Source: Cupriavidus taiwanensis (GTDB lineage: Bacteria; Pseudomonadota; Gammaproteobacteria; Burkholderiales; Burkholderiaceae). From it: DNA of 64,000 nt. Under the pieces are notes generated by a model. It searched no databases. It was given only the letters and a program-made list of their open reading frames with translations, and was not told the DNA's origin. The position numbers were made by a program, and so were the translations under genes. This document shows positions 1-64,000 of the stretch, piece by piece; the stretch's first letter is position 1; each line of letters begins with the position of its first letter. Location of the stretch: assembly GCF_900250115.1 (NCBI RefSeq), contig NZ_LT984805.1, forward strand, positions 442,181 to 506,180. Reading direction: 5' to 3'.

Positions 1-548
1 GTGTACGTTGAGGCTCGCCAAGTCTTTGCTTTTCCTTTGCTGTGCCGTCTTCGCTTGCTGCGCCGCCCAGCGACCTCGCCGAATACCTGTCGGGGTTTCG
101 AAGCGCTGTGGCTGATATTGCCGGAACTGTCACGGTCGTCCGGGTCCGCCCAGTCACGATTGCGGAGAGCGGCGGCATGATGTCCGCGAAAGGCCAACAC
201 CATTTGTCAAAGCTAAATTGAAATCTATGGTCAGCCCGATCTTTGCAAGGTTGAGGTCGATGATCTGTGGCTTGCCTAAATCTATCCAGAGTCTGCTTGG
301 AGATTGCTCTCCCGCTCCACGATGAAAGTCGCGCCCGGTAGTATTAAAAATGTCCGCACTTTGTGGTAGCTATACAATTTGTCAGGGTGTCCACCGGGCC
401 ACTGGGCCGTTGGGTCATCAATGTCAACGTCGCAAAGCCTGAATTAACAAATAATCCTGCGCGGTCAGCCCACCTTCAGCTCGCCGCGGCCACGGGGATT
501 TGGTAATCACTGCGGCGGTACAGCAACGCCCACGCTATGCTTGCAAGC
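1..548. other. No recognisable gene
   Basis: I can support no coding region here on either strand; the open frames are short and match no family I recognise. The only structure I see is the 20-base string TGTCAAAGCTAAATTGAAAT at 205-224, which recurs identically at 1420-1439 next to the ISNCY-type transposase remnants, so this stretch probably contains a stranded end of the same IS. Confidence 0.6.
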
Positions 549-912
549 TTATTGGCCAAGGCACACGCGACGACGTTTGGATGGCGCCGTACGAGCATCT
601 TCCGAAGCCAATCCCAAGCCATCCGTTCGTCGATGAAGACGTGTCATTACAGAGCATGCGCATTGAATCAGCAGGCAACGTATGCTTTTGTCGCCTCGCT
701 TACTGATACCGAGCAGAGCCGGGCGACCGCCAGTACTGTATTGCCGCGGCACTAGCCTTATCGATGCGGCAATGTCACGCCCGGAGCGAGAATTCTTTGC
801 ATCCCCCAGTTCAGCGGCCAACAAGCTGTCGGTAATGGCTCCAATGCCCGGGATGGCAAGCAGGCGCAGAGCGTTGTCGTCTTCCTTAAGCTGCTGCGAC
901 AGTTCCGCTTGA
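549..912 (-). pseudogene. IS110-family transposase, C-terminal remnant
   Basis: Read on the minus strand this encodes the C-terminal part of an IS110/IS1111-type transposase: a helix-hairpin-helix-like segment LLAIPGIGAITDSLLAAELG followed by the family hallmark GRDIAASIRLVPRQYSTGG and LGISKRGDKSIRCLLIQCA. The catalytic N-terminal DEDD half is absent and the coding sequence drifts out of homology after the conserved block, so this is a decayed fragment. A second, different IS110 remnant lies at 53497-56340. Confidence 0.75.
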
Positions 913-934
913 CCTGGTCGTCAAGGCACTTGAG

Positions 935-1310
935 CGGGACCAGAAACCAGCGTCGATCATGATCCGGCGCACCGTCTCGGTGGCCAGGTCGATGCCATGG
1001 CGCTCGCGCAGCTTCTCGGCGGCGAGCGTCGGGCCGAAGTCGGCGTAGCTGCCGCGAATCAGGCCGCGCACGCGGGACTCCAGCCCCGACGGCAGCTGGC
1101 GGTTGCTGTCACGGCCGCGCTTACGCGAGCCCAGGCCACTCGGACCATCCTCGCGGTAGCGCAGCACCAGCCGTTCCACCTGGCGCCGCGACAAGCCGAG
1201 CTTCTCGCGGCGCGCCAGACCGCCAGGCCATGGTCGACCACGGCCTGAATCACCTTGAGCCGATCGAGTTCGCGCATCGTCGTCGTGATGGTCTCGGGCT
1301 TGCGCATCGC
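935..1310 (-). pseudogene. ISNCY-type transposase, N-terminal remnant
   Basis: The minus strand encodes the N-terminal helix-turn-helix region of an ISNCY-type transposase in two frames. One frame gives MRELDRLKVIQAVVDHGLAV and the other continues with LGLSRRQVERLVLRYREDGP, GLGSRKRGR and a YADFGPTLAAEKLRERHGI block ending near MIDAGFW. It parallels the better-preserved copy at 1479-2941, but the integrase-like catalytic domain is missing and a frameshift splits what remains. It abuts the IS110 remnant at about 912-935. Confidence 0.7.
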
Positions 1311-1419
1311 GGCCTCCAGTCTCGGACAGACGGAAAGCCGCCAGCATGCCAGCCTGGGCAAGGGGTACGTCATTTCTATTTGGCTCAAATGCGACATTAC
1401 TATTTGGGCCAACACGTGC

Positions 1420-1472
1420 TGTCAAAGCTAAATTGAAATGTCCGGTCTCTGGCTAAGTTGAAATGTCCGGTT
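1420..1472. repeat. Repeated ISNCY-type end motifs
   Basis: Two near-identical direct motifs, GCTAAATTGAAATGTCCGG at 1426-1444 and GCTAAGTTGAAATGTCCGG shortly after, lie between the two ISNCY-type transposase genes. The first is part of a 20-base string also present at 205-224. I interpret them as end sequences (transposase binding sites) of the ISNCY elements, possibly where two copies abut. Confidence 0.5.
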
Positions 1473-1478
1473 GATCGG

Positions 1479-2941
1479 CTATTGGGTGAGCGTAGGGCGG
1501 TAGTGCTGTCCTGACGTGACTGAGTCCAAGCCGTGCTGCCTGAGCCCTGTTGAACTGCCAGCGCAAGCTGAATCAGTTTTCCGTTCCGTTAAGCGGCCAC
1601 GGCTGCTCCTGCAGCCTTTGCAACGCTTCCAACATATCGTTCTGGCCGAGCGACCGCTGCGATTTCTTGCCGGGCGGCCGTCCACGCTTGCGCGGAACCC
1701 CTCCGTGCCAGGCACAGAGAGCGAACGCGTGTTATCGCGCTTCTCCTGCACGTATTGCGCCAACTGCAGCACATGTCCCAGGCGCTTGTTGTCCACGATC
1801 GCGCCCTGGTCCACTTCCGACAGCCGGTCATAGGTGGTGTAGGGCAGGGCGGCGCCATTAGCCCGCGGCTCGATCCTGCCATCTGGGTAGTGATAGACGT
1901 CGATGTAGCAGCCAGCCAGCTTGCGATGCTCCGGCGGGTCCGCCAGCAGGTAGAGCATCTTGTCGTACTGGATCGTCAGGCTCTTGGACACGCAGCGTGG
2001 CTCGCGCCACGCGAAGATCAGATCCCGATTCTCGTCCGGTCGCAGCGGTCGATGGGCGTTGTGGTTGTTGCGCGGCACCTTGGCAAAGCGCGCGTTGTAG
2101 TCGGCGATGAACTCCGCCATGAAGCCATTGGCCGCCTCCATGGTGCTGATGCCACGCAGGCGCAGCTCCTTGACCAGCCGGTCCTGCAAGGTCAGGTGTG
2201 TCCGTTCCACGCGGCCTTTTGCCTGGCTGCTGTTGGCGCAGATGCCTTCGATGTTCAGTTCGAACAAGGCCCGCGCAAACTGCGTATGGCCGTCGCCGCT
2301 AGTTGCTCCTTGCTTGTTGACCCGGAAAACGCTGGCCTTGTCACTGTAAAACGCCACCGGCTTGCCGTGGCGCTCCAGGTAGGCGCGGGTCGCCGCGAAG
2401 TACGTGAACGTGGCCTCCGAATGGGTAAAGCGCAGCTCCATGATCCGGCTGGTGGCGTCGTCGACATAAACGAGCAGCGTGCAGGCAGGCGCGCGTTCCT
2501 CAAACCAGCGGTGATCGCAGCCATCAATCTGAATCAGTTCGCCATAGCAGGCGCGCCGATTACGAGGCTGATAGACCTTGAGCGGGCGCTGTTTGCGCGG
2601 TACCCACAGGCCGGCAACCATCATCAGCCGCCGGACCGTTTCCTTCGCCAGAGTGAGCCCGTGTGCTTCGCGCAGCTTCTCGGCCGCCAGGGTCGGGCCG
2701 AAGTCGCATAGTGTTCCCGGATCAGGCCGAGCGCTGCGGCTTCGCGCTCGCCAGACAGACGGTTGTTGCTGGGTCGGCCGCGCTTGCGCGAGACCAGCCC
2801 GGCTGGGCCTTCCAGCCGGTAGCGCTCCAGTAACCGCCGCAGCTGCCGGTCAGTGATCTCCAATCGTTCGGCGGCCACGCCAGGCCGCAACTGACCATCC
2901 ATGACCGCCTGGACGGTCTTGAGCCTGTCAATCTCGCGCAT
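1479..2941 (-). pseudogene. ISNCY-type transposase, frameshifted
   Basis: This is a nearly full-length ISNCY-type transposase. The N-terminal part (2941 down to about 2710) begins MREIDRLKTVQAVMDGQLRP and carries a helix-turn-helix domain. A single missing base near 2707-2710, within the EHYADFGPTLAAEK region, shifts the frame; the rest runs as one open frame from 2624 to 1479. The integrase-like catalytic core is visible as IQIDGCDHRWFE, FYSDKASVFR and KGRVERTHLTLQDRLVKEL, supplying the D, D and E. An IS5-type insertion at 2946 lies directly upstream of the start codon and has removed that end. As sequenced it is inactive. Confidence 0.75.
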
Positions 2942-2945
2942 GCTT

Positions 2946-3802
2946 AGAGACCGTTTCAAAAAGACCCCGAGGGGGCTGTTAACCTTTTCGGCAAGCTGTT
3001 AACCTTGGCCATCTGAACGATGGGAACCGAGGGGATGAGCGCGCCGATCATCGATGACGAGCTGTGGGCACTGATCGAACCTTTGCTGCCGCCGCCGAAG
3101 CCGCGACGCAAGAAATATCCAGGCCGCCTTCCGGTTTCGGATCGAGCTGCGCTGAACGGCATCTTGTTCGTGTTCAAGACCAGCATACGCTGGTGCGACC
3201 TGTCGACCAAGTTGGGATTCGGTTCGGGTCCGACCTGCTGGAGGCGCTTGCGCGACTGGCAGAAGGCTGGCGTGTGGAAGCGATTGCACGAACTATTGCT
3301 GGCGAAGCTTCGCGAGGCCACGAACTCGATTTCTCACGAGTAGCCGTCGATTCATCGTCGGTGCGAGCCGTTGGGCGGGCGAAAAACTGGCCCGAACCCC
3401 ACGGATCGCTCGCGACCAGGTTCCAAGCACCACATCCTCGTCGATGCAAATGGCGTCCCAATCAGCGCAATCCTGACCGGGGCGAATCGCAACGACGTCA
3501 CCCAATTGCTGCCGCTCGTCGACGCGATCCCGCCCATTCGCGGCGTGCGCGGCCGACCGCTTCAGAAGCCAAAAGTCATCTACGCAGACCGAGGCTATGA
3601 CTCCGAGCCACATCGTCAGCGGCTTCGCGAGCGCGGCATCAAGCCGGTGCTTGCCAAACGCCGGACTGAGCACGGTAGTGGTCTGGGCAAGTTCCGCTGG
3701 GTTGTCGAACGTACCCAAGCGTGGCTTCACAACTTTCGTCGTCTTCGCATTCGCTTCGAACGTCGAGCTGACATTCATGAAGCGCTCCTCAAGTTCGGCT
3801 GA
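2946..3802 (+). pseudogene. IS5-family (IS427-like) element, right end missing
   Basis: The element begins with the inverted-repeat-like end GAGACCGTTTCAAAAAGACC at 2946. A two-frame transposase follows: from 3020 (or ATG 3035) MSAPIIDDELWALIEPLLPP with the IS427-type N-terminus, and to 3802 the catalytic part GGRKTGPNPTDRSRPGSKHH, VIYADRGYDSEPH and FRWVVERTQAWLHNFRRLRI. A missing base near 3313-3316 and a second shift near 3375 separate the frames; IS427-group elements normally use one programmed frameshift, so one or both are probably lesions. I find no matching right inverted repeat after 3802, so the right end seems deleted. Confidence 0.7.
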
Positions 3803-3809
3803 ATTCGAT

Positions 3810-4013
3810 GCACCTGGTATTTCCAGTAGGCGTCCATGGTTGGGCCGAATGAGTCTTTCCCCTTGTCCCAGTGGTGGATTTTGATGCCTTCGTAGGTGTC
3901 GTAGGGAAATCCACAAGGAACTGGCACCTTGTTGCGACGCCCAGATCCGGGCCTCGAAATCCAATGGAGTACCCGCCATTCCTTACGCTCCCACTGCTTT
4001 GCAGTGCAGCATG
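3810..4013 (-). other. Short conserved-looking open frame, unidentified
   Basis: Between the truncated IS5-type element and the tmo promoter, one minus-strand frame is open for about 65 codons and reads like a real protein fragment (RNKVPVPCGFPYDTYEGIKI, then HHWDKGKDSFGPTMDAYWKY). It is cut at the IS end and has a stop at the other side. I do not recognise the family. It may be the 3' part of a neighbouring gene lost when the IS inserted, or chance. Confidence 0.3.
3992..4006. promoter_or_regulatory. Perfect inverted repeat upstream of the tmo promoter
   Basis: CACTGCTTTGCAGTG is a perfect 6-3-6 inverted repeat about 27 bases upstream of the -24 element of the tmo sigma-54 promoter. Activators of toluene operons bind inverted repeats, but usually 100-200 bases upstream, so this position is unusually close and its role is uncertain. 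Confidence 0.3.
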
Positions 4014-4032
4014 ACTATATCGCCATGCCCGC

Positions 4033-4048
4033 TGGCATTACATTTGCA
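4033..4048 (+). promoter_or_regulatory. Sigma-54 (-24/-12) promoter of the tmo operon
   Basis: TGGCATTACATTTGCA fits the sigma-54 consensus TGGCAYRNNNNTTGCW at all but one degenerate base, with the GG and GC dinucleotides correctly spaced. It lies 86 bases upstream of the tmoA start. Related toluene-3-monooxygenase operons (tbu) are known to be driven by a sigma-54 promoter activated by the effector-responsive regulator TbuT, so this fits. No such regulator gene is in the window, so activation would have to come from elsewhere. Confidence 0.8.
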
Positions 4049-4134
4049 CAAGGGAATGCGCTCCGGATCTGCGGCCTTTCGCAACCGGGACTGCAAAGCA
4101 AGAAGGACATGACATCCACCAAGGAGAATATCCC

Positions 4135-5637
4135 ATGGCGCTTTTGGAACGCGCAGCGTGGTACGACATTGCCCGCACAACGAACTGGACGCCGACGTAC
4201 GTCGCCGAGTCCGACCTTTTCCCGGAGGTCATGGCAGGGGCACAGGGCGTGCCCATGGAAGTCTGGGAAACCTATGACGAGCCCTACAAGACATCGTATC
4301 CAGAATATGTCCGCATTCAGCGCGACAAGGACGCTGGCGCCTACTCCGTGAAGGCCGCGCTGGAGCGCAGCCGCATGTTCGAGAACGCCGATCCCGGCTG
4401 GCTGTCTATCCTGAAGGCACATTACGGCGCCATCGCGCTCGGCGAATACGCAGCGATGAGCGCCGAGGCACGAATGGCCCGCTTCGGCCGCGCGCCAGGG
4501 ATGCGCAACATGGCGACGTTTGGCATGCTTGACGAGAACCGTCACGGGCAATTGCAACTCTACTTTCCGCACGACTACTGCCAAAGGATCGTCAGTTTGA
4601 CTGGGCGCACAAGGCCTATCACACCAACGAATGGGCCGCGATCGCTGCCCGCAGTACCTTCGACGACCTATTCATGTCGCGCAGCGCGATCGAGATCGCC
4701 GTGATGCTTACGTTTGCCTTCGAAACCGGTTTCACCAACATGCAGTTCCTCGGGCTGGCGGCCGATGCGGCGGAAGCCGGCGACTTTACGTTCGCCAGCC
4801 TCATTTCAAGCATCCAGACGGACGAGTCACGGCACGCGCAGATCGGCGGCCCGGCACTGCAGATCCTGCTGGCCAACGGGCGCAAGGAGCAGGCGCAGCA
4901 GCTCGTGGACGTGGCCATTGCACGCGCATGGCGCCTGTTCTCCCTGCTGACCGGCACGTCGATGGACTACGCTACGCCGCTGCAGCATCGCAAGGAGTCA
5001 TTCAAGGCGTTCGTGACGGAATGGATCGTCGGCCAGTTCGAGCGCACCCTGATAGACCTCGGTCTCGACCTGCCCTGGTACTGGGACCAGATGATCAATG
5101 AGTTCGACTACCAGCACCATGCTTACCAGCTGAGCATCTGGTTCTGGAGGCCAACCATCTGGTGGAATCCGGCCGCCGGCATGACGCCGGACTGCCGTGA
5201 TTGGCTCGAAGAAAAGTATTCCGGCTGGAATGACACGTTTGGCAAGGCCTGGGACGTCATCATCGACAACCTGCTCGCGGGCAGGAAGGAGCTCACCGTC
5301 CCGAGACGTTGCCCATTGTGTGCAACATGAGCCAGTTGCCAATCTGCGCGGTGCCGGGCAGTGGCTGGAACGTCAGGGATTATCCGCTCGAGTACAACGG
5401 CCGCACGTACCACTTCAATTCCGAGATCGACCGTTGGGTTTTCCAACAGGACCCCGTGCGTTACCGCGACCACCTGACCCTGGTCGACCGTTTCCTCGCC
5501 GGGCACATCCAGCCGCCCGACCTGGGGGGGCACTCCTGTACATGAACCTCGCCCCCGGCGAGATTGGCGACGACGCACACCATTGCGCATGGGTGGCGGC
5601 ATACCGCCGCCAGCGCGAACAGAACAAGACCGCCTGA
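4135..5637 (+). pseudogene. tmoA: Toluene monooxygenase hydroxylase alpha subunit, three frameshifts
   Basis: This encodes the di-iron large subunit (TmoA/TbuA1) of a four-component toluene monooxygenase, which hydroxylates the aromatic ring. The ATG at 4135 follows an AAGGAG ribosome site. All six expected iron ligands are encoded: GEYA and DENRHGQ before the first lesion, FAFETGFTNMQF and QTDESRHAQIG after it. The frame breaks three times, each by one missing base: near 4580 (TGC-CAAAGG), near 5301 (a C run) and at 5524-5530 (a run of seven G where eight are needed). Repaired, the protein would be about 500 aa, as usual for the family, ending YRRQREQNKTA. As sequenced the operon makes no full alpha subunit. 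Two of the sites are homopolymers, so sequencing error is possible. Confidence 0.88.
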
Positions 5638-5661
5638 TGCGGCCATCAGATGGATAATGAC

Positions 5662-5922
5662 ATGGCACTGTTTCCAGTGATTTCGAATTTTCAATACGAC
5701 TTCGTGCTGCAGCTCGTCGCCGTCGATACGGAGAACTCGATGGACGAGGTAGCGGCGGCCGCCGCGCACCATTCAGTCGGCCGTCGCGTAGCGCCTCAGC
5801 CCGGCAAGGTCTTGCGGGTGCGGCGCCAGGGGAGCGACCATTTCTATCCCCGCGACGCCCGGCTCGGCGACACCGATATCAAGCCGATGGAGTCACTCGA
5901 ATTCATTTTTTGCGATGCATAA
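5662..5922 (+). CDS. tmoB: Toluene monooxygenase hydroxylase gamma subunit
   Basis: This 86-residue protein is the small (gamma) subunit of the toluene monooxygenase hydroxylase, which stabilises the alpha/beta di-iron complex in the cytoplasm. It begins MALFPVISNFQYDFVLQLVA and ends MESLEFIFCDA, the typical ubiquitin-like layout and length of TmoB/TbuU. An upstream in-frame ATG at 5650 exists, but 5662 gives the family-typical MALFPV start. The gene lies 24 bases after the tmoA stop, and its end overlaps tmoC by eight bases, indicating translational coupling in one operon. Confidence 0.88.
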   Translation: MALFPVISNFQYDFVLQLVAVDTENSMDEVAAAAAHHSVGRRVAPQPGKVLRVRRQGSDHFYPRDARLGDTDIKPMESLEFIFCDA

Positions 5923-6265
5923 GGACACCAAAAATTTCCAGACAGTCTCCACACTCGACGAGCTGTGGGAAGGCGACATGGCCGAGGTCGTGGTGGACAG
6001 CCACGTCATCGTACTTGTCCGCCCACGAAGCGGCACGCCACGCGCATTCCAAGGCATCTGCCCGCACCAGGACATTCCGCTCGTAGAGGGAAATTTCGAC
6101 GGGCGCGTACTGATGTGCCGGGCCCACCAGTGGACATTCGACGCCAACACAGGCAGGGGCATCAACCCCAGTGGATCCCGTCTCGCAGAGTATGCCATCA
6201 GGGTAGATGGTGACGACATACTTATCGCTGTCGAAGGCGTCGAACCACTGTTCGCCAATTGCTGA
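5915..6265 (+). CDS. tmoC: Toluene monooxygenase Rieske ferredoxin
   Basis: This 116-residue Rieske [2Fe-2S] ferredoxin passes electrons from the reductase (TmoF) to the di-iron hydroxylase. The cluster ligands are visible as C49-P-H51 (ICPHQDIPL) and C68-R-A-H71 (MCRAHQW), the two-Cys two-His arrangement of Rieske proteins. The start overlaps the tmoB stop by eight bases. The length and C-terminal VEGVEPLFANC fit TmoC/TbuB. Its redox partner TmoF is destroyed in this copy, so it would need a substitute reductase. Confidence 0.92.
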   Translation: MHKDTKNFQTVSTLDELWEGDMAEVVVDSHVIVLVRPRSGTPRAFQGICPHQDIPLVEGNFDGRVLMCRAHQWTFDANTGRGINPSGSRLAEYAIRVDGDDILIAVEGVEPLFANC

Positions 6266-6284
6266 TATTGCAAAGGAATCGATC

Positions 6285-6602
6285 ATGAGCAGGGATCACA
6301 ACACCGCCGAGGCGTACCGAAATAACCGCGTCGGCCCCGTGCTTCGCGCCAGCAGCATCACGTCCGGCGTCATCGAGGCCGCGCGGGAAGACAATCCGGG
6401 TAAGGAGATCCGTGTCGACGACAAGCTCGCATACGTGCGCATCGACACCGACGGCGAACTGATCCTGCGCCGAGCTACGCTGGAGGATACGCTGGGCCGC
6501 CCGTTCAGGATGTCCGAGCTGGAGGTCAACCTCAGCTCGTTCGCGGGCCGCATCGAGACCACGGACGACTACGTCCTCTTCTATTACAAAAAGACGCTGT
6601 AA
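6285..6602 (+). CDS. tmoD: Toluene monooxygenase effector (coupling) protein
   Basis: This 105-residue protein is the cofactor-less effector protein that binds the hydroxylase and tunes oxygen activation and coupling (TmoD/TbuV, MmoB/DmpM family). It begins MSRDHNTAEAYRNNRVGPVL, preceded by AAAGGA seven bases upstream, and ends YVLFYYKKTL. The frame extends upstream to 6207 inside tmoC, but only the 6285 start matches family length. It lies 19 bases after tmoC and 12 before tmoE, within one operon, and is intact. Confidence 0.9.
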   Translation: MSRDHNTAEAYRNNRVGPVLRASSITSGVIEAAREDNPGKEIRVDDKLAYVRIDTDGELILRRATLEDTLGRPFRMSELEVNLSSFAGRIETTDDYVLFYYKKTL

Positions 6603-6614
6603 CCGGAGACGAGC

Positions 6615-7613
6615 ATGACTACTCAACCGGACGTCCTCAAGCCGCTAAAGACCTGGAGCCACCTGGCCGCGCGGCGGCGCAAACCAAGCGAGTACGAGAT
6701 CGTCTCGACGAATCTGCACTACACGACCGACAACCCCCACGCGCCGTTCGAACTCGATCCGAATTTCGAGATGGCGCAGTGGTTCAAGCGTCACCGCAAC
6801 GCCTCGCCGCTGAAACACGCTGACTGGAACGCCTTTCGGGACCCCGACGAGCTCGTCTACCGCACCTACAACATTCTGCAGGACGGTCAGGAAACCTATG
6901 TGTCCGGTCTGCTGGACCAATTTTCCCAGCGCGGCCACGACTCCATGCTGGAGCACTCCTGGGCCGGCACGCTGGCGCGACTGTACACGCCGGCACGTTA
7001 TCTGTTCCACACACTGCAAATGGGATCGGCCTACGTGACGCAGATGGCCCCCGCCTCCACGATCTCGAACTGCGCCGCCTACCAGACCGCCGACTCGCTG
7101 CGTTGGCTCACCCACACCGCGTATCGAACGCGAGAGCTGTCTCAGATCTTCAGCGACGTGGGCTTTGGCACCGACGAGCGCAGATGCTGGGAGCAAGATC
7201 CGGCCTGGCAGGGTTGGCGCAAGCTGGCCGAACACGCGCTCGTTGCATGGGACTGGGCAGAGTCCTTCGTCGCCTGCAGTCTAGTATTGAAGCCGGCGAT
7301 GGAGGAAGTGGTCTTGCGCGGGCTTGGCGAGGCGGCGCGCCACAACGGCGACACCCTGCTCGGCTTGCTGACTGACGCGCAGCTTGCCGACGCCCAGCGG
7401 CACCGGGGCTGGGCCGGCGCGCTCGTCCGCATGGCCCTGGAGACCCCAGGCAATCGTGACGTGCTGGCCGGCTCGATTTCCCGGTGGGCGGGGCTCGCGG
7501 ACGATGCGATTGCGGCCTACGGCGCGGCGTTGCCCGACGCGCCGAACACGAAGGCACGTGCCTGCGCGGCCGTGCGCGATTTCTGGGACATCATCGGCCT
7601 GGCGGGCCTGTAA
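6615..7613 (+). CDS. tmoE: Toluene monooxygenase hydroxylase beta subunit
   Basis: This 332-residue protein is the beta subunit of the hydroxylase (TmoE/TbuA2), a helical homologue of the alpha subunit without a metal site that packs against it to form the (alpha-beta-gamma)2 enzyme. Conserved-looking segments include NFEMAQWFKRHRNASPLKHA, the QFSQRGHDSMLEHSWAGTLA stretch and ARACAAVRDFWDIIGL near the end. A GGAGACG ribosome site precedes the ATG. The frame is uninterrupted, in contrast to tmoA and tmoF on either side of the intact B-C-D-E core. Confidence 0.9.
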   Translation: MTTQPDVLKPLKTWSHLAARRRKPSEYEIVSTNLHYTTDNPHAPFELDPNFEMAQWFKRHRNASPLKHADWNAFRDPDELVYRTYNILQDGQETYVSGLLDQFSQRGHDSMLEHSWAGTLARLYTPARYLFHTLQMGSAYVTQMAPASTISNCAAYQTADSLRWLTHTAYRTRELSQIFSDVGFGTDERRCWEQDPAWQGWRKLAEHALVAWDWAESFVACSLVLKPAMEEVVLRGLGEAARHNGDTLLGLLTDAQLADAQRHRGWAGALVRMALETPGNRDVLAGSISRWAGLADDAIAAYGAALPDAPNTKARACAAVRDFWDIIGLAGL

Positions 7614-7666
7614 CGCAAGAAGTGTCGGGAGATGCGACTCGACAGCCAGCATTGGAGCCCTATGAA

Positions 7667-7966
7667 ATGCCAGATCGATCCGAAGGCGGCGCGACGTTCA
7701 CCGTAGACGCGGAAGAAGACACTCTGCTGCGCAGCCCCGCGCGCCGGCATGACCTGCCAGCGGCGGTTCGAGGCGCGTCCACTTCTTCTATGGCGCCCGG
7801 CGCTCCTATCGACGTCCTGGAGAAACTCGCCGAAGACGAGCGCCTTGCGCGCTGTCGGTGGTACTGTCCGTACCGCAGAGCGCCTGGAAGAGTCCAACGG
7901 GTTTTCGAGCGTACGCTGACAGCTCGGCTCGGCAGTTACGACTTCTATATTTGCAGGCCTCCTTGA
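7667..7966 (+). pseudogene. tmoF: Toluene monooxygenase ferredoxin reductase, decayed remnant
   Basis: This is the position of the NADH:ferredoxin oxidoreductase gene (tmoF/tbuC). An N-terminal piece (MPDRSEGGATFTVDAEEDTL) is joined, across a large internal deletion, to a piece of the C-terminal NAD-binding domain recognisable in three successive frames: HFFYGARRSYRR, LSVVLSVPQSAWKSPTGF and LGSYDFYIC-PP (family LGAEFYLCGPP). The plant-type [2Fe-2S] cysteines and the FAD domain are gone, and several frameshifts follow. The reductase is certainly inactive. The remnant ends shortly before the left end of the IS4 element at 8009. Confidence 0.78.
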
Positions 7967-8008
7967 GCGAAACCGCGCAGGTGCTCCCGATGCACCAGGT
8001 GCGGACCC

Positions 8009-9430
8009 AATCCACCCAAGTTTAGCCGTCAATAGAATCGCGATTTGCCCCGCGAACGCTTGACATGTGACGAGGTTCGAGCGGCCGCCGCCCTGCTTGC
8101 GCTGGCTGTTTAGCGCAAGCAGGGCGGCGGCCAATAGAGGATCGCTTCTCGATCTTCGCTTGGCTCTCATGCCCCTGACCGATTTGTTCGCTTCGCTTAC
8201 CGAATATCTGCACACCAAGGTCTTTCACGATCTTGCTCGCCATCCCGAACGACCCTCCGCATTCACCCGTCAGCGCAAGCTCACTCTGCCGACACTGATC
8301 GCCTTCATGCTTGGCAACTTGCGCATGGGCGTACAAGCCGAACTCGATCAATTCTTCGCCGCGCTCGCGCGCCAGAACATCTTGCGCCGTTGCGTCAGTG
8401 AACAAGCCTTCGCCCAGGCTCGCAGCAAACTCAGCGGCGATGTCTTTGCTCACCTCAATGACTGGCTGCTTCGGCAGGTGTCAGACCATTTGCCGCGCTG
8501 GCATGGCTTTCGGCTAGTCGCCGCGGACGCCTCACACCTGCGTTTCGCCATCCGCCACAGCCATCTGCCTCGAGCCGCCACTCGCGATCAACTCGCCTTC
8601 GGCCTATACCTGCCCGGGGCCGAGATCATGCTCGCCGCCTCACTGCACAGCGTGCACGAGAACGAACGCCAGATCCTGTTCGAGCATCTGGACCGCCTGC
8701 AATCCGACGACTTGCTCTTGCTCGATCGCGGCTACCCCGCCCGCTGGCTGGTGGCCGTGCTCAACCAACGAAAAATCCCTTTCTGCATGCGCGCCGACGG
8801 TAGCGGCTTTGCTGCCGTGCGGCACTTCGTCCGCTCCGGTCGCGACGAGGCCATCGTCACGCTCCCGGCTCCAGCCCGAAATGACGCGCGCGACTATGAG
8901 TGTGCGGCTACTCCGCAGACCGTCCGGCTGATCCGGCAGATCTCGCCAGCCGGCAAGGTGCGCGTGCTCATCACCAATCTGCTCGACATGCACCACTATC
9001 CGGCTGCCACCTTCCGCGATCTCTATCACCAGCGCTGGCGCCTCGAGGAGGCGTTCAAACGCCTCAAACACCGCATGGCACTCGAACATCTGTCCGGCCT
9101 CTCGCAGTTGGCCGCCAGGCAGGACTTCGGCGCCAAAATCCTATGTGACAACCTGCACGCCCTATGCTGCCTCACCGCCGCGCAGGAACATGACATTGAC
9201 TCGGACCATCGGATCAACCGTACCTACGCCATTACCGCGCTCAAACCTGTCCTGCCTGCGGTTCTGCTCGGCCTGCGCTGGGCCAGGGCTGCTCTGAATG
9301 AGACCTTGGCCTTGATCGCAACACGTATCCATCGCGTGCGACCGGATCGCGCCAAGCCCGTCCGCCTCGCCAGAAGCCTCATCATGCTGCCTATAAGGCT
9401 TGTTGATGCTTACAGTAACTTGGGTGGATT
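8009..9430 (+). mobile_element. IS4-family element with 14-bp inverted ends
   Basis: The ends are AATCCACCCAAGTT at 8009-8022 and its exact complement AACTTGGGTGGATT at 9417-9430. The element holds one transposase gene. I see no clear target duplication. It sits directly downstream of the decayed tmoF, so its arrival may be linked to loss of that end of the operon. Confidence 0.75.
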
Positions 9431-9719
9431 GATTTCTCCCCCCGGGATGTCGGATGGGATCGTTGAAGAATTGAGTAATCGCTATATTATTGACGCGCTC
9501 CGGCGACATAAGGTCAACGTCAGGGATATTTCGCTCATTATCGATGCAGCACCCGCCTCACACGAAGCATGTCAAGTATTTTCGATTCCCACTGCCTACC
9601 CAACATTGCGCCGCCTCTACAGCCTGAAAGCGAATAGTCCTACAACGTCAGTTATTGGCGTGGTCGAATCCCCGTTCGATCGGCTAGCTTGCTCTGCGAG
9701 CTTTGAAGCGACCTACTAA
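8169..9719 (+). CDS. IS4-family transposase reading through the IS end
   Basis: This DDE transposase carries the IS4 signature Y-(2)-R-(3)-E-(6)-K in YHQRWRLEEAFKRLKH, with further catalytic-type aspartates in VAADASHLRF and LLLLDRGYPARW. The start MPLTDLFASLTEYLHTKVFH is chosen as the first ATG giving a family-like N-terminus; the frame is open back to 8067. Unusually there is no stop before the right inverted repeat. The frame runs through it and adds about 95 residues of foreign sequence (PGMSDGIVEELSNRYIIDAL to SASFEATY), which look like the C-terminus of an unrelated gene I cannot identify. Confidence 0.8.
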   Translation: MPLTDLFASLTEYLHTKVFHDLARHPERPSAFTRQRKLTLPTLIAFMLGNLRMGVQAELDQFFAALARQNILRRCVSEQAFAQARSKLSGDVFAHLNDWLLRQVSDHLPRWHGFRLVAADASHLRFAIRHSHLPRAATRDQLAFGLYLPGAEIMLAASLHSVHENERQILFEHLDRLQSDDLLLLDRGYPARWLVAVLNQRKIPFCMRADGSGFAAVRHFVRSGRDEAIVTLPAPARNDARDYECAATPQTVRLIRQISPAGKVRVLITNLLDMHHYPAATFRDLYHQRWRLEEAFKRLKHRMALEHLSGLSQLAARQDFGAKILCDNLHALCCLTAAQEHDIDSDHRINRTYAITALKPVLPAVLLGLRWARAALNETLALIATRIHRVRPDRAKPVRLARSLIMLPIRLVDAYSNLGGLISPPGMSDGIVEELSNRYIIDALRRHKVNVRDISLIIDAAPASHEACQVFSIPTAYPTLRRLYSLKANSPTTSVIGVVESPFDRLACSASFEATY

Positions 9720-9906
9720 ATCATGCCGCGTCGACCCTCGTCGTGATCAGCCTATTGACTCCCACACATGCTCGATATTGAAGTTCAGGAAGAGCCGCCT
9801 CATCACCGCATTGCCCCAACAATTTCCCTTTCGGCTGATGCTGAAAATCTCCTGATGCTACCTGTGCATGGCTTAATATTCATCGCTCACCTACCGGGCA
9901 GCTTAG

Positions 9907-10050
9907 ACCGGTCGTCGCAAGTACAGAAGACTGGGCAGATTGCAGATTTTCATCTACGGCTTTGGCGGGTGTCGCCAACCAAGCGATTTTTCGAGGTCTG
10001 CTATTCAGCTCATTGGCAACGGCCTGAATCTCTCGAGTGCTCCAATGGGC
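9907..10050 (-). pseudogene. IS30-family transposase, C-terminal remnant
   Basis: The minus strand encodes HWSTREIQAVANELNSRPRK followed by AWLATPAKAVDENL and SVLATTG, matching the C-terminal end of IS30-type transposases (usually ELN-RPRKTLGWRTPAEAL). Only about 48 residues remain. Confidence 0.7.
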
Positions 10051-10135
10051 CAGGACAACCGCTCGACCCGTTCGTGACAGGAAGGTTACTTTCAAGCGGC
10101 GTCCGAGCGGATCTGTACAACCTTGCCCCATGGCG

Positions 10136-10270
10136 TTAGTTCGGCGACGCGGGTGAAGTGGGAGGCGAGCAAATACGCCGCAGGTAAGCCTCCGAATCGA
10201 GATCATTCAGGTTGGCTAGAGCCACCGCCGAATAGACGGCGGCGCCGCGTTCGCTGCTACGTCCGTTGTC
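10136..10270 (-). pseudogene. IS66 TnpC, C-terminal remnant
   Basis: The minus strand encodes DNGRSSERGAAVYSAVALAN, then LNDLDSEAYLRRI, corresponding to the C-terminal tail of IS66 transposases ([28 protein letters not shown]). Nothing upstream of this block is recognisable as IS66; the 10271-10529 stretch shows no gene. Confidence 0.65.
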
Positions 10271-10529
10271 GACTGACTTAATGCGCAGCCCATCGGCTTC
10301 GTGGTATCGCTTTTGGACGATACCTTGCTCAGCGCCGAGCGTAGCCAGACCTCGAAGGCTTACGCCCGTTCCTGTCGGACACGCTTTCGCTCGTAGGGCG
10401 CTTCTCGCGGATGTCAGCGTCGTTCCTGCGTGCCAGGAGAGATAGTGGATCTTTCGTCTAGCATGGGCAAGACATCCAACCCCTGAACATGGCGTCTTTA
10501 TAAATGGAGTTGTAGCTTGCGACCGTGTC

Positions 10530-10745
10530 GGTGCAGAATTCTTCTGAAGCCTTTCACCAGGGCCGAGTTCTGCGGGAAGAGCGGATCTGAGTTCCTCCCT
10601 GACATACGTTCATCGAGGTGCCAAGCGGAGCCCGGTGCGACGCGTCCGGCGTTCGCCCGACGGGGAAACTGCGCGCCAAACCAGTCACACCAGTTCCGCA
10701 CCCACTCGGTGTTGAAGCTCACCCCGCACTGGATGTGAAGCTGTA
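10530..10745 (-). pseudogene. IS6-like transposase, N-terminal remnant
   Basis: The minus-strand frame contains GVSFNTEWVRNWCDWFGAQF and PGSAWHLDERMSGR, resembling the HTH-to-DDE junction of IS6-type transposases (typically WHLDEVFI). The catalytic domain beyond the first aspartate is missing. Confidence 0.5.
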
Positions 10746-10827
10746 ATGCGTTGTATCGTGGCTCATCTGAACTGAGTCTGGAAAACCGGAAGTCGCCAAA
10801 CACCCAGACTTCCAAGAGCTCAGCCGG

Positions 10828-11290
10828 ATGAAAACCCATAAGAATGCCAACCTTCGCCCGCCGACCCGAGATCCAAGACATCACCGAACATGGTCTGAGT
10901 GTCCCGAAGCAACCGCTTAGCCATTGCGTTACAGCACCGACGGCTCAAGTGGCTGGGCCGTTGTCTGGCCGGTAGCGTGCCGACGCTTCGTCCCGGCCGG
11001 GCCGCTCGCCGTGGAGGACCCGTCCAAGGCCCTGTTGATCGTGGAGTTGAGCCAACGGCGTATGCTCCAGCGGCAAATCGCCCGCAATGTTGGTGTTTCC
11101 GAACCCACTGTAGCCGGTGCTCGCGCGCGCTAGCCTGTCCAGGCTCGCGGGTCTTCAGCCACGCGAGCCCGTCATGCGCTTTGAACAGGCCGCTCCGGGT
11201 GACCTGCTGCACATCAATACCAAGCTCGGTCGCATTTGAGCGGCCCAGCCACCGCGTGACCGGCAACTCCGCGATTCAATTGGCAGCAAC
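10828..11290 (+). pseudogene. IS481-family transposase remnant
   Basis: Starting MKTHKNANL at 10828, fragments of an IS481 transposase appear in changing frames: SKALLIVELSQRRMLQRQIA followed by RNVGVSEPTV, LSRLAGLQPREPVMRFEQAA, and PGDLLHINTKLGRI ending in a premature stop near 11237. At least two frameshifts and a nonsense codon are present, and the catalytic C-terminal half is missing. Confidence 0.7.
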
Positions 11291-11340
11291 ACAAGTGCGA
11301 CAAGCCGTCATGAGGTGTGCACCGCACTTAATCGATAACC

Positions 11341-12192
11341 TTAATTCCGTACGCCACTTCCGACCGTCGCTTTGCGCCAGCGGCTTTGGTCAAAAGGAAA
11401 CATAAGGTAATCGCGCACCGTGATCGGTTCAGACTGGCTTGCGAGGCCAACTTCCGGCCACTCGTCCTTTGTCGGCCAGTACGCCGTACGGAAAATCGTG
11501 TCCCAGAGCGTCGTAAATGTCCCGAAGTTTCGGCCCCTGTGACGCGCTTCTATTGAATGGTGAATACGATGGAACTTGCCATCCCCGACGATGTATCGTA
11601 GCAGCCCAAGATGAATTCGCGTGCTCGAGTGAGACAAGTGGACCTGAAAGGCAATCAGCGTCAGGGCAACAGTTGGCACGACGCCAGATTCGAAGCGGAT
11701 CAGAGCGAGCGGCATTGCGACGAAAAAAGCATAAATAAGCGGCTCAGATAAGTGATGAGCACAATTCCAAGCCGTCAGTTCGCGGATAGAATGATGGGTG
11801 GCGTGCATGCGCCACAGGAATGGAATAGCATGCTGTGCACGGTGCATCCAGTAGCGGAAGAAATCAGCGGCAATTGCGACTAGAACGCCTGAAAGAACGC
11901 CGAAGCCCGCGCTAATAATTGCGTTGTCAGAGTGAAACAACGTCCCGAAATTCACCGTCAGGAGCGGCTTGACCCCTAACCATTCAAGAGCCACAGCGTA
12001 GACGTGCCAGACAACTGCAGCGAACCCAAGGCGAATGATCCAATTTCGTACTCCGCGAACATATGACGCAAAACTGTATCGATAAGCCGGAAACATCAGC
12101 TCGAGCGCGACACAGACGGTAGCGAATATCGCTACGAACTTGAACGAGTTTACGAAAAACCCGGCCATCTGATTTACATCAAAAAGGTGCAA
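11341..12192 (-). CDS. Fatty acid hydroxylase superfamily (sterol desaturase-like) membrane protein
   Basis: This 283-residue protein has several hydrophobic segments (about residues 12-32, 53-70, 92-110, 150-185) and the histidine clusters of membrane di-iron hydroxylases/desaturases: HRAQH (117-121), HATHH (130-134), CAHH (145-146) and HRIHH (208-212). Members of this superfamily hydroxylate or desaturate lipids or other hydrophobic substrates in the membrane; the substrate here cannot be read from sequence. The gene is complete and not part of an operon, since both neighbours are IS remnants or unassigned DNA. It is passenger DNA in the IS field. Confidence 0.82.
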   Translation of the reverse strand: MHLFDVNQMAGFFVNSFKFVAIFATVCVALELMFPAYRYSFASYVRGVRNWIIRLGFAAVVWHVYAVALEWLGVKPLLTVNFGTLFHSDNAIISAGFGVLSGVLVAIAADFFRYWMHRAQHAIPFLWRMHATHHSIRELTAWNCAHHLSEPLIYAFFVAMPLALIRFESGVVPTVALTLIAFQVHLSHSSTRIHLGLLRYIVGDGKFHRIHHSIEARHRGRNFGTFTTLWDTIFRTAYWPTKDEWPEVGLASQSEPITVRDYLMFPFDQSRWRKATVGSGVRN

Positions 12193-12967
12193 TTGTCTAC
12201 TCCGTCAACGAGGCTGTATGCTTTCTGGTGGAGATTTTAGGCCAATGGAAACGCGATATGTCGCTCAAGCCATTTTCGCTCGGATCGCGCGCACAAAAAC
12301 CAAGCAATCTTGACGTTACATTCCATGGCGTATTCACACAGAGATCTGCCACCGTTGGAATCTATCACGGATAGGTCGACATTTCTCGAAGTTTGGCAAT
12401 CGATTGTTTGGATGGGACTCATTCGAATCCCAAATGACTCTCACACCTCCGCAGTTCTGGTCTACGCCGGAATCTCAGAAAATCCCGCCATAACGGCAAA
12501 CGGGTTATGACGCAGGGCCGCTGTTCGATGAGGATTGTCGAAAAGGTGGCGGCGATCCTGACAGTATCGACAGACCCAATGTAGATTGGCTGGACCGGAT
12601 CCAGATGTCGCTGAAGGCCGCCAGCGCCACATCGTACTAGCCATCGGTGTTGGTCGAGCGCATGGGCGTTCAAGTTTGGAGACGAGCCCGCCCAGGCCGC
12701 ACACGCCGATGCCGGCCTTGAATACCGTTACGCCACCTGACAGATTGACCGCGAAGAAGAACGCCTTGGTCGGGACCATGTGCGACAGGATCGTTCTCGC
12801 GATCGCATTGCTTGCATTGATTCAGCGCGTTGAAGTTCGATATCTTTAAAACTCAAAGCCGAAATGCAAGACCTCGAATTTTCGGCCTCAGTGTGCGAGA
12901 ACGGGTAGTTGAGGATATCTCCGACCGGACACGGTTCCAGGCCGGCATGGAGCGTTTAGCTTGGGAA
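12193..12967. other. Unassigned stretch with possible gene fragments
   Basis: No gene I can name. On the minus strand, 12779-12668 reads MVPTKAFFFAVNLSGGVTVF then KAGIGVCGLGGLVSKLE, which looks like one transmembrane segment of a lost protein. On the plus strand, 12820-12979 is open and ends RTRFQAGMERLAWELTGR exactly at the IS-A left end, so it may be a gene end truncated by that insertion. A small minus-strand frame at 12237-12422 has no recognisable match. Confidence 0.4.
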
Positions 12968-12971
12968 CTAA

Positions 12972-14298
12972 CAGGCCGCTGAAATACCTCCAGCGGACGT
13001 CAGCGCGACGATTGGCTGAAGCGTTGCTTTGAGGATCCCATCCAATCCCACATTCATGCGCGGCGCAGATACCTTCACGGAAAGCTTGTTCACTATGCGG
13101 AGGCTGGAGGATTTCGTGCCGCAGTCCCATCCGCTGCGCTCGATCCGGACTATGGCCAACCAGGCGCTGGTGAAGATGGACCGGCTGTTCGCGCAGATGT
13201 ACGAGGCCGATATCAAGGGTGGCCGCCCCAGTATCGCGCCGGAGAAGTTGCTGCGGGCCATGCTGCTGCAGGTGCTCTACAGCATTCGCTCTGAGCGCCA
13301 GCTCATGGAGCAGACGCAATACAGCCTGCTGTTTCGCTGGTTCATCGGGCTGTCGATGGACGACTCAGTTTGGGTGCCCACGGTCTTCACCAAGAACCGC
13401 GAGCGACTGATCAAGCATGATGCGGTGATCCAGTTTTTCAACGAGGTGCTGGCCATCGCGCAGAAGAAGAACTGGCTGTCGGGTGAGCACTTCAGCGTGG
13501 ACGGCACGCTGATACAGGCGTGGGCAGGCCACAAGAGCTTCGTGCGCAAGGATGGCGACGACCAAGACGATGACGCCGGCGGCAACTTCAAAGGTCGCAA
13601 GCGCAGCAACGAGACACACGAATCCAAGACCGATCCCGATGCCAAGCTCTACCGCAAGGGCAAGACATCCAGTGAGCTGCGCTACATGGGTCATACCCTG
13701 AGCGACAACCGCCATGGCCTGGTGGTTAGCGCCATGGTGACCAAGGCGGACGGACACGCCGAGCGGGAGGCCGCAAAGGTCATGCTTAACGATGCCAGGC
13801 AGGTGATTGAAGACCTGAATGTGGAAGTCACCGTGGGCGCGGACAAGGGCTATGACGCGCACGAGTTCATTGAGGCCTGCCTGGAAATGAAGGTGACGCC
13901 CCACGTGGCGCAGAACACATCGGGTCGTCGCTCGGCCGTTGCTGATGCCATTGCTTCCAGCGCCGGTTATGCCGTCTCGCAACAAAAGCGCAAGCTGATC
14001 GAACAGGGCTTCGGGTGGGTCAAGACCGTGGGGCGCATGCGTCAGGTGATGGTGCGCGGTCTGAAGAAAGTCGATCAGATGTTTGTGCTGAGCATGGCCG
14101 CCTACCACCTCGTGCGCATGCGCTCGCTGGGACAAATCCGTCCGCAGTTGCAGTAATCGCGCTAATGAGGCCGGAATGGGCGCCAAAACGCGGAAAAAGC
14201 CGAGGCAGTGACGTCCGGCTTCCGGATTGTGAAAAACAGCGCTCCCCGCCTTGCGGGGAAAAACTCATCGCTAGCGCGATGAGTACTTCAGCAGCCTG
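12972..14298 (+). mobile_element. IS-A copy 1 (IS5-like, complete)
   Basis: This is the only full-length IS-A element in the window. The left end CAGGCCGCTGAAATACCTC (12972-12990) pairs with the right end whose complement reads CAGGCTGCTGAAGTACTC (14281-14298). Flanks are CTAA on the left and CTAG on the right, so a 4-bp YTAR-type target is likely but not perfectly duplicated. Near the right end lie two hairpins: CCCCGC-CTT-GCGGGG, and a CTCATCG/CGATGAG stem around CTAGCG. Other copies are at 17433, 27829 and 35742. Confidence 0.82.
13029..14156 (+). CDS. IS-A transposase (IS5-like, 375 aa)
   Basis: This DDE transposase of the IS5-like group has an N-terminal DUF772-type region (GGRPSIAPEKLLRAMLLQVL, FRWFIGLSMDDSVWVPTVFT) and a catalytic domain with HFSVDGTLIQAWAGHKSF (first D), VGADKGYDAHEFIEAC (second D) and KLIEQGFGWVKTVGRMRQ (E). 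An acidic insert GDDQDDDAGG follows the first D. It is 375 aa, as in the copies at 17490 and 35744, from which it differs by only a few residues. The copy is intact and could act in trans on the truncated ones. Confidence 0.85.
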   Translation: MRIPSNPTFMRGADTFTESLFTMRRLEDFVPQSHPLRSIRTMANQALVKMDRLFAQMYEADIKGGRPSIAPEKLLRAMLLQVLYSIRSERQLMEQTQYSLLFRWFIGLSMDDSVWVPTVFTKNRERLIKHDAVIQFFNEVLAIAQKKNWLSGEHFSVDGTLIQAWAGHKSFVRKDGDDQDDDAGGNFKGRKRSNETHESKTDPDAKLYRKGKTSSELRYMGHTLSDNRHGLVVSAMVTKADGHAEREAAKVMLNDARQVIEDLNVEVTVGADKGYDAHEFIEACLEMKVTPHVAQNTSGRRSAVADAIASSAGYAVSQQKRKLIEQGFGWVKTVGRMRQVMVRGLKKVDQMFVLSMAAYHLVRMRSLGQIRPQLQ

Positions 14299-15483
14299 CT
14301 AGGGAGGTGACTTGGCGGGCTTCGTGTCGATGGGCTTTGTTACTTTACCTAGGGATACTCTGCACAAACGCGAATCGAGTGTGCTTGGCCGTTTAACAGG
14401 AAGCTGAATGCGCCACGACGCCAACCTATCAGCTCGGAGCGAAGCTATCTCGCACGCGCGAAGCAGCATTCGCGGGCTGCGCGCGAGGCATCGGCGTGAG
14501 CCAGAAACGCGCTCATGCCCGGCAGCCAGCAGTTTGCCGCGCGCCATCCACAAGTTGGACAGTGCGAACAAGGTCATGAGTTGCGCGGTGTTCTTCCTCA
14601 GCCCTCGATAGCGGACCTTGGTGTAGCCGAACTGCCGCTTGATGACCCGGAACGGATGCTCGACCTTGGCCCGGATGCCCGCCTTGATTCGCTCGACCTG
14701 ATCGACGAGCGCGCCAAGTGGTTTGCTTTGGTCCAGGACGCGACGTTTGCCTGGCTTCATCGCTACGTGCCAGTTCACGCCCGCCCGCGCGTCCGGACGC
14801 TTCTCCACGCCCTGATAGCCCGCATCGCCGAACGCGTCGGTTTCCTCGCCATGCAGCAGGCTGTTGCCCTCAACCACGTCGTTGACCTTGCCCGCCGTGC
14901 CCCGCACCGTGTGCACCAGCCCGCTTTCGGCGTCCACGCCAATGTGCGCTTTCATGCCGAAATACCACTGGTTTCCTTTCTTGCTCTGGTGCATCTCTGG
15001 GTCGCGTTCGCCCGACCCATTCTTGGTCGAACTCGGTGCGCTGATCAGTGTCGCGTCCACCACCGTGCCCGCGCGCAGCATCAATCCCTTGTCGCGAAGG
15101 ATGTCGTTGACCAGCGCGAGGATCTGAGCGGCCAGCTTGTGCTTCTCCAGCAGGTGACGGAACCGCAGGATGGTGCTCTCGTCGGGCAGCCTCACCGTCC
15201 AGTTGTCCAGCCCGGCGAACTCCCGATACAGCGGCACGTCGTGCAGCGCTTCTTCCATCGCCGGGTCCGACAGGCCGAACCATTGCTGAAGGAAGTGGAT
15301 GCGCAGCATTGCCTCGACCGCGAACGGGGGACGGCCGCGCTTGCCTTCCGGGGCGTACGGAGCGATCAGCATCACCAGATCGGCCCATGGCACCACACGG
15401 TTCATCTCGTCCAGGAATTCGCGCTTGCGGGTGCGCTTGGTCGACAAGTTCAGTCCAAGGTCAGTTTGTTTCATGCGCCACAT
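14299..15483 (-). CDS. IS-B transposase (IS5 family), C-terminally extended by a 1-bp deletion
   Basis: This is the transposase of IS-B copy 1. It contains the IS5-group landmarks PFAVEAMLRIHFLQQWFGLS, VDATLISAPSSTK (D), AFGDAGYQGVEKRP (D) and [20 protein letters not shown] (E). Copies at 18795 and 56934 end LLAAGA after 323 codons. Here one C is missing near 14518-14521, so the stop is lost and the frame runs 71 codons further, beyond the right inverted repeat, to 14299. Whether the extended protein works is unknown. Confidence 0.82.
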   Translation of the reverse strand: MWRMKQTDLGLNLSTKRTRKREFLDEMNRVVPWADLVMLIAPYAPEGKRGRPPFAVEAMLRIHFLQQWFGLSDPAMEEALHDVPLYREFAGLDNWTVRLPDESTILRFRHLLEKHKLAAQILALVNDILRDKGLMLRAGTVVDATLISAPSSTKNGSGERDPEMHQSKKGNQWYFGMKAHIGVDAESGLVHTVRGTAGKVNDVVEGNSLLHGEETDAFGDAGYQGVEKRPDARAGVNWHVAMKPGKRRVLDQSKPLGALVDQVERIKAGIRAKVEHPFRVIKRQFGYTKVRYRGLRKNTAQLMTLFALSNLWMARGKLLAAGHERVSGSRRCLARSPRMLLRACEIASLRADRLASWRIQLPVKRPSTLDSRLCRVSLGKVTKPIDTKPAKSPP

Positions 15484-15542
15484 GCTCGCTGGCTCGACGA
15501 TTCATTGCAAGCACATCCGCCGGCTAATTGTGCAGAGCATCC
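14353..15542 (-). mobile_element. IS-B copy 1 (IS5 family) with perfect CTAG duplication
   Basis: The element is bounded by GGATACTCTGCACAA (14353) and TTGTGCAGAGCATCC (ending 15542), imperfect inverted repeats, and flanked by CTAG at both sides (14349-14352 and 15543-15546), the 4-bp YTAR target typical of IS5. It lies about 50 bases right of IS-A copy 1. Related copies: 18736, 19931, 56774 and a fragment at 43523. Confidence 0.88.
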
Positions 15543-15683
15543 CTAGCAAAGTTTCGGTAAACTGTGTTGAGGCCCGAATGCGAAGTTGGCAAAATGGGAA
15601 CGTAGATCGATCCAACCGTGGTTTAAGAATTCATTGAAAAACGCTTGAATTTATTGCTGCATTCGTTGACACGGCCATCAATC

Positions 15684-16211
15684 ATGAGCAAGTGGAATAT
15701 GAAACAAAGAGGGCGTGCTATCGTCATGATTCAAGGCCTTCCGGGATCTGGCAAGACTACACTTGCTAGAATGCTTTTGGATTTAATTCCGACAGCCAGC
15801 TGGGTTAATGCGGATTTTGTTCGGGATAATATAAATCGTGACTTGACGTTTAGTTTTGTGCACCGAATCGAGCACGCTCGTCGTATGGCGGAAATCGCCA
15901 ATCTGACGCTAAACTACGGTGCGAACGACCATTGCATTGTGGATTTTGTTTGTCCCACAACGGAAACGCGGAGAGCCTTTCTGGGGGCGGCAAAGTACCC
16001 AGTCTACACCGTGTTCATGAACACGATAACTGCTGACGAGTCTAGATTTGCAGATACGCGCAAAATGTATGAGGTTCCCACAGATTACGCGTTTCGGGTG
16101 AGCGGATATAAGACGGCGCAGGAATTGAGGGACGTTGCACGTACAATTCACTTGGTACTCCTAAGCAGATCCCCAAGTTTGTCGTTGACTAAACTCAGGC
16201 GGAGTCTTTGA
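15684..16211 (+). CDS. Adenylylsulfate-kinase-like P-loop protein
   Basis: This protein of about 175 residues has an N-terminal Walker A motif GLPGSGKTT (residues 18-26 from the ATG at 15684) in the sequence IVMIQGLPGSGKTTLARMLL, followed by WVNADFVRDNINRDL, the arrangement of APS kinase (CysC) and related small-molecule kinases. An earlier in-frame ATG at 15645 is possible but has no clear ribosome site. It sits alone, convergent with a truncated aminotransferase. CysC-like proteins outside sulfate-assimilation operons often serve surface-polysaccharide or metabolite pathways, so the substrate is uncertain. Its base composition is lower in GC than the neighbouring IS elements. Confidence 0.65.
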   Translation: MSKWNMKQRGRAIVMIQGLPGSGKTTLARMLLDLIPTASWVNADFVRDNINRDLTFSFVHRIEHARRMAEIANLTLNYGANDHCIVDFVCPTTETRRAFLGAAKYPVYTVFMNTITADESRFADTRKMYEVPTDYAFRVSGYKTAQELRDVARTIHLVLLSRSPSLSLTKLRRSL

Positions 16212-16282
16212 ATTTAATGGCAAATGAGTCTTGCGCGGAATAATATTAGTGCTGGTGCGACTCGGACCGAACCGGTCAGCAA

Positions 16283-16304
16283 ATAGGCCTTCAATTTAGC
16301 CTAT
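16283..16304. terminator. Possible hairpin between convergent genes
   Basis: ATAGGC (16283-16288) and GCCTAT (16299-16304) form a six-base stem with an AT-rich ten-base loop between the kinase-like gene and the convergent aminotransferase. There is no clear U-run, so a terminator role is weakly supported. Confidence 0.25.
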
Positions 16305-16464
16305 CACGTAATATCGGTGAAAGCCGCAGCCATGCTGCTACGGCAATTTGCGAAAGTAATAGGACATCTCTGCAACTGTAGCGATGCGAGTTATTCGGCG
16401 ATTGTGCGTTTGGGGGCGGGTTCGAGCGGTAATCCTTGGCTGTGGGCATCTCGGTACCGGCCTT

Positions 16465-17432
16465 TCATAATTGTGCCCAATAAGTCTTGTTGGAGAGGCA
16501 AGTGTTCGCTGTCGCGCGAAACGCTCGCCAACAGTATTCGATCATGGATCTATCTGTAACCCGCGCGGTCATATCTTCGTCTTTGCAGTAGTCCGCGAGC
16601 GCACCCTTCAGCGCCTCTTGTAAAGTGCTGAAGAATGTGTTGCCCATGGAAATATTGCTCATGTAAGTTGCCGGGTAGCCTGTGTATATACCGTATTGAA
16701 GGCACCGTCGGACAAATGCACTTCCATGTCTTTGCGAAGGCATGACAATATCGAACATGGCGTCGCTTCCTAAGACACGCGCGGGTATTCCGAAGCTAGC
16801 GAACGACTCGTGGAACAACCTCTTGAGCACTGCGCCGCTATCCGCCAAGCGAGCTACAATGCCATCTTCTTCGAAAATTTGCTGCGTTAGATTAGCAGCT
16901 ACGAAGGCTCGATTTTCACGTAAGTAGGTGTTGCCAAGATAAACACCATCCGCCCCGGACATGGCATCGGCCGTACCAATAACCGCAGAAAGGCCAATTC
17001 CCTGTGCGAGTCCTTCGGACAAGGTAATCAGGTCGGCCGGGACCCGGTGTGCTTGGCAGTAACCACCGTCGGCGTAACGAAGTCCGCAAAGCACCTCGTC
17101 AACGATCAAAAGCGCTCCATGCAGCATAGCCATTCTAGCGCTTTGGTGGAGTAACTCCGGAGGAAAGACCGATGGCTCTGGCGTGACTACAATTCCGGCG
17201 ACTTTGCCTCTGTTCCAACTCAACATCTGCTGCAAGATATCTAAGTCATACTGAAAGTCCTGGATGTAATGGTCTTTGGCTGTAGAATCGTCAGACCACG
17301 GGTACCGTTGGAAGATGTCATGCCAACCGTGAAAACCGGCTGTTAGGATAATTGGTTGACCGGTTCGACGTCGTGCGATGCGGACAGCTGCCTCCGTTGC
17401 ACAAGATCCGGTCCTCAAGAAGAAGGCCCTAG
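16465..17432 (-). pseudogene. Class III aminotransferase, N-terminus removed by IS-A, catalytic Lys replaced
   Basis: The minus strand encodes the last 320 or so residues of a PLP-dependent class III aminotransferase, similar to glutamate-1-semialdehyde aminomutase. The frame is open right to the IS-A end at 17433 and enters as RAFFLRTGSCATEAAVRIAR, so roughly the first 100 residues are lost. The PLP-pyridine aspartate is present (LLIVDEVLCGLRY). The expected Schiff-base lysine is not: where relatives have TLGK or TLSK, this has LITLSEGLAQGIG. It is therefore either a dead copy or a non-catalytic relative. It converges on the adenylylsulfate-kinase-like gene, and both are less GC-rich than the IS elements around them. 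Confidence 0.78.
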
Positions 17433-18735
17433 CAGGCCGCTGAAATACCTCCAGCGGACGTCAGCGCGACGACTGGCTGAAGCGTTGCTTTGAGGATCCC
17501 ATCCAATCCCACATTCATGCGCGGCGCAGATACCTTCACGGGAAGCTTGTTCACTATGCGGAGGCTGGAGGATTTCGTGCCGCAGTCCCATCCGCTGCGC
17601 TCGATCCGGACTATGGCCAACCAGGCGCTGGTGAAGATGGACCGGCTGTTCGCGCAGATGTACGAGGCCGATATCAAGGGTGGCCGCCCCAGTATCGCGC
17701 CGGAGAAGTTGCTGCGGGCCATGCTGCTGCAGGTGCTCTACAGCATTCGCTCTGAGCGCCAGCTCATGGAGCAGACGCAATACAACCTGCTGTTTCGCTG
17801 GTTCATCGGGCTGTCGATGGACGACTCAGTTTGGGTGCCCACGGTCTTCACCAAGAACCGCGAGCGACTGATCAAGCATGATGCGGTGATCCAGTTTTTC
17901 AACGAGGTGCTGGCCATCGCGCAGAAGAAGAACTGGCTGTCGGGTGAGCACTTCAGCGTGGACGGCACGCTGATACAGGCGTGGGCAGGCCACAAGAGCT
18001 TCGTGCGCAAGGATGGCGACGACCAAGACGATGACGCCGGCGGCAGCTTCAAAGGTCGCAAGCGCAGCAACGAGACACACGAATCCAAGACCGATCCCGA
18101 TGCCAAGCTCTACCGCAAGGGCAAGACATCCAGTGAGCTGCGCTACATGGGTCATACCCTGAGCGACAACCGCCATGGCCTGGTGGTTAGCGCCATGGTG
18201 ACCAAGGCGGACGGACACGCCGAGCGGGAGGCCGCAAAGGTCATGCTTAACGATGCCAGGCAGGTGATTGAAGACCTGAATGTGGAAGTCACCGTGGGCG
18301 CGGACAAGGGCTATGACGCGCACGAGTTCATTGAGGCCTGCCTGGAAATGAAGGTGACGCCCCACGTGGCGCAGAACACATCGGGTCGTCGCTCGGCCGT
18401 TCCTGATGCCATTGCTTCCAGCGCCGGTTATGCCGTCTCGCAACAAAAGCGCAAGCTGATCGAACAGGGCTTCGGGTGGGTCAAGACCGTGGGGCGCATG
18501 CGTCAGGTGATGGTGCGCGGTCTGAAGAAAGTCGATCAGATGTTTGTGCTGAGCATGGCCGCCTACCACCTCGTGCGCATGCGCTCGCTGGGACAAATCC
18601 GTCCGCAGTTGCAGTAATCGCGCTAATGAGGCCGGAATGGGCGCCAAAACGCGGAAAAAGCCGAGGCAGTGACGTCCGGCTTCCGGATTGTGAAAAACAG
18701 CGCTCCCAGCCTTGCGGGGAAAAACTCATCGCTAG
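17433..18735 (+). mobile_element. IS-A copy 2, right end replaced by IS-B
   Basis: The left end CAGGCCGCTGAAATACCTC starts at 17433 after CTAG (17429-17432), inside the aminotransferase gene. The right end stops within the terminal hairpin: ACTCATCG-CTAG at 18724-18735 is followed directly by the IS-B end, so IS-B used the CTAG in the hairpin loop as its target. The remaining 24 bases of the IS-A right end are not found after the IS-B block, so this copy is no longer a complete element. Confidence 0.82.
17490..18617 (+). CDS. IS-A transposase, copy 2 (intact gene)
   Basis: This is a complete 375-aa IS-A transposase that differs from copy 1 at only a few sites (for example TFTG for TFTE near the N-terminus, AGGSFKG for AGGNFKG, AVPDAIA for AVADAIA). 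The catalytic motifs VDGTLIQAW, GADKGYDAH and EQGFGWVK are unchanged. The gene is intact although the element's right end is gone, so it could supply transposase to other copies. Confidence 0.85.
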   Translation: MRIPSNPTFMRGADTFTGSLFTMRRLEDFVPQSHPLRSIRTMANQALVKMDRLFAQMYEADIKGGRPSIAPEKLLRAMLLQVLYSIRSERQLMEQTQYNLLFRWFIGLSMDDSVWVPTVFTKNRERLIKHDAVIQFFNEVLAIAQKKNWLSGEHFSVDGTLIQAWAGHKSFVRKDGDDQDDDAGGSFKGRKRSNETHESKTDPDAKLYRKGKTSSELRYMGHTLSDNRHGLVVSAMVTKADGHAEREAAKVMLNDARQVIEDLNVEVTVGADKGYDAHEFIEACLEMKVTPHVAQNTSGRRSAVPDAIASSAGYAVSQQKRKLIEQGFGWVKTVGRMRQVMVRGLKKVDQMFVLSMAAYHLVRMRSLGQIRPQLQ

Positions 18736-19926
18736 GGATGCTCTGCACAATTAGCCGGCGGATGTGCTTGCAATGAATCGTCGAGCCAGCGAGCATGTGG
18801 CGCATGAAACAAACTGACCTTGGACTGAACTTGTCGACCAAGCGCACCCGCAAGCGCGAATTCCTGGACGAGATGAACCGTGTGGTGCCATGGGCCGATC
18901 TGGTGATGCTGATCGCTCCGTACGCCCCGGAAGGCAAGCGCGGCCGTCCCCCGTTCGCGGTCGAGGCAATGCTGCGCATCCACTTCCTTCAGCAATGGTT
19001 CGGCCTGTCGGACCCGGCGATGGAAGAAGCGCTGCACGACGTGCCGCTGTATCGGGAGTTCGCCGGGCTGGACAACTGGACGGTGAGGCTGCCCGACGAG
19101 AGCACCATCCTGCGGTTCCGTCACCTGCTGGAGAAGCACAAGCTGGCCGCTCAGATCCTCGCGCTGGTCAACGACATCCTTCGCGACAAGGGATTGATGC
19201 TGCGCGCGGGCACGGTGGTGGACGCGACACTGATCAGCGCACCGAGTTCGACCAAGAATGGGTCGGGCGAACGCGACCCAGAGATGCACCAGAGCAAGAA
19301 AGGAAACCAGTGGTATTTCGGCATGAAAGCGCACATTGGCGTGGACGCCGAAAGCGGGCTGGTGCACACGGTGCGGGGCACGGCGGGCAAGGTCAACGAC
19401 GTGGTTGAGGGCAACAGCCTGCTGCATGGAGAGGAAACCGACGCGTTCGGCGATGCGGGCTATCAGGGCGTGGAGAAGCGTCCGGACGCGCGGGCGGGCG
19501 TGAACTGGCACGTAGCGATGAAGCCAGGCAAACGTCGCGTCCTGGACCAAAGCAAACCACTTGGCGCGCTCGTCGATCAGGTCGAGCGAATCAAGGCGGG
19601 CATCCGGGCCAAGGTCGAGCATCCGTTCCGGGTCATCAAGCGGCAGTTCGGCTACACCAAGGTCCGCTATCGAGGGCTGAGGAAGAACACCGCGCAACTC
19701 ATGACCTTGTTCGCACTGTCCAACTTGTGGATGGCGCGCGGCAAACTGCTGGCTGCCGGGGCATGAGCGCGTTTCTGGCTCACGCCGATGCCTCGCGCGC
19801 AGCCCGCGAATGCTGCTTCGCGCGTGCGAGATAGCTTCGCTCCGAGCTGATAGGTTGGCGTCGTGGCGCATTCAGCTTCCTGTTAAACGGCCAAGCACAC
19901 TCGATTCGCGTTTGTGCAGAGTATCC
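18736..19926 (+). mobile_element. IS-B copy 2 (complete)
   Basis: Bounded by GGATGCTCTGCACAATTAGC at 18736 and a TTGTGCAGAGTATCC end at 19926, with CTAG on both sides (18732-18735, 19927-19930). The right-hand CTAG is shared with the next element, IS-B copy 3, so the two are in direct tandem. Confidence 0.85.
18795..19766 (+). CDS. IS-B transposase (IS5 family, 323 aa)
   Basis: This is the intact IS-B transposase, 323 residues from MWRMKQTDLGLNLSTKRTRK to LLAAGA. It has the IS5-group DDE residues in VDATLISAPSSTKNGS, DAFGDAGYQGVEKR and KVEHPFRVIKRQFGYTK. An internal ATG at codon 4 (18804) may be the true start. It is identical in length to the copy at 56934 and lacks the 1-bp deletion that extends copy 1. 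Confidence 0.87.
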   Translation: MWRMKQTDLGLNLSTKRTRKREFLDEMNRVVPWADLVMLIAPYAPEGKRGRPPFAVEAMLRIHFLQQWFGLSDPAMEEALHDVPLYREFAGLDNWTVRLPDESTILRFRHLLEKHKLAAQILALVNDILRDKGLMLRAGTVVDATLISAPSSTKNGSGERDPEMHQSKKGNQWYFGMKAHIGVDAESGLVHTVRGTAGKVNDVVEGNSLLHGEETDAFGDAGYQGVEKRPDARAGVNWHVAMKPGKRRVLDQSKPLGALVDQVERIKAGIRAKVEHPFRVIKRQFGYTKVRYRGLRKNTAQLMTLFALSNLWMARGKLLAAGA

Positions 19927-19930
19927 CTAG

Positions 19931-21119
19931 GGATTCTCTGCACAATTAGCCAGCGGATGTGCTTGCAATGAATCGTCGAGCCAGCGAGCATGTGGCGCAT
20001 GAAACAAACTGACCTTGCTGAACTTGTCGACCAAGCGCAACCGCAAGCGCGAATTCCTGGACGAGATGAACCGGGTGGTGCCGTGGGCTGATCTGGTGAT
20101 GCTGATCGCTCCGTACGCCCGAGAAGGCAAGCGCGGCCGTCCCCCGTTCGCGGTCGAGGCGATGCTGCGCATCCACTTCCTTCAGCAATGGTTCGGCCTG
20201 TCGGACCCGGCGATGGAAGAAGCGCTGCACGACGTTCCGCTGTATCGGGAGTTCGCCGGGTTGGATAACTGGACGGTGAGGCTGCCCCGATGAGAGCACC
20301 ATCCTGGGGTTCCGTCATCTGCGAGAGAAGCACCCGCTCAGATTCTTGCGCTGGTCAACGACATCCTTCGCGACAAGGGATTGATGCTGCGCGCGGGCAC
20401 GGTGGTAGACGCGACACTGATCAGCGCACCGGGCTCGACCAAGAATGCGTCGGTGTCGGGCGAACGCGACCCGGAGATGCACCAGAGCAAGAAAGGAAAC
20501 CAGTGGTATTTCAGCATGGAAGGGCACATTGGCGTGGACGCCGAAAGCGGGCTGGCGCACACGGTGCGGGGCACGGCGGGCAACGTCAACGACGTGGTTG
20601 AGGCCAACAGTCTGCTGCATGGCGAGGAAACTGACGCGTTTGGCGATGCGGGCTATCAGGGCGTGGAGAAGCGTCCGGACGCGCGAGCAGGCGTGAACTG
20701 GCACGTGGCGAAGAAGCCAGGCAAACGTCGCGTTCTGGACCAAAGCAAACCGCTTGGCGCGCTCGTCGATCAGGTCGAGCGAATCAAGGCGGGCATCCGG
20801 GCAAAGGTCGAGCATCCGTTCCGGGTCACCAAGCGGCAGTTCGGCTACACCAAGGTCCGCTATCGAGGGCTGAGGAAGAACACCGCGCAACCCATAACCT
20901 TGTTCGTGCTGTCAAACCTGTGGATGGCGCACGGCAAACTGCTGGCTGCTTGGGCATGAGCGCGTTTCTGACTCACGCCGATGCCTCGCGCACAGCCCGC
21001 GAATGCTGCTGCGCGCGTGCCAGAAACCTTCGCTCCGGGCTGATAGGTTGGAGTCGTGGCGCATTCAGCTTCCTGTTAAACGGCCAAGCACACTCGATTC
21101 CCGTTTGTGCAGAGCATTC
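19931..21119 (+). pseudogene. IS-B copy 3, diverged and frameshifted
   Basis: This is a diverged IS-B relative in direct tandem after copy 2, sharing CTAG (19927-19930) on the left and having CTAG (21120-21123) on the right. The transposase is broken: 20015-20293 reads LNLSTKRNRKREFLDEMNRV and stops just after WTVRLPR, and the remainder resumes at about 20340 with the GLMLRAGTVVDATLISAPGS region and runs to 20959 (LLAAWA). Substitutions throughout, and an extra SVSGE in NASVSGERDPE, show it is an older lineage than copies 1, 2 and 5. Confidence 0.82.
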
Positions 21120-21312
21120 CTAGGAGACTCTGCGGCTTCTTCAAAGTGTTTCCGATTTACAACGCTCGGCGCGCTCTCGTTGCAGCTGCCGTGCCGCACT
21201 TGCGGGGTAACGACTCTGGGGAGAGGCTTTGGTAACATCGGCGCTCAATCGGCCAAAAGCGTAGTATTAGTGGCTTATGCGGCGCTTTTTCTGTGACTAA
21301 CCCAACGAACAG

Positions 21313-21328
21313 TAGCCATGGATGGCTA
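21313..21328. promoter_or_regulatory. Perfect palindrome upstream of the TAC operon (operator 1)
   Basis: TAGCCATGGATGGCTA is a perfect 7-2-7 inverted repeat about 10 bases upstream of the predicted -35 element. It shares its TA-n-CC...GG-n-TA layout with the second palindrome at 21346-21360. MqsA-type antitoxins autorepress by binding TAACCT-N3-AGGTTA-like palindromes, so this is a candidate antitoxin operator. Confidence 0.55.
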
Positions 21329-21337
21329 GAAATCTCT

Positions 21338-21366
21338 TGCGGAACTTACCACGGTGGTAAATAATC
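21338..21366 (+). promoter_or_regulatory. Predicted TAC promoter with embedded palindrome (operator 2)
   Basis: TTGCGG (21338-21343) and AATAAT (21361-21366), separated by 17 bases, make a plausible sigma-70 promoter. The spacer contains the perfect 7-1-7 palindrome TTACCACGGTGGTAA (21346-21360), the position where a bound antitoxin would occlude RNA polymerase. The palindrome also overlaps the only in-frame GTG start of the toxin gene (21354), so either the promoter or that start is wrongly placed. Confidence 0.5.
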
Positions 21367-21803
21367 GAAAGAACGTAAGCCAATACGCCGGAGCGAGTCC
21401 CTCAGATGTAGGTGGAGGCAGTCGTAAAATTCAGGGGAAGGCAGATGGGCCTCTTTACGATCCTGCGGCACTCATCGCGCTGCTCGAGGTTGGGGCGGAT
21501 GGCGAGAACTATGCGCCAGTCATTCCATTCACCGAAAAGTGCGCTAGGGACGTCCAGAAGTATGAGCTGGACGCAAGAGAGCTAGCCACTCTGGTGAAGG
21601 ACGCTGTTCGGTCGGGCACTTTCAAGGGCTCTGAATGGTGCGAGAAGCAGCCGGGCGGCCCTTGGGCGGCATGTGATGTCTATGTACTGATTCGCCAGGA
21701 ATGGAATGAGTACGCCTACAAAGACATCACTCAGGAGTACTACGTCAAGCTAGCCAACAATCGTACTGGCAAGCTGATCCTACTCGTATCAATGCATCAG
21801 TAA
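21354..21803 (+). CDS. Putative MqsR-like toxin of a toxin-antitoxin-chaperone operon
   Basis: This is the first gene of a three-gene operon. The C-terminal part (KCARDVQKYELDARELATLV, then QEYYVKLANNRTGKLILLVS ending MHQ) resembles MqsR-type ribonuclease toxins, which end with a strand like VYLKITVIHDVLIVSF and cleave mRNA. The match is distant. The only canonical in-frame start is GTG at 21354, giving 149 aa, but that lies in a palindrome. A start at ATT 21429, behind GGTGGAGG (21411-21418), would give about 124 aa beginning near GKADGPLYDPAALIALLEVG. The gene ends 12 bases before the antitoxin, which has its own GGGAG site. Toxin identity rests mainly on operon context. Confidence 0.6.
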   Translation: MVNNRKNVSQYAGASPSDVGGGSRKIQGKADGPLYDPAALIALLEVGADGENYAPVIPFTEKCARDVQKYELDARELATLVKDAVRSGTFKGSEWCEKQPGGPWAACDVYVLIRQEWNEYAYKDITQEYYVKLANNRTGKLILLVSMHQ

Positions 21804-21815
21804 CGGGAGATCCAA

Positions 21816-22574
21816 ATGACTACGCATGTTCTCTGCGATGTGTGCGGGGAAGGCCATGTCGCGTCCGTGTATGGACAAAATGAGATCGAGCACAAGGGCG
21901 CAACGTTCTCTGTGCCATTTGTCATGTCGCACTGTGAGGAGTGTGGCAGTGACTACGCGTCAGCGTCTGACATGCGTCAGAACAAGCGCGCGGTAGTGGA
22001 GCTTCGTAAAAAGCTAGAGTGTCTTCTGACCGGGCAAGAGGTTCATGCCATCCGTGTCGGCGCAGGCCTGAAGAAGGTACAGGCAGTAAAAATATTCGGT
22101 GGTGGGCCGGTCGCCTTTTCGAAGTACGAAGCGGATGATGTGACCCAATCCGCATCAATGGACAAACTCATCCGCGTAGCTGCACAGGTCCCGACTGCAT
22201 TGGCATGGCTTGCTCATGCGGCAGGTGAGGAAGAGGTTGCGACGGCGATCTGTTCCAAGGAAGTGTCCCGAATCTCTACCATCCTGGAAGCGGATGGAGT
22301 GTTAAAGGACGCACGATGTGTGGTTCACGCGGTCCTCAAACATACGCTGTTAGATTCTCCCATTTCCTGTTACTCGAAGGTCTTTGTATCCGAGAGCAGC
22401 GAAGAGGATGAACTTGCAGTTGATGTGCAGACAGGCGGGACAGTGCATAGTATGGCCCGCTTTGTTCAGCGCAAGAATGCAGCCTACGAAATGTCGCTCG
22501 ATTATGACGCTCCAGCTTCGAACTTGCCTGCGGCACTGAAGAGCATGCAGAGCTATAAGTTAGAAGCAGCCTAA
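21816..22574 (+). CDS. MqsA-like antitoxin with long C-terminal extension
   Basis: This 252-residue protein begins with a YgiT/MqsA-type zinc finger, C7-D-V-C10 and C40-E-E-C43, followed by a helix-turn-helix (about residues 77-120) with the diagnostic GLKKVQAVKIFGGGPVAFSK run that matches the family pattern GLSQREAGELFGGGVNAFSRYE. It should neutralise the upstream toxin and repress the operon. Canonical MqsA is about 130 residues, so about 120 extra residues follow the DNA-binding domain. In known chaperone-controlled (TAC) systems, a C-terminal chaperone-addiction segment makes the antitoxin unstable unless a SecB-like chaperone binds it. Here the SecB-like gene starts three bases after the stop. 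Confidence 0.75.
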   Translation: MTTHVLCDVCGEGHVASVYGQNEIEHKGATFSVPFVMSHCEECGSDYASASDMRQNKRAVVELRKKLECLLTGQEVHAIRVGAGLKKVQAVKIFGGGPVAFSKYEADDVTQSASMDKLIRVAAQVPTALAWLAHAAGEEEVATAICSKEVSRISTILEADGVLKDARCVVHAVLKHTLLDSPISCYSKVFVSESSEEDELAVDVQTGGTVHSMARFVQRKNAAYEMSLDYDAPASNLPAALKSMQSYKLEAA

Positions 22575-22577
22575 GGT

Positions 22578-23102
22578 ATGAGACCGAGTCCATTAAAGCT
22601 CAATTCGCTTAGATTCTTGCACGTGAGCGTCTATCCCAGAAATGAGCCTGAGACGCTGGATCCAGTAGAGAACCCCGCGCCAATTGATACCTGGGGAGCA
22701 AATATTCATTGTTCCCTTACCCATGCCGAAGCTGATAAGCTAGAAGGCGGGGAGGTCCGCGACTATATGGTTGCGTTAGGGATTCAAGTCAGTGACGGCC
22801 CGGAGAAAGAAGTTCCTTACAAGATTGATGTCGAATGTGTGGGATATTTTTCGATACCAAATGGGTTCCCTGACGCGGCGGAACGTCTCGAAATCGCTGT
22901 TGTGAATGGTGCGTCTTTGCTCTATGGTGCGATCAGAGAGCAAATCGCAACCGTTACAAGTCGGTGTTGGTACGGTGAGCTACGATTGCCATCGCTGAAT
23001 TTTCGAGAGGATGGCCCAGCGGCTCGCGCTGCGGCAGAGGCGAAGCGGCGCGCTGCAGAAGAAAAGAGCGGTGCAACTCAACCATCTGCCGATCCAGAGT
23101 GA
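22578..23102 (+). CDS. SecB-like chaperone of the TAC operon
   Basis: This 174-residue protein has the SecB fold signature toward its C-terminus: VECVGYFSIPNGFPDAAERL, then NGASLLYGAIREQIATVTSR and LRLPSLNF, matching SecB segments (VNGA-LLFPYARE-I-T-RGGFPPL-LPPVNF). An alanine- and charge-rich tail (AARAAAEAKRRAAEEKSG) follows. Solitary SecB-like chaperones next to an antitoxin are the defining third component of TAC modules, in which they protect the antitoxin. The ATG lies three bases after the antitoxin stop, indicating coupled translation. It is unlikely to be the housekeeping SecB, given this context. Confidence 0.78.
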   Translation: MRPSPLKLNSLRFLHVSVYPRNEPETLDPVENPAPIDTWGANIHCSLTHAEADKLEGGEVRDYMVALGIQVSDGPEKEVPYKIDVECVGYFSIPNGFPDAAERLEIAVVNGASLLYGAIREQIATVTSRCWYGELRLPSLNFREDGPAARAAAEAKRRAAEEKSGATQPSADPE

Positions 23103-23130
23103 TGTAACTTTGCATCATGTCTTGACAAAG

Positions 23131-23156
23131 CGGCCCGCAATTATGCGGGCCGTTTG
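23131..23156 (+). terminator. Rho-independent terminator of the TAC operon
   Basis: CGGCCCGC (23131-23138) pairs with GCGGGCCG across an AATTAT loop and is followed by a TTTG tract, 28 bases after the chaperone stop. This is a strong stem and closes the three-gene operon just before the IS66 end at 23252. Confidence 0.85.
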
Positions 23157-23251
23157 CATTTCTGGTGCTAATGCCCGATGGTCTGAGTTGATCCGCGGTT
23201 CTCCATGCGCAAGTCTTTCCTCGGTAAATTGCGAGACCACTCAGCTTATGA

Positions 23252-23274
23252 GTAAGCGAGTCGCAAGCACCGTC
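23252..23274 (+). repeat. Left inverted repeat of IS66 element 1
   Basis: GTAAGCGAGTCGCAAGCACC followed by GTC is the IS66-type terminal repeat; it resembles the end at 53553 (GTAAGCGAGTAGCCAGTACC). The matching right end of this element has been lost through the fusion at about 27829. Confidence 0.75.
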
Positions 23275-23297
23275 TGTACCGTTCAGTAGAGTGGCGC

Positions 23298-23336
23298 CAA
23301 AGTAGTTCCCACCAAATAGTGATGGGAACTACTTTG
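23298..23336 (+). promoter_or_regulatory. 14-bp inverted repeat covering the IS66 tnpA start
   Basis: CAAAGTAGTTCCCA (23298-23311) is the exact complement of TGGGAACTACTTTG (23323-23336), and the tnpA ATG (23322) lies at the base of the downstream arm. In RNA this 14-bp stem would bury the translation start. The complete IS66 at 53553-55988 has an analogous stem (CTGGTTCCCACC / GGTGGGAACCAG) just upstream of its tnpA. Confidence 0.6.
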
Positions 23337-23732
23337 TCACAGTTACAGGAAGTACCAGTTGCCGGCGGTCGCAAAGGCCGGCCGAACTACAACGAGGAAT
23401 TCAAGCGGCGATTGGCAGCCGCTGCGTGTGAGCCGGGTGTCTCGGTATCGAAATTGGCGCGCGAGCATGGCATCAACGCGAACATGCTGTTCACTTGGCG
23501 CCGACGCTATCGAACGGAGCAGTGCCAGGAAGCTGCGGTGTTGTTGCCGGTGACGGTTGAACGCCCAAGCTCGCCACCCGGTCCGATGCCAATGAGTCCG
23601 GGCGCTGCGGTTTGCGAGCCGACGCCGCCGCACGGCGCCATCGAGATCCGCCTGGGCCGAGCGGTGATTCGCATCGAAGGGGCAGTCGACGCGAGCACGT
23701 TGCGTACGGTACTGGACCGTTTGACGCCATGA
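23322..23732 (+). CDS. tnpA: IS66 accessory protein TnpA
   Basis: This 136-aa protein of an IS66 element has the helix-turn-helix region [20 protein letters not shown] then [20 protein letters not shown], typical of IS66 TnpA. ATG 23322 is preferred over 23319. Its stop overlaps the tnpB start in an ATGA, so the two are translationally coupled. The copy appears intact. Confidence 0.82.
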
Positions 23733-24076
23733 TCGGGTTGCCGGCGGGAACACGCATCTGGATCGCTGCAGGCGTGACCGACATGCGCTGTGGATTCAAC
23801 GGGCTCGCCGCGAAGGTGGAGGCGACTCTGCAAGAGAGCCCATTCTCCGGCCATGTCTTCGTCTTCCGCGGCAGGCGCGGCAACGTCATCAAGGTGTTGT
23901 GGTCAACGGGCGATGGACTTTGCTTGCTCTCGAAGCGCCTGGAGCGTGGACGTTTCGTCTGGCCGAAGGCCGACAGCGGCAAGATCCACCTGACGCAAGC
24001 GCAGTTGTCGATGCTGCTGGAGGGGATTAACTGGAAGCAGCCCGAGCGCACCTGGCCGCCACAGTCGGTGTTGTAA
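23729..24076 (+). CDS. tnpB: IS66 accessory protein TnpB (IS66 Orf2)
   Basis: This 115-aa protein has the hallmark IS66 Orf2 sequence: [56 protein letters not shown] and [15 protein letters not shown]. It starts at the ATGA overlap with tnpA and is followed 30 bases later by tnpC. Intact. Confidence 0.87.
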
Positions 24077-24106
24077 ACCTTGCGGCATGTGCGTAAACTG
24101 CCGCGC

Positions 24107-24701
24107 ATGCCAATCGACCCCAGCGATCTCCCCGACGACATTGAGGCCCTGAAGGCCTTGGTGTTGGCACAGCGGGAATCGATCGTACTCATGGAACGGG
24201 CCTTGGCGGTCCGCTCCATGGAGATCGAGCAGCTAAATCTGCAGATCTCAAAGCTGAGGCGGATGCAGTTTGGCCAGAAGTCCGAGAAGCTGGATCGACA
24301 GATTGAACAGCTTGAGACCCGACTGGAAGATCTGCTGGCCGAGGAAGGTGCGGCTGAAACCGAAGTCGATCCGCAGGCAACCCCTTCTGTCCGGAAGAAA
24401 GCGGTACGCAAGCCGTTGCCGGAGCACCTGGAGCGGGAGGAGCGCATTCTCGAGCCCGAGACCGAAGCCTGTCCAGAGTGCGGCGGTAAGCTCAAGCCGC
24501 TGGGCGAGGACATCTCGGAGCAACTCGATATCATCAGCAATTCATTCAGGGTGATTCGGCAGGTGCGGCGCAAGAAGGCCTGCGCCTGTTGTGATTGCAT
24601 CGTCCAGGCTGCGGCGCCAAGCCGGCCGATGAGCGCGGCATTGCCACGGCGGGACTGCACGCTCACATACTGGTTGCCAAATACGCTGATCATCAACCGC
24701 T
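24107..24701 (+). pseudogene. tnpC: IS66 transposase TnpC, 5' part, broken by a frameshift and IS-C
   Basis: The N-terminal part of the IS66 transposase begins [20 protein letters not shown], with a coiled-coil leucine-rich stretch, [20 protein letters not shown] and a zinc-binding-like CPECGGKL and CACCDC pair. A missing base near 24630, within what should be SRPIERG, shifts the frame. The IS-C element then inserts at 24702 in the sequence for ADHQPLYRQ; CCGCT is present on both sides (24697-24701 and 27268-27272). The remainder of the gene is at 27268-27829. Confidence 0.82.
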
Positions 24702-24777
24702 TAGATAGCGTCAAGCAGGACGGCCGGTCCAGCGACAATCATTTTGGCCGGTTGGCCGGGATGATTGTCGGTGAGTG

Positions 24778-25614
24778 TTAGGTCATGGTTGTCGCTCCGT
24801 TATCGATGTCGCGGTGATTGTCGTTGTCGCTGGATGATTGTCGTCGGCGAGCAGACTGCTTGTCGCTTGCGGTGCGCCGACGGTAGCTTTCGACGTTCAT
24901 TTCAAAGATCGTCGAATGGTGGACGAGTCGGTCAATCGCGGCGATGGTCATGCCGGGGTCAGGGAACACGTTGTCCCAGCCTGAGAACGGCTGGTTGGCC
25001 GTGATCAGCAGACTGCGCCGCTCATAGCGCTCGGCGATCAGTTCGAATAGGACACTGGTTTCGGCCTGGTCCTTGCGGGCGTACGACAGGTCGTCCAGGA
25101 TGATCAGGTCAAAGCGGTCGAGCTTGGCCAGGGCTGCAGGTAACTGCAGGCTCTGCCTGGCTGCCTGCAGCTTCTGGACGATCTCGCTGGTACGCGTGAA
25201 CAGTACCCTGTACCCAGCGTCGATCAGGGCATGCCCGATGGCCGATCCGAGGTGGCTCTTCCCACCGCCCGGCGGGCCGAAGATCAACACATTGGCACCT
25301 TTCTCCAGCCAGGAATCACCGCTCGCCAGTGCCATCACGTGCGCCTTGGAGACCATGGGCACAGCACTGAAGTCGAAGGCAGCCAGCGTCTTGGTTGGAT
25401 CCAGGCGGGATTCGGTTCGGTGTCGTTCGATACGCCGCTTGGCCCGTTCGGCCAGTTCGTGTTCGAGCAAGGCGCCAAGCAGCCGGGTTGCCTGCCAGCT
25501 TTCCTTGTCGGCGCGCTGTGCGAACTCTGGCCAGAGCCGGCCAATGGTGGGCAGGCGCAGTTCGTTGAGCATCAACGTCAGGCGGGCGGCATCAATTGGG
25601 AGCGGCGCGTTCAT
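24778..25614 (-). CDS. istB: IS21 helper ATPase IstB (IS-C copy 1)
   Basis: IstB is an AAA+ ATPase of the DnaA/DnaC type that helps the IS21 transposase choose and capture its target. Walker A is FGPPGGGKSHLGSAIGHALI and Walker B is FDLIILDDLSYARKD. It starts MNAPLPIDAARLTLMLNELR at an ATGA overlap with the istA stop, showing translational coupling. The C-terminal tail (RRQSSSDNDNHRDIDNGA) is encoded by the TGATTGTCG-type end repeats of the element itself. It is identical to the copy at 46736-47572. Confidence 0.9.
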   Translation of the reverse strand: MNAPLPIDAARLTLMLNELRLPTIGRLWPEFAQRADKESWQATRLLGALLEHELAERAKRRIERHRTESRLDPTKTLAAFDFSAVPMVSKAHVMALASGDSWLEKGANVLIFGPPGGGKSHLGSAIGHALIDAGYRVLFTRTSEIVQKLQAARQSLQLPAALAKLDRFDLIILDDLSYARKDQAETSVLFELIAERYERRSLLITANQPFSGWDNVFPDPGMTIAAIDRLVHHSTIFEMNVESYRRRTASDKQSARRRQSSSDNDNHRDIDNGATTMT

Positions 25615-27110
25615 GCTGCGACCCCCTGGCCCAGCAGGGCGTCGTAGCAACTGGTCGCCGGCATCTGGACATGGATGACGGGGTGATCGGCTTGCCGCGG
25701 CGAGAACTCCTCGCGCAGCGCTTCCAGATCCGGCAGATCACCATCGCCCAACATGGCTTCCAGGCGCACGGCCAGCACGGCTTCGATACCGTCCATGGCC
25801 GCCAGCTCAAGCAGGCCAACCATCGTCTTGCACGCGTCGCGTTGCGACAGCCGGGCATCAAGCTGCTCCCAGGTTCGCCGATAGGCCTCCCGAGGGAACA
25901 GATCGTCCCGGAACGCCAGGCCCTTGAAGGCCTGCGGCTTACGTTTGAGCCCCTCAATGAAGTGCCGATAGTCGATAGCGCGGCGGGTGCTGTGCGCGGC
26001 GTGGGAGCCCCGAGGAGTGCTGAACACCATGGCTCCGGACAGGTAGCAGTCCAGTCGGTCGCCGTACACACGCACCTTCAGACGGTGACCAATCAGGCGG
26101 GACGGCGCGCTGTAGAGGATGCCGCGCACGGTGAATGTGCTGCAACGGGTGACACGCGCTTCCTCTTCGGCAAAGTCCGTCGTGCGCCGGGGAGGCAGGT
26201 CCGTCAACTGCTCGCGCTCGAGACGGAACGCCGCTGCATGACGCCGGTTACGACGCATCACGACCTCGCGCAGGAGCGCCTCATAGGCGGCTCGATCCTC
26301 GAAGTCCCGGTGGCCGCGCAGCATCAGTGCCTGGTCGACAGCCTCCTTCAGATAGCGGTGGGATGATTCCACACTGCCGTTCTCGTGGCCCAGGCCGCGG
26401 TTGTTACGGGTGCCGGTCATCCCATAGTGGTCCAGCAGGGCTTCGTAGCGCGTTGTGAAGTCCTCCTGCTCCTTCAGGTTCTTGAACGCCGCCGAGAGGC
26501 TGTCGGTGCGATGTTCTCGCGGGCAGCCGCCGGCCTGCCAGAGCGCGTTCTGCAAGCCCGAGGACAGCGCCTCGAAGCTCTCTCCGCCTTCAACCACTTG
26601 GGCGTACTCCCAGCGCGAGAACGCGAACACGAAGTGATACAGGCGGTGAGGGAATGGAACGCCGGAGATGGTGATGCCCAGCGCCTGCATATCGGTGAAG
26701 TCCGACAGTGCCCGGATCCCCGGCGCGTGTTCCTGTGGGAAGAAGACTTCTTTGGCCGGTCCAGACACAGCCCGCCACTTGCTGATGCGCCGTTCGAGCG
26801 TGCGGCGCATGCTGTCAGGGTATTGGTCGGGATGGTCGTCCTGGAGCTTGCGCAGAATGGTGATGGCTTGCAGGCGCGGCTCGCTAGCAAGCATCGGCAC
26901 GACCTCGGTGTCCCAGACCTCGACGAATGGATCGGGCCGCGAGCGCCAGTAACGGCGGGGCTTCTGCGAAGGCAGTTGGCTATCACGTTCGATACGCCGG
27001 GCACTGCGCACACTGATGCCGGCCTTGGCAGCGGCAATCTCCTGGGTATGCTGTTTGCGTTTGGACATGTAGAGGCTAACCTGTTGGTCGGTAATACGGG
27101 TTCCAGACAT
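25611..27110 (-). CDS. istA: IS21 transposase IstA (IS-C copy 1)
   Basis: This 499-aa IstA carries an N-terminal helix-turn-helix (MSKRKQHTQEIAAAKAGISV RSARRIERDSQ), an integrase-like core with the ending RGLGHENGSVESSHRYLKEA that holds the catalytic E, and a C-terminal beta-barrel segment (GILYSAPSRLIGHRLKVRVY). The start could be 27110 or the MSKRK methionine at 27068. It precedes and overlaps istB. Intact and identical to the second copy, so the element should be active. Confidence 0.9.
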   Translation of the reverse strand: MSGTRITDQQVSLYMSKRKQHTQEIAAAKAGISVRSARRIERDSQLPSQKPRRYWRSRPDPFVEVWDTEVVPMLASEPRLQAITILRKLQDDHPDQYPDSMRRTLERRISKWRAVSGPAKEVFFPQEHAPGIRALSDFTDMQALGITISGVPFPHRLYHFVFAFSRWEYAQVVEGGESFEALSSGLQNALWQAGGCPREHRTDSLSAAFKNLKEQEDFTTRYEALLDHYGMTGTRNNRGLGHENGSVESSHRYLKEAVDQALMLRGHRDFEDRAAYEALLREVVMRRNRRHAAAFRLEREQLTDLPPRRTTDFAEEEARVTRCSTFTVRGILYSAPSRLIGHRLKVRVYGDRLDCYLSGAMVFSTPRGSHAAHSTRRAIDYRHFIEGLKRKPQAFKGLAFRDDLFPREAYRRTWEQLDARLSQRDACKTMVGLLELAAMDGIEAVLAVRLEAMLGDGDLPDLEALREEFSPRQADHPVIHVQMPATSCYDALLGQGVAA

Positions 27111-27267
27111 GGACTGACCGCTTATTGATGCGATCAGCCATCGTAGAACCCGGCCAACTCGGCGCCGCCGGTGGCGGAAACTCTCCGGCGGCTACGCCGC
27201 CTCCGAGTTCCCGCCACCGGCCAAGATGTTTGTCGCTACGCCGGACAAAATGATTGTCGCCGCCCAA

Positions 27268-27829
27268 CCGCTGTACCGCCAAGCCGCTATCTATGCTCGC
27301 CAGGGCGTGGAGCTGGACCGCACGACCATGGCGCGCGGGGTCGGCGCTTGCGGTGCGCTGGTACGCCCCCTCGTCGAGGCTTTGCACCGATACGTGATGA
27401 TGCCCGGCAAGGTGCACGCGGACGACACGCCGCTGCCGGTACTTGCGCCAGGTAAGGGGCAGACCAAGACCGGAAGGCTATGGGCTTACGTGCGAGACGA
27501 TCGCGCATCGGGTTCGGATGCTGCGCCTGCGGTCTGGTTCGCCTACACACCAAACCACCAGGGCCAACATCCCCAAGCGCATCTGGCCGGCTTCCGCGGC
27601 ATCCTGCAGGCAGACGCGTATGCGGGCTTCAACGCTGTTTTTACCGATGGCAGTGTGCGCGAAGCAGCTTGTATGGCTCACGCGCGCCGTAAGGTGCACG
27701 ATCTGCATGTCCGCAAGGCAACGCCGACCACAACGGAGGCGTTACGCCGGATCGGCGAGCTCTATGCCATCGAAGCGGAGATCCGGGGTAAGCTGCTGGC
27801 GCCTTTATGCCGAAGAGCTACCTGCCGTG
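27268..27829 (+). pseudogene. tnpC: IS66 transposase TnpC, middle part, fused to IS-A
   Basis: This is the continuation of tnpC after the IS-C insertion. It encodes PLYRQAAIYARQGVELDRTT, the first catalytic-type region VHADDTPLPVLAPGKGQTKT, VWFAYTPNHQGQHPQAHL and ILQADAYAGFNAVF, then AACMAHARRKVHDLH. It ends abruptly near VRQDRS, where the sequence switches to IS-A at AAGACCGATC (27825-27834), a ten-base string common to both elements. The C-terminal third of TnpC, including the final catalytic residue, is missing. Confidence 0.8.
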
Positions 27830-28506
27830 CGTCAAGACCGATCCCGATGCCAAGCTCTACCGCAAGGGCAAGACATCCAGTGAGCTGCGCTACATGGGTC
27901 ATACCCTGAGCGACAACCGCCATGGCCTGGTGGTTAGCGCCATGGTGACCAAGGCGGACGGACACGCCGAGCGGGAGGCCGCAAAGGTCATGCTTAACGA
28001 TGCCAGGCAGGTGATTGAAGACCTGAATGTGGAAGTCACCGTGGGCGCGGACAAGGGCTATGACGCGCACGAGTTCATTGAGGCCTGCCTGGAAATGAAG
28101 GTGACGCCCCACGTGGCGCAGAACACATCGGGTCGTCGCTCGGCCGTTGCTGATGCCATTGCTTCCAGCGCCGGTTATGCCGTCTCGCAACAAAAGCGCA
28201 AGCTGATCGAACAGGGCTTCGGGTGGGTCAAGACCGTGGGGCGCATGCGTCAGGTGATGGTGCGCGGTCTGAAGAAAGTCGATCAGATGTTTGTGCTGAG
28301 CATGGCCGCCTACCACCTCGTGCGCATGCGCTCGCTGGGACAAATCCGTCCGCAGTTGCAGTAATCGCGCTAATGAGGCCGGAATGGGCGCCAAAACGCG
28401 GAAAAAGCCGAGGCAGTGACGTCCGGCTTCCGGATTGTGAAAAACAGCGCTCCCCGCCTTGCGGGGAAAAACTCATCGCTAGCGCGATGAGTACTTCAGC
28501 AGCCTG
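27829..28506 (+). pseudogene. IS-A copy 3, left half deleted
   Basis: Only the 3' half of IS-A remains: the transposase from KTDPDAKLYRKGKTSSELRY to the stop at 28364 (about 178 codons), including the second D and the E motif but lacking the first D, then an intact right end ending CCTG at 28506 followed by ATAG. An ATG at 27807 in the fused IS66 sequence opens a 185-codon hybrid frame, but it has no known function. Confidence 0.82.
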
Positions 28507-28682
28507 ATAGGGGATACGTGATTTGAAAGCAGCCCAGCCCCATGAACTATGTCAAAGAAAATGTTCGCCACCATACAACGACTCGTGCAGGGCTGGACAT
28601 TCGGTTAAGAAATTTGCTGAGCCACCCAATGGCTCGGCGTAAGGCTATTCAGCTTTCATGGCGAATATGCAGACGCTATTCA

Positions 28683-29084
28683 TCACAGTCGCCCCAAGGC
28701 GGAATGGTGAAGTGCGCAATCACTACTTGAAGACGGAGTGTACTCAGTCGCTTCCTTCAATATCTCTGCTTCCTGTGTCTTTTTTCCCAAGAGCCTTTGC
28801 AACTCTCGAATCTCGTTCATCGCGGCGGCTAATTGAGATGCGGGAACCAAAGCCTCGCCGATATTGTGAGGGGCCAGAGTACCATCTTGGTACTGCTTCC
28901 GCCATGCGGACACTTGATTGGGATTGACTTCATGGCGCCTGGCCACCTCTAAGACGGTTACACCTGGTTCCAGGGTTTCCTGCACAATAGCAAGCTTTTC
29001 ATGCACGGACCGCCGCCGCCGCCGCTCTGGCTCGCTCAAGGCCTCGTTTCCTCCTTCAGAAGGGTTGGACTTCAAACTGGTCAC
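28683..29084 (-). pseudogene. IS3-family OrfA-like gene, element truncated
   Basis: The minus strand encodes a 133-aa OrfA of an IS3 (IS2-like) element: [20 protein letters not shown], a helix-turn-helix ending [20 protein letters not shown], and a leucine-zipper-like [20 protein letters not shown]. After that the homology stops and no orfB follows, so the element is truncated. Together with an orfB fragment at 31030-31395 in the same orientation it brackets the pectin-lyase gene. Confidence 0.72.
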
Positions 29085-29322
29085 AAAATATCTCCTCTAA
29101 TTTAAAAACGTCCCTAGGTATCATACGAGGCAGGCATGTCTTGGTGAACACGCTGACATTAGCTAGCTCACCGTTCCATTAACTCATCAGGCAGCACTAC
29201 CGCGGACTCTTTAGTTTCCAGCCAATTGCGTAAAGCATGAAAACGAAATATTAAAACCCATGCGTTACATGGCCCAAGAGACTGAAACTGAAACAAGGAA
29301 CGCCGCACGTTTTTGATTTGCC

Positions 29323-29685
29323 TTAGCATGCTTCAGCATCTGATACATGACAGGTGACTAGAATGAGGCGTCTTGTGGCTTGCAAAAACCTGACGCAGCC
29401 TGGAGTCGATGACTTCGAAGAAGTACCATCACTACCTTGCAAATAACGCCTCAGCAATTCTTCGAGCGAGCTTCGCACCAATGTTGGTGGAACCCGGAGT
29501 TGTAAGTCATTTGAATGAAAAATCATCAGCCGCCTCCAGGAAGTCGGGATTGTAGAGGGCGTACCTCCGGACGTAAAATGAACTGTATTCAAATCGTTAT
29601 GAAGCTCGCTCATGAGGGTATGTGAAGACCGCTGCTGCAATAGAAAATGAGTACGGTACAGCACATCCATGACGCGCCCCTTCAT
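29323..29685 (-). CDS. Hypothetical protein, doubtful
   Basis: This 120-codon frame starts immediately downstream of the pectin-lyase stop, on the same strand. I recognise no domain, signal peptide or membrane segment, and its composition (many Ser, Thr, Arg) does not look strongly protein-like. It could be a small cotranscribed gene or simply open by chance. The 29085-29322 interval on its other side shows no gene. Confidence 0.25.
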   Translation of the reverse strand: MKGRVMDVLYRTHFLLQQRSSHTLMSELHNDLNTVHFTSGGTPSTIPTSWRRLMIFHSNDLQLRVPPTLVRSSLEELLRRYLQGSDGTSSKSSTPGCVRFLQATRRLILVTCHVSDAEAC

Positions 29686-29688
29686 GTA

Positions 29689-30957
29689 TCAGAGATGCCC
29701 TGTGCCGGCATATGCCTTGACTATAGCGGGCACTTTGCTTGCCTCATAAGGCGTTATCATGCAGGACGAGGCCTTGGACTTTGATGAGTGAATTATATTT
29801 TTTCTCAGCGCTTCAAATGCTTCCATTACGGCAGAGTATTGCGTAAAATCGTTGTTCGAGGGTTCAGGGATAGCGACATTGCCGAGGCAAGGGCGACCGG
29901 CTTTTTCTTTGCACTCCCGCTGGGCTACAGCGCCGAGACTACCGAGCGCTCCAAAGATATAGCCATCGTCAGGCAAAATTGGAAAGATCACATTATCAAA
30001 GTAGTTCGCCTCGACAAAAAGATGTGCTTTTTCACTCGAGTCGATCGCATGCCAAGAACCATTCTGGAAATAGTTATTAACCACATGCACAATGGCATCG
30101 CTGCCAGAAACTTTCGGTGCTCGCCCGGAAAAATCATGAATCCAATTATTGGATAAAGTAATATTTTGCTTTTTTGCAGTTAGCAAGATATTCCAATAAT
30201 GTTTCCCGTTGCACTCAGGTGAGTAAGCGCTTGTGCCGTCGAAATTATTCCACGAAATAGTGACGTTGATTGCAGGCCTGAAGTGATCGACAATCATTTG
30301 TCGGCCAATATTGTGGAAGGTATTATGATCTATCCAAACTCGGTCCACCCCTTCCAGCGATATTGCGTCGCCACCAAAAACGATGCCGTTATTAATGTCA
30401 CTTATCGTAAGATTTCTTATTTCGACGTTGCGGGAGTTCACCAGACGCAGTCCCTTTCCCTTTAGCGCTGCGGACGAGCTGGCGCCAATTAAGGTCTTAT
30501 TTGAACCGACCGATAGCGGATTTTTCCCGGCCGCATCGTAAGTAATCCCTGTGACTTCTTTTCCACTGCAATGCCTATCGTTCGCATCGACAAGGATCAA
30601 TGCTTCCGGCTCGTACGGCGTCGGACATTCACCTTTTATTTTGCCGGGATAACAGCCACGCTCCGAGGAGGTTTTTTCTGTCCCTGTGTAGTCAATCGTT
30701 GTTGCGATTCTTATGATGCGTGGAGTTGCATCAGAGCATACTCCTTCCGCATTAAATGAATTACACAGGGCATTCTTCAGTTGCTCCCGGCCATCAATTG
30801 GATCTGTGATATTCACGACTTCCCCGCCCATCCCGCCGATCGTTGCTGCGCCGAACCCTTTCGGCCGACTAAAATCAAATTCCGTTGCGCACGATCCGGA
30901 TAAATTAAACAGGAAGGCCGCCGAGCCCAGCACCAGAGTCGCTCGCTTGAATGCCAT
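29689..30957 (-). CDS. Secreted pectin/pectate lyase-like protein (PL1 fold)
   Basis: This protein of about 422 residues has an N-terminal signal peptide (MAFKRATLVLGSAAFLFNLS then GSCATE; in-frame ATGs at 30984 and 30957 are both possible). The body is a parallel beta-helix of PL1 type: GLRLVNSRNVEIRNLTISDI, the VWIDHNTFHNIGRQMIVDHF run, and NITLSNNWIHDFSGRAPKVS, whose SGRxPKV resembles the catalytic arginine region of pectin lyases of fungal type. Such enzymes cleave pectin or polygalacturonate by beta-elimination outside the cell. The gene is AT-richer than its surroundings and lies between IS3 fragments, suggesting transfer as a passenger. Substrate is inferred from family only. Confidence 0.82.
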   Translation of the reverse strand: MAFKRATLVLGSAAFLFNLSGSCATEFDFSRPKGFGAATIGGMGGEVVNITDPIDGREQLKNALCNSFNAEGVCSDATPRIIRIATTIDYTGTEKTSSERGCYPGKIKGECPTPYEPEALILVDANDRHCSGKEVTGITYDAAGKNPLSVGSNKTLIGASSSAALKGKGLRLVNSRNVEIRNLTISDINNGIVFGGDAISLEGVDRVWIDHNTFHNIGRQMIVDHFRPAINVTISWNNFDGTSAYSPECNGKHYWNILLTAKKQNITLSNNWIHDFSGRAPKVSGSDAIVHVVNNYFQNGSWHAIDSSEKAHLFVEANYFDNVIFPILPDDGYIFGALGSLGAVAQRECKEKAGRPCLGNVAIPEPSNNDFTQYSAVMEAFEALRKNIIHSSKSKASSCMITPYEASKVPAIVKAYAGTGHL

Positions 30958-31029
30958 ATGAAATAACATATAATTCCTTGTCAATATTTAGACATTGCCA
31001 ATAATTGAGGTTTCCTATTTTCGGCTTCC

Positions 31030-31395
31030 ATAGGTCCGGGGTTATGCAGCCCAATCTGTCGCCTGCTGAACAGTGAGCCAGTCCTGCAGGAACTGAGTCG
31101 GCGATTACGAAGGTGAGGGACGAATGACGACCACTGCGGTTATAGAACACTTCGATGTATTCGAACAGGTCCGCAGCGGCCTCACGTTGCGTCCGGTACC
31201 GCGTGGAAGGAGTTCGTTCGTTCTCCAAACTGTTGAAGAGCTCTTCGTCGGCGCGTCCCAACAATTTCCCCATGCCGGGCCTGCGGCGGAACCACGCCAA
31301 CACATCCGCCACAAGGTCCGCCGTCATGCGCGCCTTGATGGACCAGCCCACGACTTCCCGATTCAACAGATCCAGCACCAATTCAGTGCCGGCTA
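31030..31395 (-). pseudogene. IS3-family OrfB, C-terminal remnant with internal deletion
   Basis: The minus strand encodes LDLLNREVVGWSIKARMTAD, then AWFRRRPGMGKLL fused, with loss of the middle, to ELFNSLENERTPSTRYRTQR and FEYIEVFYNRSGRHSSL, the hallmark C-terminus of IS3 OrfB. The second catalytic D and the usual HSDRGSQY segment are deleted. Confidence 0.75.
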
Positions 31396-31422
31396 AATCA
31401 ACCCGTCGCGAGATGCGATGGT

Positions 31423-31451
31423 GGCAAATTCTGGGAACTTCAGGGTAGAAT
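31423..31451 (+). promoter_or_regulatory. Possible tRNA promoter
   Basis: TGGCAA and TAGAAT separated by about 18 bases precede the tRNA gene by 16 bases. The -10 element is good and the -35 only moderate. Confidence 0.35.
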
Positions 31452-31467
31452 CTCGCGCGTCGCTACA

Positions 31468-31555
31468 GGGCCGGACGCTGTGTTGGTTGCAGGCAGCGGA
31501 CTCATAATCCGCCGGGGATATCCCACCGTGGGTTCGAATCCCACCCGGCCCACCA
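31468..31555 (+). tRNA. tRNA with CAU anticodon and a long variable arm
   Basis: The acceptor stem GGGCCGG (31468-31474) pairs with CCGGCCC, followed by discriminator A and an encoded CCA (31553-31555). The anticodon stem-loop is GCGGA-CTCATAA-TCCGC, giving anticodon CAU (Met, or Ile2 if the C is lysidinylated). The T arm is GTGGG-TTCGAAT-CCCAC. Between anticodon and T arms are 15 bases that can form a GGG/CCC stem, a class II-like variable arm not normal for tRNA-Met or tRNA-Ile. The D stem is weak (about three pairs, CTG/CAG). Total 88 nt. It may be a divergent accessory tRNA; charging identity cannot be stated. Confidence 0.75.
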
Positions 31556-31599
31556 AGCGCGATATCTTTCATAGCTCTTCGACTCTTCGCCAGGAACGG

Positions 31600-31886
31600 C
31601 GATATCCAACCAATCTGTAGCTTCACGTTCTCGAAGCTATAAAGGCGCACGACGGCCGCTGGACAGACAAACCAGGCACTGCGGGTATTGCATCGACCAA
31701 GTCTTCGAGGACAACCGAGTCGTGCCGATTGAAACCGATGACAGTCAGTGCCCGAGGAACGCCTTGCCGGTCTACGATGAGATGGCGTTTGCTGCCTAAT
31801 CTGCCGCGATCTGTGTGGTTGGGCCCGGTATGCTCGGTGCTCGGGGCTGGCGCATTGCTGCGCTGGCAAGCTTCGCCCGACTCCAC
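31600..31886 (-). pseudogene. IS5-family (IS427-like) transposase remnant
   Basis: The minus strand encodes HTGPNHTDRGRLGSKRHLIV then DRQGVPRALTVIGFNRHDSV and LEDLVDAIPAVPGL, matching the second-D region of IS427-type transposases (TGPNPTDRGRLGSKRHLIVD). Preceding and following parts are absent or out of frame. Confidence 0.7.
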
Positions 31887-31889
31887 TCA

Positions 31890-32340
31890 TCCCAGGTTCG
31901 GCGCGCTCGCGAGCAACACGGACGGTCTCTGTGCGCTTCACCTGGGAAAGCGTCGGCAACAGACAGACGCGCGCCACCCGCAGCAGGGTGCGGCTATAGC
32001 AGCGCGTGTCGCAAAAGTCGACTGTGGTCAACCACATCAAGTCACACCGGGGCAATATGTCCCTGTTCAGGGAGCGTTTGAACTGGCTGGCAATGACGAA
32101 GCCCGATCATAGCAGGAAGACCGCGCGCTTCGACGTCGGCTTGGGTCGACCCCGGAGCAGCTGCAGTAGCGGGCCGGCAGCAGCACTAGGAGTCGATATG
32201 TGTCAACAGGCAAGCACCTGCAATGTGCGTTGGTGCCCGTTACGCCGGGGTACGGGGTGACAATTTGCATACTGGGCGGTAATCGCGCCTGAACTGCGAT
32301 TTTCTCCGACGCAATTGAGGCGGCGCGGGCGCCAATCCCA
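31890..32340. other. No recognisable gene
   Basis: Several short frames are open, but none resembles a family I know. A minus-strand stretch (FKRSLNRDILPRCDLMWLTT) might be a further IS scrap. Nothing else supported. Confidence 0.4.
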
Positions 32341-32793
32341 TCATGACTTCGAACTGTAAATCTTATCTATTAAATTCGCATAAGTGTCAGGGCTCACTCC
32401 AGATTTGCTTAGCCTTGCGCGCAAAGTCCTACCTTTGATTTTATTAATGCTATTCTTGAGGTCCATTAAGCCTTGTAATTTCGGGGACTCCTTTACGTCC
32501 TTTGGCTGTTGCTCGACGAGAACGGCGACGGCATCAATTACTCTGCCTATTTGGCTTCCATAGCTGTGATCACGCGTGATTTCACGCTCCATATCCGGAT
32601 CCGAGCTATTCTCCTTGTTGATGGTGATTGAATTGTTGGTAGTGCTATTGGTTGCGAACCAGCCCGGCAAAATCGGCTGGCAGAAAGTTGCAAATATCTG
32701 CGAAAACGCCTTCATGGTTTCCGCCATTGAGTCGATAAATTTGTCAGTATCATTGGCATTTTTATCATGTGCACACATATTTGCATACCTCAT
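32341..32793 (-). CDS. Hypothetical protein, AT-rich
   Basis: This 150-aa frame begins MRYANMCAHDKNANDTDKFI and ends LIDKIYSSKS, preceded by a good ribosome site (TGAGGT, six bases upstream of ATG). It is markedly less GC-rich than the IS elements. I see no signal peptide, membrane segment or known motif; the middle (NSTTNNSITINKENSS) is polar and low-complexity, and the C-terminal half (LMDLKNSINKIKGRTLRARL) is probably helical. The ribosome site and codon pattern favour a real gene, function unknown. Confidence 0.5.
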   Translation of the reverse strand: MRYANMCAHDKNANDTDKFIDSMAETMKAFSQIFATFCQPILPGWFATNSTTNNSITINKENSSDPDMEREITRDHSYGSQIGRVIDAVAVLVEQQPKDVKESPKLQGLMDLKNSINKIKGRTLRARLSKSGVSPDTYANLIDKIYSSKS

Positions 32794-32799
32794 TTTCTA

Positions 32800-33526
32800 T
32801 ATAGCGGCTTGGACAATGTCTAGTGACTAATAAAGCAGGGATTGAGGTGGATAATCCTCGGCTAAAACCGTGACCACCAACCCTGCAATGAAAGGATCGG
32901 CGTACCTCATCTGCTTTGCCCCAGTCCGCTCACGCAAACCTTATGCCAAATAGCGCAGCGTTCCGAGAGACGCTCGTAGGCGGACCCAAAACAAGGGGGG
33001 CCGCTGAAGATAGTGACGGTTCAGCGTCGATTTGACTCGCCCACAGACGGCTCAGCGAAGCAGGTGCCGATCTAGGCGCAGATAGGATTGAGAATGAAGG
33101 GAACGGAAATAGTGCGGCTGAGACTACGGAGTCTGCGGCCACAGGTCCCTTATTCTCACATCTGCGGCAAGAATCGGCACAGTCATTCGAGCGATGCTAT
33201 GTGCTGAAAGAATGCCCACATAATTCGTTGGCTTTGTCGAATTTCCGACGTCACGATTGCATATTTGGGCACCTCGGTGCCGGCGCGCTTTTTGTTTCTA
33301 AGCCGCAGTGCATCGAAATCTTTGATGACAGGTCACCGACTCATCTGCTCATGTCAGGGCTATGAAGTCGCACAGTAAGCTATATAGGAGGGCAAACTCG
33401 TAGAGCGAGCCGACAAGGTTTGTGATTAGCCAGCGCCCAGATGGGGGCAGTGATGATTCTACCTCCGGCTTTGGCAGATTCAGAAAGTGGCGGCGCGATT
33501 TTGGCAATGCACCGTTGTCTGATCAG
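32800..33526. other. No recognisable gene
   Basis: About 720 bases without a frame I can support on either strand. A 70-codon minus-strand frame at 32930-33142 is low-complexity (Ser, Ala, Pro) and probably spurious. Confidence 0.45.
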
Positions 33527-34040
33527 TCAGTCCCGATTCGGCATCTCGCCGTCATACTCGAGCAATTGGCCGGTCAGCGCAACAGCTTGATGGAATCGTT
33601 CAGCCGGTGTATCGAAGTTTAGTGCCTTGCGCGGGCGTTCGTGGAGCCGCCTGGCAATGGCATTGAGCTTGGCTTGCGAATAGATCGAGAGATCGGTTCC
33701 TTTCGGAAGGTACTGTCTCAAGAGCTCGTTGGTGTTTTCGTTCGTGCCGCGCTGCCAGGGATTTTGAGGTTCGCAGAAATAGACCCTGATATCGGTCGCG
33801 ACAGTGAAGCTCTTGTGGCCAGCCATCTCTGTGCCGCGATCCCACGTCAGCGATTTTGTAACAATTCCTGCTGTAGTTTGCCAGCGTGCTTGATCAGGGC
33901 GTTGACTACAGCCTCAGAGTCCTTGCTGGCAATCTTCACGAGCATCACGAACTTTGTCTGGCGTTCGACGAGTGTTGCAATCTGGCTGTTGGCGCTGCCG
34001 ACAGCAGATCGCCTTCCCAGTGTCCAGGCATCGCGCGATC
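33527..34040 (-). pseudogene. IS30-family transposase, C-terminal half, frameshifted
   Basis: The minus strand encodes QIATLVERQTKFVMLVKIAS KDSEAVVNALIKHAG, then in a second frame TEMAGHKSFTVATDIRVYFC, PQNPWQRGTNENTNELLRQY and ARRLHERPRKALNFDTPAER, the classic IS30 catalytic C-terminus. The frame breaks near 33840. The N-terminal half is missing; upstream it is fused in frame to a different protein (next entry). Confidence 0.78.
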
Positions 34041-34044
34041 CTCT

Positions 34045-34240
34045 GCCGTATGGAAGGCCTGATTCAGGGTCGCATGTCATGACAACGCCACTTACCGCGA
34101 TATCTTTGGCCATCGGTTGGACGAACACCTCGTCGGATGGCAATAGGGTGCCGTACGAAGAGAACACATCATCTATTGCTTGAATCAGTTGCTCATCGGT
34201 ACGGACATTTAATACAGCGGTCTGCCATGCTGACGGGTGA
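34045..34240 (-). pseudogene. PEP-synthase-like domain fragment
   Basis: Read on the minus strand, LNVRTDEQLIQAIDDVFSSY then DEVFVQPMAKDIAVSGVVMT and CDPESGLPY match the ATP-grasp (PEP/pyruvate-binding) domain of phosphoenolpyruvate synthase-like kinases, some of which lie in capsule loci. Only about 60 residues remain, truncated by the IS30 remnant on one side and unassigned DNA then IS66 on the other. Confidence 0.6.
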
Positions 34241-34526
34241 CCCGATCGATGACCGAAAAGCTGAGCCCGGGTGTGGCAAAAGTACTCAAACGGTTGGCGG
34301 AGGAAAGATGCTGCGCGACAAGGATTATCGGCCCACCTTCGATCGTCTTTTCGTAACCCTTCCCGGCCAGTCGGCTCGGCCAGTTCGAATGGCTGCAATG
34401 GCCGATCTTCTTCAGGTTGCGGTCATCAAAGGCGGCGTAATGGTAAGCGACCGAGAAACGGCGTCCTAGTTTTGTAGGGTGAGTCTTGGCAGGCTTGCGT
34501 CCGCAAACACTTTGCGGACGCAAACC

Positions 34527-34985
34527 ATGATCACTGACGATATTGATGTTGACTGCTTTCCACTGCGAGTAGTGCGTGTCCGGCGCAATGGGAAACGCGA
34601 TTACGAGCCGGTGGCCAAGCGGCGTTTGATTGAGCTGTGTCTTCGGCCTGGCGCATCGGTGGCAGGCATGGCGCTCAAGGCTCAAGTCAATGCCAATCAA
34701 CTGCGCAAATGGATTCGGCTGCATCGGGAATCGAGGGCAGTGGAACACGGTTCGCTGGCGGCGTTCGTGCCGGTTGTTCAGGGAATCCGATCCCCTGAAG
34801 TCGAAGCTGTGGTCACTGCGCCGCGTCGCACGACGGCCGTGGCAGTTGAACCGCAACCTCAGCCGTCGCGATCAGTCGCGCTGCTGAGTGCGAAGTTGCC
34901 AAACGGCGTAGCGATTGAGCTCGCATGCGGTGAGCGTGACGGTGAACTCGTAAAGGCGATGATCGAAGCGTTGGGGGCGAGCTGA
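34527..34985 (+). CDS. tnpA: IS66 accessory protein TnpA (IS-E copy 1)
   Basis: A 152-aa TnpA beginning MITDDIDVDCFPLRVVRVRR with a helix-turn-helix (KRRLIELCLRPGASVAGMAL then NQLRKWIRLHRE). The frame is open upstream to a GTG at 34479. The stop overlaps the tnpB start (TGATG). Near-identical to the copy at 40364-40822. Confidence 0.8.
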   Translation: MITDDIDVDCFPLRVVRVRRNGKRDYEPVAKRRLIELCLRPGASVAGMALKAQVNANQLRKWIRLHRESRAVEHGSLAAFVPVVQGIRSPEVEAVVTAPRRTTAVAVEPQPQPSRSVALLSAKLPNGVAIELACGERDGELVKAMIEALGAS

Positions 34986-35335
34986 TGTTCCGCTTCGACG
35001 AAGGGCTGAAGGTCTACCTGCACCGGGAAGCTGTGGATTTCCGCAAGAGTATCAATGGTCTGTCGGCGCTGGTCGAGCAGTCGCTGGGGCTCGATCCGTT
35101 CGCACAAGCGGTCTACGTGTTTCGCAATCGACGAGCCGATAGGATCAAGCTGCTTGGCTGGGACCGGAACGGATATTGGCTCTTTTTGAAACGACTTGAG
35201 GCAGACCGTTTTGCTTGGCCGCGTGGGGCGGCAGTGGCGACGCTCTCGGTCGAGCAACTTCACTGGCTGCTGGACGGCATCGACATCAGTGCCGTCCAGC
35301 GGCACCCGCCGCGACATTACCAACGGGCCGTGTGA
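34985..35335 (+). CDS. tnpB: IS66 accessory protein TnpB (IS-E copy 1)
   Basis: A 116-aa IS66 Orf2 protein with LKVYLHREAVDFRKSINGLS, QAVYVFRNRRADRIKLLGWD and LEADRFAWPRG. Intact. The other copy of this gene (37097-40364) is interrupted by IS256. Confidence 0.87.
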   Translation: MFRFDEGLKVYLHREAVDFRKSINGLSALVEQSLGLDPFAQAVYVFRNRRADRIKLLGWDRNGYWLFLKRLEADRFAWPRGAAVATLSVEQLHWLLDGIDISAVQRHPPRHYQRAV

Positions 35336-35342
35336 ACGCTGC

Positions 35343-35741
35343 ATGACATCGACGGTCAAATCCGCCATGTCGTCAACGCCTGTCACGATTACCGCCGCGG
35401 AACTCCAGCTCTTGCGCAATGCCGCCAAGGAGCGCGATGCGCTCAAAGGCAAACTGCGCGTGGTGACGGTCGAGCGTGACCTGCTGCTCGAGAGGCTCAA
35501 GGCCTTCCAGCGCAAGCTGTTCGGCGCCACGAGCGAGGTTCGGGGATCGCAGCAGAAGGACCTGTTCCTCAATGAAGCCGAGACGCTGGCGCCAACGGCG
35601 GCGACACTTCCGGCACAGGAAGAAGAAGGTACGCCAGAGATTGAGGTGGCCGGTCACAAGCGCAAGAAGCGCGGCCGCAAGCCGTTGGACCCGGCGCTTC
35701 CCCGCGTGCCAATGCGCCACGAACTGCCGGAGTCAGAGCGG
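35343..35741 (+). pseudogene. tnpC: IS66 transposase TnpC, N-terminal fragment (IS-E copy 1)
   Basis: Starts MTSTVKSAMSSTPVTITAAE and continues through a coiled-coil (LLRNAAKERDALKGKLRVVT) and KAFQRKLFGATSEVRGSQQK to RHELPESERDYCNC, where IS-A sequence takes over. The catalytic domain is missing. Confidence 0.8.
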
Positions 35742-36928
35742 GATTACTGCAACTGCGGACGGATTTGTCCCAGCGAGCGCATGCGCACGATGTGGTAGGC
35801 GGCCATGCTCAGCACAAACATCTGATCGACTTTCTTCAGACCGCGCACCATCACCTGACGCATGCGCCCCACGGTCTTGACCCACCCGAAGCCCTGTTCG
35901 ATCAGCTTGCGCTTTTGTTGCGAGACGGCATAACCGGCGCTGGAAGCAATGGCATCAGGAACGGCCGAGCGACGACCCGATGTGTTCTGCGCCACGTGGG
36001 GCGTCACCTTCATTTCCAGGCAGGCCTCAATGAACTCGTGCGCGTCATAGCCCTTGTCCGCGCCCACGGTGACTTCCACATTCAGGTCTTCAATCACCTG
36101 CCTGGCATCGTTAAGCATGACCTTTGCGGCCTCCCGCTCGGCGTGTCCGTCCGCCTTGGTCACCATGGCGCTAACCACCAGGCCATGGCGGTTGTCGCTC
36201 AGGGTATGACCCATGTAGCGCAGCTCACTGGATGTCTTGCCCTTGCGGTAGAGCTTGGCATCGGGATCGGTCTTGGATTCGTGTGTCTCGTTGCTGCGCT
36301 TGCGACCTTTGAAGTTGCCGCCGGCGTCATCGTCTTGGTCGTCGCCATCCTTGCGCACGAAGCTCTTGTGGCCTGCCCACGCCTGTATCAGCGTGCCGTC
36401 CACGCTGAAGTGCTCACCCGACAGCCAGTTCTTCTTCTGCGCGATGGCCAGCACCTCGTTGAAAAACTGGATCACCGCATCATGCTTGATCAGTCGCTCG
36501 CGGTTCTTGGTGAAGACCGTGGGCACCCAAACTGAGTCGTCCATCGACAGCCCGATGAACCAGCGAAACAGCAGGTTGTATTGCGTCTGCTCCATGAGCT
36601 GGCGCTCAGAGCGAATGCTGTAGAGCACCTGCAGCAGCATGGCCCGCAGCAACTTCTCCGGCGCGATACTGGGGCGGCCACCCTTGATATCGGCCTCGTA
36701 CATCTGCGCGAACAGCCGGTCCATCTTCACCAGCGCCTGGTTGGCCATAGTCCGGATCGAGCGCAGCGGATGGGACTGCGGCACGAAATCCTCCAGCCTC
36801 CGCATAGTGAACAAGCTTTCCGTGAAGGTATCTGCGCCGCGCATGAATGTGGGATTGGATGGGATCCTCAAAGCAACGCTTCAGCCAGTCGTCGCGCTGA
36901 CGTCCGCTGGAGGTATTTCAGCGGCCTG
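35742..36928 (-). mobile_element. IS-A copy 4, transposase-end side truncated
   Basis: Minus-oriented IS-A. Its left end is intact (complement of CAGGCCGCTGAAATACCTC, ending 36928, then TTAA). At the other side the sequence begins at GATTACTGCAACTGCGGACG (35742), within two bases of the transposase stop, so the 3' untranslated part and the right inverted repeat are deleted. Confidence 0.82.
35744..36871 (-). CDS. IS-A transposase, copy 4 (intact gene)
   Basis: A complete 375-aa IS-A transposase, differing from copy 1 at a few positions (for example AAYHIVRM for AAYHLVRM near the C-terminus). The DDE motifs are as in copy 1. The stop codon survives by only a few bases at the deletion junction with IS66 tnpC. 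Confidence 0.84.
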   Translation of the reverse strand: MRIPSNPTFMRGADTFTESLFTMRRLEDFVPQSHPLRSIRTMANQALVKMDRLFAQMYEADIKGGRPSIAPEKLLRAMLLQVLYSIRSERQLMEQTQYNLLFRWFIGLSMDDSVWVPTVFTKNRERLIKHDAVIQFFNEVLAIAQKKNWLSGEHFSVDGTLIQAWAGHKSFVRKDGDDQDDDAGGNFKGRKRSNETHESKTDPDAKLYRKGKTSSELRYMGHTLSDNRHGLVVSAMVTKADGHAEREAAKVMLNDARQVIEDLNVEVTVGADKGYDAHEFIEACLEMKVTPHVAQNTSGRRSAVPDAIASSAGYAVSQQKRKLIEQGFGWVKTVGRMRQVMVRGLKKVDQMFVLSMAAYHIVRMRSLGQIRPQLQ

Positions 36929-37086
36929 TTAAGCCTCTCGAGCAGCAGGTCACGCTCGACCGTCACCACGCGCAACTCGCCTTTGAGCGCATCGCGCTCC
37001 TTGGCGGCATTGCGCAAGAGCTGGAGTTCCGCAGCGGTAATCGTGACAGGCGTTGACGACATGACGGATTTGACCGTCGCTGTCAT
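36929..37086 (-). pseudogene. tnpC: IS66 TnpC, N-terminal fragment (IS-E copy 2)
   Basis: Encodes MTATVKSVMSSTPVTITAAE to VERDLLLERL, then ends at the IS-A left end. It corresponds to the first 50 or so residues of the fragment at 35343. Confidence 0.8.
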
Positions 37087-38292
37087 GCAGCGTTCACACG
37101 GCCCGTTGGTAATGTCGCGGTGGATGCCGCTGGATGGCACTGATGTCAATGCCGTCCAGCAGCCAGTGAAGTTGCTCGACCGAGAGAGGACCTGTCAGAA
37201 ATTTTGTGTTTAGGGCATAACATGTCGCCAAGGAGCATGTATGCCACGCAAAACCAAGACCAGCCAGGCCGCCGACCGTGAGCTGCCGAGCATTCCCGAG
37301 GACCTGATCGCTCATTTCGTAAAAGGCCCGATGACCGCCGAGGCGGTGCAGGACGCCTCGATGGCGTTCAAGAAGGCCCTGATCGAGCGCGCCCTGGGGG
37401 CCGAGCTCGGCCATCATCTGGGCTACCCGGCTGGCGCCGAGCGCCCGGCCGGCACGGCCAACCAGCGCAATGGCAAGAGCGCCAAGACGGTTCTGACCGA
37501 CGACGGGCCGCTGCGGTTAGACATCCCTCGCGATCGCGACGGCAGCTTTGATCCGATCCTGATTCCCAAGCACGAGCGGCGCTTCACCGGGTTCGACGAC
37601 AAGATCATCGCCATGTATGCGCGCGGCATGACCTTGCGCGAGATCCAGTCGTTTCTGGCCGAACAGTACAGCACCGAGGTCTCGCCCGAGTTCATCAGTT
37701 CGGTGACCGATGCGGTCATGGACGAGGTGACCGCCTGGCAGGCCCGTCCGCTGGAGGTGATGTACCCGGTGGTGTTCTTCGACGCGCTGCGGGTCAAGAT
37801 GCGCGAGGACGGCGTGGTGCGCAACAAGGCCGTCTACCTGGCCTTGGGCGTGCTGCCCGACGGCACGCGCGACATCCTGGGCCTGTGGATCGAGACTACC
37901 GAAGGCGCCAAGTTCTGGATGAAGGTGTTCAACGACCTGAAGACCCGGGGTACCCAAGACATCCTGATCGCGGTGACCGATGGCCTTAAGGGCATGGAAC
38001 AGGCCCTGGCCGCGGTGTTCCCGAACACCACCCTGCAGACCTGCATCGTGCATCTGATCCGCAACAGCCTGGAGTACGCCAACTGGAAGGAGCGCCGCGC
38101 CGTGGCGGCGGCGCTCAAGCCCGTGTACACGGCCCCCACCGTCGAGGCCGCGCTGGCCGAGTTGGCGGCCTTCGAGAACGGGGAATGGGGTCGGCGGTAT
38201 GCACCGATCGGCGCATCCTGGCGTCGCGCCTGGGATCAGGTGATCCCGTTCTTTACGTTCCCGCCGGCGATCCGCAAGATCATTTACACGAC

Positions 38293-39818
38293 GGATGAAG
38301 TTGACAAGCGCGTGGTGTGCTTTCGCTCGTTTATGGCGTCCGTATTGGTGGCCACGGAGCGCGTACCGCACTTGCCTGCGGTCGCGCTTGCTTCCAGCGC
38401 GAGAACAGCCGTTGGTAAGCGTGCTCAGCTTGTTCGCCTGCCGCACGCTCCAGATCCCGGACGGACTTCAGATTGTAGGCGGCGGCAGACCCCTTGCGGC
38501 TACCGCGACGCGCAGGCATGCCTGCCTGCAGTTCCAGCTCACGGGTCTTGCGCGCAGTCAGCGCCGGGCGATCCCAGGCGAAGGCTTCGTTACGCGTGAG
38601 GACGTGCCACACGATGATCGCCACCTTGCGTGCCGTGGCAACAGCCGCGATCTGCTGACCGCGACGATCCCGGATACGAAGGAAGAAGGCTCGGACGGGG
38701 CCGGCCGTTTGGGCTGCGGCCCAGGCAGCGTCGACCAGCATGGCACGCGCATAGGAACGTCCGCGCTTGCTGATGTGTCCGTGCTTTGCTGGCTGCAAGC
38801 CGGATTGGTAGACCGAAGGATTGAGGCCAAAGTAGCTGACCAGTTTCTGCGGCGAACGAAAGCGAGCGATATCGCCAATGGCCGAGATCAACCCGATCGC
38901 AACGGTGGTGTTGATGCCGGTGATGGTCAGCAGCTTGCGCAGCCTGTCGTCCTGAATAGCGGATTGGGCCAGGACGCGCTCAACCTGCTGCAGATTCTCT
39001 GCCAGCCTGTCGAGCTCATGCAACCGCTGGTCAATCCCGATGCGCTCGTCCATGGGTAGCGGCTGAAGGCTCAGCCAGGCCCGCCCTTTCTTGCCAAACA
39101 GGTCTGTCGCAGGACACCGTGCGATGAGATGTGCGGCAAGGACAGCGTGAATCTCATTCTTGAGCCGCGTCCGCTGCCGCACGATCTGGGCGCGGCGCGA
39201 CACCTGCCGTCGCATCGCTTGCGTGGCCTCGTCTGGAATCCACACCTCGGGCAGGAAGCCACTCGCATAGAGTTGCGCAAGGATCGCGGCATCGATCTTA
39301 TCCGTCTTGACGCGCGCTTCTGCGATCAGGCGGACTTGCAACGGGTTGGCGACAATCACTTTGCCGACATGACCTGTCAGCACGTTCGCGATGGCGATCG
39401 TGTTGCCGGTCGCCTCGAGTACCACGTGGTCGTCGGGCTTTAGCTTGGCAGCAAAGTGTTCCAGCTCGTCGCGTCGCAGTCCGACGCGCCCGCCGGCGCG
39501 TAGCCGGCCATTCTCCAAATAGGCGATCTCGGCCACCGATCGCGATACATCCAGTCCTATCACTCGCATTGGCGTCTCCCATGGGAAACATCGCAAATGG
39601 GAGCCGGTGGGACAGCACGACAACTACGGATTCGCGCTCGCAGCGCAACCGGGCGGGTCGCAGGGGCGGCCAACTACTAACACGAGCTCGCAGCTCAACG
39701 TATATGAACGGCCTGCCCACCCGAAGTGCTCCCCGGTGCCCCTGTCCCGGATGGTCGAACCATACACCAAGTTACACGGTGAGGAGAGGAAGGGCACCGG
39801 TTCCTATCATGCCGGTTA
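38293..39818 (-). mobile_element. IS110-family element inside IS256
   Basis: Inserted in the IS256 transposase sequence TTTACACGAC|CAACGCGATC, with no target duplication I can see, as is usual for IS110. One transposase gene on the minus strand. About 250 bases between the gene start and the element end (39570-39818) hold no further gene. Confidence 0.8.
38331..39569 (-). CDS. IS110-family transposase
   Basis: A 412-aa DEDD transposase starting MRVIGLDVSRSVAEIAYLEN (first D) with VLEATGNTIAIANVL (E), VKTDKIDAAILAQLYASGFL (DxxD) and the C-terminal IS116/IS110 domain LLTITGINTTVAIGLISAIG, LVSYFGLNPSVYQSG and HISKRGRSYARAMLVDAAW. A longer frame begins at 39623, but this ATG gives the typical MxxIGLDVS N-terminus. 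Intact. Confidence 0.87.
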   Translation of the reverse strand: MRVIGLDVSRSVAEIAYLENGRLRAGGRVGLRRDELEHFAAKLKPDDHVVLEATGNTIAIANVLTGHVGKVIVANPLQVRLIAEARVKTDKIDAAILAQLYASGFLPEVWIPDEATQAMRRQVSRRAQIVRQRTRLKNEIHAVLAAHLIARCPATDLFGKKGRAWLSLQPLPMDERIGIDQRLHELDRLAENLQQVERVLAQSAIQDDRLRKLLTITGINTTVAIGLISAIGDIARFRSPQKLVSYFGLNPSVYQSGLQPAKHGHISKRGRSYARAMLVDAAWAAAQTAGPVRAFFLRIRDRRGQQIAAVATARKVAIIVWHVLTRNEAFAWDRPALTARKTRELELQAGMPARRGSRKGSAAAYNLKSVRDLERAAGEQAEHAYQRLFSRWKQARPQASAVRAPWPPIRTP

Positions 39819-40363
39819 CCAACGCGATCGAGAGCATCAACGCGCAGCTGCGCAAGATCATCAAGACGCGCGGTCACTTCCCCAGCGACGAGGCGGCGAC
39901 CAAGCTGCTGTGGCTGGCGCTGCGAAACATCACGGTGAAGTGGGGCAGTTCAACCCATGACTGGAAGGCTGCCATGAACCAGTTTGCGATCCTCTACGAG
40001 GAACGCTTCACCCACCCTTATCGTTAAGATATTGCTGGCTCACCGTTCCATCGACGGTGAGCCTTTACCTGCCCTGCACACAAAAAAACTGACAGGCCCC
40101 CGAGAGAGTCGCCACTGCCGCCCCACGCGGCCAGGCAAAACGGTCTGCCTCAAGTCGTTTCAAAAAAAGCCAATATCCGTTCCGGCCCCAGCCAAGCAGC
40201 TTGATCCGATCGGCTCGCCGATTGCGAAACACGTAGACCGCTTGTGCGAACGAATCGAGCCCCAGCGACTGCTCGACCAGCGCCGACAGACCATTGATAC
40301 TCTTGCGGAAATCCACGGCTTCCCGGTGCAGGTAGACCTTCAGCCCTTCGTCGAAGCGGAACA

Positions 40364-40822
40364 TCAGCTCGCCCCCAACGCTTCGATCATCGCCTTTACG
40401 AGTTCACCGTCACGCCCACCGCATGCGAGCTCAATCGCCACGCCGTTTGGCAACTTCGCACTCAGCAGCGCGACTGATCGCGACGGCTGAGGTTGCGGTT
40501 CAACTGCCACGGCCGTCGTGCGACTCGGCGCAGTGACCACAGCTTCGACTTCAGGGGATCGGATTCCCTGAACAACCGGCACGAACGCCGCCAGCGAACC
40601 GCGTTCCACTGCCTTCGATTCCCGATGCAGCCGAATCCATTTGCGCAGTTGATTGGCATTGACTTGAGCCTTGAGCGCCATGCCTGCCACCGATGCGCCA
40701 GGCCGAAGACACAGCTCAATCAAACGCCGTTTGGCCACCGGCTCGTAATCGCGTTTGCCATTGCGCCGGACACGCACTACTCGCAGTGGAAAGCAGTCAA
40801 CATCAATATCGTCAGTGTTCAT
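40364..40822 (-). CDS. tnpA: IS66 accessory protein TnpA (IS-E copy 2)
   Basis: Near-identical to the TnpA at 34527-34985 (MNTDDIDVDCFPLRVVRVRR; substitutions such as RESKAVERG for RESRAVEHG). Intact, but its element lacks functional tnpB and tnpC. Confidence 0.8.
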   Translation of the reverse strand: MNTDDIDVDCFPLRVVRVRRNGKRDYEPVAKRRLIELCLRPGASVAGMALKAQVNANQLRKWIRLHRESKAVERGSLAAFVPVVQGIRSPEVEAVVTAPSRTTAVAVEPQPQPSRSVALLSAKLPNGVAIELACGGRDGELVKAMIEALGAS

Positions 40823-40912
40823 GGTTTGCGTTCGCAAAGTGTTTGCGGACGCAAGCCTGCCAAGACTCACCCTATAAAACTAGGACGCCGTTTCTCGGTC
40901 GCTTACATTCCA

Positions 40913-40928
40913 TGGCACGGACGTTGCA
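40913..40928 (+). promoter_or_regulatory. Sigma-54 (-24/-12) promoter of the lipoprotein hydrolase gene
   Basis: TGGCACGGACGTTGCA matches the sigma-54 consensus TGGCACGNNNNTTGCW at every defined position. It lies six bases outside the IS66 end (40906) and 163 bases before the ATG at 41092. Any enhancer site for the cognate activator would have lain upstream and may have been displaced by the 4-kb IS66/IS256/IS110 insertion. Confidence 0.75.
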
Positions 40929-41091
40929 CATAGTCGATCCTGCGATGTACCTGCTCCCTTGCGAGCGTGAAGCATCCGCCAACGCCTAGGCGGTGTTGTC
41001 CGGAAACATACAGCGAATGTCGCGACGAGTAACCATAACTGCGGGCACCTCCGCTTCTGCCGCAATGCCTTGTGCGGCGAGGGAAAAATAA

Positions 41092-43431
41092 ATGATTGCA
41101 CGACTACATCACTGGATGATCGCTTTTAGTCTGCTAGCCGGTCTCGGCGGCTGTGGAGGGGGCGCTTCCGGCACAAATCATGAAACAGGCACTGCCCCAA
41201 CCGTATCCGGAACCGTAGGAGGAGCTATTACTCCCATTCCACCGGCTACCCCACCGGCTACCCCACCGGCCGCACAACCGGGGACAGGAGGGAGGCCACC
41301 AGGAAAGGCGGTGCTGACGCCAGCAGTGCTCGTACCAACTGTCCGGTTTATAGAGCAGATGCCCGCTGAGCAGTTTGTCGGTCCGACCTACTCACCCGAA
41401 GGCGGGGAATATGACCTCGGCTCCGTCGTCGTGAGTACCGCTGACGTTTCACCGGCTGTTTTTCTCACTCGTATTCATGGCTGGATTCGCTATCCGGGTG
41501 CACCAGTGAACCCGTCCGGTACCGCGCCGACCTCCTATCCCGTGGTCATATTCCTCCATGGCATGCATAATCGGTCTGAGCCCAGCTTCGAAGGGTACGA
41601 CTATCTGGCAAATGACCTTGTTGTGCATGGTTATGTCACGCTGTCAATAGATGCGAACGACATTAATGCGTTTTGCCCATCGACGGCGATTGGGTGTATT
41701 CACGGGGGAGCGGGCGATTATTCATCGCAGTCGCGAGGCCAACTGGTCCTTGCAACACTCGACCGTCTCAAGAAATTGAGTGATGGGGGTCAAACCACGA
41801 CCGGTATACAGATCCCGAAGCAGTTGATTGGCAAGATTGATTTTAGCCGGATTGGCATCATGGGGCACTCCCGAGGTGGCCAGGGTATCAACGACGCCAT
41901 CCAGCTTAATGATCGGCGCATTGGTGTCAGTCTGCAACAGCTACGCTCGGCCACCGCCGAACTGCAAAATGAAAAAGACAATTGGGCAGGTAATACCTGG
42001 TTTGCTGCGCCCGGCGCAGCCGTGACCACCGGCACAAAGGCGGCGTTCCTCACGACGCTCAACACCCTGATAGCCGAGCTAAGCGTGAACGGTCTATCTG
42101 ATCAGGATCTGTCAACATTCCTCGACATGAATAACGTCATGCTTTCTCCTGAAGCGGGCGACTGGTCGAACACTCCACCGAAATATGTTTTCAAGGCCGC
42201 GCTCTCACTTGCGCCAACAGACAGCCAGTCCTACCGGAAGATCGCCAGCGTGCCCTTTGCCGCGATGGTGGGAACATGTGATGGAGACGTGAACAATTTG
42301 TCCGGAACACACGTGCTCGACAACAACCGCTTCAGCAGGGATCCTGCCGACTCGGCTCCGCGGTTCCAGATTGTGGTACGCGGGGCTAATCACAATTACT
42401 TCAATAGCCAATGGACAAAGGACGATTACAGCGGATTACAGGGAGATTACTGCTATGCAGACGCCACGCACGCGACCAGACTGGCTACAGCCGATCAGCA
42501 ATCCATCGGGCTATTCGTGATCAACAGTTTCATGCGCAATTTCGTTGGGGGAGAAGCGGTGTTTGCTCCCTACTGGAATGGCACAGCCAGACTGCCAGCG
42601 GCGGCCTGTCCGGGGAGTCAGGCACCTTGTGATAACCGGGTGGTGCTGACGATTCAGATCAATGGAGTCAACGGACATAAAATGATTGCTCCATTCGACG
42701 AATATGGCCTGAACCAGCCCTACGACAGCACAATCTCGACCTTGCAGACGGGCGGTCCGCTGGACCTGATCGACGCATCCGCCTTTCGAGGTAACGTATA
42801 CACTTGCGCGACGGATCTCACCCTGGGGGATGGAGCCATACCGACCTGTACACAGCCCTCGCCGACGGGGATATTCTTCAGGACAGGTCCTGAAGGCCCG
42901 CTTAGTACCTACGTAGGCGGGTTGCTGTCGATCGCCAATCAGGTTCAGTTCACACTGACCGGACCAAACATGACGCTGCCGGTTACGCTTAAGGAACCCG
43001 CGTACGGGCCAAGCGGCCAGCCGGTAACGGCAAACGCCCTGTCGACGGTTGGGTTTGACACATTAAGCTTCCGCATCGCAATGGTCCGACCCCAGCCCTC
43101 CGTTGAGGGAATGCTCGCGGCGCAGCAGGTGAGTGTCACACTCACCGATAGCAAGGGGCGCGACTCACCGGCGATACTGGTCAGTGACTTCTCCGACGCG
43201 CTGGACAGCAGCATGGGACTGTCGATTCCCCCCCAAAGCTCAATGCCCGAGTTGCTGAACATGGTGGCAATCCCACTCGACGCATTCGGGCCTGATCCCG
43301 CATCAAAAAGCACGTTCGATATCACTCAACTCAGCAAGCTGACCCTGAAGTTCGCCAATGCGCCCAATGATGGCACCGCGGTCTCCTTGACCGACCTCGA
43401 ACTGCAGAATTTCGGACGCAACGTTCACTGA
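41092..43431 (+). CDS. Secreted lipoprotein alpha/beta hydrolase
   Basis: This 779-residue protein has a lipoprotein signal peptide with lipobox LGGC (Cys21), a glycine/proline-rich linker (PATPPATPPAAQP, residues 51-63) and an alpha/beta-hydrolase domain. The oxyanion-type VVIFLHGMHN is near residue 156, the nucleophile Ser260 is in GIMGHSRGGQG, a candidate acid is in MVGTCDGDVNN and a candidate catalytic His in VRGANHNYFNSQW. The C-terminal 250 residues look beta-rich and are unassigned. It would be membrane-anchored facing the periplasm or outside and hydrolyse an ester or related polymer; the substrate is unknown. GAGGGAAAA precedes the start. Transcription is probably sigma-54 dependent (see 40913). 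Confidence 0.8.
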   Translation: MIARLHHWMIAFSLLAGLGGCGGGASGTNHETGTAPTVSGTVGGAITPIPPATPPATPPAAQPGTGGRPPGKAVLTPAVLVPTVRFIEQMPAEQFVGPTYSPEGGEYDLGSVVVSTADVSPAVFLTRIHGWIRYPGAPVNPSGTAPTSYPVVIFLHGMHNRSEPSFEGYDYLANDLVVHGYVTLSIDANDINAFCPSTAIGCIHGGAGDYSSQSRGQLVLATLDRLKKLSDGGQTTTGIQIPKQLIGKIDFSRIGIMGHSRGGQGINDAIQLNDRRIGVSLQQLRSATAELQNEKDNWAGNTWFAAPGAAVTTGTKAAFLTTLNTLIAELSVNGLSDQDLSTFLDMNNVMLSPEAGDWSNTPPKYVFKAALSLAPTDSQSYRKIASVPFAAMVGTCDGDVNNLSGTHVLDNNRFSRDPADSAPRFQIVVRGANHNYFNSQWTKDDYSGLQGDYCYADATHATRLATADQQSIGLFVINSFMRNFVGGEAVFAPYWNGTARLPAAACPGSQAPCDNRVVLTIQINGVNGHKMIAPFDEYGLNQPYDSTISTLQTGGPLDLIDASAFRGNVYTCATDLTLGDGAIPTCTQPSPTGIFFRTGPEGPLSTYVGGLLSIANQVQFTLTGPNMTLPVTLKEPAYGPSGQPVTANALSTVGFDTLSFRIAMVRPQPSVEGMLAAQQVSVTLTDSKGRDSPAILVSDFSDALDSSMGLSIPPQSSMPELLNMVAIPLDAFGPDPASKSTFDITQLSKLTLKFANAPNDGTAVSLTDLELQNFGRNVH

Positions 43432-43522
43432 GTGTGTGCCGGCCTGAGCGCCTGCTCACGACTTTAGTTTCCGTTCGTCCAATTTTCCCAAGGTGGATTT
43501 TTATGCACCTCTGTCGCTAAGT

Positions 43523-43791
43523 GCACAAACGCGAATCGAGGGTGCTTGGCCGTTTAACAGGAAGCTGAATGCGCCACGACGCCAACCTATCAGCCCGGAG
43601 CGAAGGTTTCTGGCACGCGCGCAGCAGCATTCGCGGGCTGTGCGCGAGGCATCGGCGTGAGTCAGAAACGCGCTCATGCCCAAGCAGCCAGCAGTTTGCC
43701 GTGCGCCATCCACAGGTTTGACAGCGCGAACAAGGTTATGGGTTGCGCGGTGTTCTTCCTCAGCCCTCGATAGCGGACCTTGGTGTAGCCG
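43523..43791 (-). pseudogene. IS-B remnant (transposase C-terminus and one end)
   Basis: The segment from GCACAAACGCGAATCGAG to GGTGTAGCCGAG is the 3' end of an IS-B element most like diverged copy 3 ([31 protein letters not shown]). The terminal GGATNCTCT bases are missing at the left, and it joins an IS-F fragment at about 43791. Confidence 0.8.
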
Positions 43792-44276
43792 AGCAGGCCT
43801 GTCGACAGGGATTCTCTGCTCTCTATCTGCGGGTGCCTCGACTGTTCGAGGAACTGCAGATCGCCCACGGCGACGGGAGCTTTACGCGCCGCCTGGCGCA
43901 ACTCGCACGCATCGATGTTCTGGTGCTGGACGACTGGGGCCTACAGGAGCCTTCTGAAAGCGCTCGCGGCGATCTGCTGGAAGTTCTGGACGACCGCGTC
44001 GGTACCCGCTCGACCATCGTGACAAGCCAGCTCCCGATCGAGCATTGGCACCAGTGGTTGAATGATCCGACGCTGGCTGACGCCATCCTGGACCGGCTGG
44101 TCCACCAGGCGCACAAAGTGGCGCTCAAAGGCGAATCCATGCGCAAGCGCACGGCAACCGACGCCAAGAAACGGGTATCGTGATCACCTACGCTACAATC
44201 TCCTGACCGCGCAGTACCACCTTCCTTCCCTGATCACGTTCGCCGAAACCGCTGATCACCTTCACCGAAATCCGCA
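43792..44276 (+). pseudogene. istB: IS-F (IS21) right-end fragment with istB 3' part
   Basis: Nearly identical to 62963-63447: the C-terminal 129 or so codons of istB ([20 protein letters not shown], then [20 protein letters not shown] with the Walker B motif) to the stop at 44183, followed by the right end with its GTGATCA/CCGAAA repeats, ending ATCCGCA at 44276. Walker A is missing. The base run immediately outside, GTCCGAG, also sits immediately outside the left end of the IS-F element at 60806. Confidence 0.87.
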
Positions 44277-44641
44277 GTCCGAGCGGCGCGGATGCTCGGA
44301 AATGAGAGTGAACCGATACTGCCGAGCATTGGCTACGAAAAGAAGCAAGGAGACTGGATCCAGCGAATTTGTATTTACATTGCTGGAAGCGCTGTTCACC
44401 CATATCCGACAATGATGAGAATACTCGGATCGAACGCAGACCGGCGCTTCTCCGCTCAATCTGATTCTCCTACTCGGTCGGTGCGAGATGGAATCGCTTT
44501 AGGTGCGCAATAGTTGCTTGTGGAGCCGGGCTCCGTCCCTTTTGATTGGCTAACGCGGGAGCCCATTTCAGCGGATCAGGTAAGCACATGCGCGCGGAAG
44601 GAGTACCGTTGACTCCGAGAAGGATGAGAGTCTCCATCGCA
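44277..44641. other. No recognisable gene
   Basis: Short frames only; none matches a family I know. The 9 bases CCCATACGG at 44642-44650 are the left copy of the IS-D target duplication. Confidence 0.5.
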
Positions 44642-44650
44642 CCCATACGG

Positions 44651-46124
44651 CATCCCCTTATACGGAAGTAGGACCGTCTCCGCGGCGAGGCTTGGAGCTT
44701 GAAGTCCCGGGAATTTCGAGGTAAGGGGGTTGTTAACTTCGCCAGACTCGCGTTTACTCTCGGATTTTCGCGCAGCAATGAGCAACGAGTCGGGGGCATG
44801 GGTGGACGAGGAATTCGAGAGTCTGGATCTTGGTGATCCGGGGCGGGATCGGCGCGCCAAGGAGCTGCTCAAGCGGTTTGCGGCTCTGCCGACGGCGAGC
44901 ATCCCCGGCGCATGCGATGACTGGTCGCAAACCATCGCGGCATATCGGTTTCTCGGCAATGAGCAGATCGATTGGCGGGACGTAATGCAGCCGCATTGGG
45001 AGCGCACTGCAGCGAGGGCCGCGCAGTTTCCGGTGGTGCTGTGCATCGCTGATACAACCGAATTGAACTTTAATGGCCAGGAGATCGACGGGCTGGGTCC
45101 GTTGACCTATGAAGCCCAGCGGGGCATGTTTTTGCATCCGACCTACGCGGTGACGCCTGACCGCGAGCCGCTGGGGGTGATCGATGCCTGGATGTGGGCT
45201 CGGGAGCCCAAGGACGCCGATGGCAACCGGGGCGGGATCAAGGAAAGCGTACGCTGGATTGAAGGATATGAACGGGTTGCGGAGCAAGCCGCGCTATTGC
45301 CGCAGACACGGCTGGTGTATGTGACAGACCGCGAGGGTGATATTGCCGAGTTGATGGCGCGCGCCCAGGAACTTGGCCAACCGGCCGACTGGTTGATCCG
45401 CAGCCAACACAACCGCAACCTGGCCGAGGGCGGCAAGTTGTGGGATAGCGTCGACGCCAGCCCGGTACTCGGGGAAATCACCTTTATCTTGCCAGGGCGA
45501 GCAGGCCAGAAGGCGCGCGAGGTCAAACAGGAACTACGCGCCCAGCGTATGAAGCTGCCGGGTCTGGTCGGAGCGGAGTTCACCTGTGTGGCGGCAAGGG
45601 AGATCGAAGCGCCCGCAGGCGTCAAGCCAGTGGTTTGGCGATTGGTGACGAACCGAGAAGCGCAGGACGCTGATGCGGTCAACGAACTTGTTGAATGGTA
45701 TCGGGCAAGGTGGGAGATCGAGATGTTCTTCCATGTCCTGAAGACCGGCTGCAAGGTCGAGGCGCTACAGCTATCGCACATGGATCGTGTGGAGCGGGCC
45801 TTGGCGTTGTATATGGTGGTGGCATGGCGCATTGCCCGCCTGATGCGGTTGGGCAGAACCTGTCCGGATCTGGATGCGTCGCTGTTCTTCGATGCCGACG
45901 AGATTCGGGGGGCATACGTGCTCTCCAAGAAAGCTCGCCCGAAGACACCGGTCACACTCAATCAGATGATTCGGTTGGTTGCTTCCCTGGGCGGGTTCCT
46001 TGGGCGGAAGAACGATGGCGAGCCCGGCGCCAAGACGATCTGGATCGGCATGCAGCGAACCATGGACGCCGCGCTCACTATTCAAACACTGAGGGAAGAG
46101 TCATGACTTCCGTATAAGGAAATG
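44651..46124 (+). mobile_element. IS-D copy 1 (IS4 family, 1474 bp) with 9-bp duplication
   Basis: Ends CATCCCCTTATACGGAAGT (44651) and the complement of CATTTCCTTATACGGAAGT (ending 46124). CCCATACGG flanks both sides (44642-44650 and 46125-46133), a perfect 9-bp target duplication as for IS4/IS50-type elements. An identical copy in inverted orientation is at 49347-50820. Confidence 0.9.
44778..46106 (+). CDS. IS-D transposase (IS4 family, Tn5/IS50-like)
   Basis: A 442-aa transposase starting MSNESGAWVDEEFESLDLGD. It has the IS4 Y-(2)-R-(3)-E-(6)-K signature in YRARWEIEMFFHVLKTGCKV, a first catalytic D in VVLCIADTTELNFNG and a second in RLVYVTDREGDIAELM, the arrangement of Tn5-type transposases. 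The frame extends upstream to 44730. The stop lies within the right inverted repeat. Intact. Confidence 0.9.
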   Translation: MSNESGAWVDEEFESLDLGDPGRDRRAKELLKRFAALPTASIPGACDDWSQTIAAYRFLGNEQIDWRDVMQPHWERTAARAAQFPVVLCIADTTELNFNGQEIDGLGPLTYEAQRGMFLHPTYAVTPDREPLGVIDAWMWAREPKDADGNRGGIKESVRWIEGYERVAEQAALLPQTRLVYVTDREGDIAELMARAQELGQPADWLIRSQHNRNLAEGGKLWDSVDASPVLGEITFILPGRAGQKAREVKQELRAQRMKLPGLVGAEFTCVAAREIEAPAGVKPVVWRLVTNREAQDADAVNELVEWYRARWEIEMFFHVLKTGCKVEALQLSHMDRVERALALYMVVAWRIARLMRLGRTCPDLDASLFFDADEIRGAYVLSKKARPKTPVTLNQMIRLVASLGGFLGRKNDGEPGAKTIWIGMQRTMDAALTIQTLREES

Positions 46125-46211
46125 CCCATACGGTTCAAGTGCCAACGGCACGGCCGCAGCCCCGAGTTTGAGCGCTTTGCGACATTTTGTAGGGTAAGGA
46201 ACAAAAAGACC

Positions 46212-46240
46212 TTGCGGACTGACTTTAAAGTGCGTATAAG
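46212..46240 (+). promoter_or_regulatory. Sigma-70-type promoter of the H-NS-like gene
   Basis: TTGCGG (46212-46217) and TATAAG (46235-46240) with a 17-base spacer, 30 bases upstream of the ATG. The surrounding DNA is AT-rich, as usual at H-NS autoregulated promoters. Confidence 0.6.
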
Positions 46241-46269
46241 TCAAATGTCAGCAATAAGCGGGGGCTCAA

Positions 46270-46584
46270 ATGGCAACATATAAAGAACTGATAGCGCAAA
46301 AGCAAGCGATCGAGGCTCAGCTTGAAGAGGCACGGGCGAGCGAGGTTGCCAGCGTCATCGAACAAATTCGTGATTTGATGGCGCAATACGACCTGTTGCC
46401 CGAAGATGTTGCGCCGCGGCGTCGTAGGGGACGGCCAGTCGGTGCTGCTTCAGCGCAGCGCGAAAAGGCGCCGCTGCCACCCAAGTATATGGACCCCAAG
46501 ACCGCGAAGACTTGGTCCGGCAGAGGTCGAGCACCGGCATGGTTGGGCAAACGGCCTGAACGTTTTCTAATTCCGCAGGAGTGA
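46270..46584 (+). CDS. H-NS family nucleoid-associated protein
   Basis: This 104-residue protein has an N-terminal helical/coiled-coil dimerisation region (MATYKELIAQKQAIEAQLEE, residues 1-40), a basic linker (RRRRGRPVG, 50-58) and the C-terminal H-NS DNA-binding motif KYMDPKTAKTWSGRGRAPAW (72-91) with the AT-hook-like GRGRAP core. Such proteins silence AT-rich, horizontally acquired DNA. A GCGGGGG run serves as ribosome site. It sits alone between IS-D copy 1 and the palindromic element/IS-C copy 2 and is intact, so it may silence passenger genes of this island. Confidence 0.88.
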   Translation: MATYKELIAQKQAIEAQLEEARASEVASVIEQIRDLMAQYDLLPEDVAPRRRRGRPVGAASAQREKAPLPPKYMDPKTAKTWSGRGRAPAWLGKRPERFLIPQE

Positions 46585-46735
46585 CGACACGCACGGGCGC
46601 TCAAATGCCCGGTGAAGCTAACGCTAGAAAGAGGGCATTTCGTAAAACCACTAGCAGGCTAGATAGCGTCAAGCAGGACGGCCGGTCCAGCGACAATCAT
46701 TTTGGCCGGTTGGCCGGGATGATTGTCGGTGAGTG

Positions 46736-47572
46736 TTAGGTCATGGTTGTCGCTCCGTTATCGATGTCGCGGTGATTGTCGTTGTCGCTGGATGATTGTC
46801 GTCGGCGAGCAGACTGCTTGTCGCTTGCGGTGCGCCGACGGTAGCTTTCGACGTTCATTTCAAAGATCGTCGAATGGTGGACGAGTCGGTCAATCGCGGC
46901 GATGGTCATGCCGGGGTCAGGGAACACGTTGTCCCAGCCTGAGAACGGCTGGTTGGCCGTGATCAGCAGACTGCGCCGCTCATAGCGCTCGGCGATCAGT
47001 TCGAATAGGACACTGGTTTCGGCCTGGTCCTTGCGGGCGTACGACAGGTCGTCCAGGATGATCAGGTCAAAGCGGTCGAGCTTGGCCAGGGCTGCAGGTA
47101 ACTGCAGGCTCTGCCTGGCTGCCTGCAGCTTCTGGACGATCTCGCTGGTACGCGTGAACAGTACCCTGTACCCAGCGTCGATCAGGGCATGCCCGATGGC
47201 CGATCCGAGGTGGCTCTTCCCACCGCCCGGCGGGCCGAAGATCAACACATTGGCACCTTTCTCCAGCCAGGAATCACCGCTCGCCAGTGCCATCACGTGC
47301 GCCTTGGAGACCATGGGCACAGCACTGAAGTCGAAGGCAGCCAGCGTCTTGGTTGGATCCAGGCGGGATTCGGTTCGGTGTCGTTCGATACGCCGCTTGG
47401 CCCGTTCGGCCAGTTCGTGTTCGAGCAAGGCGCCAAGCAGCCGGGTTGCCTGCCAGCTTTCCTTGTCGGCGCGCTGTGCGAACTCTGGCCAGAGCCGGCC
47501 AATGGTGGGCAGGCGCAGTTCGTTGAGCATCAACGTCAGGCGGGCGGCATCAATTGGGAGCGGCGCGTTCAT
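46736..47572 (-). CDS. istB: IS21 helper ATPase IstB (IS-C copy 2)
   Basis: Identical protein to that at 24778-25614 (Walker A GPPGGGKS, Walker B LIILDD). The start overlaps the istA stop as ATGA. The identity of the two copies indicates recent transposition within this replicon. Confidence 0.9.
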   Translation of the reverse strand: MNAPLPIDAARLTLMLNELRLPTIGRLWPEFAQRADKESWQATRLLGALLEHELAERAKRRIERHRTESRLDPTKTLAAFDFSAVPMVSKAHVMALASGDSWLEKGANVLIFGPPGGGKSHLGSAIGHALIDAGYRVLFTRTSEIVQKLQAARQSLQLPAALAKLDRFDLIILDDLSYARKDQAETSVLFELIAERYERRSLLITANQPFSGWDNVFPDPGMTIAAIDRLVHHSTIFEMNVESYRRRTASDKQSARRRQSSSDNDNHRDIDNGATTMT

Positions 47573-49068
47573 GCTGCGACCCCCTGGCCCAGCAGGGCGT
47601 CGTAGCAACTGGTCGCCGGCATCTGGACATGGATGACGGGGTGATCGGCTTGCCGCGGCGAGAACTCCTCGCGCAGCGCTTCCAGATCCGGCAGATCACC
47701 ATCGCCCAACATGGCTTCCAGGCGCACGGCCAGCACGGCTTCGATACCGTCCATGGCCGCCAGCTCAAGCAGGCCAACCATCGTCTTGCACGCGTCGCGT
47801 TGCGACAGCCGGGCATCAAGCTGCTCCCAGGTTCGCCGATAGGCCTCCCGAGGGAACAGATCGTCCCGGAACGCCAGGCCCTTGAAGGCCTGCGGCTTAC
47901 GTTTGAGCCCCTCAATGAAGTGCCGATAGTCGATAGCGCGGCGGGTGCTGTGCGCGGCGTGGGAGCCCCGAGGAGTGCTGAACACCATGGCTCCGGACAG
48001 GTAGCAGTCCAGTCGGTCGCCGTACACACGCACCTTCAGACGGTGACCAATCAGGCGGGACGGCGCGCTGTAGAGGATGCCGCGCACGGTGAATGTGCTG
48101 CAACGGGTGACACGCGCTTCCTCTTCGGCAAAGTCCGTCGTGCGCCGGGGAGGCAGGTCCGTCAACTGCTCGCGCTCGAGACGGAACGCCGCTGCATGAC
48201 GCCGGTTACGACGCATCACGACCTCGCGCAGGAGCGCCTCATAGGCGGCTCGATCCTCGAAGTCCCGGTGGCCGCGCAGCATCAGTGCCTGGTCGACAGC
48301 CTCCTTCAGATAGCGGTGGGATGATTCCACACTGCCGTTCTCGTGGCCCAGGCCGCGGTTGTTACGGGTGCCGGTCATCCCATAGTGGTCCAGCAGGGCT
48401 TCGTAGCGCGTTGTGAAGTCCTCCTGCTCCTTCAGGTTCTTGAACGCCGCCGAGAGGCTGTCGGTGCGATGTTCTCGCGGGCAGCCGCCGGCCTGCCAGA
48501 GCGCGTTCTGCAAGCCCGAGGACAGCGCCTCGAAGCTCTCTCCGCCTTCAACCACTTGGGCGTACTCCCAGCGCGAGAACGCGAACACGAAGTGATACAG
48601 GCGGTGAGGGAATGGAACGCCGGAGATGGTGATGCCCAGCGCCTGCATATCGGTGAAGTCCGACAGTGCCCGGATCCCCGGCGCGTGTTCCTGTGGGAAG
48701 AAGACTTCTTTGGCCGGTCCAGACACAGCCCGCCACTTGCTGATGCGCCGTTCGAGCGTGCGGCGCATGCTGTCAGGGTATTGGTCGGGATGGTCGTCCT
48801 GGAGCTTGCGCAGAATGGTGATGGCTTGCAGGCGCGGCTCGCTAGCAAGCATCGGCACGACCTCGGTGTCCCAGACCTCGACGAATGGATCGGGCCGCGA
48901 GCGCCAGTAACGGCGGGGCTTCTGCGAAGGCAGTTGGCTATCACGTTCGATACGCCGGGCACTGCGCACACTGATGCCGGCCTTGGCAGCGGCAATCTCC
49001 TGGGTATGCTGTTTGCGTTTGGACATGTAGAGGCTAACCTGTTGGTCGGTAATACGGGTTCCAGACAT
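47569..49068 (-). CDS. istA: IS21 transposase IstA (IS-C copy 2)
   Basis: Identical to the 499-aa IstA at 25611-27110, with the same helix-turn-helix and integrase-like core. Intact and followed by coupled istB. Confidence 0.9.
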   Translation of the reverse strand: MSGTRITDQQVSLYMSKRKQHTQEIAAAKAGISVRSARRIERDSQLPSQKPRRYWRSRPDPFVEVWDTEVVPMLASEPRLQAITILRKLQDDHPDQYPDSMRRTLERRISKWRAVSGPAKEVFFPQEHAPGIRALSDFTDMQALGITISGVPFPHRLYHFVFAFSRWEYAQVVEGGESFEALSSGLQNALWQAGGCPREHRTDSLSAAFKNLKEQEDFTTRYEALLDHYGMTGTRNNRGLGHENGSVESSHRYLKEAVDQALMLRGHRDFEDRAAYEALLREVVMRRNRRHAAAFRLEREQLTDLPPRRTTDFAEEEARVTRCSTFTVRGILYSAPSRLIGHRLKVRVYGDRLDCYLSGAMVFSTPRGSHAAHSTRRAIDYRHFIEGLKRKPQAFKGLAFRDDLFPREAYRRTWEQLDARLSQRDACKTMVGLLELAAMDGIEAVLAVRLEAMLGDGDLPDLEALREEFSPRQADHPVIHVQMPATSCYDALLGQGVAA

Positions 49069-49346
49069 GGACTGACCGCTTATTGATGCGATCAGCCATC
49101 GTAGAACCCGGCCAACTCGGCGCCGCCGGTGGCGGAAACTCTCCGGCGGCTACGCCGCCTCCGAGTTCCCGCCACCGGCCAAGATGTTTGTCGCTACGCC
49201 GGACAAAATGATTGTCGCCGCCCAAGCAGGCTGCTGAAGTACTCATCGCTAGCGCGATGAGTACTTCAGCAGCCTGCTAGATGCTTTTCACTTCCGGAAG
49301 TCTCCCCCAAAGTTTATCTTCGCATACGAAAATGGATCCTTTGACG

Positions 49347-50820
49347 CATTTCCTTATACGGAAGTCATGACTCTTCCCTCAGTGTTTGAATAGTGAGCGC
49401 GGCGTCCATGGTTCGCTGCATGCCGATCCAGATCGTCTTGGCGCCGGGCTCGCCATCGTTCTTCCGCCCAAGGAACCCGCCCAGGGAAGCAACCAACCGA
49501 ATCATCTGATTGAGTGTGACCGGTGTCTTCGGGCGAGCTTTCTTGGAGAGCACGTATGCCCCCCGAATCTCGTCGGCATCGAAGAACAGCGACGCATCCA
49601 GATCCGGACAGGTTCTGCCCAACCGCATCAGGCGGGCAATGCGCCATGCCACCACCATATACAACGCCAAGGCCCGCTCCACACGATCCATGTGCGATAG
49701 CTGTAGCGCCTCGACCTTGCAGCCGGTCTTCAGGACATGGAAGAACATCTCGATCTCCCACCTTGCCCGATACCATTCAACAAGTTCGTTGACCGCATCA
49801 GCGTCCTGCGCTTCTCGGTTCGTCACCAATCGCCAAACCACTGGCTTGACGCCTGCGGGCGCTTCGATCTCCCTTGCCGCCACACAGGTGAACTCCGCTC
49901 CGACCAGACCCGGCAGCTTCATACGCTGGGCGCGTAGTTCCTGTTTGACCTCGCGCGCCTTCTGGCCTGCTCGCCCTGGCAAGATAAAGGTGATTTCCCC
50001 GAGTACCGGGCTGGCGTCGACGCTATCCCACAACTTGCCGCCCTCGGCCAGGTTGCGGTTGTGTTGGCTGCGGATCAACCAGTCGGCCGGTTGGCCAAGT
50101 TCCTGGGCGCGCGCCATCAACTCGGCAATATCACCCTCGCGGTCTGTCACATACACCAGCCGTGTCTGCGGCAATAGCGCGGCTTGCTCCGCAACCCGTT
50201 CATATCCTTCAATCCAGCGTACGCTTTCCTTGATCCCGCCCCGGTTGCCATCGGCGTCCTTGGGCTCCCGAGCCCACATCCAGGCATCGATCACCCCCAG
50301 CGGCTCGCGGTCAGGCGTCACCGCGTAGGTCGGATGCAAAAACATGCCCCGCTGGGCTTCATAGGTCAACGGACCCAGCCCGTCGATCTCCTGGCCATTA
50401 AAGTTCAATTCGGTTGTATCAGCGATGCACAGCACCACCGGAAACTGCGCGGCCCTCGCTGCAGTGCGCTCCCAATGCGGCTGCATTACGTCCCGCCAAT
50501 CGATCTGCTCATTGCCGAGAAACCGATATGCCGCGATGGTTTGCGACCAGTCATCGCATGCGCCGGGGATGCTCGCCGTCGGCAGAGCCGCAAACCGCTT
50601 GAGCAGCTCCTTGGCGCGCCGATCCCGCCCCGGATCACCAAGATCCAGACTCTCGAATTCCTCGTCCACCCATGCCCCCGACTCGTTGCTCATTGCTGCG
50701 CGAAAATCCGAGAGTAAACGCGAGTCTGGCGAAGTTAACAACCCCCTTACCTCGAAATTCCCGGGACTTCAAGCTCCAAGCCTCGCCGCGGAGACGGTCC
50801 TACTTCCGTATAAGGGGATG
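49347..50820 (-). mobile_element. IS-D copy 2 (IS4 family), inverted
   Basis: Same 1474-bp element as copy 1, reverse orientation, ends CATTTCCTTATACGGAAGT (49347) and the complement of CATCCCCTTATACGGAAGT (ending 50820). The flanking 9-mers differ (CCTTTGACG left, CCCCTAGCC right), so one side has been rearranged since insertion. Confidence 0.88.
49365..50693 (-). CDS. IS-D transposase, copy 2
   Basis: Identical to the transposase at 44778-46106, including the YREK signature and both aspartates. Intact. Confidence 0.9.
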   Translation of the reverse strand: MSNESGAWVDEEFESLDLGDPGRDRRAKELLKRFAALPTASIPGACDDWSQTIAAYRFLGNEQIDWRDVMQPHWERTAARAAQFPVVLCIADTTELNFNGQEIDGLGPLTYEAQRGMFLHPTYAVTPDREPLGVIDAWMWAREPKDADGNRGGIKESVRWIEGYERVAEQAALLPQTRLVYVTDREGDIAELMARAQELGQPADWLIRSQHNRNLAEGGKLWDSVDASPVLGEITFILPGRAGQKAREVKQELRAQRMKLPGLVGAEFTCVAAREIEAPAGVKPVVWRLVTNREAQDADAVNELVEWYRARWEIEMFFHVLKTGCKVEALQLSHMDRVERALALYMVVAWRIARLMRLGRTCPDLDASLFFDADEIRGAYVLSKKARPKTPVTLNQMIRLVASLGGFLGRKNDGEPGAKTIWIGMQRTMDAALTIQTLREES

Positions 50821-50938
50821 CCCCTAGCCTGCTTACTCCGCCATGGATATCGTCTGATTCAATGGTGGGTGCGATTCACGCGCTGGTGTCCATGGTCTGT
50901 CGGGGCTGCGAACCATTGAACTAAGTGTAAACGAGTGG

Positions 50939-50968
50939 TTGACTTTGCCTCGATGCCCTTCCTAGTAT
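50939..50968 (+). promoter_or_regulatory. Sigma-70-type promoter of the PHB depolymerase gene
   Basis: TTGACT (50939-50944) and TAGTAT (50963-50968) with an 18-base spacer, a near-consensus promoter about 145 bases upstream of the phaZ start. Confidence 0.6.
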
Positions 50969-50970
50969 GA

Positions 50971-50992
50971 AACATGAATCATGTATCATGTT
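50971..50992. promoter_or_regulatory. Inverted repeat overlapping the phaZ transcription start region
   Basis: AACATGA (50971-50977) and TCATGTT (50986-50992) form a perfect 7-8-7 inverted repeat directly after the -10 element, with a further ATCATGTA in the spacer. Its position fits a repressor operator; the regulator is unknown. Confidence 0.45.
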
Positions 50993-51114
50993 AAAGGCGG
51001 AGCGAAAGCCTGTCATAAATTAAGCAGTTGTCCTTAAAGTGCGAACCGGCTTGTTGCAGACCCCTTGGGTCAGGGCATTGCTGTGACTCGAAGAAATCAA
51101 AAAAGGGAGACACT

Positions 51115-52581
51115 ATGCTGAGAAAGCGTTGGCGATACTTCGCGACCGGGTTAGTCACTCTTGCGACGATGCTGGGAGCGTTTTCGCTGCATGCAGCGAC
51201 GGCGGGTCCCGGAGCGTGGAGTAGCGAGCAGACGTGGGCATCGGATGCCGTCAATGGTGGAAACCTGACCGGCTATTTCTATTGGCCGGCGAGCCAGCCT
51301 TCCACGCCCAATGGCAAGCGAGCTCTAGTTCTAGTGCTACACGGATGCTTGCAGACTGCCTCCGGCGACGTGATCAATAATGCCAGTGGGACCGGGTTCA
51401 ACTGGAAATCGATTGGCGATCAATACGGTGCTGTCATTCTTGCGCCTAACGCAAGCGGCAACGTGTACTTCAAGCATTGCTGGGACTATGCGAATGCGTC
51501 GCCAAGCCGAACCGCTGGACACGTGGGCGTACTGCTGGATCTAGTCAACCGCTTTGTTGCCAATGCCCAGTATGCGATCGATCCCAATCAGGTATACGTG
51601 GCGGGCCTATCCTCTGGAGGCGGCATGAGCATGGTCCTGGGCTGCATCGCCCCGGACATTTTTGCCGGCGTTGGCATCAATGCCGGTCCGACGCCGGGAA
51701 CCACGACGGCCCAGATCGGCTTCGTACCTAGTGGCTATACCGCGACGACGGCAGGCAATAAATGTAAGCAATGGGCCGGATCCAACGTGGGTAAGTTCAC
51801 CAGCCAGATTGCCGGCGCCGTATGGGGAACCTCGGACTACACGGTGGCGCCGGCATATGGCCCGATAGCAGCCTCGGCCTTCCGCCAGCTCTACGGCGGC
51901 AGCTTCACCCAGGGATCTAAGGTATCGATAGCAGGGGGCGGCACAAACACCCCTTATATCGATAGCAATGGCAAAGTGCGCACCCACGAAATATCGGTCG
52001 CGGGCATGGCACACGCATGGCCCGCTGGAACTGGCGGCAACAACACCAACTATGTCGATGCCACGCATATCAACTACCCTGACTTCGTGATGGACTTCTG
52101 GGTTAAGAACAATTTGCGTGCTGGAAGCGGGTCTGGACAGGCGGGTTCGTCGCCGACTGGGCTGGCGGTCGCCGGGACGACCCTCAACACAATATCGCTG
52201 TCGTGGAATGCCGTAACAAACGCCAACAGCTACAACCTTTACCGCAATGGCACGAAGGTGGGCTCGAGCACGTCGACGAGCTACACCGATTTGGACTTGA
52301 TAGCGGGTACTACGTACAGCTACACTGTGACGGCGATCGACGGCACAGCAGGGGAAAGCCAGCAATCTGCTGCTATCTCGGCAACAACAAAGACGAGTTT
52401 TTCTTGTACGGCGACCACCGGCACAAACTATGCGCACGTGCAAGCCGGTCGGGCACACGATGTCGGGGGGGGGGCTTACGCGAATGGCTCGAACCAAAGC
52501 ATGGGATTAAATAATCTTTTCTATATCAACACTCTGGCTGAGACAGCCGCCGGATACTATGTGATTGGCAATTGCCCATAA
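51115..52581 (+). CDS. phaZ: Extracellular polyhydroxybutyrate depolymerase
   Basis: This 488-residue secreted enzyme begins with a signal peptide (MLRKRWRYFATGLVTLATML, cleavage near ATA). The catalytic domain has oxyanion His76 in VLHGCLQ, lipase-box Ser166 in VAGLSSGGGMS, Asp241 in WGTSDYTVAP and His299 in VAGMAHAWPAG, the triad and order of extracellular PHB depolymerases. A fibronectin type III linker follows (PTGLAVAGTTLNTISLSWNA, about residues 345-425), then a C-terminal substrate-binding domain (SCTATTGTNYAHVQAGRAHD to GNCP). It degrades environmental PHB granules to oligomers. AAGGGAG precedes the ATG. The gene is intact and has its own promoter. Confidence 0.92.
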   Translation: MLRKRWRYFATGLVTLATMLGAFSLHAATAGPGAWSSEQTWASDAVNGGNLTGYFYWPASQPSTPNGKRALVLVLHGCLQTASGDVINNASGTGFNWKSIGDQYGAVILAPNASGNVYFKHCWDYANASPSRTAGHVGVLLDLVNRFVANAQYAIDPNQVYVAGLSSGGGMSMVLGCIAPDIFAGVGINAGPTPGTTTAQIGFVPSGYTATTAGNKCKQWAGSNVGKFTSQIAGAVWGTSDYTVAPAYGPIAASAFRQLYGGSFTQGSKVSIAGGGTNTPYIDSNGKVRTHEISVAGMAHAWPAGTGGNNTNYVDATHINYPDFVMDFWVKNNLRAGSGSGQAGSSPTGLAVAGTTLNTISLSWNAVTNANSYNLYRNGTKVGSSTSTSYTDLDLIAGTTYSYTVTAIDGTAGESQQSAAISATTKTSFSCTATTGTNYAHVQAGRAHDVGGGAYANGSNQSMGLNNLFYINTLAETAAGYYVIGNCP

Positions 52582-52639
52582 GCAGCGGCACGATTGGAGT
52601 TGGGGGAGGCAATCTGTCAAAACAAACTTCTGAGAGAAC

Positions 52640-52900
52640 TCATTGAAGCTATGTACGCGCCGTTCGGGAGGCGACCCCAGCTGCATTGGAAGCTTCCCCG
52701 ATTCGCTACGTCCAATCCGCGCTCTGCACACGCTTCTGCAGGTCGGCCTGAAGCTTTCGATCAGCTTTGGCGAGGATCCCTTCGGCTCAGCCCAGGGAAA
52801 TCAGTTTGGTTATAGCGTAGTCCTTCTGTCCAGCTTCGCTAAACGTTGGCACGTCGGGAGTGTCAGCGTGTATGCCGTATCGGTGACGGCCAGTGCCAGC
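52640..52900 (-). pseudogene. TctC/Bug-type solute-binding protein fragment
   Basis: The minus strand encodes HRYGIHADTPDVPTFSEAGQ KDYAIT and, after a stop, AEGILAKADRKLQADLQKR, matching the PTFSEAGLKDY region of tripartite tricarboxylate transporter receptors. Only the C-terminal third remains, with a nonsense codon near 52790. Confidence 0.55.
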
Positions 52901-53496
52901 CTCTGGCTGTGGGACTGCGGCCGGCGTTGGCCCTGCAGTCAATAAGGGAATGCTTGAGGCGGCTCCACGAATGGAGCGACCCCCTGAAAAGCCGGACACA
53001 GTCCCCACTTACAATAGCTGGTTGGGTGCGCTTGCGAAGCATGAGGCTCGGTATATCGGGCGCAATGCATTCGTTTCATCATTGTCCAACCACGAGTCTT
53101 GATTCCACGGTAGCGGACCCGCCGTGCGACCGGCGGTAGGCTGGGAGCGCGCGTGTTGCTGGCAACGGCGGCGTGCGAAGGTGCTCTGACAATGTAGTCC
53201 GACAGTGGGCAATATCGCGAGGTGTTGCGTAGAGGCTCCGAGCAGCGATGTGGCTCAGACGCTAGGCTGGCTGGTAGGAGCAACACATGTGAATCGCAGA
53301 TAAACGATGCCCCGAGGCGATCTGCGAGGAGGCGTCACAACCCTCTATGCGGTTTGTCACACAGCGAACGGAGTCGCAACAAGTTCTATTGGCATTGCAC
53401 CGTGTTAGGGATTCGATTATTCGCGACAGGCTGGGCACTACTAGAACGTGCATTTCTTATAGAGTTCGACATAAGCCTGCCGCTGGGCGGCACCGT
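52901..53496. other. No recognisable gene
   Basis: Nearly 600 bases with only short, unconvincing frames on either strand; no IS end or RNA gene recognised. Confidence 0.45.
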
Positions 53497-53591
53497 GATG
53501 AAGCGCCTGCCAGCCGTCATTGCAGAACATTTGCTTCCGCCGCAGCTAGTAGGTAAGCGAGTAGCCAGTACCGTCTTGACGGCCGCAGCAG

Positions 53592-55163
53592 TTACGCTGG
53601 CGTAACCAGTTGCTCAGTGACGACCCACGGCATGAGTTCGTCGACGCGGTTGATCGGGTGATCCGCGATGCGTGCGAGCACGAAGCGTAGGTAAGCCTCG
53701 GGATCGACGCCGTTGAGTTTTGCCGTGCCGATCAGGCTGTAAATTGCAGCGGCGCGTTCCCCACCTGAGTCAGCACCCGCGAACAGGTAATTACGTCTTC
53801 CGATGGCCACCCCGCGCAGCGCACGTTCGACCGGCAGGTTGTCGATCTCCAGTCGTCCGTCGTCGCAATAGCGCGTGAGCGCCTCCCACCGGTTCAGTGC
53901 GTACAGGATCGCTCGACTCGTGTCAGATTTGCGCGAGAGCGTCTCCAACGTGGCTCTCAGCCACGCGTGGAGTTGATCGAGTAGTGGACGCGCTTGCGCC
54001 TGTCGATACGCCTGGCGCACATCGGGTGGTTTGCCCCGGATCTGCTCTTCGATCTTGTAGAGCGCGCCGATGCGTTCCAGGGCCTCGGTATTCAAGGAAT
54101 TGGGGCGAGCTGCATACAATTCGTAGAACTGCCGCCGGGCATGGGCCCAGCACGCTGCTTCGGCAACCCGTCCCGTTTCGTAGATCGCCTGGTAGCCGCC
54201 GTAGGCATCGGCCTGCAACGTCCCGTTGAACGATTCAAGATGCTGCTGCGGGTGGATGCCCTTGCGGTCCGGCGTATAGGCAAACCAGACGGCCGGCGGA
54301 GTAGCATCGCCCGACGTCCGGTCGTCACGCACATACACCCACAAGCGTCCAGTTTTAGTCTTGCCATTGCCTGGCGCGAGCACCGGCACTGGCGTATCGT
54401 CGGCATGGAGCTTCGTCGCCGCCATGACGTGTCGACGCAGTGTGTCGACGAGTGGTTGCAGCAGCGCCGCACTGTGACCAACCCACTTCGCCAGCAACGA
54501 GCGATCCAGCTCGACGCCTTCACGCGCATAGATCACCGACTGTCGGTAGAGCGGCAGGTGATCCGCGAACTTCGCGACCAGCACGTGGGCCAGCAGTCCC
54601 GGGCCAGCCATGCCTCGCTCGATGGGGCGGCTCGGCGCAGCAGCCTGGGCGATGTGATCGCAGCATGAACACGCCAGCTTGGGTCGCACATGCCGGATGA
54701 CCCGGAAGCTCGCTGGCACATATTCGAGCTGTTCGGAGACATCCTCGCCAAGCTGCTTCATCGGCGCACCGCATGCCGTGCAGGTATCACGTGATTCGGG
54801 CCAATGAGTCTGGAACTCGCGCGGCAGGTGTTCTGGCAACGGCTTACGTTGTACCTGTTCCGGTGCCGTACGCGGCGTCCTGTGGATCTCGATGGGTGCG
54901 GCACCTTCGTCGGCCTCGAGTTCTTCTAGGCGAAGTTCGAGCTGTTCGATCTGGCGGTCCAGCTTCTCCGAGCGACGGCCGAACTGCATGCGGCGCAGCT
55001 TTGCAATCAGCAACTTGAGATGCTCGATCTCCGCCTTGTCCGTTGCCGTCGCTGCCTTCTGCGATTCGACCACGTCTTGCAGATGCCCGATGCGGGCATC
55101 GCGCTCCAGCAAGAGGGCTTTGAGCGCTTCGATGTCGTCCGGGTACGCGTTCGCCGTCGTCAT
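53592..55163 (-). CDS. tnpC: IS66 transposase TnpC
   Basis: A complete 523-aa IS66 transposase: N-terminal coiled coil ([20 protein letters not shown]), [20 protein letters not shown], zinc-binding-like CTACGAPM and CSCCDH, the DDE core with [20 protein letters not shown] (D), [14 protein letters not shown] (D) and [20 protein letters not shown] preceded by [11 protein letters not shown] (E), and a tail [20 protein letters not shown]. Intact. Confidence 0.92.
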
Positions 55164-55192
55164 GCCAGCAGTCTACGCGCCGGCACTCAGGT

Positions 55193-55543
55193 TTACAACG
55201 CCGAGATCGGCTCCGCCGTGCGCACCGGCTGTCGCCAGTCGATGCCTTCCAGCAGCATTGAGAGCTGCGCCTGGCTCAGGCTGACGACACCTCCATCCGC
55301 ACGAGGCCAGACGAAGCGGCCGCGTTCAAGCCGTTTCATCAGCAGACACATGCCATCACCGCTCCACCAAAGCACCTTGACCAGATCGCCTCGTCGGCCA
55401 CGGAACACAAACACGTGGCCGCTGAACGGGTCCCGCTCTAGCACGGTCTGCACCTTCGCGGCCAGGCTGTTGAAGCCAGAGCGCATATCGGTCACACCAG
55501 CAGCCAGCCACACCCGCGTTCCAGCGGGAAGGCCCGGCATCAC
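55193..55543 (-). CDS. tnpB: IS66 accessory protein TnpB
   Basis: A 116-aa IS66 Orf2 with [40 protein letters not shown] and [15 protein letters not shown]. Its start overlaps the tnpA stop (ATGA). Closely related to the TnpB at 23729. Confidence 0.9.
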
Positions 55544-55902
55544 GAACCCACTCCCAGCAAGCTCGCCAGCACGAGCTGCAGGACATCAGGCTCGGGCTTG
55601 CCTTCGAAACTCACACGCATGCCACGACATTCGATGACGAGCCCGGTCGATCCAATCGGCTCCGGCCTCGGCGGCGATGCTATCTGAACGGGCAGGAATA
55701 ATTCCGAAGGCTCGGATGCTGACGTCGCAGCTCGCTCATAATCCCGCCGCCACTTCGACACGAGATTCGCGTTCAGGCCATGCGAGCGCGCAACTTCTGC
55801 CAGTGAGCTTGCCGGGTCCAGCGTTTCCGCCACGACCTGCGTGCGGAATTCCTTCGAGTAGTTCTTGGAGCCTCGCCGGCGACCCCGCGCCTTGATTTCC
55901 AT
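55540..55902 (-). CDS. tnpA: IS66 accessory protein TnpA
   Basis: A 120-aa TnpA starting [20 protein letters not shown] with a helix-turn-helix ([20 protein letters not shown]). A strong stem (CTGGTTCCCACC / GGTGGGAACCAG, 55914-55943) lies just upstream of the start, analogous to that over the tnpA at 23322. Confidence 0.87.
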
Positions 55903-56506
55903 TTCTTCTGGTTCCCACCAAATTCTGGTGGGAACCAGATTGCCGCCTATGGCTCTTCATGAACAGACGGTGCTGGGGCCACGCTTACGCTAGTAGAGAG
56001 CCTCGAGCGCCTCCACACCCACTACAAGTATATCGATGCACAGATTGCGGAGATCGACAAAAAACTCGTACGTTAGCTTGCCGCCGACGATTTTGGGCAG
56101 CGTCTAATGAGGATCCTGGCATTGGGGTTCATTACTGCGAGCGTGCTATCAGCAGGAGCGGGTGACGGAAAGCAGTACCGCAACAGCCGAGATTTTGCGG
56201 CATCGATTGGCGTTGTGCCACGTCAGTACGTGCAGGCGGGAGAGCCAATCCGCTGGGGATCAGCAAGCGAAGAGAAAAGAACACCCGACGGCTGCTCTTA
56301 CAATGTGCGCGGTCGGCGCGTAGACACTAGAGCGTGGTGGCTTGCGCCTTGACCAACAAGCTAGCTCGAGGCATGGGCTATCGCTGCGAAGCACACTCCA
56401 TTCGATGCTTTTAATCGCCGGCCAGCCGCTGCCTGCATGAAACAAGAGAAGTCAAGGTCCGGTCGTAACCGTCCGACGGTCAGCGTTCTTGACGAGAGGG
56501 TTACCT

Positions 56507-56773
56507 TTAGGTGGCGGTTGAGCGGATCTGCTCTGCGACGCGATTGACGGGGTGGTCGGCGATGCGCGCAATAACGTGGCTCAGGTAGGCCTCGGGGTCG
56601 AGACCGTTCAGCTTGGCTGAGGCCACCAGCGAATAGATAGCGGCGCCGCGTTCGCCGCCACTGTCGGAGCCGAAGTGCAAGTAGTTCTTTCGACCGAGAG
56701 CAACAGCCCGCAACGCCCGCTCCGCGGCGTTATTGTCGATCTCAACGCGACCATCGCTGGCATACAGCGTTAG
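56507..56773 (-). pseudogene. tnpC: IS66 TnpC, C-terminal remnant
   Basis: The minus strand encodes TLYASDGRVEIDNNAAERAL then RAVALGRKNYLHFGSDSGGE and AKLNGLDPEAYLSHVIARIA, the last 85 or so residues of an IS66 transposase with the catalytic E, truncated by IS-B copy 5 at 56774. Confidence 0.82.
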
Positions 56774-57964
56774 GGATACTCTGCACAAACGCGAATCGAG
56801 TGTGCTTGGCCGTTTAACAGGAAGCTGAATGCGCCACGACGCCAACCTATCAGCTCGGAGCGAAGCTATCTCGCACGCGCGAAGCAGCATTCGCGGGCTG
56901 CGCGCGAGGCATCGGCGTGAGCCAGAAACGCGCTCATGCCCCGGCAGCCAGCAGTTTGCCGCGCGCCATCCACAAGTTGGACAGTGCGAACAAGGTCATG
57001 AGTTGCGCGGTGTTCTTCCTCAGCCCTCGATAGCGGACCTTGGTGTAGCCGAACTGCCGCTTGATGACCCGGAACGGATGCTCGACCTTGGCCCGGATGC
57101 CCGCCTTGATTCGCTCGACCTGATCGACGAGCGCGCCAAGTGGTTTGCTTTGGTCCAGGACGCGACGTTTGCCTGGCTTCATCGCTACGTGCCAGTTCAC
57201 GCCCGCCCGCGCGTCCGGACGCTTCTCCACGCCCTGATAGCCCGCATCGCCGAACGCGTCGGTTTCCTCGCCATGCAGCAGGCTGTTGCCCTCAACCACG
57301 TCGTTGACCTTGCCCGCCGTGCCCCGCACCGTGTGCACCAGCCCGCTTTCGGCGTCCACGCCAATGTGCGCTTTCATGCCGAAATACCACTGGTTTCCTT
57401 TCTTGCTCTGGTGCATCTCTGGGTCGCGTTCGCCCGACCCATTCTTGGTCGAACTCGGTGCGCTGATCAGTGTCGCGTCCACCACCGTGCCCGCGCGCAG
57501 CATCAATCCCTTGTCGCGAAGGATGTCGTTGACCAGCGCGAGGATCTGAGCGGCCAGCTTGTGCTTCTCCAGCAGGTGACGGAACCGCAGGATGGTGCTC
57601 TCGTCGGGCAGCCTCACCGTCCAGTTGTCCAGCCCGGCGAACTCCCGATACAGCGGCACGTCGTGCAGCGCTTCTTCCATCGCCGGGTCCGACAGGCCGA
57701 ACCATTGCTGAAGGAAGTGGATGCGCAGCATTGCCTCGACCGCGAACGGGGGACGGCCGCGCTTGCCTTCCGGGGCGTACGGAGCGATCAGCATCACCAG
57801 ATCGGCCCATGGCACCACACGGTTCATCTCGTCCAGGAATTCGCGCTTGCGGGTGCGCTTGGTCGACAAGTTCAGTCCAAGGTCAGTTTGTTTCATGCGC
57901 CACATGCTCGCTGGCTCGACGATTCATTGCAAGCACATCCGCCGGCTAATTGTGCAGAGCATCC
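56774..57964 (-). mobile_element. IS-B copy 5 (IS5 family)
   Basis: Complete element from GGATACTCTGCACAA (56774) to the GCATCC end (57964). Flanks are TTAG on the left and TTAA on the right: both are YTAR-type, but not a matching duplication, so one flank was rearranged. Confidence 0.85.
56934..57905 (-). CDS. IS-B transposase, copy 5
   Basis: Intact 323-aa IS-B transposase with the same sequence and DDE motifs as copy 2 (18795), ending LLAAGA. An internal ATG three codons in (57896) may be the true start. Confidence 0.87.
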   Translation of the reverse strand: MWRMKQTDLGLNLSTKRTRKREFLDEMNRVVPWADLVMLIAPYAPEGKRGRPPFAVEAMLRIHFLQQWFGLSDPAMEEALHDVPLYREFAGLDNWTVRLPDESTILRFRHLLEKHKLAAQILALVNDILRDKGLMLRAGTVVDATLISAPSSTKNGSGERDPEMHQSKKGNQWYFGMKAHIGVDAESGLVHTVRGTAGKVNDVVEGNSLLHGEETDAFGDAGYQGVEKRPDARAGVNWHVAMKPGKRRVLDQSKPLGALVDQVERIKAGIRAKVEHPFRVIKRQFGYTKVRYRGLRKNTAQLMTLFALSNLWMARGKLLAAGA

Positions 57965-57968
57965 TTAA

Positions 57969-58370
57969 TTGCCGACTATATCCCTGAGAACCTGATTTGT
58001 CCATCTCGTGAAGGGTCATATGATGGCGGAGGCCGTTCAGGATGCCTCGATGTCATTCAAGAAGGCCCCTGATCAAACGCGCCCTGGTTACGAGCTGGGT
58101 CAACACCTGAGCTACCCGCCGGGCGCGCAGCGCCAGCCGGTCGGCTAATCAGCGCAGCCCAATGGCAAGCGCGCCAAGACCGTGCTAACCGAAGATGGCC
58201 GCTGCGGGTCGACATTCCGCGCGACCGCGACGGCTGCTTCGATCCGATCCTGATGCCCAAGCACCAGCGGCGCTTCACCGGGTTAAATAACAAGATCATC
58301 GCCATATATGTCCGTGGCATGACCGTGCGCCGAGATCCAAGTCTTCTGGCACATACGAACTTCACCGCCA
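57969..58370 (+). pseudogene. IS256-family transposase, degraded N-terminal remnant
   Basis: VKGHMMAEAVQDASMSFKKA then YELGQHLSYPPGAQRQPVG, NGKRAKTVLTEDG and several further pieces in shifting frames match the N-terminus of the IS256 transposase at 37241 (VKGPMTAEAVQDASMAFKKA). Multiple frameshifts and stops; no ends recognised. Confidence 0.72.
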
Positions 58371-58416
58371 TCGCGCGAGCGGCGGAGAAGCCGTCAAGGT
58401 AAATGATGGAGCCGGA

Positions 58417-58438
58417 GCGAGCCGCAGGGGCGGCTCGC
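58417..58438. repeat. Perfect 9-bp hairpin
   Basis: GCGAGCCGC and GCGGCTCGC with an AGGG loop, between the IS256 remnant and the ATPase remnant. No U-run follows, so I do not call it a terminator. Confidence 0.35.
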
Positions 58439-58492
58439 GGTGATGGCCATCACGCCTGTTGATCGCGATGGGGTGGATTGTTGATGGGCCTG

Positions 58493-59418
58493 CTAACGCC
58501 GCTGCTCACGCCGAGATTTTCGGGGCGGAGCTTGCTCGGCTAGTTGCAGTTGCGATTGGGCATGACGCCGGATCTGCACGAGGTAGTGCGATTCGACGAG
58601 CATCACAAGTTCATGGAAATAGTCCCGGACCGCTGCGGCGTCTGCGTCGGTTAGCTTGGGCAGCATTGGTCCGAGCCGGGGAAGAAAGGTCAGGTCTGTC
58701 ATCGGATTCTCAGCGATTGCCGCGGCGGCTCTGGTATGCGGTATAGGTTTGAGGTAGAGCTTCTCGTCGATCTGCGACAGTTCGCATTGCGCGGCGGGGG
58801 CCAACAGTTCGCTGGCTAGGTTCATCAAGAGGCGATGGTTGCCGGCGGCGTGTTCGCCCAGGGTCTGGCGCAGCGGTTCGGTCATCAGGCTCGCGCTGCC
58901 GGCGCTGTCGAGCAAGTGGCTCCGGCATGTCTGTTCCATCGCCAGACGCGCGCGGATCCGGCTGTCCAGGGGGATCAGATGGTCGCGGGTGGATTTCTCA
59001 CGCAGGCGGGCATCGCCGGCGAGCACAACGCACAGCAGCGCCGATGCCAGCAGGGCAACTCCGACAGCACCGGCGCGCTCATCCCCTGGGCTTCGTCGAT
59101 CAGCAGCACGCAGCGACGGCGGCTGGCTTGCAGATGCGCCAGCCAGCGTCCGCGCTGGGCCTTGAAGCCGCCCCAGCGGTTCTGCGACTCGATCGGCACC
59201 GCAAGGATGTCGCTCAGCTCCCGGTAGAAGTCGGACAGGCTGCTTTGCGGGTGGTTAATCGAGCCCATGGAGCAACCATGGCAAAGCCGCTTCGCGTGCC
59301 AGGCCGTGCTCGATGCGCCATCGAGTTTGGGGTTCAGGAAGACCGCTTTGACGGGGATGTCCTGGGCGAAGGGATTGAACTTGAGGCCATACAAGGCCAG
59401 CAGATTTGGTTGCATCAT
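58493..59418 (-). pseudogene. ExeA/TniB-like AAA+ ATPase, decayed
   Basis: The first frame (59418-58975) starts MMQPNLLALYGLKFNPFAQD and includes LSDFYRELSDILAVPIESQN, the RWGGFKAQRGRWLAHLQASR run and CVLLIDEAQGM (Walker B). The second (59026-58493) continues with LAGDARL, PLDSRIRARLAMEQTCRSHL and EHAAGNHRLLMNLASELLAP. This is the ExeA-type ATPase found as a transposition helper beside integrase-like transposases. The Walker A region is deleted or scrambled (after KLDGASSTAW) and a frameshift splits the gene, so it is inactive. Its partner transposase is not present. Confidence 0.68.
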
Positions 59419-59628
59419 GGCTTCGTAGGCGGAGTCGGGTCCGCCGGGCCGCCCAATTCCAGGATCGCCTCGCGGACCGGATGCGCGATCCGCTCCTGCG
59501 CATGGCGGCGGCTGTGGGTCCGCGAGCCCGCGGGCGCCTTCATTGGCGTAATGCTCGATCTACTTCCCCCGCGGCAGAATAGATGTCGCCCCGATAGAGT
59601 CTAAACCCTGGGGCGATAAGAGAGAGAA

Positions 59629-60000
59629 GTGGCTCGTTACGGACAAGCATTCAAGGACCGGGCGGTAGCACGGTTGTTACCGCTGGAGAGTGCGGTGGTG
59701 GAAGTGGTTTCAAGGGAATTGGGTGTGGCAGTGGCCACGCTTGAGCGCTGGCGTGCAGACGCTATGTCCATGCCCGCTCGCGAGCGGGCATGGACAGCGG
59801 CGGCAAGGTTTGAGGCGGTGCTGGCGATGGCGGCGATGGACGAGGCCAGCAAGAACGCCTGGTGCCGTGAGAACGGCGTGTATCCGCAGGAGTTGGAGCA
59901 GTGGCGCACTGCCGCCACGCAGGCGCTGGCTGAGCCAGAGGCCTGGCCAGCGAATCGAGCTTCGGTCGAGTGCTGCGCGCCCATGGGCAGACCCGGCACC
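59629..60000 (+). pseudogene. IS3-family OrfA
   Basis: Begins MARYGQAFKDRAVARLLPLE with a helix-turn-helix (VVSRELGVAVATLERWRADA) and continues RAWTAAARFEAVLAMAAMDE, NAWCRENGVYPQELEQW to about ALAEPE, after which homology to OrfA ends and the frame drifts. GAGAGAAGTG precedes the ATG. A 32-base perfect palindrome lies inside the gene at 59765-59796. Confidence 0.7.
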
Positions 60001-60069
60001 GACGACGCGCCAAGGCGCCGCGCCAAAGCCGTCCGCCCACCACGCACGTGGCCACCGGGCCACGCCAAC

Positions 60070-60715
60070 TGTGGTGCTGGGACATGCCTATTTGCCGGCC
60101 GAGGTCGCCGGGCGCTGGTTTTATCTGTATCTGATCCTGGACGTCTACAGCCGCAAGATCGTAGGTTTCGAGGTCCACGATCGCGACGATGCCGACCACG
60201 CGGCGCATCTAGTCAAACGCACGGCGCTGGCCGAGGGTATTCACGCCTTGGCGGCCAAGCCCGTGCTGCATGGTGACAACGGCGCCACGCTCAAGGCCAC
60301 TACGGTGCTGGCGATGTTGTTCTGGCTGGGCGTCAAGCCTTCGTATTCGCGTCCACGGGTGAGGGACGATAACGCCTTTGTGGAGAGCCTCTTCTGCACG
60401 GCCAAGTACCGGCCGGAGTTCCCGTCCAAGGGCTTTGCCGATCTGACTGCGGCGCGTACGTGGGCGGCGCACTTTGCACTGGTACAACATGAGCACCGGC
60501 ACAGCGGCATCCGCTACGTGAGCCCGGCATAGCGCCACGCCGGACAAGACACCAACATTCTGACGTTCAGGCTCGTGAGCGCAATCTGCGTCGTTGGTCA
60601 CGCCACACACCAGATTGGTCGCCAATTGGGACGGTCACGCTCAACCCCGAGCGCGATGTTGTGGTGCCCAGCAGAGTCATCCCAGGCGCGGAATACCAGC
60701 GTTTGGTTGCATGAA
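60070..60715 (+). pseudogene. IS3-family OrfB, N-terminus deleted, nonsense and frameshift
   Basis: The catalytic part is present: FYLYLILDVYSRKIVGFEVH (first D), PVLHGDNGATLKATTVLAML (second D), RPRVRDDNAFVESLFCTAKY (E) and HEHRHSGIRYVSPA. A TAG at 60530 replaces a codon before RHAGQDT, and after a frameshift the family tail WSRHTPDWSPIGTVTLNPER runs to a stop at 60715. About 100 N-terminal residues are missing. Confidence 0.78.
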
Positions 60716-60913
60716 TGAGGCAACATCTACCTCGACGCGCGCCGACTTGTAGTCGGTCTCGCGCTGATGCCATAGCGCTCGCAAAGCGAGCTATTGCTGT
60801 CCGAGTGCGTATTTCGGGGCGCTTGATCAGCGATTTCGGGGGAACGTGATCACCTGTTTCGGCGGGAAGCTGCTCGCTGGTTTCGGCGGAACGTGATCAC
60901 TTCGACGACGCTG

Positions 60914-60997
60914 CCGAAATCGGTGATCACGATCCCGAAACGAGTGATCACGTTGCCGAAATAGGTGATCAAGCAGCCGAAACGGGTGATCACGCAC
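60914..60997 (+). repeat. Four phased 21-bp repeats at the IS-F left end
   Basis: CCGAAANNNGTGATCA begins at 60914, 60935, 60956 and 60977, an exact 21-base period. Inverted relatives (GTGATCAC with TTTCGG) lie just to the left at 60826-60900. They are probably binding sites for the transposase IstA. Confidence 0.8.
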
Positions 60998-61089
60998 CGT
61001 AATGGGGCCGGGCAAGGGCTGGGGGTGGGACTGCGCATGGACTAGAACGCCGGCGATACGCTGCTTCCTTTTTGCAAGGAAGCAAGCTG

Positions 61090-62591
61090 ATGCCGGCCAA
61101 CCGGATGACCATGCGCAAGATCAAGGAAGTGCTTCGCCTGAAATGGGCGTGTGGCCTTTCGCACTGGCAGATCGCTAGGGCGACGGGTGTGAGTGTTGGT
61201 GCCGTTTCGCAGTACGCGGCGATGGCGAAGGCAGCGGGGCTGGATTGGGCGCAGGCGGATAGCCTGAACGAGGATACGCTGGAGTCAGCGGCTGTTCGGC
61301 GCACAGAAGCCGGCCAACAGCCCGGGCGGACGGGTGACGCCGGACTTCCCCTACCTGCACCGCGAGCTGCGCCGCAAGGGCGTGACACTGCAGTTGCTGT
61401 GGGAGGAATACCTGGACGCGAATCCCGGGGTCCCCATTTACCAATACACGCAGTTCTGCTGCCGTTACCGGGACTGGGCAGCGACACTCAAGCGGTCCAT
61501 GCGCCAGCAGCACCGCGCCGGCGAGAAGCTGTTTGCGGACTTCGCAGGTCAGATGGTGCCGATTCTGGACCCGGAAGGCGGCCTTGCGTTTGAAGCCAGC
61601 ATCTTCGTCGCTGTGCTTGGCGCGTCGAATTACACATACGCGTGCGCCACCCGGGGGCAGACCACCGCCGACTGGATCGGGGGAATGGTCTGTGCGATGG
61701 AATTCGCCGGCGGCGTGCCTGAGCTGCTTGTGCCGGACAACCCGGGAAGACTTCGTTCATCACTACGGCACGGCCATGCTGCCGGCACGGCCGCGCAAAC
61801 CGCAAGACAAGGCCAAGGTCGAGACCGGCGTGCTGATCGTCGAGCGGTGGATCCTGGCGCGGCTGCGCAACCATCGCTTTTACAGCTTGGGCGAGCTCAA
61901 CAAGGCCATCAAGAAGCTCGTCGCCGACCTGAATGACCGATCGTTCAAGAAGCTGCCTGGCACGCGCCGGGAGTGGTTCGAGCGGTTGGACCGGCCAGTG
62001 TTGCGACCGCTGCCGCCGCGGCGCTACGAAGTTGCAACGTTCAAACAATGCCGCGTCAACGTCGACTACCACGTCGAGATCGACGGTCACTACTACAGCG
62101 TGCCGCATGCCCTGGTGCGAAAGGCGGTCGAGGCTCGCGTAACCCGCCACACCATCGAGATCCTGTACGGTGGCAAACGGGTGGCGCTGCACGCGCGCAA
62201 TACCCGCAAGGGCAGCCACAGCACGGTCAAGGAACACATGCCGGTGGCCCACCGCGCGCACCTCGAATGGACGCCCGGCCGGCTGCTCAACTGGGCAGCC
62301 TCGATTGGGCCCAACGTCGCCGTCATCGTCGAATACCAGCTCACCCACAAGAGCCATCCCGAGATGGGCTATCGCGCCTGCCTGGGTCTGCTGAGTCTGG
62401 CCAAGAAGTACAGCAAGGAGCGGCTCGAAGCCGCTTGCGCTCGCGCCGTCGCCATTGGCTCGCTCACGCGTAAGTCTGTGGTCTCCATCCTTGAAAACCA
62501 TCTGGACCGGCAAGCCACTCTGCCGGTATCGCAAACCGAGTGGCATTCCCCCATGCACGACAACGTGCGCGGACCCGACTACTACCATTAG
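61090..62591 (+). pseudogene. istA: IS21 transposase IstA (IS-F), broken
   Basis: Begins MPANRMTMRKIKEVLRLKWA with a helix-turn-helix (LSHWQIARATGVSVGAVSQY). A frameshift near 61270-61290 moves to the frame [20 protein letters not shown], with [19 protein letters not shown] (first D). After LLVPDNPG a stretch of roughly 60 bases expected in the family is missing, then a second frame change leads to [20 protein letters not shown] (catalytic E) and the C-terminal barrel to DYYH at 62591. It cannot make active IstA. Confidence 0.8.
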
Positions 62592-62598
62592 GAAAACT

Positions 62599-63354
62599 AT
62601 GCTGATGCAACACACCGTCGGCCAGCTCAAGGCCCTCAAGCTCGACGGGATGGCGCGGGCCTTCGAGGAACAGTCTGCCCTGACCGCCAGTTCCAGCCTG
62701 CCGTTCGAAGAACGCTTCTCCATGCTGGTCGACCGGGAGATTGCTTGGCGCGACACCAGGCGCCTGGAGCGGCTGCTGCGCTCGGCCAAGCTCAAGCACA
62801 CCCAGGCATGCCTCGAGGATGTGGTCTATGACGGCAGTCGCGGCCTTGATCAGCGGCTGGTCGCTACCCTGGCCAGTTGCGACTGGATCCGCAACGCTCA
62901 GAGCCTCATCCTGACCGGGGCGACCGGTGCCGGCAAGTCCTGGTTGGCCTGTGCGTTTGCTCAGCAGGCCTGTCGACAGGGATTCTCTGCTCTCTATCTG
63001 CGGGTGCCTCGACTGTTCGAGGAACTGCAGATCGCCCACGGCGACGGGAGCTTTACGCGCCGCCTGGCGCAACTCGCACGCATCGATGTTCTGGTGCTGG
63101 ACGACTGGGGCCTACAGGAGCCTTCTGAAAGCGCTCGCGGCGATCTGCTGGAAGTTCTGGACGACCGCGTCGGTACCCGCTCGACCATCGTGACAAGCCA
63201 GCTCCCGATCGAGCATTGGCACCAGTGGTTGAATGATCCGACGCTGGCTGACGCCATCCTGGACCGGCTGGTCCACCAGGCGCACAAGGTGGCGCTCAAA
63301 GGCGAATCCATGCGCAAGCGCACGGCAACCGACGCCAAGAAACGGGCATCGTGA
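62599..63354 (+). CDS. istB: IS21 helper ATPase IstB (IS-F)
   Basis: Intact 251-aa IstB starting [20 protein letters not shown], with Walker [21 protein letters not shown] and Walker [21 protein letters not shown] precedes the ATG, seven bases after istA. Its C-terminal half is duplicated at 43792-44183. Confidence 0.9.
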
Positions 63355-63465
63355 TCACCTACGCTACAATCTCCTGACCGCGCAGTACCACCTTCCTTCC
63401 CTGATCACGTTCGCCGAAACCGCTGATCACCTTCACCGAAATCCGCAACTCTGGATACTTGAAGG

Positions 63466-64000
63466 ATGGAAACCTGCTATGAGGTCATGCGACGACAAGG
63501 CATTTCGCGACGCACCTTCCTCAAGTATTGTATTGCTCGCTCACGGCCACCTCGCTCGGGTGGGCCCCGACGTTCGGGCCGCAGATCGCACACGCCATGG
63601 AGACCAAACCGCGCACGCCGATGCTGTGGCTGCATGGGCTGGAATGCACTTGTTGTTCGGAGTCGTTCACTATCCTCGAGGAGGTCATTGTTAAGTAGAA
63701 GGGCAACTACATCCTAGCGGTGGAAGGCAACCGTCCGCTGAACCAGGTGGGCATGAGTTGCATCATCGGCGGGCGCCCCTTCATCGACCAGCTCAAGCAT
63801 GTGGCCAAGGACGCCAAGGCCGTCATCTCCTGGGGCTCCTGCGCATCATGGGGCTGCGTGCAGGCCGCCAAGCCGAACCCGACGCAGGCCACGCCGGTGC
63901 ACAAGGTGATCACGGACAAGCCCATCATCAAGGTGCCCGGCTGCCCGCCGATCGCCGAGGCGATGATTGGCGTGATCACTTACATGCTGACCTTTGACCG
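63466..64000 (+). pseudogene. hoxK: Membrane-bound [NiFe] hydrogenase small subunit, broken and running off the window
   Basis: This encodes the FeS-cluster-carrying small subunit of a membrane-bound uptake hydrogenase, exported by the Tat pathway. It begins [20 protein letters not shown], with the twin-arginine motif, behind GAAGG. A tandem 5-bp duplication (TATTG at 63526-63535) shifts the frame in the signal peptide; the original frame resumes as [20 protein letters not shown]. The proximal-cluster sequence [13 protein letters not shown] is then joined, by deletion of about 35 codons, to ILEEVIVK, followed by a TAG (63696) where a Tyr codon is expected. Beyond it [31 protein letters not shown] and KVPGCPP are well conserved. 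Not functional as sequenced. Confidence 0.88.

Follow-up and report, generated by a model that had tools for sequence, protein, structure and literature searches.

Among phage defences, toxin–antitoxin–chaperone (TAC) modules form an emerging class. Vcho-TAC, the MqsRA-SecB module of Vibrio cholerae RC385, combines a toxin, a C-terminally extended MqsA antitoxin and a SecB-like chaperone, and the antitoxin tail is described as recruiting the chaperone (Bordes et al. 2016, PMC5105189). MqsRAC of Escherichia coli C496_10 is reported to protect against phage T2, with extra chaperone inhibiting the protection (PMC9519451, PMC10783111). CmdTAC / PD-T4-9 follows the same logic with an mRNA ADP-ribosyltransferase as the toxin; in the published account, a T4 capsid protein draws the SecB-like chaperone away and the antitoxin is then degraded (PMC11618068). 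The HigBA1-SecB-TA module of Mycobacterium tuberculosis is built on a HigB/HigA pair (PMC5105189). Conventional MqsRA systems of E. coli and Pseudomonas putida (PF15723/PF15731), as described in PMC2791442 and PMC5422877, have no chaperone and an antitoxin ending near the MqsA core. For the toxin, K56, Q68, Y81 and K96 are named as toxicity residues of MqsR (PMC2791442); MqsA of P. putida is described as binding an AACC-type palindrome that overlaps the toxin's ribosome-binding site, with Asn97 and Arg101 important for DNA binding (PMC5422877).

Here we describe a three-gene locus in a stretch of 64,000 nucleotides (the window; positions 442181–506180 of contig C3 in a three-contig 7.0-Mb genome). 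Conserved gene order, predicted folds and an extended antitoxin make it very probable that the locus is an MqsRAC-type TAC with an MqsR-like toxin. It shares gene order and named families with MqsRAC of E. coli C496_10, a likeness drawn from the published descriptions alone (PMC9519451, PMC10783111), while both the toxin and the antitoxin differ from those described for CmdTAC (PMC11618068) and, in family, from HigB/HigA (PMC5105189).

Gene Content and Genomic Setting

The three genes were called as consecutive ORFs on the plus strand with spacings of 12 and 3 bases (Table 1), as in the initial annotation. That annotation opened the first gene at 21313, which has to be corrected: an in-frame stop precedes the GTG, and RefSeq starts the near-identical Cupriavidus taiwanensis copy at the same GTG. 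We also considered, and rejected, the possibility that the toxin start is broken at the amber codon just upstream: both the palindrome described below and the starts of the relatives put the true start at the GTG. A strong terminator had been proposed at the 3′ end, and the hairpin is indeed strong, but its U-run is weak and a terminator pattern scan did not return it. Rfam at gathering thresholds gave zero matches in 20900–23700, a sigma-70 consensus scan of 21000–23400 gave no promoter, and −35/−10 elements were not consistent in the relatives' upstream DNA inspected by eye.

Table 1. Features of the locus in window coordinates
Feature	Position	Strand	Description
Toxin gene	21354..21803	+	149 aa, GTG start; MqsR fold
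N-terminal extension of toxin			About 25–30 residues on the MqsR fold
Toxin start codon (GTG)	21354–21356		Within palindrome 21346..21360
Predicted antitoxin site (palindromic operator)	21346..21360	.	TTACCAC-G-GTGGTAA; 7/7 arm positions match
Toxin codon 135	21756..21758	+	Private substitution (Asn); predicted core strand
Antitoxin gene	21816..22574	+	252 aa; MqsA-family
Antitoxin motifs			Zinc finger C7, C10, C40, C43; HTH GGGPVAFSKYE, residues 95–105; end LEAA
Antitoxin C-terminal extension	22206..22571	+	Residues 131–252; candidate chaperone-addiction (ChAD) region
SecB-like chaperone gene	22578..23102	+	174 aa
Hairpin, likely terminator	23128..23155	+	−22.9 kcal/mol, z −4.05; U-run weak

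Window positions 13355–29800 are 99.99% identical to 16.4 kb of the 578-kb C. taiwanensis plasmid NZ_CP016951 (Mimosa nodules), and the operon probably lies on a plasmid, judging from sequence. Its GC content (0.52–0.55) is lower than that of the flanks (about 0.59–0.65), which hold IS5-type pieces upstream and IS66 and IS21 genes downstream (element names as annotated on the near-identical plasmid). Compared with the homologue in another Cupriavidus genome (L175; toxins 78% identical), dN/dS is 0.19 for the toxin and 0.23 for the antitoxin, and both frames are under purifying selection; for the chaperone, pN/pS is 0.25 with synonymous sites saturated.

Identity of the Three Proteins

The initial annotation proposed structure prediction and a profile search of gene 1 against the MqsR/RelE families, and only the former gave a match. 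With a second structure aligner, the toxin model matches the MqsR (RelE-like) fold, and it fits MqsR rather than the CmdT ADP-ribosyltransferase; Foldseek alone returned no match below E 0.03 and no MqsR among the best 50. The window toxin has no curated family match, none to the PF15723 profile and none in PADLOC. Among 40 aligned toxin members, PF15723 matches 7 with E-values no higher than 1, the lowest being 0.001, and the more distant relative L209 passes the profile with a partial match (34.7 versus a cutoff of 26.2 bits). Aligning the toxin profile with conventional MqsR in hhalign gave a weak result (probability 3.9%, P 0.011) in which Y81 of MqsR falls on Y130 (Tyr in 36/39 relatives and Phe in the other three) and S94 on S146; extending this weak alignment places K96 on an apparently invariant His (H148) and leaves K56 and Q68 with no clear counterpart. 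The toxin is probably an mRNA endonuclease, that is, a putative RNase. PADLOC returned one unrelated weak match for 36 members, in RefSeq, the plasmid and E. coli records examined list the toxins as hypothetical, and none of the curated families in Pfam, NCBIfam or PADLOC gives convincing coverage of the aligned members; the present toxin and nearly all relatives seen are thus unnamed.

The YgiT zinc finger and HTH reported for gene 2 were recovered. The protein scores 56.2 bits against PF15731 (cutoff 30) and 99.3 bits against TIGR03830 (cutoff 61.8), and the PF15731 score with the four zinc cysteines identifies it as an MqsA. It continues for about 122 residues past the MqsA core and so has the C-terminal extension beyond two-component homologues that is characteristic of TACs; the ChAD swap reported for Vcho-TAC covers residues 136–176 (41 aa; PMC5105189). 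The stretch beyond the core has a median length of 60 residues in antitoxins of TAC loci (47–123, n = 38) versus 6 in conventional ones (4–65, n = 28; Mann–Whitney P 3e-10, kinship ignored), the conventional set being 28 of 30 scanned loci, with L204 and L209 left out and the chaperone-bearing L211 kept in. An ssrA-like AA ending, considered as a further mark of TACs, did not discriminate (14/38 TAC versus 5/28 conventional antitoxins). The long extension probably makes the antitoxin unstable unless the dedicated SecB-like chaperone binds it, which would amount to chaperone addiction.

The SecB-like character assigned to gene 3 agrees with its predicted SecB fold, although the PF02556 score of 23.8 bits falls slightly below the curated cutoff of 26; at E up to 0.01 the profile matches 9/35 aligned third-gene proteins, for which RefSeq uses the name SecB in several cases and hypothetical in two. 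The match to the CmdTAC / PD-T4-9 chaperone is weak (E 0.021). An ORF of 100–260 aa lies 3′ of the antitoxin in 44 of the 46 relatives with an antitoxin match, the exceptions being L004 (broken) and L045, while a profile-recognised chaperone accompanies 3/32 conventional MqsR loci (L204, L209 and L211), with L209 falling within the present toxin family. With the toxin, antitoxin and chaperone genes adjacent in one predicted operon, the locus has the TAC arrangement; the MqsR toxin fold, the MqsA antitoxin, the SecB-fold chaperone and the conserved third ORF bear out the MqsRA-type TAC that had been proposed.

A Palindrome over the Toxin Start Codon

A feature absent from the initial annotation is the palindrome over the toxin start codon (Table 1), whose right arm opens with the GTG. 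The sequence comparisons below make it highly likely that the antitoxin uses this palindrome as its operator. Of the 44 relatives whose start could be read, 42 have a 15-bp palindrome (6 or 7 of 7 arm positions matching) that encloses an ATG or GTG in frame with the toxin; the toxins form 30 groups at 90% identity. The survey drew on 26 + 14 + 10 loci or records, leaving out L004 (split), L024, L027, L032 and L041 (truncated or lacking the start) and the plasmid matches H8 and H10, and adding L047. No operator was recognisable at L047 and in phage Hali (L218); L045, in which the third gene is absent, has a TACC operator just 5′ of the start. Two annotated starts deviate from the aligned position: that of the P0006 toxin lies five codons 5′ of it, and the RefSeq start of the E. 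coli E2 prophage toxin (L216) lies four codons after the operator ATG, at the second Met.

Codon 2 is GTA in 41/42 cases. Codon 3, by contrast, keeps only its first base and encodes Asn, Ser, Thr, Arg or Lys. The arms covary, with CAT/ATG in most relatives, CAC/GTG in Cupriavidus and TTATCAC/GTGATAA in L031; L022, half changed, departs from this pattern. In viral contigs, the pattern CTTACCATNATGGTAA occurs in at least 120 stretches; among the matches listed, 22 are toxin starts of the present family, 18 of them with an MqsA core within 2.5 kb, and the other stretches show neither a family toxin start nor an MqsA core. The fixed codon 2, the covarying arms and the recovery of the family's toxin starts by the viral scan argue that the constraint acts on the DNA. 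In the 7.0-Mb host genome, TTACCAYNRTGGTAA has a single zero-mismatch site, the window palindrome. The Vcho-TAC toxin starts ATGGTAAATAAT, the signature of the present family; its membership is based on the published forward cloning primer, in which the cloning site is followed by atggtaaataatgcg (PMC5105189).

With the operator at this place, the toxin's opening codons (GTG GTA A) would double as operator, and the antitoxin would occupy the DNA of the toxin's initiation site, leaving no nearby room for a ribosome-binding site. Predicted Shine–Dalgarno duplexes average −3.3 kcal/mol before toxins and −5.6 kcal/mol before antitoxins (33 each), a weak contrast with much overlap. The start-codon operator is not found with every chaperone-linked MqsA: at L204 a chaperone is combined with an AACC operator of the conventional kind, placed just before the start, and L211 has a chaperone and an AACC operator with an out-of-frame ATG. 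The arrangement therefore belongs to the TACC-type antitoxins seen and not to TACs generally. An AACC operator with an out-of-frame ATG is also present at L208, where the toxin is in two frames. An operator covering the toxin start codon was not described for any MqsA or TAC in the literature searched, in which subscription journals were thinly covered. As a simple DNA signature, the palindrome locates members of the family and predicts their mode of repression.

Operator Type and Antitoxin Residue 97

The present family and conventional MqsRA share the toxin fold, the zinc finger, the HTH and an ACC-N5-GGT operator core (PMC2791442, PMC5422877), and differ in the outer bases and the placement. 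Conventional mqsRA loci carry AACC-N5-GGTT, centred 14–18 bases 5′ of the start in the 6/32 loci with a clean ATG start and one operator within 30 bases (24 yielded no distance); the operator described for P. putida lies over the ribosome-binding site (PMC5422877), unlike that of the window over the start codon. At L187 the operators are about 280–310 bases away, and at L209 the operator ATG is in frame, 51 bases 5′ of the start chosen by the script. In the present family the outer bases are T and A. The palindrome of the present locus does not fit the ACCT-N3-AGGT operator that PMC5422877 describes together with Asn97/Arg101, and the antitoxin has Val and Lys at these positions (matched by motif).

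Both the operator and the HTH motif could be read at 43 of 74 loci (the two that have a pair of operators count once each). Among these 43, Asn at the position of residue 97 goes with AACC..GGTT in 12/12 and any other residue with TACC..GGTA in 31/31. The motif was found with no operator at five Asn loci (L041, L182, L186, L190, L218) and two non-Asn loci (L032, L047), and the motif pattern was not found in the remaining 24. At L211, Asn97 and Lys101 occur with AACC, and the outer base there thus tracks residue 97 rather than residue 101. The two groups mostly form separate clades, so the correlation is strong but not phylogenetically independent; it makes MqsA specificity testable by one residue and one base pair. 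On balance we favour a history in which a TAC class widespread in Proteobacteria and their phages moved the antitoxin operator onto the toxin start codon, with the initial residues (Met/Val-Val-Asn/Ser/Thr) set by the operator rather than the protein, and in which the switch between AACC..GGTT and TACC..GGTA lies mainly in antitoxin residue 97.

Biological Role and Alternative Explanations

In the mechanism that we propose, the MqsA-type antitoxin would hold the toxin in check, and its dimer would probably repress the operon via the palindrome that includes the toxin start codon. Were the chaperone occupied or depleted, the antitoxin would be lost, repression lifted and the toxin freed. By analogy with CmdTAC and MqsRAC, the usual trigger would be phage infection.

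The genomic contexts of the relatives bear on this role. Of nine annotated plasmid loci, five (four of them distinct) have defence genes no more than about 4 kb away, namely type I restriction (L044, L049), BREX (L046, L050) and DISARM (L047). The other four, including the near-identical copy of the window, have no such neighbour; around that copy, no defence gene is annotated within 8 kb and the surroundings are mostly IS elements. The lambdoid Escherichia phage PhiR70_1 carries the operon with cI on one side and kil, gam and bet on the other, where lambda has rexAB; in an E. coli prophage the operon lies 3′ of an XRE-type repressor gene. A defence role is suggested by the cI–kil/gam position in the phage and by the neighbouring BREX, DISARM and restriction genes. 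Whether phage defence is the main role is an even call; we regard it as at least as likely as addiction and favour it over plasmid addiction, but the matter is not decided for the window copy. The two roles are mutually compatible.

Addiction, that is, post-segregational killing that would secure the maintenance of the megaplasmid or the IS-rich segment, is possible but the less probable role. The long near-identity to the 578-kb plasmid fits it, as do relatives on 10 plasmid records and the openness of the three genes next to interrupted transposase genes. However, relatives are also found in chromosomes, in prophages and beside defence genes; the operon occurs in 6/60 Cupriavidus genomes (the window's own and a split copy counted); and an insert interrupts the toxin of Cupriavidus necator UYPR2.512, whose antitoxin is still open, so that loss of function is tolerated there. 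The proposal that the module keeps an IS-eroded region in the population lacks direct support, with related operons in other DNA contexts.

It is somewhat less probable still that the window holds a decayed copy, in which a private substitution in the core inactivated the toxin and the operon persists as the loss is recent. Three near-identical copies each differ from the window by a single base in 1757, and this base alters toxin residue 135, within predicted strand 123–136, to Asn; the residue is I, L, V or M in 39/39 other aligned relatives. The earlier statement that the operon has no lesion hence holds for the reading frames, all of which are open, but not fully for the toxin protein. The substitution may have weakened the window copy. 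A single substitution need not abolish activity, however, and with the frames open and the operator and hairpin intact, we lean towards a fully active copy.

The palindrome can also fold over the start codon in mRNA, and it might work there, as a small hairpin hiding the toxin start, rather than as a DNA operator. A 6-bp stem with a 3-base loop was predicted around the start in 4/4 folded sequences (z −0.7 to −2.6). Yet the innermost pair (positions 7 and 9; T-A or C-G) cannot form in RNA across a one-base loop, and its two bases still change together in the window and L031, L022 being an exception; moreover, the outer bases track the DNA-reading residue of the antitoxin, and conventional mqsRA carries the ACC-N5-GGT core away from the start codon. 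We therefore consider a role confined to mRNA improbable and retain the reading as an operator. That gene 3 is an orphan paralogue of SecB, next to an MqsA regulator unrelated to it, and gene 1 no toxin, fits the missing family match and the RefSeq label hypothetical of gene 1 but is very improbable given the conserved three-gene order, the MqsR fold of gene 1 and the V. cholerae TAC, reported as functional in E. coli, whose toxin opens with the same signature (PMC5105189).

Searches against 5426 E. coli genomes gave no match for the DNA of L034. For that of L028, 18 genomes matched, and in the best 10 of these the match was a 73-bp antitoxin stretch alone; the one of the 18 that was inspected, L216, carries a TAC of the present toxin family.

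Remains of transposases flank the TAC operon

Upstream of the operon, a transposase is found in two frames. In the window at 24080-25650, an IS21 element has apparently interrupted an IS66-type gene; the end of the element's IstB frame lies at about 24778 (table).

Related modules and antitoxins in Cupriavidus and beyond

A broken TAC copy is carried by plasmid pplas1 of C. necator UYPR2.512 (L004). A 3.4-kb insert with about 10 duplicated bases on its flanks interrupts the toxin gene. Of the other two frames, that of the chaperone is broken in two and that of the antitoxin is open. Cupriavidus basilensis has a chaperone and an antitoxin whose zinc finger is missing its first half (P0009/P0129). 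The two apparently share a contig, since both come from contigs of 365 kb, but no toxin from this species was among the matches of the toxin search.

The host genome (G000) encodes a second MqsA-like protein, with an operator of the conventional mqsRA type, AACCTGCTAGGTT, close upstream of its gene. At another relative locus, L026, the MqsA antitoxin is fused to about 300 residues of unrelated sequence, and the chaperone profile finds a match in the next ORF.

TAC modules on plasmids and in phages

BREX, DISARM or type I restriction genes lie close to TAC modules at five plasmid loci, four of them distinct. At the toxin locus of Pseudomonas phage Hali, a recognisable operator was not found. 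In Escherichia phage PhiR70_1, kil/gam/bet lie downstream of the module, whose three genes all carry the name "hypothetical" in the phage's entry.

Locations of the flanking remains, related genes and TAC modules
Feature	Source	Coordinates	Setting
Transposase, two frames (92 and 192 aa)	Window	20015-20959	Upstream of operon
IS66-type gene, apparently cut by IS21	Window	24080-25650	
Insert in toxin gene	L004	6234-9624	
Chaperone pieces	L004	10603-11126	
MqsA-like gene, 131-aa frame	Host, L212	G000:C1:186066-186341	
Its operator	Host contig C1	185962-185974	
Fused antitoxin	L026	4840-6195	
TAC module	Acinetobacter plasmids, L046, L050		Near BREX
TAC module	Thiodictyon plasmid, L047		Near DISARM
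TAC module	Polaromonas, Vibrio plasmids, L044, L049		Near type I restriction
Three-gene TAC module	Escherichia phage PhiR70_1, L217	3983-5505	Directly after repressor gene
Three-gene TAC module	E. coli E2 prophage, L216	3286-4808	Directly after repressor gene
Remote toxin, MqsA-like second gene, small third gene	Pseudomonas phage Hali, L218	3040-4366	Just after integrase
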